From Cloeon dipterum (Eukaryota; Arthropoda; Insecta; Ephemeroptera; Baetidae), in the NCBI RefSeq assembly GCF_949628265.1, contig NC_088788.1:8618001-8682000 (forward strand): DNA of 64,000 nucleotides, read 5' to 3'. The notes under the pieces were generated by a model. The model made no database searches. It worked only from the letters and a program-made list of their open reading frames with translations, and was not told the DNA's origin. Below are positions 1 through 64,000 of this stretch, one piece after another. How positions within the stretch are numbered: the stretch's first letter is position 1; every line of letters begins with the position of its first letter. The translations under genes and the position numbers were made by a program.

Positions 1-160
1 TTTTGGTTTATTTCCACTACAGCCGAGATATTCATGGTCGAACTTTTTCCAAAATATGTTTTTCCGGAAAATTAGCATCAAAATTTATCTGCGGACACAT
101 ATTTCATACCTTAACTCATACCTGAAAATCACGATTAGGTCATTTCAATATCATTTTTAG
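1..160 (+). other. Intron preceding exon 3 of copy 1
   Basis: The acceptor TTTTTAG ends at 160, where exon 3 of copies 2 and 3 begins. No match to their exon 2 (which encodes IGYWDGEPS) is visible, so exons 1 and 2 of copy 1 should lie upstream of the window. Confidence 0.5.
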
Positions 161-3100
161 AGTGACGTGTGCATTGATTGTCCACTACTCATATTCCAAA
201 AACACGGAGAAAAGCCGTGAGGAATACGACAGAAAGGACGTAAAAAATTTGAAACAATGTCTGGGAAGATATGCAAGAGTCTTCGAGACCTCGGAGCATA
301 AAAGAGACGTGCTCAACTTGATAAGCAGTGAACACAGACTTAGAAGAACTTTTAATCTGCGAGGTATGTTTAATTATTTAACAGCTTTTGGTTCATACAT
401 GTATGTAATTGGCTCTGCTTGAAGCTGATGAAGAGCCGGAACTGTTCTTTTTGTTCATAATGACTCATGGTAAAGAAGGTGGCCGCTTGTACACTCATTT
501 TGAGCATGAATATTTCACCGTAAATGATGTCTACAGACGGCTTAATAACAATCGAATTCTTGAAAAAGCTCTGAAAATTATCATCATATCGGTATAGTAC
601 ACGTTTTTAAGTTTGTAGCATAATTGAAAGGTAATTAACGCAATTTAGGCTTGTCGTGGAGATATAAGAGATGACATCGTTCACTGGATTGGGAATGCGA
701 ACGAGGTTGAATTAAAAAATGACGTTCCAAGCAAAACGATTGGGAAGGGAAGAGATACGAACCTCAACGCAGTAAGAGTGACGGCAGAGCCAAACAAAGA
801 TAATTTCATCACCATGTTTGCCTCCGTCGAAGGTACCAAATTAATTATTTTCTGTAGATTTAATTAAATTAATTGCAAATACGTAGAAACATGTTCATAC
901 AGCAGCAAAGAAGGGACATCTATCTGCGAATCCTTCTGCAAGTGCCTCAATGTTTTGGAGAAAGACGTCAGTATTGTTGAGTTTCTGACAAGAGTCATGT
1001 TCTACATTGACCGAGCAATAAACACATGTTATGGATACGGTGAGACGCCGGAAGTGAAGATTTTCAAACACAGAGAATTAACTATATCAAAAAAGTTTGC
1101 AGGATCAGATAAGTCGTAAGATCTTTAAATTAATTTGTTAATTTTGCCATTTAAAAAAATTATCAGCGTGCAACTGGCTCTAAGAAATGTAAACTACGAC
1201 TGGATTTCTGAAAGGCACAAGCTTATTCTGAAGCGGAAAGCACATTTCTGCATTTCATACCAGAGCAAGGACGGGCCCAACGTTTCAATCCTGCAAGATT
1301 TGCTATGGAGCAATTTTGGTCTGGAAGTTAAGCAACACGATTGTTTAATGACGCTCGCTCATTCTAGTTAGTACATTTTTTATATTTTTGTGCGATTATT
1401 TACTCATATAAAAATCAGTTTCAGCCAAAAGCGAGGAAGAAGATGGATGTGTCTTCATATTCATTGTGGCTCCACTAAAAACTGACGAGAAGACCGGCGA
1501 AATTTTCACCAAAATCGAAGATGGATATATTCCGATTAAACGAGTTCTCTACCAATCCATTGGGCCAAACACTGGAAACTGGATCGGAAAGCCAAAACTG
1601 TTTGTGTTTCTCAATTCTTCTGACGCATCGACCTCAAGGGACTCTTATTATGATGTGTGCCAGGTAATTGAACAAAGCCAAATATTTAAAATTAAAGTCT
1701 AAAAAATGCACTATTTTTTCAAAGGTTTACAAAGAGAGTGATTTCACTAGAAGTGGTACCATTCACGCTGGCCTACTAACCCTGATTCTGCCACAACAAA
1801 GTAAGAAAGCAATAAATTTTCAAGCGTTTTGTGTTAATTGATTGGGTTTTAGATGCTGTAAAATTTTTCAACGGTGAACTAGAAGAATACACAAAATCGG
1901 GAAAAATGAGAACTTCAACATTTCAGCAATTCTTTACTGACGTTCAACGCAAAGCAATGAACACGTTCGAAATAAAGCCGATGATTGTTTCAACTCTTGA
2001 AATGATGCTTGGCATGTCTTTCCCATGCCAAACTGTTGCCAAAAACTTCATTCTAACGGGTGTGTACAAAAATGTTCGAGTTTCGCTGTCTGCACTCAGC
2101 AATATGTATATCGGGATCCTGAGAGGAAGTACAAGAGCGGCCACTTCTCGACCAGAAATCATGGCTATAGAGTGCATATCGGCGGATTCAGATCGAGCGC
2201 ACGTAGGACGAGTCGAGAAGTGCGTCGTGGAAATGAAGTGTGAGTACACGGTGTTCATCATTTCCGCCAACGCCGGCTGGGGAGCGTCTGCGTTGACTCA
2301 AATTCTGAATTCGAGGGTCCGCGAAGAGGAGAGAAAAATCACCAATGTAAACTTGAGAAACGACAGCGAATTTTATAAGGCGTTGAACGACTGCAATAAA
2401 GATTACAAAGCACTCTTCAAGCAATATTGGCAGTTGAAAGGGCAGCCGCGCCCTTTTGGAAGGAACGAGCTCATCGTTCTGGACAACCTGGACGGTTTGC
2501 GCAGCGTAGAACTGGAAGACGTGCTCAAGATGGTGCGCCAGATGGCAAAAGACAGGGTTTCTCTGATGATATCCATGTGGCCTAAAAGCGAGGAAATTGT
2601 GGAGAAGAGTCTCAAGGGAATTTGCCCAGTGACCATTGTGCACATCAACCGCGCCTCCAGAGAAAATCAGATCGCCTTGTTGGAGAGCAGGATCGGTGGC
2701 TGCGTGGAGAGAGACGTGATCGAGAACATCTTAGAGGAAATTGAAAGGGCAGGAGCTGGCGACCTCACCGAGAAAATCGGCTTTCTTGAGTTCTTGGTTA
2801 CTTTCCCCAACCTGACAAGACAAGAATCTGTCAACATTTACGCGTTGAGTAAGCACGTGTTCGACCTGACGGTTGAAATGGTCCTGCATAGAATTATTGG
2901 CTTGCCTCCGTGGTCAGGAAAAAACAAAAAGTATCGCAAGGAACACAATAAAAAGCTCTCGATTCTCTCCCAATTTTACTTTTGCGACACTCCAGTGAAA
3001 AATGACTTTGAATATGAAACGAATCTGGAGCATTATGGCATTGTTCGCGTATTCGAGTCACGAGTAGATGTTTTGAGCAAAACTTTGGTGGCCTACCTGT

Positions 3101-3252
3101 GCTTGAGTCAAGGCTCGATTTCGGTCAAACAGATCAGCAAGATGCCCGATGAGAAACGAAAAATTCTCGAGAAGATGTGGCGTGACAAAGATCAACTGAA
3201 TGAAGAATCCGATTGTAAAATTAGGACAAGGGAAGCTTCACGTTTTTCATAA
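161..3252 (+). CDS. Caspase / pseudo-caspase / STAND NTPase protein, copy 1 (5' end outside window)
   Basis: Exons, by alignment with copies 2 and 3: 161-363, 425-591, 649-832, 887-1115, 1167-1366, 1425-1663, 1725-1800, 1853-3252. All junctions are GT/AG and in phase, giving about 899 residues from the third exon onward. Domain 1 is caspase-like: CALIVHY strand, THG (catalytic His) and SACRG (catalytic Cys), followed by a p10-like part (NFITMFASVE, then SSKEGTS). Domain 2 (from 1167) has caspase strands (GKPKLFVFLN) but no His/Cys. The last exon holds the NTPase (FIISANAGWG). Its Walker A lysine is replaced (GWGAS), and the STRP of the other copies reads SMWP, while the Walker B LDNLD remains. 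A nucleotide-binding defect is inferred. Where copies 2 and 3 have an intron before the NTPase, copy 1 reads straight through about 40 extra codons (about 2120-2238). AATAAA signals lie at about 3252 and 3298. Confidence 0.72.
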
Positions 3253-3744
3253 TAAAACAAGTTTATGTAGAAACTTGCTGCAATATTGATATGTAATCAA
3301 TAAATGTAAAAACGTCATGCTAATAAATTAAATGCGTTAATCAATTCGTGTTACCACTATAATGTCATATTTTGTATAATAAACATCATCGTATAACATT
3401 AATTTAAAAAAGTAAAAGCATATGGCTTGGAGTCAACTTTGTGAATTCATATCTCTCTTTCTTAAAAAAAATTGATTTCCAATCAAGCAGAGCGATTTAA
3501 AATCACGATTTATTGCGCCAATTGTGAAACCAATCCTATTATTTGTACACCATCAGATTGATTGCGACAAGAGGAATAATTGAAATAAAAGAAATAAACA
3601 TTGACTAAGTTTGAATTTTTACTGCATAACAAGGTATTTTGATTGCTGCAAATTATATTGTTGTTTATTCTTCCTTAAGTCATAACATAAGACAAAAATT
3701 ATAAAAATTACAGCAAGAAATGGCATACAATGCAGAACAAATAT

Positions 3745-3840
3745 CATAATTGTTTATCGATCAACTGCTTATTGCATCCATTCTCAATTCAAATAATTTT
3801 CAAGTGTTGCCTTGCACCAATCCACTTTATTTTTGTTAAT
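3745..3840 (+). repeat. Fragment of the TTAA MITE family, duplicated with the gene array
   Basis: TTTATCGATCAACTGCTTATTGCATCC and the CAAGTGTTGCC stretch match the right end of the element at 33098-33535. The same fragment is at about 9998-10080 because it lies inside the segmental duplication. Confidence 0.5.
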
Positions 3841-4195
3841 AAAGTAAATTCTGAAATTTAATAGTTGCTTGGTTCTAATTTGATCGCTGCAAATTATAGA
3901 GATGAAATGTTGCTACTTTTCACAAAGAATAAAATCATTGTTTCTGCTATAGAGCAAAAATTACAATTTGTTGTATATATAAATACGATGCACTTTAATT
4001 ACCAAACACCGAATTGGTGAGCTACTTGTGGAGTTACCTAATGACCCTATTATGGTTTGTAATCCATTTCATTATTTGGCAACGCATTGTAAAAGCGGCG
4101 AACTTCAAATAATTTTTACCTAATAGTTTTAAAGTTAGTTAATTTCCTCGTTACATTTGGAATTTAACCAAAATCTAATTACACTGTCAAGTACA

Positions 4196-4240
4196 TATAA
4201 ATATTGCAAGACAACAATGTGTCTAGCAGTGAAATTCAGT
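4196..4240 (+). promoter_or_regulatory. Candidate core promoter of copy 2
   Basis: TATAAATA (4196-4203) is followed by two initiator-like motifs, GCAGTG near 4226 and TCAGT at 4236-4240. The block recurs upstream of copy 3. It would give a 5' UTR of about 320-330 bases before the ATG at 4559. The TATA-to-initiator spacing differs between the two copies, so the call is tentative. Confidence 0.3.
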
Positions 4241-4558
4241 GTTTTTTTCTGGTTTTTCCTAATAGATTATTAGAAATTAGTTCATTTCTGTTATGATGCA
4301 GTTGAATTTAAAAAAAATTCAGTGTTTATAAGTTGCATGGAAATATAAACGCAATCACATGAACCAATTATTTTTACTTAATGTTTTGTTGTTAAATAAC
4401 AAAAGTATGAAAAAATAAACAATTTGTATCCTGTCTGCTCAAGAAAACAGTCAGAGCTGAAAAATCATCCACAGAAGGAGGTCTGGTCTACTCTGGGAAC
4501 AGCCAAAACAGGGCTGAATTTTTGTTTTGGTATTCAAATTCAGCACTTGGCAAAAAAA

Positions 4559-7500
4559 ATGCCACTCTTCAGCAAGCAGAAAGAAAGTGAGTAATGAGAA
4601 TTTCCTTCTTTTTCAATTTTACAGCTTTATTGTTTTGCTTTGAGATATAAAAATGAATTGAATTAAATTCCTGGCGAGTTTGATAGAATTATTACCGGAG
4701 TTTATGCATTTAAATTTCGAATAGCTGCTGGATACCACTTAAAGTGTTTGCTTTTTTTGTTATGAATGATAGGGAAATGAAATATTTCAAAATAAAAACG
4801 AAGTATTGCTTGCTTTGCTCCCGGCGCACGGCATTTCAGTAAAATGCTCGTTTCTTTGCTCTCTTCCCCAAGCATGAATGCTCTAATTGTCCTTAAATAT
4901 AGAGTTATTTGATTATTCTCTTGCACTCAAACGCACTGGAGTTCTTATTGCCGCAAGTACTCATTTCCCTTTAAATCATGCGTGATACATTTCAAGAAAC
5001 AATTTGTACTGGTTGAAAAAATATTAAGAGTCGAATGCCATAAGCGGTTTTGTCTGATGCAAGCTTCCTACTTAAAAACCCGGTTGAATTAGTGTTGGAG
5101 ATTGATGCGCCTGATATTAAGTTATGCGTCTTTAGTTGTCAGGATGCTTGCATGAAAAGAACAATAAAAAATTTCTACCAAAATATCGAATTTTAATGTC
5201 TCTTAAGGGTCACGCTCATAAAACAAAAGGTCCTAAATATATTATGCTCTGTTAGCATTTCTGATAAATTAAACTGAAATTTATTTTTAGATGTGCAACT
5301 TTTTAATATTGAAGATTTTGTTTAGGACTTAATATTTAAGTCTTAAGATGACATCATAACTCAAGAAATATTTCAGATCCTATTTCATTTTAAGAAATTT
5401 TTCAGATAAAAAGGGAACGGACGTTTCCTCAAACACGGAATATCTCCATCTCTACATGACGAAATAAGGCACTTATTAACTTAAGCATAATTGGCTTTTC
5501 ATAATTCAACAGCAAATAATTCATTTATTCGTCTGCAACTGCTCTTTTAATAACCAAAGAGTTGCTGGACTTTTTAAATTTGGTCTTGGTTACTCCGTTT
5601 TTGCGTTAAGTTTCTGGAAAATAATTAAGTCACACCAGGCTCAACCCTTTTTTTAAGCTTTGGTTGTTAAAAAAAACCAACTGTTTAATGTCTTTCACAT
5701 ATTTCTGTTATTTATATCAACAGAACCAGTAAAGGAAAAACAAAGCATTGGCTACTGGGACGGTGAACCATCAGAAGCTGTTGGGTATGTTATTTCTCAA
5801 TATTTTTAAAGCATGCAATTAATATTTTATAATTAAGGTAAAATTCTAACATTTGCATTTAAAATTTATAGAATAACCTGTGCATTGATCATTCACTACC
5901 ATTTTGCAAACTGCTCAACAAGAGCAGCTAGCAAAAGTCAACCATTGTCAGATCTCGGCCAAAGCAACCAAATCGACATTGAAAACCTGGAAAACACTTT
6001 GGAAAATTACGCACGGATTTACAAAATTTCAGGGACCTCAGAAGAAGTGAAAGATTTTCTCTGTAAAGAAAAATCCTTTAAAAAAAAGTTCAAGTTGCAA
6101 GGTGTGTATAAATCTATACATATTATCAGCTGCATTATACGGATATCAAATTATGAAATCAAAAGATAAATAAACATCTCGCACCAGCGGGGACCAGATT
6201 CGTGCGACACGTAGATATAGCGTCCGGTGGCTTACAGCGCGAAATAATGGTCACGTGAAAATGCGCGGGAAAACACAAGTATTGGTCAATATTGTGACAC
6301 AATTTGTATTACTCTTAACTAATTGTGTCTTTTGGATCGTAAAAACAAACTCTTGGCACTCGTTCGGGAATCCAAAGAGAGTTTTTTGTTTCCCACATTC
6401 ATACGCCATCTTGTATCTGCGCAGTGGGAACAAATTTTATCACACTTCTGGCCCCCGCTGTCTCGCACTTTGCTAAATTGAATATTTTTATAGAAAATGA
6501 GGAGCCTGAACTATTCCTTGTCTTCATTTTGACCCATGGAAATAAAAACGGAAAGCTACACACTCATCATAAGAATGGAGAAGACTACTTCTATTTATGC
6601 GACGTGTACGATAAAATCCAGCAAAATTCCAGCCTGAAAAACGCTCTGAAACTCCTATTTGTTAGCGTAAGTCAGTGGTTATAATAGTTATAATATTTCG
6701 CTGAGTGTTGATTTTTTTTAAAAAAAAAAATTAGGCGTGCCGAGGAAAAATTATTGACGGAGTGGTAAAAAGAAACCAAAATTGGAATACGGAAGCAAAC
6801 TACAAGACCGTCAAAAATCAAATAGAAGAAATTAAAATGACCTACCTAGATAGGAAAAAGAAAACTAACCTCGACGCAGTGCGAGTGACGGTTGAGCCAA
6901 ACGAGAAAAATTTCATTACCTTTTTTTCTTCCGTCGAAAGTACGTGAAACTATTATCTTTATTTTTTGATTTAATTAATTTTTGTTATGTGTAGCGACCG
7001 CTTCGTTTAGCTCTAAGGAAGGATCTTCCACCGTTATTGCTTTCTGCAAATGTTTTCATATGATAGCGAAGGACGTTGAACTTGAAGAATTTCTAACCCA
7101 AATCATAAATGAATCTGATTATATTGAAAACCAAAGAGGTTATGAAATTGGATCGACACCTGAAATCAAAGTTATGAAACATAGACAACTCACTATCTCC
7201 AAAGTCGGCCGAGAATCAGAGTATTTGGCTAATCATCATATTTTTTCTTTCCAACTAAATTTTACGAAATTAAAATTTCAGATTTTATACAGAGTTAAGC
7301 TACCTTTGGAAATCTAACAAGAATGTCCTTCTTTCGGGAAGAAAAGCCCATTTTTATGTGCATCCACAGAGCAGAGATTTCGAAAAGGTTCCAGATTTGC
7401 AGAATATTCTTTGGAGCGAATTTGAATTTGAGTTGAAATTTCACGTAGATCTTCAGTCTCTAACTGATTCTGGTTTGATAAATAGATATTGATAGCAATA

Positions 7501-9240
7501 AAAAAAACTAATAACATTAAACTTCAGTTTCGGCTGCGAGCGAAGACTCTGATGGCTGTGTCTTTGTATGCATTGTGACCGAACTCCGTGAGCTGAACAG
7601 TGAAGTGCACGCCAAAATTGACGAAAAATATATTGCTATTAAGGATTTCATTTACCCGACGATTGGTCCAAGCACTGGAAATTGGATCGGCAAGCCGAAA
7701 ATTTTTGTATTTCTCAATACCATAGACACAACGAAAAAGCGAACTCGTGGTGAAGTGTCCCAGGTGATTAAAAAGTATAGAAATAATTAAATGTCCTATC
7801 ATTTTTCTTTTAATATATAGATTTACGAAGAAACCGAATTCTCAAAATCCGGGACAATTCACCAAGGCTTGCTAACGCTGATCCTGCCTCAGACAAGTAT
7901 GCATATGAAATCTCAAGATGAGTGTAATTAAGTTTAAGCCGATTTTCCTCTAGATTCTGTGCCGTTTTTCATTGGTCAACTCAAGGATTTTACTCGGCGT
8001 GACAAGATGGAAAAAACCACCTTTCAGGAATTCTTTTTTGCCCTGCAGCAACAATCAACAAGCACGTTTAGAATCAAACCAATGATCATATCAACCCTTC
8101 ATTTAAAGTTGGATATGGCGTTTCCACCCAAAATCATTGCTAAAAATTTAACCCTGTTGGAGGGGTTAACCAGAAAGCCCGTGTCTTTATACAAGCTCTG
8201 GAAGAAAATTGATAAAGTTATAAAAGGTAAGTAGAAAAAATTCCAAATGACAGCTTTTACTCATTAAAATTGCGATTTTAGGGCAGGCTGAGTACACGGT
8301 TTTCATCATATCCGCATATGCAGGTTGGGGAAAGTCAGTTTTGGCCGAAATGATCGCCAATCGGGCCGAAGCAGAAAATATAGTCGCAATTTTGGACCTC
8401 AGGAAAAATTCCGAGTTCTACAAGGCGCTGAACCGTACAAAAGAATACCGAGACTTATTTGGAACATACTGGAAGATAAATAGAAAAAACTGCTCATCAG
8501 ATATGCCTCAGTTCATCATCCTAGACAACATAGATGATTTGATTGGCGAGAATTTACTGAAAATGGTGGCGCAGATGGCAACAGATAAAGTCAGCCTATT
8601 GATATCGACGAGGCCCCAGAACAAGGATAATTTGGAGATGCACCTCGAGGGGATTTGCCCGGTGACCGCGATCAGCATTGACACTGCCTCCAGAGAAAAA
8701 CAGATCGATTTCCTGCATCGTAGAATTGAAAGTTGGGTTAATGAAGACATGTTAGAAGAAATACTAAATTATTTAGATTATTGCGGTGGAGATGACCTGA
8801 TTGAAAAGTTGGGTTCACTCGAGAAAGTCGCTTCTTATCCGAAATTGACCGGTAATGGAAACATTTACGAGCTAAGTGAGCACGTATTCGACTGCACAGT
8901 CCAGACGGTCCTGCACAGAGCCTTTGGTTTGACTGATGACAAAAGTGGCAGATTTAAAGAGCTGCGCAAGGAACACGAGAGACAACTCTCTATGCTCTCA
9001 CACGATTTCTTTATGGACAATACGGTAGAAGAGCATTTTTTGGAAAATATCACAGTTCTTGATGGCTACGGAATCACCACAATCATCGAGTCCCGGGTGG
9101 TGGTTTTGAGCGTTACTTTGGCCGCCTACCTATGCGTCAGTCAAGGATTGATTTCAACGGAAGAGCATCTCAAGAAGGTTCAAGAGCTGAAGCATTTAAA
9201 TATTCTTAGATTTATGTTGCAGTGCAAAAGGAATATCTAG
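4559..9240 (+). CDS. Caspase / pseudo-caspase / STAND NTPase protein, copy 2 (complete)
   Basis: Exons: 4559-4586, 5724-5784, 5872-6101, 6494-6666, 6735-6939, 6995-7220, 7282-7472, 7528-7763, 7821-7896, 7954-8226, 8282-9240. They sum to 2658 bases (885 residues plus stop), all in phase. The start MPLFSK is conserved in copy 3 and followed by GTGAGT. Domain 1 (about residues 30-300) is caspase-like, with His121 in LTHG and Cys166 in SACRG, 45 residues apart as in caspases. Domain 2 (about 308-566) is a caspase fold by pattern (FVCIV, GKPKIFVFLN, KPMIISTLHLKL) without catalytic residues. Domain 3 has Walker A AYAGWGKS (Lys584), Walker B IILDNIDD (Asp648) and STRPQ (Arg677). There is no CARD, DED or other death fold at the N-terminus, and no LRR, WD or TPR repeats at the C-terminus. 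A cytosolic signalling protease switched by nucleotide is inferred; substrate and trigger are unknown. Intron 3 holds a hAT-like MITE. Confidence 0.8.
6185..6460 (+). mobile_element. hAT-like MITE, copy A (intron 3 of caspase-STAND copy 2)
   Basis: A 276-base non-autonomous element. It starts CAGCGGGGACCAGATTCGTG and ends TCTGGCCCCCGCTG, so the termini are inverted repeats. It is flanked by a perfect 8-base duplication, TCTCGCAC (6177-6184 and 6461-6468). The 8-base duplication and CAGCG terminus fit the hAT superfamily. It is absent from the matching introns of copies 1 and 3. It has no coding capacity. Confidence 0.85.
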
Positions 9241-9997
9241 ACAGAATAGTCATCATAAGGGGCAAATCAGGCCGAGTCATGTCACGACAGTAAGGTTTCA
9301 AAAGCTGCTTCATTTTCATTACTTTCCCTGTTATATTATTCGCCAAATATAGTAAGATGGCATTTTTGTTCTGGGTTAATCCCTGGCCACAAAGATCAAA
9401 TTTGTGATTTGATGCGATCACCACGAGACCTGAATGTGAGGACGCATTGAAGGAGTGCATCAAGGGAATCTGCCCTTTAAATTGTAGAAATAAATTGTCA
9501 ATTTAAGGAGGAACTATATTTCAAAACCAACGTGGTAAGATTTATTTGTTTCCAATTTAATTATTTCAAAGGGGTCAAACTGTTTTTGTCTAATTTTGTA
9601 TTTCAATATAACCATTTAAACCATTTTTGACACTTGTTTAATTTGCCAAGCCCCTCAGCTCGTGTAAATTGTAAATGCAAATTAACCGTTCACACTGTAT
9701 TACCAAAAACAAGCAAAGAAACTCAGCTTTTTATTCGCACATTAATTTTAAATGATAAAAATTTTTAAATTAACTTCCTGCAAAATTTATTTGTAATAAT
9801 TGTAGGAACGTCAGACTTATCAATTAAATGCGTTACTCAATTCGTCTTTCCATTATTATGTAATGTTGCTTAATCAACATTATCGAATACAATTATGAAA
9901 CCTTCAATCAAACTTCCAAATAAATTTTGAAATAAATTTGAATTTTCACTACATTATAGCAAGGTCCATTTTATATTTTTGATAATTGCAGAGCAAT

Positions 9998-10080
9998 TTG
10001 TTTATCGATCAACTGCTTATTGCATCCATTCTCAATTCAAATAATTTTCAAGTGTTGCCTTACACCAATCCACTTACATT
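9998..10080 (+). repeat. Fragment of the TTAA MITE family, second duplicate
   Basis: Near-identical to the fragment at 3745-3840 and in the equivalent place downstream of copy 2. Confidence 0.5.
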
Positions 10081-10444
10081 TTTTTAATATAGTAAATTCT
10101 GAAAATTAATAGTTGCTTGGTTCTAATTTGATCGCAGCAACCTATATAGAGATGAAATGTTGCTACTTTTCACAAAGAATAAGTTCATTGTTTCTGCTAT
10201 AGAGCAAAATTTACAATTTGTTGTATATACTGTATACATCCCATGCACTTTAACTACCAAACACCGAATTGGTGAGCTACTTGTGGAGTTACCTAACGGC
10301 CCTATCAGGTTTTGTTATCGATTTCATTATTTGGCAACCTATTGTAAAAGCGGTGAACTTTAATTTTTTTACCTAACAGTATTAAAATTAGTTAATTTCC
10401 GCGTTACATTTGGAATTTAACCAAAATCTAATTACACCGTCAAG

Positions 10445-10495
10445 TATAAATATTACAAGAAAACAAAAACAATGTGTGCAGCAGTGAAATTCAGT
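10445..10495 (+). promoter_or_regulatory. Candidate core promoter of copy 3
   Basis: TATAAATA (10445-10452) is followed by GCAGTG (10481) and TCAGTG (10491), parallel to the block before copy 2 but with about 6-10 extra bases between the elements. Confidence 0.3.
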
Positions 10496-10807
10496 GTTTT
10501 TTCTGGGTTGTCCTGATAAATTAGAAATTTGTTGATTTCCGTTACGATGAACACTTAAAATTTCACAGTATATATGAGTTTCGTGGAAATATAAACGCAG
10601 TTACATAAACCAACTATTTTTACTTAATTTGTTGTAATTAAATAACAAAAGTATGAAAAAATAAACAATTTGTATCCTGTCAGCTCAAGAAAACAGTCAG
10701 AGCTGAAAAATCATCCACAGAAGGAGGTCTGGTCTACTCTTATACCAGCCAAAACAGGGCTGTTTTTTTTTTTGTTTCGGTATTCAAATTCAGCACTTGG
10801 CTAAAAA

Positions 10808-13800
10808 ATGTCACTCTTCAGCAAGCGAAATGAAAGTGAGTAGTGAGGTTTAGCTTCTTTTTCTTTTTTACAGCTTCATTGTTTTTCTTTGAGATATAAA
10901 ACTGAATTGAATTAAGTTCCTGGCGAGTTTGATAGATTTTTAACCGGAGTTAATGCATTTAAATTTCGAATAGATGCTGACGAGTATCACTTAAAGTGTT
11001 ATGAATGATACGGAAATGAAATATTTCAAAATAATAACGAAGTATTGCTTTGCTCCCGGCGCACGCCATTTCTGTAAAAATGCTCGTCTCTCTGCCCTCT
11101 TCCGTAAGCATAAATGCTCTAGCATTTCTGATCAATTAAACGGAAATTTATTTTTAGATGTGCAACTTTTTAATATTGAAGATTTATTTAGGACCAATAT
11201 TTAGGATTGGTAGTTTAAATTTTAAGATGGCATCATAACTTAAGAAATGATTTCACATCTTATTTCATTTTTAGAAGTTTTTAAGATAAAAAGGGAACGG
11301 ATGTTTCCAAAAACAACTCTACATGACGAAATAACGCACTTACTAAATTAAGCATAGTCGGTATTTTTTTTTCATAATGCAACGGTAAAAATCTAATTCA
11401 TTAGTCTGTTTTATTCGTAATTTTTAGATTTGGTCTTGGTTGCACTATGTTTGCGTTAAGTTTCTGGAAAATAATAAAGTCACACCAGTTTCAATCCTCA
11501 TTTTACAGAGCTTTGTTTGTTAAAAAATAATGACAACTGACTATTGTCTTTCACATATGTCTGTATTTATATCAACAGATACAGAACAGAAAAAACTAAG
11601 CATTGGCTACTGGGACGGTGAACCATCAAAAGCTGTTGGGTATGTTATTTCACAGTGTTTTTAAAGCATGCAATTAATATTTCATAATTGTCCAGTTGCT
11701 TAAACCCATAGTGTTCGAAGCCACCAACAGATGACACACCCAATTTCTTAAATTTTTTGTTTTATTGCACTTCTGCTGCGATTTTAGACTCAATCTAGCT
11801 ACGGTGCGTTGCTAATTTATTATGCTTTCGTTTGACGTACTGGAAACAAAAATCAGTCCAGCCATTCGCCGTAGAAACGTAGGAAATTTTTTTATTTCAA
11901 AAAATAGTTCTCACGATTCTACGGCGATTGGCTGAACCGATTTTGGTTTTCAGAACGTAAAAAGAAAGCATAATATTAAATTAGGAATGAAGAGTAGCTA
12001 CATTAAGTCTGAAATCGCAGTGGAAGTGCATTAAAACTAAATTTTTAAGAAAGTCTATGGTTACGCCATCTGTTGCCGGCTTCGGACACTTAGGGTTTAT
12101 GCAACTGGTCAATTAAGGTAAAATTTTAATATCGCATTTAATATTTATAGACTAACCTGTGCATTGATCATTCACTACGATTTTTCAAACTCTGAAAAGT
12201 TTAATCGCGTCAATGGCGACCGAATGGACATTGAAAACCTGGAAAACACTTTGAAAAATTACGCACGGATTTACAAAACTTCAGGGACTTCAAAAGAAGT
12301 GGAAGACTTGCTTTATAATGGAAAAAAGCTTAAAAAAAAGTTCAAGTTGCAAGGTGTGTATAAATCTATATTATCAGCTGCATATTAGATATCATATTAT
12401 GCAATCAGAAGAAAAATAACACTTAGCTAAAACGAATATTTTTACAGACGATGAGGAGCCTGAACTATTCCTTCTCTTCATTTTGACTCATGGAAATAAA
12501 AACGGAAGGCTATCCACTCATCATAAGAATGGAAAAGACCGCTTCTATTTATGCGACGTGTACGCTAATCTCCGGCAAAATTCCAGCCTGAAAAATGCTC
12601 TGAAACTTTTATTTGTCAACGTAAGTCAGTTTCATAATAATAATTATTATATTTCGCTGAGTGTTGATTTTAAAAAATTAAGGCGTGTCGTGGAGAAATT
12701 ATTGACGGTTTGGTAAAAAGAAACCAAAGGCGGAAAAGGAAAGCAAAATATAAGAACGGCAAAGATGAAACAGAAGAAATTAAAATGACCTACCTAGATA
12801 GGAAAAAGAAACCTAACCTCAACGCAGTGCGAGTGACGGTTGAGCCAGACGAGAAAAATTTCATCACCTTTTTTTCTTCCGTCGAAAGTACGTCAAATAA
12901 TTATCTTAATTTTTTTATTAAATTCATTTTTGTTATGTGTAGCGACCACTTCGTTTCTCTGGGAGCATGGATCTTCGACCGTCTTAGCTTTCTGCAGATG
13001 TTTTGAGATTTTAGAGAAAGACATAGGACTTGAAGAATTTCTAACCCGAATGATGTACCAATTTGATGTATTTGAAAACCAAACGATTCTTAAACTTGGG
13101 TCAACACCTGAAATCAAAGTTATGAAGCATAGACAACTCACTATCTCCAAAGTTGGCCGAGAATCAGAGTATTTGGCTAATCATGATTTTTTTCTTTCTA
13201 ACTAAATTTTACGAAATCAAATTTTTAGATTTGATACAGAGTTAAGCTACCTTTGGAAATCTGACAAGAAACTCCTTCTTTCGGGAAGAAAAGCCCATTT
13301 TTATGTCCATCCACAGAGCAGAGATTTCGAAAAGGTTCTAGATTTGCTAAATATTCTTTGGAGCGAATTTGAATTTGAGTTGAAATTTCACAGAGATCTT
13401 CAGTCCCTAACTGATTCTGGTTTGATAGATATTGCGATAGCAATAAAAGAAACTAATAACTTTTAACTTCAGTTTCGGCTGCGAACGAAGACTCTGATGG
13501 CTGTGTCTTTGTATGCATTGTGACCGAGCTTCATGATGTGAACTGTGAAGTGTATGCCACAATTGACGAAGAATTTTTTCCTATTAAGGAATTCCTTTAC
13601 CCAACAATTGGTCCAAGCACTGGAAATTGGATCGGCAAGCCGAAAATTTTTGTATTTCTCAATTCCACAGAAAGAACGAAAAAGCGACCCTATGGTGAAG
13701 TGTCCCAGGTGATTAAAAAAATTCAAATGTAATTTAATATTTTATAATATTTCTAATTTAATATTTAGGTTTACGTAAATACCAAATTCTCAAAACGCGG

Positions 13801-15203
13801 GACCATTCACCAAGGCTTGCTAACGCTGATCCTGCCTCAGACAAGTATGCATAAGAAATCTCAAGCTGAGGTGTAATTAATTTTAAGCCGATTTTCTTCT
13901 AGATTCTGTGCAGTTTTTCATTGATCAACTTAAGGATTTTACCCGGCGTGACAAGATGGAAAACACCACCTTTCAGGAATTGTTTTTTGCCATGCAGCAA
14001 CAATCAACAAGCACGTTTAGCATCAAACCAATGATCATGTCAACCCTTCATTTAAAGTTGGATATGGCGTTTCCACCCAAAATCATTGCTAAAAATCTAA
14101 GCCTGTTGGAGGGGTTTACGAGAAAGCCGGTGTCTGTATACAAGCTCTGGAGGAAAATTGATAAAGTTTTAAGAGGTTAGAAGAAACAAAATTCCAAATG
14201 ACAGCTTTTACTCATTAAAATTGCGGTTTTAGGGCAGGCTGAGTACACGGTTTTCATCATATCCGCATACGCAGGTTGGGGAAAGTCAGTTTTGGCCGAG
14301 ACCATCGCCAATAGAGCCGCAGCAGAATATAAAGTCGCAATTTTGGACCTCAGGAAAAATTCCAAGTTCCAAATGGCGCTGAACCGTACAAATGAATACC
14401 GAGACTTATTTAGAACATACTGGACGATGATGGGAAAAAACTGCTTTTTAGACATGCCTCAGTTCATCATCCTGGACAACATAGATGATGTGATTGGCGA
14501 GAAGTTGCTGAATATGGTGGCGCAGATGGCAACAGACAAAGTCGGCCTGTTGATGTCGACGAGGCCCCAGAACATGTATAATTTGGATATGCAACTCGAG
14601 GAAATTTGCCCGGTGACCGCGATCAGCATTCACACTGCCTCCAGAGAAAAACAGATCGATTTTCTGCATCGCAGAATCGGAAGTTGCGTTAATCAAGACA
14701 AGTTAAAAGAAATACTAAATTATTTGGATAATTGCGGTGCAGATGACCTGATTGAAAAGTTGGGTGCACTTGAGAAAGTCACTTCTTATCCGAAATTGAC
14801 CGATAATGGAAACATCAACATTTACGAGCTAAGTGAGCACGTATTCGACTGCACAGTCAAGTCGGTCCTGCACAGAGCCTTTGGTTTGACAAATGACAAA
14901 AGTGACAAATTCAAAAAGCTGCGCAAGGAACACAAGAGACAACTCTCTATTCTCTCACACAATTTCTTTATGGACAATAAGGTAGAAAATAATTTTGTGG
15001 AAAATATCACAGTTCTAGATGACTACGGAATCACCACAATCATCGAGTCCTGGGTGTTGGTTTTGAGCGTTACTTTGGCCGCCTACCTATGCGTCAGTCA
15101 AGGATTGATTTCAACGGAAGAGCAGATCAAGAAGTTGCCCCAGCAAGAGATTCTTAGAAATATGATGCAGTGTAAAAATAAAATCAGGACAAAGGCAAAA
15201 TAA
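10808..15203 (+). CDS. Caspase / pseudo-caspase / STAND NTPase protein, copy 3 (complete)
   Basis: Exons: 10808-10835, 11579-11639, 12151-12353, 12448-12620, 12683-12887, 12943-13168, 13229-13419, 13473-13708, 13769-13844, 13903-14175, 14233-15203. They total 2643 bases (880 residues), all in phase. Exon lengths equal those of copy 2 except exon 3 (27 bases shorter) and the last exon (12 bases longer). Domain 1 keeps LTHG and NACRG; the residue before ACRG is Asn rather than Ser. Domain 2 again lacks catalytic His/Cys (VTEL and VFLNS at the expected sites). The NTPase has intact AYAGWGKS, IILDNIDD and STRPQ. Similarity to copy 2 is very high through exons, introns and flanks, so the two separated more recently than copy 1. 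Intron 2 holds a 421-base inverted-repeat transposon. An AATAAA lies at about 15260. Function is inferred as for copy 2. Confidence 0.8.
11690..12110. mobile_element. Long-inverted-repeat (foldback) MITE in intron 2 of copy 3
   Basis: A 421-base element whose two halves are inverted repeats along nearly the whole length: CCAGTTGCTTAAACCC at the left against the reverse complement of GGGTTTATGCAACTGG at the right, and CGCCGTAGAA against TTCTACGGCG near the centre. Intron 2 of copy 2 (5785-5871) is the empty site, reading ATAATTAAGG. In copy 3 AATT occurs on both sides (11686-11689 and 12111-12114), giving a 4-base target duplication. Confidence 0.82.
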
Positions 15204-15560
15204 TCTGCTTAATTTTAATTACTTTTACTGTTTGTTCATAATACGACAATCAGCAGCTCGGAATAAATAGTTAACTGTCTCTAAAATTTACAGCCCTATG
15301 GTATTAGATGTAGATATAAATTGTCGATTTAAGCAAGAACTATTATTTCAAAACGACGTGGTAAGATTTGTTTGATTCCATTCAAATAATTCACAGGGCC
15401 CAAACATTTTGTATGCATAATTATTTAGTAAAATAAAACCCCTTCAACAATTTTGGACACTTGTTTAATTTGCCAAGCCCTTCTCAGCTCGTGTAAATGC
15501 AAATGAACCGTTCACAAGATATTTCCAACAACAAGCAAAGAAACACGAAGCTTTTTCATT

Positions 15561-18500
15561 CGTTCAGCGCGAAAGAAACGAAAGTCTCGGCGATGCTGGT
15601 TTGCGTTTCACACGGATTTTAATTTTTAATTAGCGCCTCTAAGTGCGTCGCGCATTCAAATGGTTTTGTTTACCTTTATTCGGCGCGGATGCGAGTTCAT
15701 TAATGCGCGCGGCGGCCCACTCGGCGCCGCAAACAATGGCCGCGCACCGATGAATTAGCCGTGGAAAATGGAATCGTGGGCGCGAACACGACACGCAGAG
15801 CACAGAACAGACGTGGACACGCTTCTTGTCGCAAAACATTGACGATTTTCACTCCCGGAGACGACAAGTACGTGTATTTTGATTGCCCACTGGTAGCTGC
15901 GCTTGCTCAGCGGTGACAATTCGTGAAAGGCTGAGCTGCTTTGGGCTTGAGCGAACGCCTGGCAACGCTTGACGCAAATATTTAATTCAAATAAGAAAAT
16001 TTTTAATTTCAAATAGGACTGATAATGTAAAAACATGGAAAATTATCAATGCCTTTAGTATTTAGTAAAAAGCTAAATTTTAACTAGGTATATCATCGTT
16101 TATTTTATTTTTTATGTAAAGAAAAGTGACTGCACAGTTAGCATGCTCCTCTAAAATGGTGAGAACAGTTTGTTTCACCATAAAAACAGTTCCTCCATAA
16201 ATTGGCATCCACCATTGTCTAGATCATAGCGAGAGGAAACTAAATCTGCCGGAAAAGATGTAAATTTCGGAGAAAATTGGCAAAATTTGAATTATTTCTT
16301 ATTGCACATGCATGACAAATTGATAATTTGATCAAATTCTAGCCCTAATCAACAATTCAAATTAATATAAAATGTTTCCCTGAATTAATCAACTTGAAAA
16401 ATTTAATTTTTAAAAGAGGAAAAATTAAACGCGTTCATTATTGCAAAAAAAAGAAGTAAAATTGCCCTTCTCTTGAGAGATCACACACAAAGGCTGTCAT
16501 TATACACTGCAAGGCTCACTTTGAATTTTTTAATGCGCCAGATTTCATGCTTCAAATGCCGGGCTGACCTTGCCTCCGGTGATGCGCCCGACGCTGCGAC
16601 TGAGTGAGATGCTTTTGTGCCGCGTCCGATGGGATTTCATATAAAAAGAGCACGATCATGATCAACTTTTGTGTCGGCTTAACGCTTAATTCCCATCATT
16701 CATCTCGATTTTATCTCTAATTCGTCTGCATTTGTCGCATTCGAATTTCCAAAACAAACAGTTTAGCCGTGCGAGAGTGCGTGCGTGTGATTAATTTAAT
16801 TACTAATCTGCGAATCGCGTGCAGCTCGCCATCACGAAGTCTCATTCATATTCTGCAAGGCGGGAATTTTTTTGAATGGCTGAATAATTCGTTAAAAATT
16901 AAACTCGTCGGAAACGAAAAAAGTACGGCGTTTGGAGCTCGAGTTTTCGGTGCGTGGGTCCGCCATTCAAGCGAGACGATGTAATCGCTTTTGTTTGGGG
17001 GCACGCAGCACGTTCCTCGTGGCATCCGGCGACCAAGAACAAGGGAAAAAGTGCCCATTGTCCGAGACAAACAGAGCAGACGTGGCCAATCGGAAATAAT
17101 GGAGACGCCAAGCAAACAAACAACTCGTTTCTTGATCTGCGGTATTTCAAGACGATCGGTTTAATCACCTCTAGGCCGGATTTAAATTTCAATTAGCGCG
17201 TTGCTTCCGCTTTCTCACCGATTCCAACGACCTTAGCTTCTCAACAATGCCGAAAACGAGCCGCAGACACGCCGACAATGCTGTATGTAATTTCGAGCAG
17301 CTGGATCGGAGCTGCATGAGCTGCCACTCACAATCAGGTACACATGTTTTGTGCTCTCTCTATGTAATTAGCATCGAGCGAGAGAGCAAAATGGGCCGAG
17401 CTTTTTGCCGACGAGCCAAGCAAACTGGAATTCAGGTTAAGGACTGAACTGCAATCGATTCCAATATTTGAATATTATATCTCTGCGATTTTCCGATTTT
17501 CATTTCACTAAAAGAGCCAATTAAGGAGAATTTATTCTGGCAGCCAATCGAGTTAATTGCACAATGCAACTGCTTAGCGTAATGGGCGACGATTTATATT
17601 GTTGGTTTTGCTTTCTTGGAAAGGCCCGCGGCGTCCATTGCACACACACACACACACACACAGTCAGGCAGAATTTACCTACAATGAAAGAACAACAGTC
17701 TTGCATTGAATGCTAACTCGGCAGACGATAAATAATTCGTGCCGTCGGCCAGTGGTGATGAAAATCATGCGCCCTATCATTACAGCCTCGCTCAGTCGTA
17801 AATATATCGGCGCAGCTCGATTTTCGAAATAGCATTCATTTTCTTTTCATTCAATCCGCTGAGTCTCATGCGAACGTTAATTGTTGCATTTCAGCTATAA
17901 ATAAAACCCTGCGCTCCCTGATTACAACAATTTTCGCAGCCTTTCTCTTCGGTTTTCGTAATTTACACACTGTAACTTTCCACCTTTCAGTTCAAAATGC
18001 GGACTTTACAAGCATGAGCTCACAGTCAACATAAAATTTATTAAAAAATGCAGTTGAGCGCGGGAATAATGCAAGAATGGCGTGTCGCGGGTGTGGCGAC
18101 GCTCGCTCGTCTCTTGAGAAAATATAAAGTATATAAGAATTCGTGATGCTCGACTTGCAGCAAGCAAGCGAGTGAGATTGAAATTGTGCGTCGCAGGCCG
18201 GCCATTTTCTTGATTCAAGTCGAGATTTACTCTGGCAAAGACATATTATTAATGCATGTTGAACAGGCTTTGCGTACGAGCAGAGCAGGGAAGCGTTAAA
18301 GTGATTGTACCATTCGTAATTATTTAAAAGCGCACCGTGATTTGTCGTCGGCGCAACACAACTCGTTTATAATTCTCCATGCCTGGCCTGTCTCTCAGCT
18401 TTTCAAATAAAATTGATTGCCATGCGAATAATGACGCGAAGAGTAAAATTTAAAGTAGCGCTGCAGTTGGAATTTCGTTTTTGACAGTGCCAATCAATGC

Positions 18501-21500
18501 CTGCTGAGGGTCAAATTTGATTTATGGCAGCCAAATCACTCGGGCTGTAATTCGAAATGACGTGCCGAAAACCAGAGGAAACTTGGCTCATAAAAAGTGA
18601 CAGGAGAACGCAGGCGACCACTCAGAGAGAAGGGAGCAGTTCTTTGATCATTTTTTTTTTACTAGCAAGTGATGGGCTGAGATCAAGACGGCAGCGACAC
18701 AGCGACAGCTAACGCAATTAAGCGACAAGGGTTGCTGCTGACCAACCTTTGTGGGCATCGCTGTGGCGCTGTTGTCTCGATCTTATAGTCCAGCGCAACG
18801 TCCAATCAGAGGATCACTCTCTTCTTTGATTTGTCTTGTGGCATTTTTTGTTTTTTTTTTCAGACTAAAAAACCACTTTAATAACGGTGTTTACGTTTGC
18901 ACCAATTTTCGGCCCGTCGTCATGTTGAATTTTTGACTGCCTAAATTAATTCGAGCCTCAGCAATCGATTGGAATCGTCAAAAATAAAATTCCAGGGATA
19001 ATAAATTCCGATAAGAATAAGAATTTGATCAATTCCGTCTCTAGTGCTCAGCCGATCAGGAATCGTGTTTGCCTGGTGGTCCAAATTGAAACTCACGGTG
19101 AAATAATTGCGTTTGACGCTCGAGTGCGTTCGTTCGTTCGCATTATTTGTCCGGATTAATTGCATGTGAACAAGAAAATAAATTAGTCCCCGTTTGCGGT
19201 GATTCGTTCCGATCCGTTTTTTTATATTTTTCTCAGCCATCGCCGCCGTCTCGAGGTTTATTGGGGGGTCTTAATTGCGCCCCGGCGTCTTTTTGTTTAC
19301 AGACCGCTTTTTGCCTGTCCGTCCACTTTCCATTGTTGTTCGCTCCGAGCACCAACCAGACTCAGTTTGTCCTGCAGTCCACTCTCGCTTAATGACTCAA
19401 TTTCGAAACAGCGCGCAGTCATAAAAACAACTTTTTGAACACTTAATCAATTCGAAACGAAAAAGGGACGATATTTAAACAAACAAAACCCAACTTGGGA
19501 TTATTTTCAACCGATTTGATCGCGTCCCTGTTTTAGACCCACTCCTCTAAAAGCGTTTTCGTCGAGTTGCTTGAGCGCGGCACACCCGTTTGCCTCTTTC
19601 CACTCCTTGATTGATCAAACAAAGTGCGTCAGGCAGCAGCCCGAGTCCATTTCAGTCAGGTGTGGCAGCACCTGTGCTGTGCGTTATTTTAATATCGAAC
19701 ACCTCCGATTGTCTCCTTCCCGTGCATTTTTATTTTTCAATTTCTCAGCTCGTTTCGCTTGGCTTTGTAAGGCTGAACAATAAAGAAACGCATACAAATA
19801 CAAATACTCGTCTCCTTATTTTCCCCTCGAGCAGGCAGAGAAGGAAAGAGAGAAAGAAACAGACAAAAGATTTAATCTGGCGGCGCCGCTCGCTCATGAC
19901 TTGCACTCGATTTGCATAAAGCAGAACCAACTTTTCTCTCTCCTTCCAGCCAGTCGAGAGTAAAAAAAAACACGGGAATAGGAAAATCAGTCTCCGCGCG
20001 GCATCGATTGAGAGCTTAAATAAATTTTTAGTACCAAAAATACCGTGGCCACACTTTGGGTAAAGGTTATAGACACAAAGAAATAAATCTGGGGATTTGT
20101 TTTCCGAGCACGTCTAGGAATTCACGAGGCTTTTAGCGCGGCGATGCCACCCAGGCAGACAGGAGATATATATTTTGAAAAGCAAGTGCAGCGCATGACC
20201 CACGCACGCTCTGTTTCATTTTTTTGGCGCGTTTGCAACATTCGAGAAGTCGGGAGCAAAGGAGGATTCTGCGTAACGGTCGATTGAAGACTTGAAGAGC
20301 AAAGCCGGTTTCTTTCGCCGCGTCAAACTCTAATTTCACGTGATAAACGGCTCCGGCCAGAATAAATTTCCAGGCCGATCAACACATTCCGCACCAACCT
20401 CGATTAAAATTAAAGCGGATTAATAATTTTTTGTTAATTAGGGCACAAATTAAAGCGTTGAAAACATCGCTAGTCTAGTAGATAGCTTCTAATGGATGAG
20501 AGAACGGGAGCGATTTTTAATTATTATTTGGTTAATTTTGGTCTTTCGTTTGTTTTATTAATTAGAGGCCCTGAAATACCGTTGGTATATTCATGGTTTA
20601 AGGATATCTATTAACTTTAAAAAAATATCTGTGGCCAAAAACAAATTGCTCCTGATTTTTTATTTTAATTTTTAATAGTCTCACTGATGGAATTTCTGAA
20701 AGAACTATTCAATTTATTCTAGATAAATTCTATTAAAGTTTATTTTTTCTATTTAATTGCTCGTGCTCAGAGCATTATTTAGCGAATTTCACGGTGAGTA
20801 GGCAGCGCAAGAGGCGCGATGAAGAGCATGTTTCACAAGCGCATAATTTGTAATTAATATCAGGCGGATTGCAGCAAGCGAAACCGCGAAAGTGTAAAAA
20901 GAGCTTTGTTGCGGCTCCGCGGGCACATTTGCATGAGTTCAGCTGGCGATTGAGCAAAACAAAGCAGCAAATGACACGCTGCTCTGCTCGGATCGGAAGA
21001 CAAGTTGGTTGAAACGCGATCCAATTGAAATGAAGCCGTCGATTAATGACGAAAAGGAAACACGAGAGCCTTTCGTGCTCATTAATATTTACAAATGCGG
21101 ACGCGAGGCGTAATTAATCTCCCAGCCACGGTGAACACGACCGGCCAACACGCGCACTCGGGTTCCGATACTTGAGTCCGATCGAAATAACAACACAACT
21201 GTGTCAAAGGGAAAAACATCGATTTGAATGATGTCAAACTTGTCACTTACAAATTGTTTTGAATCGTGCGTAAAAAAATAAGTGTTGATTCCCACAGAAC
21301 CATCAAGTTGGTAATTGTGACCTTTAAAGGAATTAATTAAGCATCATTATTTATTATTTATTTAATTTATAATTTTTCCTTGGAATATTGTGCTTAAACT
21401 ACCCGTCATTTTCATTCCACTGATCATTTTCAGACCAGATTGACCGTTTTCAGGGTCAGGGTGTGCCCTGACGACTAATTTCCACTGCCCTGCTTGCTCA

Positions 21501-23797
21501 GTCGGAGGGACAAATGAAGAATTGGAATTGTCGGCGTCTCAGGTTTCGCGGGGGTGGCAGCACGGGGCCCCCGCCAATTCGCTGATTTATCTGTCAGGTC
21601 GCGAAGGTCTGCGGCTCGTGCTCTATGCGGTGACGCAGCACATCGTGTTCTTGTGCCGATGTTTGGACAGCCAGTCAAAACAGACGCGCAATTAGCACAA
21701 TCGACCGAGTAATTGGCTGCCATTCTTCCCTAATTTTCGGTCACAAAGCAAGCGCCGACGTATAAGACGTTGGTTGGGAAATTAAAGGTGCCGTCCAAAT
21801 TCACAGGAGTTGATTTGCATTTTATTTCAAATAAGGAAAATTTAAACTGCTTCAGTCAAAAAGGTAATAAAATCCTAACTCGTGAGAAATTTCTGTTTAA
21901 ATAACCTTTAAAGCCATTGTGATCCTTTGAGAAATAAGTTTGTCTCGAGGGAAACTGGATAGAAGAAAAGAATTAGTCCCTGCTGGTCGCCTTCCCCAGG
22001 TTGAAAGGTGAGCCAATGGCAATTCATCGGCGATTTGTCACGCAGCGGAGAGCTTAACGCGTGGGTCATTTTTTATTGGCCTAGAGATGCGTTGTTCATG
22101 GATTCCTAAAACGCGGTGACCGGACGGACGCGGGAAGCAATTAAGACGGTTTGTCGCCTTCTAAACAAAAACCAATTAGCGGGAAAAACGCTTCTCAGGT
22201 GGAAAATAGCACCCGACCGCTAATTGCTTTCGATTGGAGTCGTTTGCTCGTTAAAAACCGTTGCACCGCACGACGATTAAAAAAAACTAGATCTGTGAAA
22301 TTGGGACAGTTTGATCACATTTTCCTTAGCTTCTGTCAAACCGCATTTCAAACCAGCTGAAATCGTGTCACCTGCTTCGAAATGAGATAAAGGGACCAAA
22401 ACTCCTCAAAAAAAGGGCAAATAATTTTCAAGCCCTTTAATTTCCAAAATATGAATCCAAATTCAGGTACTGACCTGCATGCTTGTGCCAAAAAATCGCG
22501 ACGAGCCAGTCAGGTTTGTATCCTTGCGTCTCTTTCTTGCTTTCACCGAGACGAGCACTAATTGGCGGCGTCGATTTTCCGTTTGTCACACAACTGGGCC
22601 TGACGCCCTTCCTCAGGGCCACACGCCGCACCCACGCACTGTCACTACAACCCTTCCAAGAGGGGGTTGCTTCGCTGCTCGAGGTCACGCACACTAACTT
22701 CACGCCGCCGACACCGAGGAATGCGCACTCACGGGCCACGGCACCGCTCTTGATGGTCGCGACTCTGTTTCTCCACTCAACGGCGCTGAAAAATACCTGT
22801 TCCACACCCGGCCAGTTGCGCCATCTCAGAAGTCAACAGGTGAGGCTGTGATCCGCGCGTTTTGTTTTAGATTTGCAAAGCACCGCCTGCCATCTACCGG
22901 CCGAGAGGAGAACACGCACGCGCGAAAAGCAACGGCCAGGTCATGCAGGATGCCTAACTCTCGAAATGCAGGCGTTAGAGATAAAACCTGTTGATATATT
23001 TTTTATTAAAATTTGCGTAAATCATTCATATCTTTGCCTAGAATTTTCTTTAAGAATTGAATTTCTCAGAAAATCAGTTAAAATTTGGAAGCTAGGCGAG
23101 CAACTGAAAATTCACGATTTTTTTGTCAGAAATGAAAAATTAACCCCACGGTGGTTTGCACATCGAGCGTAGATCTCGTCATGCAAAACAAACCATTTAA
23201 AGCCTATGTAATAGTCATTTTTCAATTGTTTTTTTTTTAATTCAATTCAATTTTTTAATTCTAAATCATACACTTTTGATCAAAGTAAAAATGGCTAAAT
23301 AGTTGCCTTTTTGAAAAATATTTGGCTGAAAATCTGAAAATTAACGGAGACTTGGTTTTAATTTTTAATTTTGCTCACTATGCAGATCAGAATGAATTGT
23401 TTTTCAATTCCACAAACAATAAACAAATCTTCTTGATGTACGTGCATAATTTTTTCCCTGTTGCCAATTAAATTTTGTCATTCTTAAATATTTTAACGTT
23501 CTCAGCGTTCGTTCAAGGATCAAGATAAGAAATAATGTGATTTATTTAATTTGTCTTGTAATTTTTCCAGCAACAAAATTCAAAACAATGCAAATTGTTG
23601 AGCAATTAGCCAACATGCCAATTTGTTGAAATTTAAATTTTCAAAGCAACTATGTATATAGATTTATAAAGTTATTATCCGTGATTTTGATGTTAGAGTG
23701 TTTTTTTGTAATAAAATAAAAATTCCATTGTTAATACCTCTTGCTTTTTACCCGATTGTTGGAGCATTCTCCTCTTGTCGATTGTTGCTCCTCAGAA
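15561..23797. other. 8.2 kb intergenic region, no supported gene
   Basis: Beyond the duplication edge the sequence is more GC-rich and of mixed composition. Open frames are short and unconvincing. TATA-like sequences occur at about 16640 (ATATAAAAAGAG) and 17896 (CTATAAATA), without a coding region attached. About 22840 there is a good splice donor (CAACAG followed by GTGAGG) after a GC-rich stretch. Because the next gene has an acceptor just before its ATG, this may be its leader exon. The stretch 23170-23790 is AT-rich with nothing visible. Confidence 0.5.
17641..17662. repeat. (CA)11 microsatellite
   Basis: Eleven uninterrupted CA units in intergenic DNA. Confidence 0.95.
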
Positions 23798-26700
23798 ATG
23801 GCAGAGAATGGTCAGTCATTAGCAAAAAGCGCGATTCAAGTGAAAATGGCGGCTCAGGTTGAGGAGCAGCAGCAACCAAAGGACTTGGAGGAGGGAAAAC
23901 CCCCGTCAGGTCGGGGGTGGCGGGAGGGTGCGGCGCGTTGGGCAGTGCTGCTGGCCGTGACGGGTCTGGTGGCGAGCGTGGCGGCGCAGGAGTTCACCGT
24001 GCAGCAGCACTACAACGCGTTCGGCAACCTGGCCGCCATCAGGGAAGACGCTGCCGCCGCCAACCAGACCATCCCGTACAAAGACCTGGCCATTTTCGTC
24101 ACCAAGTGGGCCCTGCCGCCCTACGTTGCCTCCCTCGTCGCCCTCGTTGCTGTCCTGCCTATCCTCTGGATCATCGAGATAAAGGTAGAATTGTTGTTGT
24201 CTCAGAAATTTGAATGTGATTTAAAACTTTTTTGTAGAGAAATATTTTATTAATTACATGTGAAGCAGCTAATTTTAATACTTTGAATTCTTTTTTTATT
24301 TTTATAATAATACATATTTTTAAAATACCATATGTAAAGATTTTTTTGCATTTAATTTTAACGGTTTTTTAATATATATTTTATTTAATATTTATTTTAA
24401 TCAATATCTTCATCTTGTATCTTTTTTATAAGAAGCTTAATTTCTCTGGATATTTTAATTTTGATCAAAATTTTTAAAGTGGCGTACTGCCAATGTTTTA
24501 ACACTGAGGGTTGCCTTAATTCGTCTAATCTATTATCCGCTTAAAGCTTGAAATAATGGAGAGCAAAAGAATAATTTCGAATTAGAAGTTGTTGATCTGT
24601 GTACTATATATATTAAACCTCTTAAATATTTTCTACGGTAGAAAAGACTTAAGTTTAATTTCTTATTAGAAAGAAGTGCCTGATTTCATTCCCATATTAT
24701 ATGACACTATAGCAGTGTCTTTTTTCCCTTTTTCTAGCCACTAACTAAGGAAAAAAGATTCGCAATGAATAAGGCTAATTTATAAAGTATGCACGAAATA
24801 TCGTTTGCAAACTTGAGAACAGATATTATAAATATAAAATTTTAAGTTTGCTAAAATCCTTCTAAATGTTAAAAGCTTTGCACGGAGATTTGAACCGATA
24901 AATAAAGAAGGTACAAATTGCTTGAATTCAATTAATTGCCCCGTGACGATTGGGAGCTCAGAAACAACATTCTAACTTGTCCAAAATCAACGAAAAAAAA
25001 TATTTTTCATTTTATATATCTATTTCAAATTGGTACGATTAGTTTAAGAGAAGAAAAACTATTTTTAGGGCGTGAGGGTGGTTGTTCTGGCTCTGGGCCT
25101 TGCAGCCTCGGCAGGCGTGTTACTGAAGGTGGCTGCGAACTTTCTGGACCTATCCAACCTGACTATCCACACGGGTCAAACGCTGATCAACCTGAGCCGC
25201 TTTGCCCTGCTGCCCGTTTCTCACAGGCTCTGCGTCGCCTGGTTCGGACCGAAATGCATCTCGCTCATCTGCTCTGTCGTCTTCTTCTGCGACACCGTAA
25301 CTTGTCAATTAATTTTTTATTCTTTAAATTATTTACCTTTTCCCAAGTTTGGAATTTTACTCGGCTTCATGACGCCGCACCTGATGCTGTGGACGTACGA
25401 CAACAACTTTTCGCAATTCACGACCCACATCGTGTATCCGTTCCTTTTCATGTCGATGCTGCCGATTGCCTTCTCCCTCGGCGCCTTTTGTGAGTTTTTA
25501 ACAGTTTTAAAAGGCAGAGAAAATAAATTAACTTGCACTACAGTCATCAACGGTGAGCCAAAAGAAGCGCCGAGTGCCGCGGAGAAGATGCGCCGCAATT
25601 TGGAGAAGCCAGACCGGTCGTTTGTGGGTTTTGTCAAGCGCCTGCACGCGCTCTTTGCGGGCGACACCAACCTGCTGATGAATGCAATCGGCTTCGGAAT
25701 TGCCTATGGCATCGTCATGATGATGTTTCACCCCATCAGGTCCGTTTTTTTGTTTTATAATGATTGGAACTGTGCGTTTTTCATCTACATTTCTAGAACT
25801 TTTGAAATTAGCATGATCTTTTTCATGTTCTTTTAATTTTTTGTATCAGCACATTAATTTTTAGTGGGATTAAATTGTTTTCCCTTAAAATATTTTAAAT
25901 GGCTATTTTTTGACAGAGCAAACCAGTAAAAAAGCTGAATAAAAAATCGAACAGTTTTAATTAAAAAAAAAACTGGGCAATAATTAATTGACAGCTCTGA
26001 TAAAAAGATCAAGATTTAATTATTTTCCTCGTGCAGGCTGACGGTGCTGTTCAAGATCCACGAGCACTCTGAGGACCTGGACCTGCCGGTGTCGGTGGTG
26101 ATCGCGGCGTGCGGCTGCCTGGGCGCCGTTGTGTCCGGACTGGTGCTCGACTACACGCGGCGCCACCAGCTGCTCGGACAGTGCTCCTACTCGGGCCTGT
26201 TCGCCTTCCACATCGCCCTCGTCATCAGCGTCTACTCCCGATCAGAGTTCTTCATCTTCTTTTCCTACGGCAGTGTCAGGTGAGCTAAAACCTAGAATAC
26301 TAAAATTAAAAATTAATTTAAGCGAAATATATTTAAATCTTCAGGAGGTAATTCGGTAACTTGGGAAATAAAATCGGTCTTGTTTAAGTTACCAAACAAT
26401 TTTTAACTGCTTTGGCTAAGGAAATTCTTTTATTTATATTATTGAAACTTAAAACGTTTTTTTTTTCGTCTTGAGTGGAATTTTGAGATATTTATTTACT
26501 ACTGTAATTTGTCGTCCCGTAGTTTTTTCTTCTCTGCTTACGTGCCGGCGGCGTTGGAGTACGCGGCGGAACGGAGCTACCCTGGTTTGGAGAGCAGCAC
26601 GAGCGGCGTGATGCTGGCGACGGGATACCTGGTGGCCGGCGTGTTCACCGCTTGCTTCGGCACGCATTTTGCCGACCACAACGACGCCACGCTGACCGGC

Positions 26701-26802
26701 TACATCGCCTCGGCCCTGCTGCTCGTCGGGCTTGTCTTCTCCGCCGGCATCGAAGAATCCTTCCTCAGGAGACACCGCGCCGACCGCCAGAACTCGGATT
26801 GA
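23798..26802 (+). CDS. MFS transporter resembling FLVCR/SLC49 family
   Basis: Exons: 23798-24184, 25069-25296, 25348-25489, 25544-25739, 26037-26279, 26523-26802. They total 1476 bases (491 residues) with all junctions in phase. The ATG at 23798 follows an acceptor (CTCCTCAG), so an upstream leader exon is likely. It is a polytopic membrane protein. After a hydrophilic N-terminus comes RWAVLLAV (helix 1), then a loop and further helices. FGILLGFMTPHLML and YPGLESSTSG..LATGYLVAG match the family pattern of FLVCR-like transporters (YP..EG.SSG). Family members carry haem, choline or related small molecules; the substrate here cannot be read from sequence. The usual D-R-x-G motif A after helix 2 reads IEIKGVR. 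Two introns are only 51 and 54 bases, multiples of three and free of stops, but AT-rich with good GT/AG borders. Confidence 0.72.
24185..25068 (+). other. Intron 1 of the transporter gene
   Basis: 884 AT-rich bases with donor GTAGAA and acceptor TTTTTAG. I see no repeat or gene in it. Confidence 0.6.
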
Positions 26803-27387
26803 TCGTTCCTTAATTTGTACTTTAAGAATGTTAAAAATATTATTTAAAGAGGAATTATGATAAAGTACTGAAAGATGCAATTATTTTTAAGCTTTTCCTT
26901 CTTAATATAAATGAAATTTACCTCCCTAAAATCCCTTCATAATCAAAACGAGAGTAAAAAAGCAGCGACTAGCTCAAGAATTATTTCTTCTCAAGAATTT
27001 TTAATTATGCTTATGTTTACCCAGAATTTTTATATTAATTCAACGCCAAGAAATTGCACACCTAAGTGTAAATTGTTGTTTCCAGTACCCCTAGCAAAAA
27101 TTTTGATCCCTGATAATTTTAATGAAATATGAAGGCAGTCCGTTAGATTTGACACACATTTTTATTTGTCTTTATTTTGAGAATTAAAACAGACACGGGA
27201 TGCTCTCTCTCTCTTTTTTCATTTATGTACAGTCCGTCTCATTTGACGGTTGAGAGCAGTTTCCTTAGAAAATAAATTAACAATAGAGACGCGCGGGCAG
27301 CATCACACGAACTTTGATCAGATCACAATTTCTAAATCAACTACAGCGGCTGCCCTGAATCCCCTCCCCTCCCTTGAAAGAATTTAT
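26803..27387. other. Convergent intergenic gap
   Basis: 585 bases between the stop of the plus-strand transporter and the stop of the minus-strand cuticle gene. It should hold both 3' UTRs. AATAAA on the minus strand occurs just past the cuticle-gene stop (27382-27387) and again near 27172. Nothing else seen. Confidence 0.5.
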
Positions 27388-30305
27388 TTATCCCTGCTGC
27401 CTGTAGGGGAAGTCGTCGTATTCGTACTCCTCGGTGTCGTACGCCTGCTGCTGCTGCTGCTGCCTGGCGGGGGCGGCCTGCACGGGGGTGGGCACCCTGC
27501 GCTGCTGCAGGGGGATGTTGACGGCCTCAGGAGTGTGGAAGACCTGGTTGCGCGCGGGGGCGGGAGCGGGCCGCCTCTGCTGCTGCACCTGCTGCTGCTG
27601 GTGCTGCTGCTGAGCCTGCTTGGAGACTGGCCTGGAGGCGGCGGGCTGCTCAGGGTAATCGTTTTCAGGGTAGTACCTGTCGGAGTAACGAAGGGTCGTG
27701 TTGGGCTTCCTGGCAACCTCCTCGGCGTTCACTGGCTGGTACAGGTAGTCGTTCACGAAGAAGTACTGCGAGCTCTGCGCGCAGATGTTGTCGTGCGATG
27801 GCGGCATGCAGATTAAATGAACCTGACGAGCAATCACAAATAAATTCAGGTCATTTATTGACGAGAAATTGTCAAATTTAGATAGCATAACTTATCCAAT
27901 TTTTTTTAATTTTACAGTGTAGAAAAATTACCTGAACTCAGACATATATTAAAGAAATTCTTTTTCCGTCCTACCAGGCGTGACAAATATTAATTTATTT
28001 TTAACAATACCTTGAAAATGTGCAAGGTTATAAAATTCTGACTGAAAAAAAATTGAAATAAAGAGCAAAAGAATACTCCCGAATTTAAAAATGATATTTA
28101 ACTAAATTAAACCCATGCATTTTTTAAGTGTTCCTCAAACGGTTTAATTATCCCTGATTTTTTACTTTCGTAATTTTAATCCAGCCTTATTTGGGTTTGG
28201 TTCCTGACCAGAAAAAAAATATATTAAATCTAAAGCTGTTATTCTCCCGCAATAAAAAAGAAAATTACCTGGTGGAAGGTGAATCCATCAGGGCAGACCC
28301 AGGAGTGCTTGGCACCCTCCTGGCAGTAATGGAAGACCTCGCATCCAAGCCCCTCGTCAGCATAGTATCCGGTGGTCTTTTTGTCGCATTCGAACTTGCT
28401 CTTGGGCAGCAGCTCCTGCAGTCTGTCGGGACGCGCCTCCTCCTCTTCCTCCTCTTCCTCTTCAAACTCGGCGGCCAGCGCGGCTAGGTTCTTGGACGGG
28501 GCGCCACGGCCCTTGGGCGCGCCAGAGGGCTTCTTGGGGGCCGGCGCGGCGTACGAAGCCTGGTACTGCGGGATGCTCGGCGCAGCCTGTTGAGGCCGGG
28601 GTGCCGCCCTCACCGGCGCACGGTACTCCTCCTGCTCCTCAGAAGACACACGGAAGCCCTGCGGCACCGCGAACTGAGGCGCCTGGAAACGTGGAGCCTG
28701 AAAATAAACATGATATATTATAATTAGAAAAAAATCATATTGATAATAAATTTTGTTAAAATAAATAATTGATTTATCTTCGATAGCTTATGAAACTATC
28801 ACTTCCCTGTCATTCTTATAAATATTTATGACTTTCTAAGTACTTGCTGAAAATTTCTTAATTTTATTCTAGATTGTGCAATGGCCCTAATTACCGTTAA
28901 TTGTTAATAAATTAAAATTAATTTTGATATTATTTAATATCAAAACGATAGATTATACTATTTTTTTTTTTTTTTTTGAATCCTCAACCCCAGTCAACTC
29001 CGAAATATTATTGAACGGTGCTTCTTGATCTTGGCTGTGCAAGATACTCCTCTTTTTAATTAAAATGTTATAAAATTCGCAATAATACAACATAAAATTA
29101 GATTCAGTGTGCAAAGTAGAGCAGTTAACCAATTTTTTTTCATATCAGGATTTTTAACTCACCGTAATATGCCCCACAGTTGCAAAGAGGATATTTCCGA
29201 ATAAAATTTAAATAGAATAAAGCTTTAAAAACCAGGCTAAACATTAATATCATTAATTTATCAGACTATGAAATAATTTAGGATAGTCTCACAACAACGA
29301 ATTAAATACAAAGCTAACGATCCGAAACTCACATGTCAAATCTGTTCTTCAACTGCTGGTATCTACATGTTTAAAAAGTTGGCTAAAATAATTGCCTAAA
29401 AATATTACAGTTGAAACCACAATGAACTTTCTTTCCCGTCCCATTTTTATTAGATCATAAGGAATATTTTGTTTTGTAGTTTACTCACTTCTATTTACAT
29501 ATTTTTACAGGATTAAAAAAACTTTGCGACGGTAAAACGAATTGTAAGAAAATCAAGAGATTTTGAATGTGACGGCGGAAGAAAATTTAAAATTAGACGA
29601 ACTGAAAAGCATTAAAATCCCTACCCTTTAATTCAATAACAGTTAAAATCGCTAAATTTTTGCCATTTGGAAAAAATTGTAATATTTATTTTGGAAAAAT
29701 CAAATACTGCTGTATAATTTATACAGCCTATCAGACAACAAACAATGTAGATGGACTTGAACATATTGGTAAATGATTATAGCTCTCACAATTGCCGCGC
29801 GAAATTATATTTTTTAAAAAAAGCTACAGAGCTTTTGCTAAATTCTTAGAAGAAGAATTTAACATATTTATTAATTTGCAAAAATAATTATTTTGGTAAA
29901 AAAATAATAATTAGTTTTAAAAAAATATGTATGAATGTTTTTTAATTCTTTTATTGATAAAAAATTAACATTAAGTTTAAATTATAATTTTAAACGCAAC
30001 ATTATTAAAATAAATTGAACACAAACTAAAATGTCAACCTTTTATTTTGCCAAAAAAATTGGTTCGGCTTCCCTCGTTGTGGCAATTTTACAAGATGGGA
30101 TTTTGTTTCTCACCTGGAAAGCAGAGGGCTGGTGCTGGACGGGGGCTGGCTGGGCCCTGAGCTGCTGGGGGGCCTGCTGGTGGCGCTGGGGCTGGGCCCT
30201 GGCGGCGGTGGGCGCGGGGCCGAATTGCACGGGCCCGCCGTTGAACTGCGCTACGGCTACCGCCGCGCAACAGCAAATCGTAATCCACGTCGCGAATGGC
30301 TGCAT
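27388..30305 (-). CDS. CPAP1-type cuticular protein (single peritrophin-A chitin-binding domain)
   Basis: Coding exons (minus strand): 30305-30114, 28697-28269, 27822-27388. They total 351 residues, all phase 0. The ATG begins exactly at the exon border after TTGCAG. A signal peptide of about 20 residues (MQPFATWITICCCAAVAVAQ) marks secretion. A Pro/Gln/Ala-rich stretch and a run of about nine Glu precede one CBM14 domain at about residues 165-222, with six cysteines (168, 183, 189, 199, 212, 221) and aromatics HYC and SWVC. The tail is Gln-rich. One chitin-binding domain in a secreted protein with a long low-complexity tail fits the CPAP1 family (cuticular proteins analogous to peritrophins), which bind chitin in cuticle. 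Which CPAP1 member it is cannot be decided here. A leader exon lies upstream at about 31190-31156. Confidence 0.85.
28698..30113 (-). other. Intron 2 of the CPAP1 gene
   Basis: 1.4 kb, strongly AT-rich, with a T-run near 28962-28978. No recognisable gene or repeat. Confidence 0.6.
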
Positions 30306-31155
30306 CTGCAAGTCCGAAAAATTTTAAATTAATCTTCGCTACTTTCACTTCCAAATAAATATCACAGAAGAAGATAAAAAATACAGCCGAAAGTAATTTA
30401 GGAAAATGTGCAAATTATTTCACGTCTTGAGTAAATCCCCGCAATGTTAGATCATTAAATAAATTGAACGGTGGAAAACGTATCAAGGAAAAGTTGTTTT
30501 GTGTTAGTTTTCGAGGCAAGGAATAATTTCACGGTGTATAGAAAGTGCTGACGAGACAAAGAACAGTGGTCAGCTTTTGTGCAAGATGAAAATCAAGATC
30601 GCGCGGCAAGTTTTCCTTTCTCTTCCCGGCAAGAATAGGATAAATGAAGCGACGAGAGCTTTCGATAATTAGAAATGCAATTGCACTCGGTGAATAAATT
30701 AACGCATTACAATTCTGATTTCTAAAATCATTTTCGCGGTGGTCAAGAAAATATTATAAGCAGGAGAAAGCGGGCAATAAGAAAGCGCTGCATAATTGAA
30801 TTATTTGACGAATCATTCTCATAGTTCCTTTATGCCGAGTGAGTTGCACAACTCGTTATTTAGAATGGCAAGGAAATTGGTTCGCAGCTGCGGAGACAAA
30901 CGAAAGTGATCGCAGACCGCTGATTATTTGCTCGTTAAACCGGTCCAAAATAAATTACTCTCTACTTAGGATAATTGCTCGCGGGCTCGATCAAACGCAA
31001 AGCAATTTGAAAGTCAAAGAATAAAATATAAATTAAAATGAAACAATTTCAGTTAACTATCTTACGGTTTAAATTAAATTAAAATTATAGTTAAATTTTC
31101 AAGTTTCGAATTAATCGAAAGATAAAATAGTCAAGTGTCTAAACGGAGGTCTTAC

Positions 31156-31219
31156 CTTGAGCAAAGGCAGCTGCAGCGAGAGTAAATGGTGAGCGCTCTG
31201 GGGGCTGAGCTCTTTTATA
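31156..31219 (-). promoter_or_regulatory. TATA promoter and 35-base leader exon of the CPAP1 gene
   Basis: On the minus strand TATAAAAG (31219-31212) lies 29 bases before an initiator-like TCACC (A at 31190). The next 35 bases end in CTCAAG followed by GTAAGA (donor at 31155). This leader has no ATG and would splice to 30305, where the ATG starts the exon. Sharp TATA promoters are usual for cuticle genes. Confidence 0.6.
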
Positions 31220-31238
31220 GACACATCTCGCCCCTCTT

Positions 31239-31259
31239 CTCTCTCTCTCTCTCTCTCTC
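31239..31259. repeat. (CT)n microsatellite
   Basis: About ten CT units immediately upstream of the TATA box of the CPAP1 gene (GA repeats on the gene strand). Possibly a GAGA-type promoter element. Confidence 0.85.
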
Positions 31260-31604
31260 ACTCGCGTCTCGCGGCGGCCCACGAGCTGCTCTCCAGCAGG
31301 ATGAAAAGTGCATTCGTTTCATTTTATCTTCTCGGCTAATTTCGGAATTTATTACGTATTCATTCGCGGTGTATCGGCGAGAAATTCGACGTTTCTCTGC
31401 GTGCATGCGTGCGCGCAGCCAATTTCTCCGGCGTCAGTTGCAAGCTTGATTTCTTTTTCATTGCCAAGGTCCTGCTGCGTTTTTGCCCAATAACTGCTGA
31501 CAAATTATTTTTTGTTTAATTTCTTTCTCAAATCTTAAAGCTTTATATCTATTCTCTCGATTTAATTTTTTTCTGCAGATATCGCGGGTGCAGCCAAGTG
31601 CAGA

Positions 31605-31627
31605 GCCGCCGCCGCCGCCGCCGCCGC
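31605..31627. repeat. (GCC)n trinucleotide repeat
   Basis: About eight GCC units in non-coding DNA upstream of the CPAP1 gene. Confidence 0.85.
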
Positions 31628-33097
31628 TTCTCTATCTCTATTTTATGACTAATTGCTGCGTGCTGGTTGCAAGGGCGCTTCGACTGGAGCAGCAATCGAA
31701 AGTGACGGCGGAAAATGAAAGTGCCGCCGAGCCACGATCCGCGATGCAAATCCTGAAATCGTAATATTTATGAGAGAATGAAACTTTGTATCCTGAATCA
31801 AGCGGAAACTAAATTGAATATGTACATATATACCGCCTTGCAAAGCACGACAAATACAGAAATAGCTTTACTTAGTTAGCAATGAGAAGTTGTTACCTTT
31901 GATATACCATTCTTGTAGCTCATAATCATTTATTTATTAAGAGGTCTTACCGCTCATTCAGTAAGATTGCTTTTTTATATTGGAACATTCTCTTGAACTT
32001 TAGGTGAGTGGGAGCGGTTTTTATCACCATGCGATTGCTCTACATCACGTCAAAGGAGGATATGATCTTATGATAAATAAAGTTTAAACCAAACACATAT
32101 AAAAATATCAGTGTCGTCTGCACTGCATGCCTAGGGATCAAACAAAACAAAACCAAGACTAAATAAATCATGGTCAATCTGACAAATTAAATATAAATAT
32201 AAAACCCTGAATGAGTTTAAGTTTCAAATTGGTCTTTCACTTTAACTGTCTGCACGCTAAGAATGGCGATTAATTTCGCTGATATGAGAATTTTCCTTAC
32301 AGAAGCTGCACGTTTTTTTGACAGGTTGCGTCAAAGAAGGTTAGAAATCTGCTGTGAAGCCTTGGACTGACCGTCAGGGCTCATCAAGTTTGCAATAAAA
32401 CAGCCGGAAACTTCATTTTGTCTGCGTTTTTCTTTAGCAAACACAAATATTTTCGGAGCAATCGTTTCAGCCCAATTAACTGAACCTTGAAAACTGTCAA
32501 ATTTTGGATTTTTAATTAATTATCCTTTATTTTTGTACAAATAATTTCTAGACATTTGCCATTTTTATGTAGAACTGACTATATTTTTCCATTTAAATTT
32601 AAACTGAAAACAGTATAGCAATAAAAATGAAAAATGAATTTCTTGGTCTTTTAATAATTAATTATATAACCCTATTTTAATCATACCTGAGCCTTTTTAT
32701 TTTTTATATTTCTTTGCATTACCAAAACAAAACAAACGACGTGGAATTCTTTTCCACTTAACAATGGTTTTTTTTTGTGATTTTTTTTTTAAAATGTTAC
32801 AAAATATATTTTTGCTGGAAAATAGAAATGAAAACTGTCTTAAATAATTTAGAAATAGAACGATGACAGTTCTGAACGTTTTAATTATATTCATTTAACT
32901 AAGCAGATTTAAACAATTGAAAGATTTTGTACAAAATTAGAAATTTCATCGTTCGTTAAATAAAATCTAGATTAAATTACTGTAGGAATGAATGCATTCC
33001 AGTCAATGATGATTTTAAGATTAAACTTAGACGCGTGAAACTTAGAAAATTATACAAAAATGTATATTTTTATTGATTTTTAAAGTGATCTCTTTAA

Positions 33098-33535
33098 AGA
33101 GGAATGATGCTTCGAAAGCCTGGAAAATGCTTGTTGCCAATGCATAACCTCTTGCCCCTTAGGATTCAGTTAAAGCCTAAATTGACCTAAGAAGCAGAGT
33201 AATTTTTGAGAAAATTGGCTGGAAAGTTACCGTGCTTTTCAAATGGTTAATGGCTGTCTCCTTACTTGAAATCCGATTTAATTTCAAAACCAAGAGTTTC
33301 CCCAATAATGTGGCATACACCGTTGGACAGATCTCGACGAGAGGAATCGAAATATGCCAAGAAAATGTATTCAAGCACTGTAAATTTTGGAGAAAATTGG
33401 CAAAATTTGAATATTTATTGTAGGAAGGTCCTTTTTTTACTATTGCAAATTGTTGAACAAATTGTTTATCGATCAGTTATTTATGGCATCCAATATTTCA
33501 AATGATTTTCAATTGTTGCCCAGTATCATTCCATT
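33098..33535 (+). mobile_element. TTAA-flanked MITE (piggyBac-like), plus orientation
   Basis: A 438-base element bounded by TTAA (33094-33097 and 33536-33539). The termini are inverted: AGAGGAATGATGCT at left and AGTATCATTCCATT at right. It shares its whole interior with the inverted copy at 36420-36854, including TTTATCGATCA, CTCGACGAGAGGAATCG and GGCTGTCTCCTTACTTG. TTAA flanks suggest piggyBac-type mobilisation, which is inference. It has no coding capacity. Confidence 0.72.
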
Positions 33536-35346
33536 TTAATTGCTGGCATGACCTTTACTTCGTACCACTATTGTTTTAAAAAATATTGTTTTAAAAAATC
33601 ATTCGGTGTATTTTCCTCCCTGTTTTGTTTTTAACGACTCACGACTCACGAGATTATAAAGAGAAGAACTGAGTTCAATTTAAAAGTATACCACTGAGAT
33701 TTATTTCTTCTCTTGACTGAAGAAACGCATTTAGAGATTTACTTGCGATTGTGGACGCGAGAGCAGAGGGTTACGCGAGCGAGCGCGAGCGCGCGCGGTT
33801 ACCTCATTGCGAGCTGGAATTAAGGCCCGAGGGTCAGCAGCCGGTCTGCATGTGGCCGAGGCGGACGGGCGCGCGGTCGGGCGGCGGACGGCGGGCGCGA
33901 GGGTGTGGTGGCGCGGAGAAAGTGCTCTCTCGCAGGAGGTTCATGCCATTTGCGCTCATATTATATGCGCTGCTACTTTTTTCCGAGCCAATTTCGCTGT
34001 CAAAATATGGCAAATACATAAATCCGCTCTCAAATCAGTTCATTCGCCCCTTGTTTCTGTTTCTGCGATTGCCATTGCCGCCGGGGTCAGCGTTTGCGTT
34101 TATCGTCGATCGGGACGTGCCCGTTTGAATTTTCAGCCGCTTTTTTTCCTGGCAGTCCGTTTGGTGCTGAATTTCAATTTTCTGCGCGATCGAGCGTTGA
34201 ACTCTCCCTCTCGGCGCCGCCGTCGTGTGAAAGAAAATCAATCCTCTTTTGTCGCGCGAACAATTGCTCATTTTCTGACAGGAACACACACTCTTGCTGT
34301 GCGCGGCTTTGAAAGTTTAGAGCTCGATTAGATTTTTATTGAATTAGAAAGTGTGTCCCCGGTCGGCCCCGTGCAAGTTCAAGGACCTACTAGTTGCCAA
34401 AAAAGATTTATCGCCACCATACCATGTCCGGAGGCGGCACCGCCAACGCGCACATACGATCGAGATTATTTGTTCTTCTTCTTCTTCAAAGACAAACACA
34501 CCGACAAAGAGAAGAAAACAATCATTTTTGTCTTAATTTTATTCCATCCAAGATTTTATTATTAGTTTATAAAACACGATTTAAAATAATTATAACCATT
34601 TTTATAATAAAGGATTAGGAATTCAATTTTTTTAAATAAAAAAAGGCTTTGAACCAATTTAGAAGATTCAAGATTACTCTTCCTATTGCGGTATTGTGTA
34701 ACATAAAAAAATGTAAAAATGTTATCAAACAGCAAGAAAATTGTGATTTGAAGCCTAATTTCCGGGAATAAAATGCTTTTACAAAAATCTATCAAAACTC
34801 AGATTCTAATTTACTTTTTCTGTAAATGTTTTGCAACATTTTATTCATTTTGTAAAATCTCCTAATAATTATAATATTTGTAACAGAAAAGTATTATGTG
34901 CACCAAAAATTTAGAGCACGTTTTCCTCATGCCATAAAATTTTAAATGGCTCTGTAAGTAATGTATACGATTTTAATTGTCGGTCAAGAGTCTGGAAATT
35001 GCGTGATTCGTGCTAATTTGGCGCGCAAAAGTATAACAGACGCTCTCAGACAAAAAAAAAACAGTCGACCGACTGTGTGAATATAAAGGAATTGACATTC
35101 TCGCCTGACTGATTTTCAGGATCAATTGCAATGCAATCTGATTGTCAGATCCTGGTCTCTTGAGCATCCGAAAAGAAAGCAGCTGCGGCAATGGAGAGAG
35201 ACTAAACGATTATGAATGATTCACAGTCGTCAAACCTTAACACTGACCATCGACAAAGATGCGACCGTTAAGATTTCGCCAAATGGAGTGCGATTTATGA
35301 ACTGAATTTCCCTACTGCACGGGGATAAAAAAATCCTGATTTTCAG

Positions 35347-35622
35347 CAGCGGGGGCCAGATTCGTGCGACGCGCAGATATGGCGTCCGATGGAGTATGCA
35401 GCGAAAAAACGGTCACGTGAAAATGCACGAAAAGAACCAAGTTTTCGTAAATATTGTGACATAATTTGCATAACTTTTAACTAATTGTGTCTTTTGGATC
35501 GTAAAAACAAACTCTTGACGCTCGTACGGCAATCCAAAGAGAGCTTTTTGTTTCCCACATTCATACGCCATCTTTGATCTGCGCAGTCTGAACCAATTTT
35601 ATCGCACATCTGGTCCCCGCTG
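35347..35622 (+). mobile_element. hAT-like MITE, copy B
   Basis: Same family and length (276 bases) as the element at 6185-6460, with terminus CAGCGGGGGCCAGATTCGTG. Flanks are ATTTTCAG and ATTTTCAA, an 8-base target duplication with one mismatch. Confidence 0.85.
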
Positions 35623-36229
35623 ATTTTCAAAGGGAAAATTTAGCTCTTCCCAATTTGCTCTTCCCTGAGAATATTTTAGGTAAAGATAAAAATTATTTTT
35701 ATAATATTTCAGTCAAATTCCATTTTAATTTCCTCATCATAAAGTTACTAAACGAGAGCAAACGTAGCGCAAAATGTGCTTCCTGGATCGACCCGAGTTG
35801 TCCGTGCGAATGATGCATTTTAAACCGAGTGCGTATGAGACTTCCGGCGGCAAAAAGCGGTTTGGGGTGCAAAGGCCGCTTTCGGACCGATCAGCTTTCT
35901 TCCAGGCGAAATTCGAGACGAAAAACGGGTTCGCATGCGTAATTAGTTGCGCAAGAGAGCAAGCGATTACACAGAGCGGCGGCGCCGTCGGCTCTAATTG
36001 CAGCCAACAACGAGATCGGTAAGTCACGTGAACATTCACTTATTTATAAACACACCTGCGCCAGTTAATTAATTGTCGGACACTTCACTGTGTTCATTGT
36101 CACGGCAGTGAAATACTGGCACTTCTTATCGCAACGAAAAATCATTATTTTTTAGCTTTAATTAAAAAATGACATTATTTGTAATAGTTAAAATTTTGAT
36201 CATTTTTTATCTCTGAAAATTACATTGTT

Positions 36230-36415
36230 TGGGTTCCTCTTGTCGAGATCTATCCAACGGATTGTGACGATTTTTGAGGAAAACTCTTTGTTGAAAAATA
36301 GAAAATTTCAAGTCCTCGTGCAAAATTAAAAAATAAAATATTAAAAAAAAACATATTGCTCATCTAAGTCAATTTTGGCTTTTAGGGATTGGTTTATGCA
36401 TCGGCAACAATACCT
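36230..36415 (-). repeat. Degenerate fragment of the TTAA MITE family
   Basis: Contains CTTGTCGAGATCTATCCAACGG and, at its end, GGTTTATGCATCGGCAACAA. These match internal parts of the adjacent complete copy. It reads as an older partial copy beside which the complete element sits. Confidence 0.5.
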
Positions 36416-36419
36416 TTAA

Positions 36420-36854
36420 AGTGGAATGATACTGGGCAACAATTGAAAATTATTTAAATTGTTAAATGCCTTAAACAATGGACCGATAAACAATTTGTTC
36501 AACAATTTGCAATAATAAAAAATGGACCTTCCTACAGTAAAAATTCAAATTTTGCCAACTTTCTCCAAAATTTACTGTGCTTGAACCTATTTTCTTGGCA
36601 TATTCCGATTCCTCTCGTCGAGATCTGTCCAACGGTGTATGCCACTTATTGGGGAAACTCTTGGTTTAGAAATTAAATCGGATTTCAAGTAAGGAGACAG
36701 CCATTACCATTTGAAAAGCACGGCAACTTTCCAACCAATTTTCTCAAAAAATTACAGAGCTCCTTAGGTCAATTTAGGCTTTAACTGAATCCTAAGGGAT
36801 GATTTTATGCATTGGCAACAAGCATTTTCCAAGCTTTTCCAGTATCATTCCTCT
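36420..36854 (-). mobile_element. TTAA-flanked MITE (piggyBac-like), inverted copy
   Basis: A 435-base copy in reverse orientation to 33098-33535, about 2.9 kb away, bounded by TTAA (36416-36419 and 36855-36858). Termini are AGTGGAATGATACTGG and CCAGTATCATTCCTCT. Confidence 0.74.
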
Positions 36855-39800
36855 TTAAGGGTTTTGCTGTACCAATGCGGTAAAACTGTTCAATTGCTGT
36901 GAACAGAGAAACACAGTTCTATTTATTTCCTTTGTTTCTCATCGGCAACTAGGAGAACTACATAATAATTTCATTTTCACGTTGGTGGTGCGGTCTGTGA
37001 GGCAACAGATTCGGTCCTCACGGCATAATAATAATTATTGTTTTGCGGTCTCGTTTGTTCTGACATTAGTCTTATGGAGGAAATACTATATACGACCATT
37101 TCTACTCTGACGCAATCGTGCGCGCTCTTTTCATTCAACTGAAATAAATATAAATTTTTTGACACAACACACTACAGATAAAAGAATTGCGTCAGGTGAG
37201 CTGAAAAACTGTAAATCAAGCGAGGAGAAAGAGCAGATGGGAGTTTCTCTCGGAACGGGAGATTCGGGTGTCACCGAGCGCGCGCTGTGTGCTGTGATTT
37301 GCATGGAAATACCGGCGCGCGCGCGCAAGAGCCTGGGCAGCAAGTGGCAAAATAATGTGCTCTCGGAACGAGACGCGCTCGCGCCCGCGACATAATGGCT
37401 GATTACACCGAGAAAGTAGAAAGTGATCCAATAAACACATGTGCGTTGTGCCTTGCACCGCCTCGACTCGCTATCCACTCGAAAATATAAATAAATATAT
37501 ATATAGCACGTACGTCACGCTGCGATCTCGATGTTTTCCTCCTCATACTCACACGTCACACACCCCTGAATTAATTTGGGAAAAACCCCTGGATGACTCC
37601 AGATTCTATTTGAGAAAAATTGAAAGTCTTGTCAGACTTTATTTTCAGCATATATTTAAAAATTACAATAATTTATTTAAAAAATTCTGACAAAGAGTAA
37701 CAGAACTTCCCAATTGAGAAAATTTCAGGAAATTTTCAATCCTCGATTTAGTCTCATTGTTCTATCGATTTTATTTTGTTATTTTATCATTAATTATATA
37801 AAGGATAACGTTTTTGAAATAAAAAACATGAATTGAACAAATATGACTCGCATTTTTCTCCCCCCGCCATGAATAAAAATTGCTAAATTCCTCGGTAAAA
37901 CCAATTTTTCATCCGATTTAGACTAGAACACGGATTAAACAGATATTATAGAGCTTAAAATCTTAAACTGAAATTTAAAATCTTTGACAATTTTTATTTA
38001 AAGAATTAAAATCTTGCATAGATTTAAATTTTGTATTCAGTCTAGACGAATTTTTAGCGTGCACTAATAGTCGCTTTCAATTGATGGTCCAATTAGGAAC
38101 TGTGAAATTCAGACGATTGACCATTTTTTCTGAAATTTCCATCGTCGTATGGGTCGAATTATGCAATTTTGAGCCAATAAAATCACACAGACAATCGTTT
38201 AAAACTGCCTAAACCCAAAAAACAGCTTAAAAACCGTCTGAATCTGCTACAGATCCCGGGAAAATTGCTATTTCTTGTCAAGACATTTTCCTGAAGATTC
38301 AATTTTAGTAAAGATTTATTAGCCTGGGATTATGTTTTAATCGGTTTTCTTGACAATTGTTCTTCGATAACATTTTTCAGCTTGAAAGAAATGCATTTTT
38401 TAACGTTCTTAGTTTGTTAATATCGACAAACCGCTAGATTTCTTGGGCAAAGAGCAAATTTAGTAAAAAAATGTTTAATGTACTAAAATGATGTGTTGAA
38501 TAACTGTCTAAACCCGTTTTCAATCAGCTGAGATACCTACCATTTTCCTAAAATATATAATAGTAGACCACAGTTTTTATTTAAAAGATGAGATGACCGA
38601 CTTTCATTCACAGCCCCATAGTTCCAATAATTGTAAGTTCACTTAAAAATTTAAATTCATTCGTTTAATTTGAAAAAGTTTCAAGAAAGATTTTATCTTA
38701 AATGTAATTAATTTTCTGCTCATTTAATAATCTAATTGCATTCAAATTGGAGCGTTTTCCCTCTTTGCTCTGCGCCGCGATTTGCAATTAAAATGAGGCG
38801 CCGGTGCAGAACAACGAAACGCGAAGCCACGTTTCACCTATTTTTTTTTTACGTCGCACCTTTCGCTGTATATACTTACATGCTTTTTGTCGCGTCGCTG
38901 GTGCAGCGCGAGATGCGCCACCGACCAAAGCGTGAAAAGCAGCAGCGCTTCTTCTCGCCATCGCCATTAAGCCACTCAAGCGCGACGAAAACGACACACT
39001 CCATTAGCAGGCCAAACAATTTTTCAAGACCATTTTTTACTTCTGCGATAGGATCAGTGGGAAGTTCAAAGAGACAGTCGATGCTCAGAAAGTTATGAAA
39101 AAAAAAACTGTATCGCAAAGTGGGTCAATTTTAAAATGGTGTCAGAGCTGAACGTCCAATTTTTTTTAAATCTCATTTTGAAAGTTTCAATGAAGTATGA
39201 TTTTTGATTTAATGAACGTTCTAACTCAAAACCATTTTAATTTATATGAAAGTTTCCTAACAATAAAAACAATAAATATTTTTCTAAATCTTTTTACTTC
39301 CTGTTCAGTTGAATAAAACATATTTTTTTTCAATACATACTGCAATGCATGGCTTTTTGTAACCAAATCATAATTTTATTACTTTTATATAATCCACGGA
39401 ATTATCGTTTTAACCGTTAAAAACTAATCAAAATTAATTTTTATTGTATATTATATCAAAATCATTAAATATCATGAGGAATATTTTATTATCCTTAAAA
39501 AAACCTCAAAGTTTTGGACAGCTTCCATAAAAAATTAGCAAAAAAACTTTCTTATTCGGTCCAATATCAAATGATTTATTTGAGGAACTGAATTTCCATC
39601 CCCTGTATGGTGTCGATTTCATCATGCTTTTTTTGGAAACAAAATAGCCAGCTTTAAGTCGTGCTGAGGTGTGATGCAGTGACTTGCTAGACTCATTCTT
39701 AATTAATTATTTAGAGGCGAGAAGCTGTCGAAACAAAGGTTTCCTTTTGCAAACCCTTCTTGTGTCGCGCCGCAGTTTTAGAGGTTAAAAGAAATACAGA

Positions 39801-41233
39801 AATTGCGAAATTGCCGCGCGACGAGCCAAGCAGCGAAACGTGTCGAGGCCGGAACATGCATTGCGCGCGCGCTCTTTTCTGCAGTTCGTTTCTTTGCTTT
39901 GTTAATTGCGCGCCCGGCCCGCCCGGCGACTGCATAATGCATAAAGGGCGCTCAAAATTAAAGGTAGAGAAAGCGGTGCTGTTTTTCTAACTATGCTTTT
40001 ATCTGCTAGCTGAAATGTGAACAATTTATGGTGGTTTTGTGCAAATTAATCACTTGGAGAAAACAATAACACTAAACAAATGATACTCAAGATAAAAATT
40101 ATCGCAGATGAGAGATTTCAATCACTCTCAAATTAATTTCTTAATTTCCGTCATATGTATTTGAATTGCATAAAACATTTAATTGTTGAGACGATCTTGA
40201 AGTGGAGATGTACGGAAAATTCTGAAAAATATATTTATCATTTTCTTAATTAGTTCTAAATATTTGGAACAGGGATTAAGTTTCCTGGGCTACCTTTTAA
40301 ATTTCTAAAGAAATCTGCTACCAAGTTTAATAAAACGGTGATGATCTATGTCTCCTCATTGAAAATCGTGGTTTACTTCGCGAGGAGGGATATTTACCTA
40401 GAACTATGTTAAACGTTGGATAAACTGTGACGATAGAAATCGAAATTTAACAATACGTGAGCTAAAGCCAAAATATTTTTTTAGAAATTAGCCAAAATCT
40501 GAAATTTAAATTTTTCACGATGATAAATAATTTTATCAGTCTTTTGGTGAGGTATTTCTAAACATTTGCCCCCCAATTGCAATGCACAAACAATTTTTCA
40601 TTTTTGAGGCAAAAAATATTCAAACTAACGAAACTAACAAATTCATCATTGTAGCCAAAAACTCAAATTACTTTAAATAATTGTCCAAAAACTTAAAATA
40701 ATTTTTATATTTGTGTTTAAAATTTTTATCCTATTGATAGATTAGAAGGAAAGTTGACCATTTATTTGTTTCAAACAAATACATAATAAAATTGTCCTCT
40801 GTAAATAATTAAAAACGCTCTCGCAAATATCAACAATGAGCAATATAGTTCAATGTCATCCTACTACAATCTTTCACAGCAAACAAGTCAGTCAATTGAC
40901 AAATTTCTCACGATCAATCTTTCAATTAATTTCAACTGTTTCTCATTTCTCAAGTCAGAGCATGACGCTGTTTAGATTTCATTAGAGCGTAAACTGTCAG
41001 CAATTGAAAAAAATACACGTTATATAAGAAGTGAAGAGCGAGTTATTCGATTAAATGACAGCCCGTTGCAATAATAATTGTGTTTATGACAGTGACCTTG
41101 CAATCAGAGCGCGGAACCAAAGCGTCCGGGGCGGCAAGCGCGACGTCGCCGCGCGCGGTGAAAGGCTTTTTAATTCTCTCCACTAAATTCCGTTTCGATT
41201 CTTCTCGACTGAAACGGCTGTCCTTGCGCGGCG

Positions 41234-41236
<3 letters not shown>

Positions 41237-41268
<32 letters not shown>
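41237..41268. repeat. (AC)16 microsatellite
   Basis: Sixteen uninterrupted AC units inside one of the GC-rich islands. Confidence 0.95.
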
Positions 41269-41271
<3 letters not shown>

Positions 41272-44200
41272 TCACACGCGACGGGGACAATCCAGCGCAT
41301 TTTTTCGCGACTTGTTCTCTGCTTGGCCGTTGCGTCACCGACGCACAAAAAGTCTTGCGAAAGACGCGCGGCCGCTCCTCTATTACACTTTCTTTTCCGA
41401 GCATTTGCATTTCGAGAGACGTCTATTTACACTCGAAAGCAGTCTGATTTCATTATTAGTCTAATGAGCAGCTGATCTCGTCCCATTCACAATATATTCA
41501 CACGCTCGTCGGCATCAGCAAACGCCTCTGCAAAGGTGCGTTCAGGTTCATGGCACCTAAGAGTTCTTTCAAGACTTTCCTGCTCTATAGGTACTATAAA
41601 TTTTACTGGTACGTGATACGAGGTAATACGCACGAATCAATGTATTTCAAGCAGTGCAAGTCCGTGTTAAAATTAGAACTAAGTGAAAAATCCATTTTGG
41701 TCCATGTCCGCCGACGAAATTAATAATAATTTTGATCCATTTTTCAAAATTGACACCTTTTAGGAAATTGCTAGGTTGGAACTTTATAAAAATCAAGCGA
41801 AGTTAACTAGAAAGCCTTTTGAATTTGACCAATTAACTCTTTAAAAAATTAAAACTACGCATAGATTAATTGTAACCTCCAAATAAGTAACAAAATTCAC
41901 AAGAAAATAGTAAACAATTAATTAACTCTTTATATTCTACGTTTTTTTGGTAGAACCATTAAATTTCCTAAAATTCATAATTTATGTTGCCTTTAATCCT
42001 TATGAGAAGCTTGTACAGTGCTGGAAAATTTCAAATTTTAATGATTTTTGGAGATTTTAACCGGGTTTGCCAATTCTGCAATACTCAAAAATGAACCAAT
42101 GGTTTTTTGCGCAAAAAGCAGCTAAAATATTTCCGAATTTAGCCCCGAAAAGGTCACATTTTGCGCCGAAAATCTCAGAATATTTGGGAACTTACGATGA
42201 GTGTTAAAATTGTCGGTCTTCTGGTGAAACTAGTAGCTTTTATATACTGATTATGGAGTAAAAAAATCCCTATTTCTGGTCGTAAAAACTAGAAAAAAGC
42301 ACGTGTATCGGAATATTGCGCAAAATTGCATAAAATAACAGCAAAAATAGTTTATTTTGCAATGCAGTAGGTTTTCCGGAAAATGCGGGGGTTTGCAAAC
42401 TCTGGATTTTAAGAGAATATCCCAAAATTTCTAAATTGATTTAAAAATTCAGTTTTTGATCAATTTATCTGTAATTTAGTTTGTAGACTCTCTGTTCAAT
42501 GTGACAAATTGATCGCAAATGGATCATTTTTTTAAACATTCAAGAAAAATTATTAATTTTTCACAAGGATGTGTTGCGGGATTTAAAAGTGTTTAATGAT
42601 TAATAATTGTAGAACAAAACAGATTCTGAGAGCTGATGAAATTTCCAATTTTTCCTGAAGTTTCTTGCATAATTTTTTATTACTCAAAAATTATTTTAAG
42701 TTAACTATGACAAAATAATTGGCTACATAATTTTAAATATATTCTTAAAATGGCAAAAATCGAGAGCTACCAGCTGTCAGCAGCTCAGAATTTTTTAAAA
42801 CAGTATCTCGAACCGTTAATAAACCAAGAAGCCGAGGGAAAAAGTCCCCAAAATTTCCTTGAAAGAAAAAATTTGTATCGTATCAATCTTTTGACTGTCT
42901 CCTCAAACGTTCAAAAGCAGTCTTAATTTTCTGAATCCCGTCCCAAACGCTCAATAAAATTAAAAAGTCACTGTCCTGTAAGAAACTAGCCAGTCAAACT
43001 GATCAAATTCCTGGCACAGCAATAAGGAATGCAATTAGATAGCAATCAAGTTGAGAAGGCGCGTCATTAGAGGAGAAAATATCTCACACACACAATCTGG
43101 ACGAAAGCAGAGATTTATGATCCATTTCTTGCAGTTCACGGTGCTCAGCACACACACACATACCTACACTCACGCAGTGACGCATGAATGAGAAGAAACA
43201 TAATATATAAAATTAAAAGTCGGCAGCTGGACGAGATTAAATTCGCATGCAATGCGTGTACGTGTGTGGCCGCTTTCCCCGGCGCGCAAAATTTATTCGG
43301 GATTTCACATTTGGGCTGGCTGTCGGAGTGAACAAAACTGCGGTTGGTTTGTTGTTTTAGTGTGCATATTTATTCATTGTCACATGAAAGAAGGCATCTT
43401 TACAATTTAACATCAAAACCATTCAATTTCCCCGTGAGTTTTGGTGATGTCGAAACAAGGTTTTCTCGGCTGGAAATCATAACAACTACAATAATAATAA
43501 GGTGGTGGTGTGTTTGTGATCTGCAAATGCATCCGGGTTTATTTAATTAATTATAAATATAGGCGAGCGTAGTAATTATACTTTGTCTATTCAGTTATTT
43601 ATCGAGATATAAAGTTGCACTGCCGCGATCCAAGTGTGTTGCAAAATTATAACAAAAAGAGCACTACGCATACGCACTACAAGAGTAATTTTAATTATTC
43701 TTTCTCCACCATGCTTAGTCTCGAGAGATTAATAAATAAATTAATTAAGACACGAAACAAACACGCACGCGCTCGAATGTGTATCACAAAAACAAGAATC
43801 CCTCAAGTTAACAAAAATAGCTGCTAGAAAGGAAAAGAGAACTTAAAAGCCAGTGTCTTTCGCTCGGTTTATTGCACCTTGGGTTTCTAAATTAATTTAA
43901 TTCAACTACTGACCATTCGACGACATCGAGCGATCGCACAGGCGCACCCTTTCGTGCGGCTTGACCTCTGGCATCAAGTCAGGGTGGCCCGCTCCCCTCC
44001 CAAAACCCCTCTTTCTTCTTGTTCATTTAAAATACCATATCACAAGAGACCCAATCGAGAATCAGACGCAAATTTAGGCTCCTTTCATTTCATTTCTTTA
44101 CTTTACTTTAATTTAATTGAATTAGGTGACGAAAGCGAAGCTGAGGTAACCAGGCGCGCCCCACCAGTCCATTTCATTATTTTTTTAGCACATTTTTAGT

Positions 44201-44787
44201 TGATTTAAAATCGGGGCTGGTGCGGCGGCGAGTGAAGATTTGGCAGATGACGAGTTTACACATGACGGTCGCGGTTACCCGCATCTCGGCCGCTGGCATT
44301 GAGACTAACACACTCATTTCTTTGGTCGCGAGAAGCTACGCCAAGAATTCCATATAAAGAGCCGAAAGCAGGTGATTTTTTTTATTCAAAACAATGATAA
44401 TTTAATAATAACGGGCCTACGAGTCAGCAATCTTGACGACTAAACGGGCCAATGGGGCCCTTAGGAAATCAAGAAAATAGCCACCGGAAGTGAGTGATTA
44501 AAGCACTGGGGTTCATTTAGGAATCGCCAGACGATTTCAATGTGAAACAATAACAAAAAGTGCTCGCTAGAGTGGGAAAATTACACGCTACCAGTGCACC
44601 TTACCAGGCTACACACAATCGAATAACTTAGTCGCGAGAGAATCGAGAAGAACAAGCTCCTTTCAATTAAATCAACCGAGGGACATTTCTCTCCTTTTTT
44701 TCTTTTTACTTTGCTGCGGCGAAATTAGTCGAAACGAAAAGTAGGCGTCGTCCCTCGCAGTCTGTGTCGCCGGCGGAGGCGTTTCTT

Positions 44788-47700
44788 TTACCACTCGCCC
44801 TTGGTGCCGGCCTTCTTCTTGCGCTCCTCGTCGCCGCCGCCGCCGATGATGCTGCTGCGGCTCATGGCGGTGCCGCCGGCGCCAACGGGGCCAGCGCGGA
44901 TCGCAACCGGGCCGCTCGGCGCCGCAGTGTGGTGCTGCCCCGGCCGGATCGGCTTTGCTGAAAAACGCAATAACACAGGCTCAGAAAAATCATTTACAAA
45001 CAAGAAATTGAATTTTGGAAACAAAAAAAATTATAAACTGAAGAAACCTAAAGTAAAAATTCCATACTTTGTTAAAAAATTGAACATACGATTTACCCAG
45101 AAAAAACTTTCTCTGCACAATCATAAAAAATAATTATTTAGGAGGGAGTTAGCAAGTTAAAAATTTCTCACAAACAAACACTATGTATTTAAAAAGCCAT
45201 TGTTACTAAAAAAAATTTGACCTTACAGGACACGAATGTTAAAAAATTAAATTGTAAGCTTTAATTGGAATGATTTTGATTTTTTTTATTTGCATCAAAA
45301 TCAAGTTAATCAAATTTTACCAGTTACGCCCCCTTTTCTCATAAATTTACAGCGCTTGACCATGTTTTCTCACATGATTTGGAATCATCTCATCGAGATC
45401 TATCTGACAGTGTGAGTTTTTTTTTGGGTTCTTAGGGCAAATGCGCAAATTCAGTGAAAATCGCGATCGCAAAATTTCTTTTTGAGAAGTCTCCTTTAAA
45501 AACAATGCTAACTTTGAGACCGATTTTCTCAAAAACTTACAGAGCTACCTGTGTATGATTCTTAGGACCTAATGTGTTAAAGGATATAGTAGGGAAATTC
45601 CCTATCATTCCAAATCAGGTTTTCATGATTTCCAATCGAGTATATCAGCTGCCTAACCTAATTCGACCCTCAGAAATTAATTGGCAATGTCAGAAATATA
45701 AATTCCAGAGCAGTTTCAAGCAGTTAGAGAAAGTAAAATAAAGTGATACTTACCGATTTGTGCTTGGGGGCCTCGTCGGGCGAGGTTCTTCTGACGGACG
45801 GCCTCCTTGATGCGGTCGACCTCGTACTGGTAGCGCTTGCGGTCCTTCATGGCGCCCTCCTTAGCCTCCTTGAGGGCGACCTCGAGGGCCTTGACGCGCT
45901 CCATGGTGGCCCGGAGGCGCTTCTCGAGCTTGGGCAGCTCGCAGCGGAGGTCGGCGTTGTCGCGCACCAGCTGCTTGTGCACCTTGGTCAGCTGGTCGAG
46001 GTTGTTTTCGAGGAAGCTGATCTTCTGCTTCTGCGCCAGCGAGCCGCCGTCGTCCTCGTTGTCCTCCGAGTTGGCCGACTTCTTGATGCGGGCCTGCAGG
46101 TCCTGCACGAACAGCTTGCGAAGGTTGTGCAGCGTCTGCAGCTCTTTGGCCACCGTGTCTTCGAGCCCCTTGAGGTCCTTGCGCGCCTGTTCGCGCCGCT
46201 CGTTGGTCAGCACCAGCTCCTGCAGCCGCTGGCTCTTGTCGTGCTCGTCGCGCCGCAGCCGCTCCAGGTCCTGCTGCAGCTGCTGCTGCGCCAGGCTCAG
46301 CTTCTGGTTCGAGTCCTTCAGCTCGTTGATCGCTTCCTGCTTCTCGCCAATCTCGTCGCGCAGCTTCGCTACCTGCATGTGATGCGCGTCGCGCAGCTGG
46401 TCCATCTGCTGTTCCAGCGCCTCCCGCAGCTGCGTCGCTTGCGCCTTCTCCTCCGCCTTCTCCTTGCTGCTCACCTGGTGCACCTGAGAAGCCCAAAGAA
46501 GACCGAAAATGTGACCAAAATCCAGAAAAATCGGCAGATTCACCATATACACGAGAGATGGTAAAAAAGGTAAAAATAAGTAATGTACATGATCCAAAAT
46601 TCTTTGAAATTGAAATGTTTGAATCATGACCTGAGCAGATCCTGAGCTCAGGGTAAAAGCACGCGATGGTTTATTAACGGCTATGGCACAATCTTAGAAA
46701 AAAATAAATATCCACGAAGAATTTGGATAATTCTAATCTACATTGAATTCAAGATATTTATTTAAGTGTTCAATGAACTGAGGCACCTGAGCACACCCTG
46801 ATCTCAGTTAAAAATGAACTGAGAATGCTCTAAGCTCAGGGTAAAATTTCTTAAACGTTTAAACTGAACTCTATTAAAATTAAAATCTCTCAACAATTAA
46901 GAGAAACTGTTAAATTTCCACATTTTCAAGTACTTCATGACCTGAGCATGCCTGAAACAAAGGCTAAAACACATATCCCCCAAAAAATGACACAATCTCG
47001 AGTTTCTAACCTGTTCAGCGGCCTTGAGCTTGGCGCACTCCTCACGCAGAGCGTCAATGTCCTCCTCGAGCTGGCGCTTCTTGTTCTCGGCCTCGCGCAT
47101 CGACTCCTGAAGAGACTTCATGCGCGCCTCGTGCTGCGAGATGAGCAGCCGGCACTCGCCAAGGTCGCGCTCGTACTCGCCCACCTTCTTGTTGCTGTCT
47201 GTCTGGCTCGTCTCCAGGTTTGAGCAACGCTGCACCAGGTTCTTGATTTCAGACTTCATCTTCGAGATGTATAGACGCGCCACCGTAAACTCTTCCTCGA
47301 TCTTGCCGTTCGTGTCAGCCGAAAACTGCTTGAAAGAGGCAAAAAATGGGGTTTAGTCGAGAATAATATGACGGGAAATAGTTTTAAGCGATAAAAAGTC
47401 CATTCATGAAACCAGATAGCGTTTGAAATAATGCAGTAAGAGTTTGATGAAAATTAAAGGTGGTATCTAAAGAGATAGTAAAGTCTATGAGCCTTCCTGT
47501 AAAATCGTCCGCGATGAATGGAATGGTTGTTATTTATTATTTTTTTTATTTCAATAGAATTGGAGAAATTTGTAATGAACAAAAAGTGAAGTATATTACA
47601 TCAGATATGCAAGAATGTATTTCCCGAGAAAATGATTTATTCATATTTTATCACATAAGCCTTTCAGAGAAAAATAATTGTTGAAATTACGCCTTACAAG

Positions 47701-50700
47701 CAATCGGTTTGAGGTGAAATCCCAAACCTAGAATTAACTTTAATTTATCTACTGAATTTCTCATCATTAATTGCGGACTAACCTTGATGTCTCCGCCATC
47801 GCCGCCGATAGAGGTGCCAATCTCGCCAAGGTCCTTGAGCAGGTTGGTCAGCATCTCGGTGATTCGCCTGCGCTGGTGGGTCGACATGTCCTTCAGCTGC
47901 TGCAGCTCGGTTGAAGCGTTGTTCAGCTGCGACTGAGCACAAAAAAAAGAATACCGTCCGTTTTAAAATCCGAATTATCTATCGCGTGAGGAGTTTAATG
48001 GCCAGGACAACAAATTTCTGATATTTTAACTGAAGGGACATTTTGTTGAGGAGAGCGTAATATTTTGGTAAGCTTCAAATTCTGAGAATCACATACAGTG
48101 AGTGCCATTGGAATTTTTTGAATTGGCTCCCCCGTTGAGGAGTTCTAGTACATCGTTAAGTGAACTGAAAATTTACTTTAAAAACCTCAAAAAATATATA
48201 AATAAATAAATAAATAAAAAGGGAAAAGTGGCCTAAATGTACCAGGGCCAGGCCATTTTTGAGGAATTTTGACGTCAAGCTTGACGGTCAAGCTCGAATC
48301 AACGTTGAGTGGTTGCTAGGGTAGGGCAGGAAAGATCAGATTTATTTCGTCAATTTATGAAGTGACTTATGAGATGATTGTAGATTTTTCTTCCTTTGAA
48401 TTATCTTATAAACCAATTAATCGGCAAGGTACAACATTCAGGGCGTTAAAATCAGCGGCCATGACACTGATGACGTCACAAAATGGCTGCTCACTTTCCA
48501 GCGCTTAACGGCCAATTCGAAAAATTACAACTGCACTCTGATTTTCCAGATTATTTTATATTTTAAACATGCATATCCTTAAATCAATAATTTTTACATA
48601 TATTCTAATACCTGCTTCTGGATGAGTTCCTCATTGAGCGTCTCGTACTCTTTGTTCTTGGTCTCAACCTCCAGCGATTTCTGGTCGTAGTTGACGGCGA
48701 GCTCCTCGAGCGCCTGCAGCACCTCCTTGACCTCCTCCTTGGCACTCTCGTTCTCCTGCTGGATGCGGTTCATCTCGTGCTGCACCAGCTCGTAGTCTTT
48801 GCGCGTGGATGCGATCAGCTCCTCCTGCTCCATGATCTGGTCCTTGAGCTTCTCGATCATCTGCGTGTGCTGGTTGATCTCTTCGTCCTTCTCGTCCAGC
48901 TGCAGGTACAGCCGCTCGCGCTCGCTCTCCAGCTTCAGCCGCTCCTCGTTTGAGATCGAGCCCACCATCACGCCGCCAGGGATCGCAGGCAGCGGTCCGC
49001 TCGCTTTGTTCTTCTCCAGAACGATTTCCGACTCGGTCATCGCCGCCACCGGCGTCGTCGCGCCCACTTCCTCGCGCAGGTTCACCTGCTCCTCCACCCT
49101 GACCGTCTCACCGTTCCGCCACCTGCACGACGACAACAAAGCAACTTCGTTAGATATATTTCCTCCGAATACGCAGGAAAAGAGTTAATTTAAACCGCTA
49201 CTGATTAAATATATCCGCCTCTCCAGAACACGAAGAAGAAAAACACATCATGTCCAGAATAAAGTAGGAGACTTAATGATTTATATTATATTTATAGCCT
49301 CATGATTTTTACCTAACTGCATTTAAACCAAGATGAGTGGCTGAAATTGTTTGATTCGCGAACTTTTGCCATTAACACTATTAACAGAGGTTTGAAAAAA
49401 GTTTCAAATCAATTTCAAATTCCAACCAAAGTATTTCTTGTGGTAAACATCGTTTTGTACTGTCTCCTTTTGGTACTTTTTCGTTGGATAATGCTCCAAT
49501 TCATTCAATACAACAGTTTTTATAAGCCCTTAGTGTTTAAAGCCGCCAACAGATGGCGCCACCGTATACTTGGGTAACAAAATTTAATTTTAAGGTATTT
49601 CCGCTGCGATTTCAGATTAAATCCTGATGCTGTAAATTCTTCACTTAATATGCTTTCTTTTGACGTGCTGAAAACCAAAATCGGTTCAGCCAATCGCCGT
49701 AGAATCATGAAAAATTATCTTTTTAAATATATAATCTTTTCCGACTGTCCTACAGCGAATGGCTGAACTGATTTTGGTTTTCAGCAAGTCAAAAGAAAGC
49801 ATATTAAGTGAAGAATGCACAGTGGCACGATTGAGTCTGAAGTCGCAGCAGAAGTGCCTTAAAATACAATTAAATACTAAAGTACACAGCGGCGCCATCA
49901 GTTGGCGGCTTCGAACACCAAGGGCTTTTACAACTGGTGTATTCACCACAAGATAAAAAGAACCATCCTTGTAAAAAACCATTTCTATCACCAATTCAGC
50001 AACGAGAAAACAAGAAAATTTAATGAAATTAAGTAAAAAAACACTTCAAATATCTTATCTCCGCCACCTGTTTGGTAAAAATTAACAGAAAAAATACTAC
50101 GTAAAATGGCTGAACGTGATTAATTGAAACAAAATTACCTCCCTTCGATGAGCGGTTCAAGAGGTTCAAAATTGAATTTTTTGGTGCAACCGTTGATGTT
50201 CCTACTTTTCATTTAATTCGCGATTGAACTTAATTATGAGCGTGCGTAGAAACAAATATATTATTCATTCCTGACGGGAGCCACCATCCAATTCCTCTCA
50301 TTGCCATAAAATTCTGATTTCAATTTTAGGCTCTCAAAAGGAAACTCTTTAAAATTTCGGTGAAACATTTGAATTCGTGTCACCTTTTCTGATGTAATAA
50401 ATTAAAAACATTTGTTTGCTCAGTTTAACTAAAATTTGTTTTTTAGACAGTGTTCAATGAGATAAATTAACCAGTATTTTCCGGAGCGTCAAAAACAACT
50501 CACCGATCCATTTATCTTGTCAAATAGAGTCTAACTAATTAAATTAAAAATTACTCCCCAGTGATGTCTCTTTTCTACACGATTTTAGTAATTTCAATAA
50601 GAACTGCAACGTTGAATCATGAGCATTTCCTTCTCAGCAATTGAAACGAGATGAATTGGACAGGAGGCAATTAGTTCTAAATAATCACCTGCTAAGCTCC

Positions 50701-52198
50701 TCCTCGAGCTTCTCCAGCTTGCCCTTGAGCCTGGCAGACTTTTCCTTTTCCTTCTCGTAGCGGCGCTTCCATTCCTCGGCAGTCAGCTCCTCGTTGACGC
50801 AGACCACGTTCTTGATGGTCTTGGCGCGCTTGCCAAAGTCCAGCGTCGACTTGGTCTCCGACTCGTTGAAGGACGCCGGTGAGCAACAGATGATAATTGT
50901 TGTTCGCGCGTTGCCACCAAGCGACTCTTGCAAAATACGCGTCAGCTTCGAGTCACGGTAAGGAATATGCGTTTTCTGCAAATAAATCCAGGATAATTAG
51001 TCCCAAAATCACGTCAAAAATTTATTAAATAATGCTTACATTGCCGTCAGCGAGTGCGGAAATCACATTTCCCAGCGCGGAGAGCGACTTGTTTATATTC
51101 TTGGCCTCGTCCAGAACCGTTCCTTCAGCACCAGTCTTGCTCACCTAGCAACAAACACACAAAATTATTAATTTTACCATTAACAAATATTTTAAGACAA
51201 TTAATACCTTCTCACTACCAGCCAAATCGACCAGGTAGAGCTTGCCGGACAGCTTCTTCTGATTTTCCAGGTTCTCCTGCTTGACGTTGATCAGGAAGAC
51301 GCTGTGGCTACGCGAACTGTGCTCGTTCATGTCTGCAAAAACCACATCAGTTTGGAATTCCGAGAATTAAACAATAAAACTCACTGGTAACTGCAATGTG
51401 GCGGTTGGCCTTGCCCTCCTCGATCGTCTCGAAGACCTCCTCAGGGCTCGAGACGAACCGTTCCGTTGCTCCCTTCACAAAGGGCACCCTGTTTTTGTCC
51501 TCATGCACGCTCAGGTTCACCTTGGACACTGAAGGCACAATTTTAATTTATAATACAGCAATTTGATAAAAAAAATCGCACCATCGAGCAGGTCTCTAAT
51601 TTTGTCCATGTAGATCTCAAAGTAGGAGACCTTGATGTGGAACTCGAGGTTCTCCTCCATGGCATAAATGTGGTTGAAGATGTCATTGACGATGCGAGGG
51701 ATGATTCCCTGCTTGTGAGTGTCGCCGAGCACGCCTTCCATCGTGTGCGTTTTGCCGGACGACGTCTGTCCATAGGCGAAGATGGTGCCGTTGTAGCCGC
51801 ACAGCACGTCCGACACGATCGTCTTGGCCGCCTCATTGTACACCTTCTCCTGAGTCGCGTTCGGTTTGAACACCTTGTCAAACAAATAAACTTTTCCCTG
51901 AAAACAAGATATAAAAAATTAAAATCTTTTTCCCAGAAATTAAAAAGGGAAACCCGCGGCTCTTATGTAATGTCGAAACTCTATAGATTACAAAAAATTA
52001 ATTCTGTCCGGTCTATTTGGACAGGTGGAGTTGGTTGGGTGGGACACTCACGCCTATGGAAATGCAGTTCTCCTCGGTGCCGGACGGAAACTTGACGATG
52101 AACTTGGAACCCGCCTTCTCCTCGGAGTCGTTGAGCGGCCGGAAGCGGCACACCACCTTGATGCTGTCCTCAGCCGGCACCTCGCGCTCCCCGGACAT
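44788..52198 (-). CDS. Khc: Kinesin-1 heavy chain
   Basis: Eleven coding exons (minus): 52198-52052, 51897-51582, 51528-51385, 51332-51208, 51144-51040, 50975-50689, 49122-48612, 47932-47783, 47328-47011, 46483-45754, 44957-44788. They sum to 3003 bases (1000 residues), all in phase. This is the plus-end-directed microtubule motor for vesicle and organelle transport. N-terminal motor domain: P-loop GQTSSGKT (residues 92-99), switch I NEHSSRSH, switch [10 protein letters not shown], and the L12-helix [14 protein letters not shown] neck, stalk coiled coil and a long coiled coil with a Gln/Glu-rich segment follow. The tail contains QIAKPIRPG (IAK at 944-946), the autoinhibitory motif conserved in kinesin-1; its alanine codon is split between exons 10 and 11. 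Length is close to other arthropod kinesin heavy chains (about 975). The ATG is the one followed by [10 protein letters not shown]. Confidence 0.97.
44958..45753 (-). other. Last Khc intron
   Basis: 796 bases, AT-rich; contains the degenerate MITE fragment listed at 45355-45570. Confidence 0.7.
45355..45570 (-). repeat. Degenerate fragment of the TTAA MITE family (Khc intron)
   Basis: In the last Khc intron. CTCATCGAGATCTATCTGACAG, CGATTTTCTCAAAAACTTACAG and TCTTAGGACCTA follow the order of the complete element. Strongly diverged. Confidence 0.45.
46484..47010 (-). other. Khc intron between exons 9 and 10
   Basis: 527 bases. CTGAGCTCAGGGTAAAA-like segments recur at about 46645 and 46830, suggesting a short internal duplication. 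Nothing else seen. Confidence 0.5.
47933..48611 (-). other. Khc intron between exons 7 and 8
   Basis: 679 bases on the coding-exon map. Holds an AAAT repeat (48200-48217) and a full CRE palindrome TGACGTCA (48471-48478) in a less AT-rich stretch (48240-48540). Confidence 0.6.
48200..48217. repeat. (AAAT)n simple repeat
   Basis: Four to five AAAT units in a Khc intron. Confidence 0.8.
49510..49939. mobile_element. Foldback MITE, second copy (Khc intron)
   Basis: Same family as the element at 11690-12110. It shares the CAACAGATGG segment, GCTGCGATTT, GCTTTC..TTGACGT, the central CCAATCGCCGTAGAA and the mirror-image right half. It lies in the 1.57 kb Khc intron between coding exons 6 and 7. 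The termini have drifted (ACAACAGTTTTTATAAGCCC left), and no target duplication could be fixed by eye. Confidence 0.75.
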
Positions 52199-53718
52199 GG
52201 TGGCGCTGGCTATCGGGACGCTGTCTGCACTACAAAACCGCGTACGCAACGCGAGGTGATCGCAACGGGACAAAACTCAGCGACGGACCGATCACGTCAA
52301 CTGCAAGATGGCCTCCATTTTCACTGCAGTTATTGTTCCAGTCTGTTTGTTCTCGGAAATTCCGCTCCAGCTGGCACGGCACCACGGCCACCGACTCGTC
52401 CAGCAGGCGCTCCTGTCCCACGGGACGAGACACAAACGTCACTGGCGTCCGAATTTCAATTCTTTCCTCCTCAGCGACAGCCGCAATCGCCCATTTATTA
52501 TTTTTCGTCGGCCAGCCAGACCGAGTGGTGCGATGACGTCACCCTCGAACGGCCACTCCCCTGTCGCTGCCACAGCTATCTGGAAGTAGTTCAATAATCG
52601 GTCACCAGGCGCGTGTAGGCCAATCAGCTGAAACAGCTGCCAGCTGATGCTTTCTGATTGGTTGGTGGGAGCATGGTGCTGCTCCAACGCGGCTGGCGCG
52701 AAATGAAAATGCTGAAATTCTTTATTGTGTGGGCGATGGCCGTGCAGCCATGCGTGGCCCCCTATTGATCTACGGCATGGGTGTGTAACGGGTCTGTCTA
52801 CAGCAGCAGGCGGTCGCACGATGAGTGGGCCTTTTATAGATAGCGGACCCGATCATCGTGAAACTTGTTCAAGGCCCACGCGGTTCGCTTTTTTGCGATC
52901 GGGTGGAGTGCGTAAAAACTTGCTCTCGGCTCGTCGGTCTCGCTTTTGAACCCACCGCCGCATTAGAGAGCAAAAAGGAAACAATAAAATAAAGCTGCTG
53001 TGTATTGTGAGGTTTAATAACACCACTGCCTGATTGCATCCGCTCCCAATGAAAAAAGCGGTAGCTGCATGACGACGTCGAGAAAAAATAGAGACAGACA
53101 ATGCAAGAACGCCGACAGCGAGCACGATGTTTTTTTATGGCTGAAGAAGTTGTTGCTGAAACTGCTGCGACCGTATAATTATTAACAGGATTCAAAAATG
53201 AAAATATATATTAAATTTAAATCCTAATTTCCAAAAATTTGGATACTGTTGACAAATTACAGGAATTTTTCGACTTTTTTTAAATTCAAATTTGAAAATA
53301 GATATGAAATTTTATGATATGAGATTCTAAAACTAACTTCTTTTCAAATACAATTAGAATAATTTTCCCGCCATAAATCTGACAGATAGGATCAAGCATC
53401 TCGAATTACCAAAAAAGGAAAGGCGTTAAGTCGTAAAATTCACACGGTCGCATTAAGGTGCGTGTCGGAGGTCATGTTTGGCGCCCTTTTTCAAAGGCGG
53501 CGCGGGCTGTGATTGGCCGGGGCTGAAAAGGCATTTCGGCATTGGCAGGAGTGAGTGGAGCAGAGTGGAGAAGAATTTACGACTGGGCTTGCAGGCAGGC
53601 AAATAGATGTTTTGAAGCGACGCTTGGGCCGTGATCAACACAGATCGGCAGCGGAGGCTACAGCTTGATTGAATTGACCTGAATCGGGTCGGGCGCCGGC
53701 CGAAATTCGCGCCATGTT
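52199..53718. other. Divergent intergenic region
   Basis: 1.5 kb between the start codons of Khc (-) and the C14orf119-like gene (+). It should hold both 5' UTRs and promoters. The first 650 bases next to Khc and the last 260 bases are GC-rich; 53180-53440 is AT-rich. No credible additional gene. Confidence 0.6.
52534..52541. promoter_or_regulatory. CRE palindrome in the Khc / C14orf119-like intergenic region
   Basis: TGACGTCA, the full cAMP-response-element consensus, lies about 335 bases upstream of the Khc ATG. The gap separates two divergently transcribed genes (52199-53718) and is GC-rich with no clear TATA box near Khc. Binding is inferred only from the consensus. Confidence 0.35.
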
Positions 53719-54613
53719 ATGTCGCAGCGAGTGATCGAGGAGCAGAAAAGGTGCATCGTCAGCTGGTGTCGCAACTGGGACGGCGAGCAGCGCGACAAGT
53801 TCGTCGCCAAAGTCGAGCAGACCATCACAGGCCAGGTCGACGTGGACCAGGTTCGTCCTGTTCCGAATTTTTAAAGTTTTAATTCCAAAAATTCAATCCT
53901 CAGCTGGTAGCCGGACTGAGCCTCGAGGAGCCAAGCACCCTTTTCGACTACCAGGTCAAGCTGTTTCGCCGCTGGTCGGCCGCCTGGGTTTTGGCTGACC
54001 TGCTCGACCTGCTGACCACCCTGACGAGAGGATGACAACCTACACGCCCGCGGCGCAGGTCCGTTAAGTTGCAAATTTAATCGAGTTGAAGTTAAACGGC
54101 TTCGTTGTCGATCGATTTAGTAAAACTCTTATAATAAAAAATGGTAATTTTTCTGAGGCCATAAAAACATTCTGAATATCGACAGATAAAATAATATTTT
54201 TAGGTTTTTGAAGATTCTAACCATTGTTTTTCGAAGCAACTGAAAATTAACTATACAATTCAAATCAGGTGAGATTCGTGGAGTCCTGGTTCCGCGAGTG
54301 GAGCGACATGCAGCGCGAGGACTTCTTGCCGGTGATGGCGCAGAGCTTTTCTGCCAACTTCTGCCCGGTGAACGGCCTGTCGGAGCTGGGCCTCGGCTCA
54401 AGGCCACCATCATTGTTCCAGTGCCGCGTGAAGCTGTTCCGCGAGTGGTGCCTCGGCTGGGACGCCGCGTGCCGTCAGTCCCTCAAGGACAGCCTGCGCG
54501 ACGTCGACCCCACCTTCGTGCAAAACCTCGAGGTCGCCCTCAGCAGCCTCGATGGCGTCAAGCCGCCCGCCGACCTCGTCGCCAACGACCCTCGCGAGGG
54601 CGAGGTCGTCTGA
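53719..54613 (+). pseudogene. C14orf119-like (DUF4508-type) gene with two domain copies and a reading-frame break
   Basis: Exons: 53719-53850 (starts MSQRVIEEQKRCI), 53904-54058 and 54269-54613. Each half resembles the C14orf119 family: CIVSWCRNWDGEQRDKF then TLFDYQVKLFRRW in the first half, FVESWFREWSDMQREDFL then SLFQCRVKLFREW in the second. The family's role is unknown. Exon 2 is 155 bases, not a multiple of three, although both its borders (GACCAG/GTTCGT and GCGCAG/GTCCGT) are phase 0. The upstream frame hits TGA at about 54032, while another frame of the same exon reads on as DERMTTYTPAAQ into exon 3. One base seems to be missing near 54010-54030. It may be an assembly error in a real gene, an inactivating change, or a model error (a weak GTTTTG donor at about 53990 could skip it). 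The label pseudogene is provisional. Confidence 0.6.
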
Positions 54614-57600
54614 ACTCCAATCGTTGAACCATCTTAATTTTATTCTGCGCCTTTTTCAGCTTCAATTATTTCAAGTGAATCTTTACAGTTGGCTTTAGGA
54701 AGTGGTACATTGAATGCATAAACAATTTAATCTTTTGGAAAATCAAATCAGGAGCAAGTAAAAGTTAAATTTCAGAATTTGTCATTTCATTGAAATATGT
54801 ATCGGCTTTTCCAACGAATACCTCTCTTTAGTGGTGTGCGAATTTTTCTATAAATGAAATATATCCTCATATTTCCTTATGGAGATGGTGTTCGCCGCCT
54901 GATTAGCATGCAAACTTTGAAGCCGATTTTCTCATATTAAAAAAAACTGAACTCTTTCCAAAAATAAATCGATGATTTTTAGGATTTTGCTGTACAGACC
55001 TACTTAAACCAGCCGTGGATATGCTTTTTTCTCGCCTCTTTCTTGCTCAACACTCATTTTGCTTCGGTTTAAAATGAAAACTAACACGCATCAGCTAGTC
55101 ACGTCGAAGAATCTCGATTGAACCATGTGTGCTATTGGAATTTTCAGGGCCTTTTTAATCCCGACTCTGCATATCCACCGATTTAGTTTGTTGCATTTTA
55201 ATCGCGTAGCCCGACTAATCAATACTCAAATATATTATGATGGCTAATAACGTACAATTAAAGCTGTTGACTACACAATGCAATTGTTGAGATTCGTGTT
55301 GGTGCTTTTGAGTCCAAACTCCACCCCATGCGTGCTGTTTTCAAATAAAAATCTCAAAAACACACACTTGGCCCCCCTCTACAGCTGGAGTTTTACCTTT
55401 CCAAGGGCAGCAGTGGGGGAGGGATGGGGCCAAGTGTGTTTGTTTTTCTTAAAAAAAAATCCTTCAACCGACGCTCCTATTATCCGATTGATGACCCTGA
55501 GATTTGTTCCCGCTTGCGTCCCCTTCCCCTCGTCGGCCCCCGGCATTGGCCCTTCCCCTACCTCCCCTCCGCGTGCAAGCACGGATTGACGTCGATGTGC
55601 CATCAGCAAGGCCATGTTTCGCAGCTGTTGATCATTTACAAACATGTACAAATTTTAATGAATTGAGCAAATGTTGATCATGCAACAAAGAAAGCACTTC
55701 TTGATACATCTATAAATTAATAATTAAATAAATTTAAAAAAAATCAACCATGTAATGTATAATGTACAAGACGCCGAAGCGCAGCTGTTTACTTTTGTTT
55801 TTCTCCTATATTGGGCGGTGTTTGGGTATCATAAATATAAAAGCTGCGTTTTTCTCACTTTGGGAAAAGTGTGTAATCTCGCTGAAGCAAAATCAAAACC
55901 TCAATTATGACGTAGTGTAGGATCTCGTAAATTGGTTTAATGTCGACTTTTATTCCGTTATTGCGATCAGGTCTGATTTTCGTAATAATTCCAACATTGG
56001 CTGATATTTTAAGTTACTATATTACTACTTTATTGTATATTGTGTCGAGATGAAATAAAATATTATATTATTTGGTTGCAAGCTTCTAGGCTTAAAACTG
56101 GATTTTCATTTTTGCATTACAAATTACCTCTTATTTTAAACAGGTTAAATTTTACTCTAGTTTTTAACAAGGTTTGCATAAATCCGCATTGTATTTATCT
56201 GTTTTTTTTTTTAACTGCGCATTTTAAGATATTAGGTGACCTAAATATGAATTTTAAAAAAATCAGCTCTACTGGCTGATTTAAATAAATAATTTTGTTG
56301 AAATTAAACATAAATTATCATGCTCTGACATTTTTTTTATGAAAGTTAAATTATGCGGAAAACTCCAACATCGGTAGTAGATTTTTCTGCTATTTTTAGG
56401 GCATAAAACCTGTGGTGCATTTTTGCGCATTGGAAAATTGGCGAACACCCAATAGAACACTCTGGAAAACGCTTTGCTTGTGAAGCAACGATCGGTGGAA
56501 TGCAGCACGCATAGTTTCCGATAAATATTAACTTAACTATTATTTTCATTGGAATTAAACTGATCCTTCTATGACGCATTAAAACTAGCAGAACCACCAA
56601 CAAAAATCCTCAGGAAATTGCAATATTATTAATTAATTTAAGAATCTCAGTCTCTAGTCTCTATGAGAAGCCCAAACACTTTATAAGCGGCAAAATGTTA
56701 AATTTTTAAAGTTCTTTTAGATTTTGCAAACAGGGTTATATTTTTTAGCCAATTCTCAATGGTATTCTCAGATTGTTCATATTAATTTTCAGATTTTAAA
56801 TATTGCACATTTATAAAAGCTATAAGAAAATTGAATACAAGAAATTGAAAAATAACATTGTTATATTAATAAAATTAAATATTTTCCACAACCATTTTAA
56901 ACATTTTAATTTGAATTTACGAGTCTTGATCTTGATATAAAAGTACGGTTTCCCTCGCCTCAGGATTGCCATACATTTCTCCAATAAATTTGATTGACAG
57001 GGCTGTGGCTGAGCCAATAAAAGGCAACGAGTTGTCGGTCTTTGGGCACAGATGGCTCGCGGGTATGCAGTCTGCGAAGCACTGGTGGTGCGCGGGCTGC
57101 GAACGTTTTGCTCGCTCTGCTATCTGCTTTTTTGCCGGCCCAGATGCACCGCACACGCAGTACGCAACCTTGGCGGGGGCACAGCGATCGCAAAACATAC
57201 ATACACACACGCTTATTGAAAGATGACGAGCCATTCGGTCTTGGCCGGGCGCCAGAAAATGCAGATTTCGCCCGAAGCCGCCCGAGGAGAGAGGAGAAAT
57301 GTGCTAAATTTACTGAGCCATAACCGTCCTTTTCCTTCGCACTTGTTGTTTCACTTTTTCCCGCGAAAGGAGTTATTTGAGGATTATTATAGTCTCGTGT
57401 GTGTGTTTTTGTGCCCAACCCTCATCCGTCAAATTACGCTGATAAATATTTAATGAGCCACCGCCGTTTTTGCTGTTGGAAAACGAGCGGATAAATTGAC
57501 CTTTGTTCTCGTGTCCGCTTTTCTCTTGTTTCTCGACGGCAACAAATTATGGAGATAACGACGCGGCGCAGCTCTGGTAAAAAGCAGGCATCAAATTGCA

Positions 57601-58899
57601 ACTTGCTTTGCGCTGCTGCCACCGCGCTGAATGGCTTAATCAACGGTTAAATCGCATTACCGGCCTCTTGCACAAGACCGCGACCGGCCGTCGCTTCGCA
57701 ACAAGTCGCGATTCCTGTTTCAAGCAATCTTTTGGCATCTAAAAGAAAATTTTGCTCCGGGATATTTATCTTAAAACTGGAGGCCTGCATTTTAATGGTT
57801 TGTTCGATAAGGGTTTGGCTTTGGGGTGGATATTTGATTACAGCACTGTCCGTTTTTTTAATTCTGGATTATTCCTCTGCTCCCTTCCCCCAGAAAAATA
57901 CTCGTAGGAAAAAAGGATTCTTCAGTGCTCCAACTCTTAATTAAAATTGGAACTTTATTTCACTTGAGAAAAATTCCCGTTTTAATGTCATTGAAAAACA
58001 ACTTAATTCAGCCACAAAAGCTATGATTAAAAACATATAGATCTTTTTAAATCAGGCAAAATTTAAAATGGACCTGCGGTATTTTAAATTTGAAGAGAAA
58101 AATTTATTAAACATTTCATTTATTCCATTCTTCTCCTATGACTACAATCCTAAAAAAGAAACTAATAGTTTAATTTAAATTTCGAATATTGGGAAGTGAA
58201 AAGGGAGACCAAAATCATCACTTGTAATTGTAATTTATAGTTTCATCACTCTGATCGTTATGGGAGCGAAAGGCAAGATGGAAACAGCAAACAGCAACAA
58301 GACAAGGGCGGCGAATTCCCACTAGCCCATTTCCCTGCTTTTCCCTTTTTGACGGCGCCGGCGAAAGGGGCGAATGTTTCCGAGTGCTTCTCATCCGGCA
58401 GCCGGAGCAGCTTTTGGGTTCGGTTCGCAGCGTTTGACCCAGTTAGATTCAAAATATATGCGCGTGCATATTCCACACCCCTCGTCTCCACTTCACTCCA
58501 CTCGACTCGACGCTGTAATCTCGTTTTATTATTATCATCGCCTCGGCAAGCTTGCCTCGAATCTGTTGCGCCTGCATGGCAACTCGCAACAGACAATATC
58601 TCGCGTGTGTGCATGCGGTGTTCTCACCCACCTCCGAATATTCGTGCGTAATCTCTCGATTATTTTCATGCATGCAAACAATTAATTAAATTGTCGCAGC
58701 CGCTGCTCGTCTGCAAAGTCTAATGGCTGCTGTGCAATAAAGGCGATCAAGTCGTTTTCCCTCAGCAGCTTCCATTCACTATGCAGGCGGACATTAAATG
58801 AACGAACACGACCCGCCGCTCTTAGAAACCATCTGAAAACGAATAAAACGTTAATAGGACTGAGTATCGCTTTAAAAGCCTCTTTTATGTTATTTTAAC
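54614..58899. other. Intergenic region
   Basis: AT-rich to about 56950 with nothing recognisable. Positions 57000-58760 are more GC-rich with several short frames on both strands, none showing a domain. A weak echo of the TTAA MITE family (GCCGATTTTCTCATATT) is near 54920. Confidence 0.5.
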
Positions 58900-59121
58900 A
58901 TGGAGTTTTTTACATGGAATAAACTGGAGATGTCCGACCACTTAGGATTCAGAGGCAATCAAGCCGGACATATCATCATCATTGACCAGAAGAAGGAGGG
59001 TATAATCATTAATATTTCTATGGAGAGGACCATCGTCGAGGAAAAAAGAAAACACCAGCCACTTGCAGTCGAGTTGAAAGAAATTCATATTATTCTGAGG
59101 AAAAGCACCGCAGTCCCTTAA
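58900..59121 (+). pseudogene. Retroelement-derived fragment (C-terminal region of a LINE-like ORF)
   Basis: A 73-codon frame. The spaced pattern IIINISMERTIVEEKRKH..LAVELKEIH resembles the conserved segment after the reverse transcriptase in many arthropod non-LTR elements (I-D-hydrophobic..P..NI..KE..K..L..E..). No reverse transcriptase or endonuclease part is visible around it. The initial ATG is probably chance. It is a remnant without expected function. Confidence 0.35.
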
Positions 59122-59604
59122 AGACTGGAAGAAGCTGAAGAAGAGATGAAAAATATCCAAATTTGTGTATGTTGGAAAAACGGCACCTCTATTAGATGGA
59201 AAAATTCGTTTATTAATTATCTTTCTATAGCAGGGTCTGAAAAAACAAAAGTTTTCATTAAGAAAAATTGTAATTCCGTCGTTTTGTAAAATATTTCATA
59301 TATTATCGAGTTTATATATTTACAGCAAAAAATTTTCAACTCAAAATTAATATTAAAATTGAGTTGAGAAGCAAATGAAAATAATGCAACAGATAGAGCA
59401 AAAAAGTAAATATATATATCAGAGAAAAATACCAAAATATGTACATAGTTAATTGTGACACTGAATTGAAGTTGTCGATTGTTACAGAGTAACAAATGTA
59501 AATGATTAGAATTGTCAGCTGCAATGTAGTACATAGATCAAATTAATTTTTTTAACAATTGGCACAGTGCGCAATATTTAAAAGAGGACAAGTTATTTTT
59601 TTTT

Positions 59605-60015
59605 AATTTGCTCCAAAACTTACAGCACTTGCCCATATTTTCTTGGCAGATTTCAATTTGTCTCGTCGAGATCTGTCCAACGGGTTTATGATACTACCTT
59701 TTTTGGGGAAAAAGGAAAAACGACACTTTTTGTAGTGAAACATGAAATCGTCCTGGTCCCGGAAAAATTGCGCAACTTTCAACGCCCAAACGCGAATTTC
59801 CTTGTTGCAAGAAAAGGACAACAATTAATTCGACAATGAAAATTTGGGTGTTTGTTGAAAGTTACCGGAGCCAGGACGAAATAAGAATTCAATTAGGTAG
59901 ATATATGCTCACCGCATTTCAAAAGCATTCAACACGATTTTAAAAATTACACTGCTACCTATTAGGTCAATTTCGGATTGAATCCAGGGTCTAACATTAT
60001 GAATACTCATTCCTG
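59605..60015 (-). repeat. Degenerate fragment of the TTAA MITE family
   Basis: TTTTCTTGGCAGATTTC, GTCTCGTCGAGATCTGTCC and, further on, ACCTATTAGGTCAATTTCGG match the element in order. The middle part is different. Confidence 0.5.
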
Positions 60016-60734
60016 CTTATAAAATTAATTTACTTATCTAAAGTCCATTATCCCATAGCTCACGTTCTAGTAAAATAGTTGGTGTAACAAAACACTCAGC
60101 AGAGGCCAATATATGTACTACCTAATTGTGAGAGCACCGTTACAACAGAGAGGGAGAGAATAGAGTAGGGTTAAGGTTAGTTAGTTACTTAGGTTAGCAT
60201 GGCGGATGGGCGAGTTGAAATGCGTTGCGTCGGCGGTAACAAGCAAGGGCCGGGCGAGAAAAGGCTGCGTGTGGCGTGGCGTGGCGGCTGTCAGCGAGCT
60301 TTCGTCAAAACAAACAGCGCGTACGTGTCCGTCCACCCGTCCGACGCTTGTTTCGCTGTTTGTTCATGCGCGTCCGCCGCCGCCGCCACGCAGACATGGG
60401 CAAACACGCGGCCCCTTTAATTAAGCGAACGCTGCATGCGCTCCCGAAGGACTCGAACAAATTTGGCCAATTTCCGTGTGCACTTTGTCAAGACGGAAAT
60501 GTATGTCTATATTTCTGCTATATGCTATAGGGGAGTTCTTCTATCGTTAGTTCAATTTAATATTAAATGAAATCTTATAATTAATAATACAAAATTGTTT
60601 TTATTTTCTGTTGATTCAGCAAATCATTTGGCATGATTTTTTTTTAATTTAATTGCTGTTGCTTGGGGCTCAAAACAGGAAAACAAAAAAAGTTTCACAG
60701 CGAAGAGAATTATTTCCTAAAAATTCCCTCAAAG

Positions 60735-61014
60735 CAGCGGGGGCCAGATTCGTGCGACGCGCAGATATGGTGTCCGGTGGAGTATGGCGCGAACAAAACG
60801 GTCACGTGAAAATGCGCGAAAGGAACCAAGTTTTCGTCAATATTGTGACATAATTTGCATTGCTAATACTATATAATTGTGTCTTTTGGATCGTAAAAAC
60901 AAACTCTTGACACTCGTACGGGAATCTAAATAGAGCTTTTTGTTTCCCACATTCAGACGCCATCTTGGATCTGCGCAGTGGGAACCAATTTCATCGCAAA
61001 TCTGGCCCCCGCTG
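60735..61014 (+). mobile_element. hAT-like MITE, copy C
   Basis: A 280-base member with termini CAGCGGGGGCCAGATT and AATCTGGCCCCCGCTG. It has a perfect 8-base target duplication, CCTCAAAG (60727-60734 and 61015-61022). Same orientation as the other copies. Confidence 0.88.
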
Positions 61015-61886
61015 CCTCAAAGCTAAGCATAACTTAATTTGTTCCTTATATTAGCCATTTTATAATTTTTACTTTTGAAATAAAACTTAATACGTGCATA
61101 ATTCTCTTTTAAAAACATTCTTTAACCAGTATTTCATATCCAGGATTTGATTCTCGCAAGATTTTAAGTAAAAATAATTAACGAACTGGCCAGTCATGTT
61201 CCAACTGTCTGTCTTTCAGTGAAACCCTGATTTCGTGTGTCACGTAACTGTCAGGCAATTATGCCGCGGAGAGGAGTGAAAATTAACAAAACTCGGAGCA
61301 TAAAAAGCGGAGTTGTTTGCGCCAGCTTTCATTAGCGATACGCACGTCGCGCGCATAAAAGCTAATGAAGGCGCGCGTCGACTGCAATTTGCGAAAAAGA
61401 CGCGGCGGTGGCGGCGACTTTTAACATTAAATTCCGACGCAAAATTAGATCGTTGCGCCTGGCGCCGCCGCCACCGCCGCTTTTCCAGCTCACGACGAGA
61501 GGAGGAAAAAAGAAACGCTTTCGGCTATCATCTCATCTGTTGGGCGGGCCCGTCGAGCGGCAGTTATTAAATTTCTCTCGGCGCGGCTCTCATACAAAAG
61601 CACAAAGCACAGCACACATAGGAACAAGCGCTATTATATTGCACTTAGGGTTACCAACCAGCCATTAAAATTAACAATTCTGTGCATTGCCAGTCTAGCA
61701 CTAAATTTGCAGTTTATTATATGGAATTAACTGTATTGGATTAAAATAAGTTCTAAATATTTTAAATTGCAGACCTTCTTTGATATCGCATTTAAAGGGT
61801 AGAATTAAATATGTCTTGAACTAGATTTACTCCAAAAATGACACAAAAATAAGGGTTGGCGAAAGAGCGGACAGTTAAAAAAAAAT

Positions 61887-62118
61887 CAGCCGGGACCGGA
61901 TTCGTGCGACGCGCAGATATGGCGCGAAAATAACCAAGTTTTGGTGAATATTGTGACATAATTTGCATTACTCTTAACTAATTGTGTCTTTTGAATCGTA
62001 AAAACAAACTCTTGACACTCGTACGGCAATCCAAAGAGAGCTTTTGTTTCCCACATTCAGACGCCATCTTGGATCTGCGCAGTGCGAACCAATTTTATCG
62101 CACATCTGGCCCCCGCTG
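61887..62118 (+). mobile_element. hAT-like MITE, copy D (internally deleted)
   Basis: A 232-base member, about 45 bases shorter through an internal deletion after GCGCAGATATGG. The target duplication AAAAAAAT is at 61879-61886 and 62119-62126. The left terminus has drifted to CAGCCGGGACCGGATTCG. Confidence 0.82.
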
Positions 62119-64000
62119 AAAAAAATAAAACTTTTCAGTTGTAGAAATTCTGGATTTAACCACCGATGTTTTCACAGCAGAGTTTGGAACGAAATAAAAA
62201 AAACCTTTTACAAACGATTGAATATTGAGTAAAATTTACAAATTTCGTTTCCCTTGGTCACAACGCTATTAATTTTCAATTTGGTCATGCGCATGCAAAT
62301 TATAAACCGAGTGATTGGTTTTAAATTATATAACACTGTGGTTTCGCAGAAGTAATCAATATTCAAAATGCTTTTAAACATCGAAGCAGCCAAAAATTTA
62401 ACAATTATTGGTTTCATACACATCTAATCCTTAATATTTTTGATAAAAACTGTCACGAATTTCACGGAATTCAAATTTTAGAACTGGCAGCTTCATGTGG
62501 CAGTCGTGGAGCTCTATGGAACGTTAGCAAAGTGCATGAAGCAGCAGTGTCGGTTTTCATTTGTTCCCGGCTGCGCACCTTTTGCAGCAGCGGTGACGGC
62601 AGCGGCGGTGGCAGCTTCCATTTTACTAATGCACATTTTCGCAGGCATACAGAAAGTGCAAACAGTGCAGAGGGCATCCGCCCGTCCAGCTACATCAAAT
62701 AGAATTATGTACACCGACAGTGCACAAACAGACACACACGCGCGCACGCCAGCCAGCGAAATTTGCATGTTACGAGGAACAACAACTGCTGCAGTGTGTG
62801 TCGTTTGCGAATAATACATTAAAGTGGCGTGTTCGGCTCCATCTGCAGCACTGCAAAAGCCGTTTTTCAACGAGTCGCAACTCTAGCTGTGTCTAAACAG
62901 CGTAAAATTCGTGTTCTCTCCGTGGACGAAGGGATTATTTTGCAGCAACACTTGATACATGGATTTAAATTTTTCTGTCAATAGCATAATTTTTGTAAAC
63001 GAGTGAAACAAATAATTGTTTAATTATATTTTTGTGTTGTTTCATTCATCTTATTATAATAATAAGTTTAACTTGAATTCTTTTTGTTTTACTAATTGAA
63101 AAATACTTATTATAATAAATATTTCAGTTAAATCATATTGCGCATACTTAAAACACTTTCATTTTAGCAATCGATGATTATTTGCTCCATTATTTGGTTA
63201 TTTGATGCATCTATTCGGCCGAATCAACACCTAATTTTTTGATTAACACTGTAACTTTTCTCATATAATCTTGTTCATCAAAATATCAATAAAAATATCA
63301 TTGCCTCAGGGAGCATTAATATTACAAGATTTTAAAATGAGAATATTTACTTGACATTTGATTCATCTAAGGAAAACAGGTTTTATTTTTGGTCACAATT
63401 TCACAGTTCTAAAGAAGAATTAAAAAACTTGCTCTAATTTCTATTTTTTTATAAATTTAATTAATTTTGTTCAGAACATTTTTAAAAATGCTAAATTGTA
63501 ACAAAAACTCCAATATTTTTCTTCTTCTTCTCTATATGAATGAAACGCCATTTGAATTAAAAATAAATAAATTTGAATTTTTGAAACTAGTATTATTTCT
63601 TGTATACGGCATTGAAACAGACAAGACACGAGTTTTTCCATGTTGTAAAGACGTATGAATTTTTTTATACGTTGAAGAGTAGTTCTGGCATTATTCGAAT
63701 GAAGAATTTCAATTTAATCCTAAATCTTTGACTGAAATAAAACATAAAATTTTAAGAATATTGTCAGATCAAACAAATTCGACTCATTTAAGAGTTTGTT
63801 TATGGTCAGAAGGTCACTAAAAATGAAACAAAATGCGTGATAACTTTTGATATATATGTTTTTATTGTTACACAGTCTAACTTTGATATATAACATTAAG
63901 AATAAACGTTTCGTCATGTTTTTCGCTTCTTCGCGTCGTTTTAATAGAAAATCACTCAGCTCGGCGTGGCTTTTTACTCTCTGTCGATAAATATATAATA

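What the first reader, a model, noticed from the sequence alone, without database searches (positions are those of the whole stretch)
4559..15203. Insect caspase fused to a STAND/NACHT-like NTPase
Seen: spliced copies 2 and 3 encode, in order, a caspase-like domain with LTHG and ACRG, a second caspase-shaped domain, and a P-loop NTPase with GWGKS, IILDNIDD and STRP. Known: caspase or caspase-like domains joined to STAND NTPases occur in bacterial, fungal and some animal defence or cell-death proteins, whereas insects are generally described as lacking classical NLRs. Inference: a self-contained sensor-switch-protease, a possible NLR-like immune or cell-death family. The protease is N-terminal without any CARD/DED, and there are no C-terminal sensor repeats, so the trigger is unclear.
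Basis: partly seen in the sequence, partly recalled or inferred. Interest (0 to 1): 0.93.

Follow-up and report, generated by a model that had tools for sequence, protein, structure and literature searches.

The report
Insect caspase-NACHT fusion gene family
This insect genome carries a large family of genes that join a protein-cutting enzyme of the cell-death type (a caspase), what looks like a dead copy of such an enzyme and a molecular switch of the kind used by immune receptors, many with a long ankyrin repeat arm, which is unexpected because insects are usually said to lack such receptors.

Summary
Copies 2 and 3 (4559-9240, 10808-15203) splice cleanly into 885 and 880 residues; copy 1 (to 3252) and a copy 0 lie upstream. 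Domain 1 is a caspase (Pfam C14; profile matches CED-3 and caspase-8 at about 2e-12) with His-Cys intact. Domain 2's p20 half matches caspases (1.7e-5) without catalytic residues: probably a pseudocaspase. The third is a STAND NTPase, weak on its own in the window but homologous to clear NACHTs elsewhere in this genome. Searches found 107 related NACHT loci (fragments included); at least 58 have caspase matches upstream, and at least 29 carry ankyrin repeats. In 24 loci read, the layout is the same as far as each stretch reached. Exon gaps keep frame where intron gaps do not, and stops are avoided. So 'no C-terminal sensor repeats' is true of the window copies, not of the family. Best reading: one-chain NLR-like receptors in which a NACHT switch controls a built-in caspase/pseudocaspase pair. 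Architecture is well supported; immune function, protease activity and trigger are inferred. No transcripts, structure predictions or other insect genomes could be consulted.

The parts
1..3252 (+). copy 1, 5' end outside the window (exon 2 and a candidate exon 1 lie in L009); exons 161-363, 425-591, 649-832, 887-1115, 1167-1366, 1419-1663, 1725-1800, 1853-3252; Walker A Lys and the TRP Arg are lost
4559..9240 (+). copy 2, whole gene, 11 exons, 885 aa
5724..7220 (+). copy 2 domain 1, caspase (exons 2-6): FILTHG in exon 4, ACRG at start of exon 5, p10-like part in exon 6
   Evidence: (C14 1.8e-12)
7282..8226 (+). copy 2 domain 2, pseudocaspase-like (exons 7-10); catalytic His and Cys positions replaced
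   Evidence: no Pfam match for copy 2's own domain 2; p10 half not detected
8282..9240 (+). copy 2 STAND/NACHT-type NTPase and C-terminal end (exon 11)
10808..15203 (+). copy 3, whole gene, 11 exons, 880 aa
11579..13168 (+). copy 3 domain 1, caspase (exons 2-6)
13229..14175 (+). copy 3 domain 2, pseudocaspase-like (exons 7-10)
14233..15203 (+). copy 3 STAND/NACHT-type NTPase (exon 11)
6182..6460 (.). repeat element inserted in intron 3 of copy 2 (other copies at 35344, 60735 and 61887-62118 in the window and in L009)

Best explanation
The window holds three members (a fourth lies just upstream) of a large insect family of NLR-like proteins built as caspase - pseudocaspase - NACHT-type STAND NTPase, with or without a long C-terminal ankyrin array. 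Proposed mechanism: the ankyrin arm (or, in the repeat-less window copies, a partner or the NTPase itself) responds to an intracellular cue; ADP/ATP exchange in the NACHT drives oligomerisation; this brings together the N-terminal caspase/pseudocaspase units, which may pair within one chain as caspase-8 does with c-FLIP; the active caspase then cleaves targets, giving cell death or a defence signal. No separate CARD/PYD adaptor would be needed. The repeat-less copies would be helpers, executors or regulators; copies 0 and 1, without the Walker A lysine, probably act without hydrolysing ATP. Shown: exon structure, domain homology, conserved catalytic dyad, family size, coding constraint. Inferred: protease activity, nucleotide switch, pairing, immune role. 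Substrate preference should not be assumed to be Asp, because the Gln of QACRG is replaced in all 20 loci where it could be seen.
For: Domain 1: Pfam C14 in 7 of 7 members scanned, best 4.7e-18; profile vs PDB CED-3 1.9e-12, caspase-8 2.1e-12; its p10 matches this genome's ordinary caspase p10 at 2.2e-7, score 38.5 vs maximum 12.8 of 30 shuffles. Catalytic His in 19 of 19 and Cys in 20 of 20 loci where visible. Domain 2 profile: ancestral caspases 1.7e-5, then caspase-6 and -8; His and Cys at the aligned places in 0 of 24. NTPase: the window protein aligns through domain 2 and the NTPase to L032 at 9e-20; L030's NACHT finds copies 2 and 3 at 5.1e-6 and 2.4e-5; L032, L031, L030 score above the Pfam NACHT cut-off (2.6e-11, 5.7e-9, 6.7e-8) and carry ankyrin arrays. 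Linkage: 149 of the 150 caspase-exon rows copied lie within 6 kb upstream of a NACHT locus on the same strand; 6 of 107 loci have one downstream. Coding constraint; long-term dN/dS (copy 1 vs 2) 0.447/1.89, dS near saturation.
Against: No transcript, protein or functional data. The window NTPase alone does not reach a Pfam cut-off (copy 2: nSTAND3 0.0022; copies 0 and 1: no NACHT match at E 1 or better, their best family an unrelated one below its cut-off); L033 and L034 fall just below the NACHT cut-off. The NTPase profile's best PDB hit is a Clp ATPase, with NLRC4 only at 0.0013. Domain 1 vs domain 2 hhalign is no better than shuffles (20.6 vs maximum 22.6 of 10); domain 2's p10 half is not detected and Pfam C14 matches only 1 of 11 domain-2 sequences, not copy 2's. 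Recent copies 2/3 evolve at dN/dS about 0.9 (1.0 in the caspase), compatible with relaxed constraint. Copies 0/1 lost Walker A Lys. No link to pathogens is shown.
Confidence: 0.62

Rival explanations
1. Same architecture, but the family works in developmental or physiological cell death or in non-lethal proteolysis, not in immunity.
For: Caspases act in development (general knowledge); nothing here ties the genes to infection.
Against: About 107 loci, many in clusters, near-neutral dN/dS with open frames among recent copies and variable repeat arms resemble immune receptor families more than developmental regulators (inference).
Confidence: 0.2
2. The window copies are truncated relics or decoys of the ankyrin-bearing receptors: they lost the sensor arm and act as regulators or are decaying.
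For: No ankyrin in window or L009; copies 0 and 1 lost Walker A Lys and the TRP Arg; dN/dS about 0.9 for copies 2/3.
Against: No stops where 11.7 are expected, exon gaps all multiples of three; catalytic His and Cys kept in all four tandem copies; copies 1 vs 2 dN/dS 0.24; repeat-less members read on C1, C2 and C3 keep open frames through the NTPase.
Confidence: 0.25
3. Caspase and NTPase are neighbouring separate genes and the fusion is a gene-model artefact.
For: No RNA evidence was available.
Against: In-phase GT-AG junctions across all 11 exons in two copies; the same order in the 13 of 14 first loci that reach domain 1 and in the 8 of 10 later loci that reach the NACHT, with mostly short introns; domain 2 runs on into the NTPase exon in copy 1, where exons 10 and 11 are one frame.
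Confidence: 0.04

Closest known systems
Animal NLRs (NACHT-LRR; NLRC4, NLRP3)
   Same: central NACHT/STAND switch with a C-terminal repeat arm in the ankyrin-bearing members; large clustered family
   Different: N-terminus is a caspase plus pseudocaspase-like domain, not CARD/PYD/DED; repeats are ankyrin or absent, not LRR
Coral Caspase-X (PMC4715348; abstract and passages seen)
   Same: [quoted passage not shown] there modelled to pair like c-FLIP/procaspase-8, and the inactive domain lowers activity
   Different: no NACHT in the passages seen; inactive domain comes first, here second
Bacterial caspase-STAND proteins (PMC8195603; passages seen)
   Same: caspase effector fused to a STAND NTPase in counter-invader systems
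   Different: here the caspase is of animal p20/p10 type in an intron-bearing insect family, with a pseudocaspase-like domain between
Caspase-8 / c-FLIP heterodimer (named in PMC4715348)
   Same: active caspase paired with a pseudocaspase
   Different: two separate proteins recruited by death-fold adaptors (recalled)
Apaf-1/CED-4 apoptosome (recalled)
   Same: STAND oligomer activates a caspase
   Different: caspase recruited in trans through CARD

Membership tests
Animal NLR (classical) | central NACHT domain | tested here: met
   L030, L031, L032 above the Pfam cut-off; window copies only by homology to these, not by Pfam alone
Animal NLR (classical) | C-terminal LRRs | tested here: not met
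   Pfam shows no LRR in copy 2 and ankyrin instead in L030-L032
Animal NLR (classical) | N-terminal CARD/PYD/DED/Death adaptor | tested here: not met
   Pfam scan of the whole copy 2 protein shows none; whole N-termini of other members were not scanned
Caspase (C14A), domain 1 | p20 and p10 subunits with His-Cys dyad | tested here: met
Caspase (C14A), domain 1 | QACxG active-site motif | tested here: not met
   Gln replaced by S, N or G in 20 of 20 loci where visible; Cys-Arg-Gly kept
Caspase (C14A), domain 1 | Asp-specific protease activity | not testable with these tools
   p10 Arg of the S1 pocket is not conserved by my alignment (residue role recalled); needs assay
Pseudocaspase, domain 2 | caspase fold without catalytic residues | tested here: inconclusive
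   p20 half matched, no His or Cys at the aligned places in 24 of 24; p10 half not detected; domain 1-2 hhalign not significant
Coral Caspase-X | direct sequence kinship | not tested

The most novel reading that the evidence does not exclude
An insect lineage has built one-piece inflammasomes: about a hundred germline NACHT receptors, many with ankyrin arms and many carrying their own protease and its pseudocaspase partner in the same chain, so that sensing and killing need no adaptor, with repeat-less members (as in the window) serving as helpers; a large sensor repertoire in a group held to lack NLRs.
Probability: 0.5. Interest if true: 0.95.

Novelty: new variant of a known kind. Interest (0 to 1): 0.86.

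Why it matters
Papers state that NACHT/NLR genes are absent from Drosophila (PMC2575513 and PMC11508797, passages) and that arthropod NLRs lack an N-terminal effector domain (PMC11508797). An insect with about 107 NACHT loci, at least 58 of them with caspase matches in front, would show that insect intracellular immunity can be receptor-based, if the immune reading is right, and would make the question of how an insect senses and kills infected cells testable in single genes. The caspase/pseudocaspase pair in cis would also be a natural test of how pseudocaspases control caspases.

Tried and rejected

My first exon borders for copy 3 were off by a base in exons 3 and 4 and broke the frame; one search has the right ones.

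Profile comparison of domain 1 with domain 2 gave nothing, and the p10 half of domain 2 gave nothing against this genome's ordinary caspases; I therefore rest the pseudocaspase claim on the p20 half. My visual match of domain 2's end to caspase p10 is not counted as evidence.

The per-domain split of dN/dS for copies 0/1 was cut at a wrong motif and is not used; only its overall value is. YN00 failed for copy 1 vs 2.

Organism: five large contigs of 33-43 Mb, 190 Mb in all, made me think of the mayfly Cloeon dipterum (published assembly 180 Mb, passage of PMC7250882; the chromosome number is recalled). This was not tested; only 'insect' is supported, by 5 matches of 7tm_6 (that this family is insect-specific is recalled).

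Seven bore on the architecture; I saw only the listed papers (20 of 94, 20 of 59, 1 of 1, 3 of 3, 15 of 28, 11 of 12, 12 of 2,697), and none of the listings named a caspase-NACHT fusion in an insect. Three were about the organism. The library holds open-licence papers only. Papers were seen as listings, abstracts or passages, none in full.

Full report
OBSERVATION. The window lies at C3:8618001-8682000 of a 190 Mb genome in 10 contigs. Copy 2 (4559-9240) and copy 3 (10808-15203) each have 11 exons with GT-AG introns and matching phases, coding for 885 and 880 residues. Copy 1 (to 3252) begins before the window, and a copy 0 lies at about 4.1-7.5 kb of L009. Copies 0 and 1 are 88% identical, 2 and 3 78%, and the two pairs 45-46%.

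CODING, NOT CHANCE. Copies 2 and 3 differ at 271 of 2565 exon positions and 46 of 397 positions of introns 4-10; introns 1-3 and the last 60-72 bases of exon 11 were left out. Exon gaps are 27, 6 and 6 bases; intron gaps are 2, 8, 1, 2, 1, 2, 1, 2. Random substitution would give 11.7 stops on average; none is seen, and 0 of 2000 simulations had none. Copies 2/3 have dN/dS 0.117/0.131, and 0.172/0.172 in the caspase; copies 0/1 0.064/0.115; copies 1/2 0.447/1.89, dS near saturation. So proteins are kept open over long times, while recent copies change amino acids almost freely. That suits diversifying receptors, but relaxed constraint is not excluded.

DOMAIN 1 is a caspase. The copy 2 protein hits Pfam C14 at 1.8e-12; 7 of 7 members scanned hit it, best 4.7e-18. 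The profile finds CED-3 and caspase-8 at about 2e-12 in the PDB. Its p10 matches that of this genome's ordinary caspases at 2.2e-7. In 24 loci read, the catalytic His is present in 19 of 19 where visible and the Cys in 20 of 20. The Gln of QACRG is replaced in 20 of 20 (S, N or G) and the S1 arginine of p10 is not conserved by my alignment. Catalysis looks selected for; classical Asp preference should not be assumed.

DOMAIN 2 is most likely a pseudocaspase. A profile of 11 members finds ancestral caspase-6 (1.7e-5), ancestral caspase-3/6/7, caspase-6 and caspase-8 large subunits. No His or Cys stands at the aligned catalytic places in 24 of 24. Against this: C14 matches only 1 of 11 members singly, at 1.7e-4, and not copy 2; its p10 half is not detected; domains 1 and 2 do not find each other by hhalign.

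DOMAIN 3 is a NACHT-type STAND NTPase. Alone, the window version is weak: copy 2 has nSTAND3 at 0.0022, below cut-off, the copy 0 and 1 frames have no NACHT match, and the mixed profile's best PDB hits are a Clp ATPase (3.5e-4) and NLRC4 (0.0013). But it is homologous to frames elsewhere in this genome that pass the NACHT cut-off. Walker A Lys is present in 20 of 22 loci where visible; copies 0 and 1 lost it.

THE FAMILY. A NACHT query from L030 gives 118 matches that merge into 107 loci, 87 of them in open frames of 800 aa or more; some of the rest are fragments. Pfam NACHT itself gives 101 matches. 58 loci have a domain-1 caspase match and 64 any caspase or domain-2 match within 6 kb upstream on the same strand; only 150 of 241 matches were printed and 102 of 388 candidates scored, so these are lower bounds. 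149 of the 150 rows sit upstream of such a locus; 6 loci have one downstream. Of five loci fetched, L030, L031 and L032 continue into ankyrin arrays (Ank_2 7.5e-148, 5.1e-98, 1.5e-37), L033 and L034 do not. Ank_2 matches fall in at least 29 of the 107 NACHT frames (counted by hand from the rows shown; 150 of 2272 candidates scored). Ten further loci, chosen because caspase matches were known there, all show caspase and domain 2 in the same exon order, and the 8 whose stretch reached it show the NACHT. Of the first fourteen, 13 show at least part of domain 1 and all show domain 2 and NTPase; in the fourteenth, geneB, the stretch ended before domain 1, and one search has matches there. The repeat-less kind, to which the window belongs, forms a cluster at C3 8.34-8.63 Mb with outliers on C1 and C2. 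The genome has insect odorant receptor matches; ordinary genes such as a kinesin (recognised by eye) lie further along the window.

MECHANISM. By analogy with STAND proteins, the NACHT is probably an ADP/ATP switch, the ankyrin arm the sensor and the caspase the effector, the pseudocaspase its partner in the same chain. Coral Caspase-X is a precedent for an active and an inactive caspase in one protein, with loss of viability when expressed in HeLa cells (PMC4715348). None of these steps is shown for the insect proteins. The window copies lack the sensor arm; helper, executor or regulator roles are open.

KNOWN OR NEW. Bacteria have caspase-STAND fusions (PMC8195603); amphioxus has LRR-caspase and death-NACHT proteins (PMC2575513); cnidarians have many NACHT partners, the passages seen naming no caspase catalytic domain (PMC8260672). 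A metazoan survey says arthropod NLRs lack an N-terminal effector (PMC11508797). The listings of seven searches of an open-licence library showed no report of the present architecture, which cannot prove absence. I rate it a new variant of a known kind.

Noticed in passing
6182-6460; 35344-35622; 60735-61018; 61887-62118; L009 7653-7926: A roughly 280-base repeat (82-90% alike) of MITE-like length, one copy inside intron 3 of copy 2.
   Followed up: partly
9483-9737, 15309-15562, L009 8087-8312: Related stretches (80-93% alike) that look like shared 3' flanks of the tandem unit.
   Followed up: partly
1-3252 and L009 4128-7548: Copies 0 and 1 lost the Walker A lysine (AGWGAS) and the TRP arginine (SMWP) but keep caspase His and Cys: possible ATP-hydrolysis-dead members.
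   Followed up: partly
45716-51918, minus strand: Kinesin heavy chain-like exons (motor and coiled coil), recognised by eye.
   Followed up: no
28239-28787, minus strand: Frame with a chitin-binding (peritrophin-like) cysteine pattern, recognised by eye.
   Followed up: no
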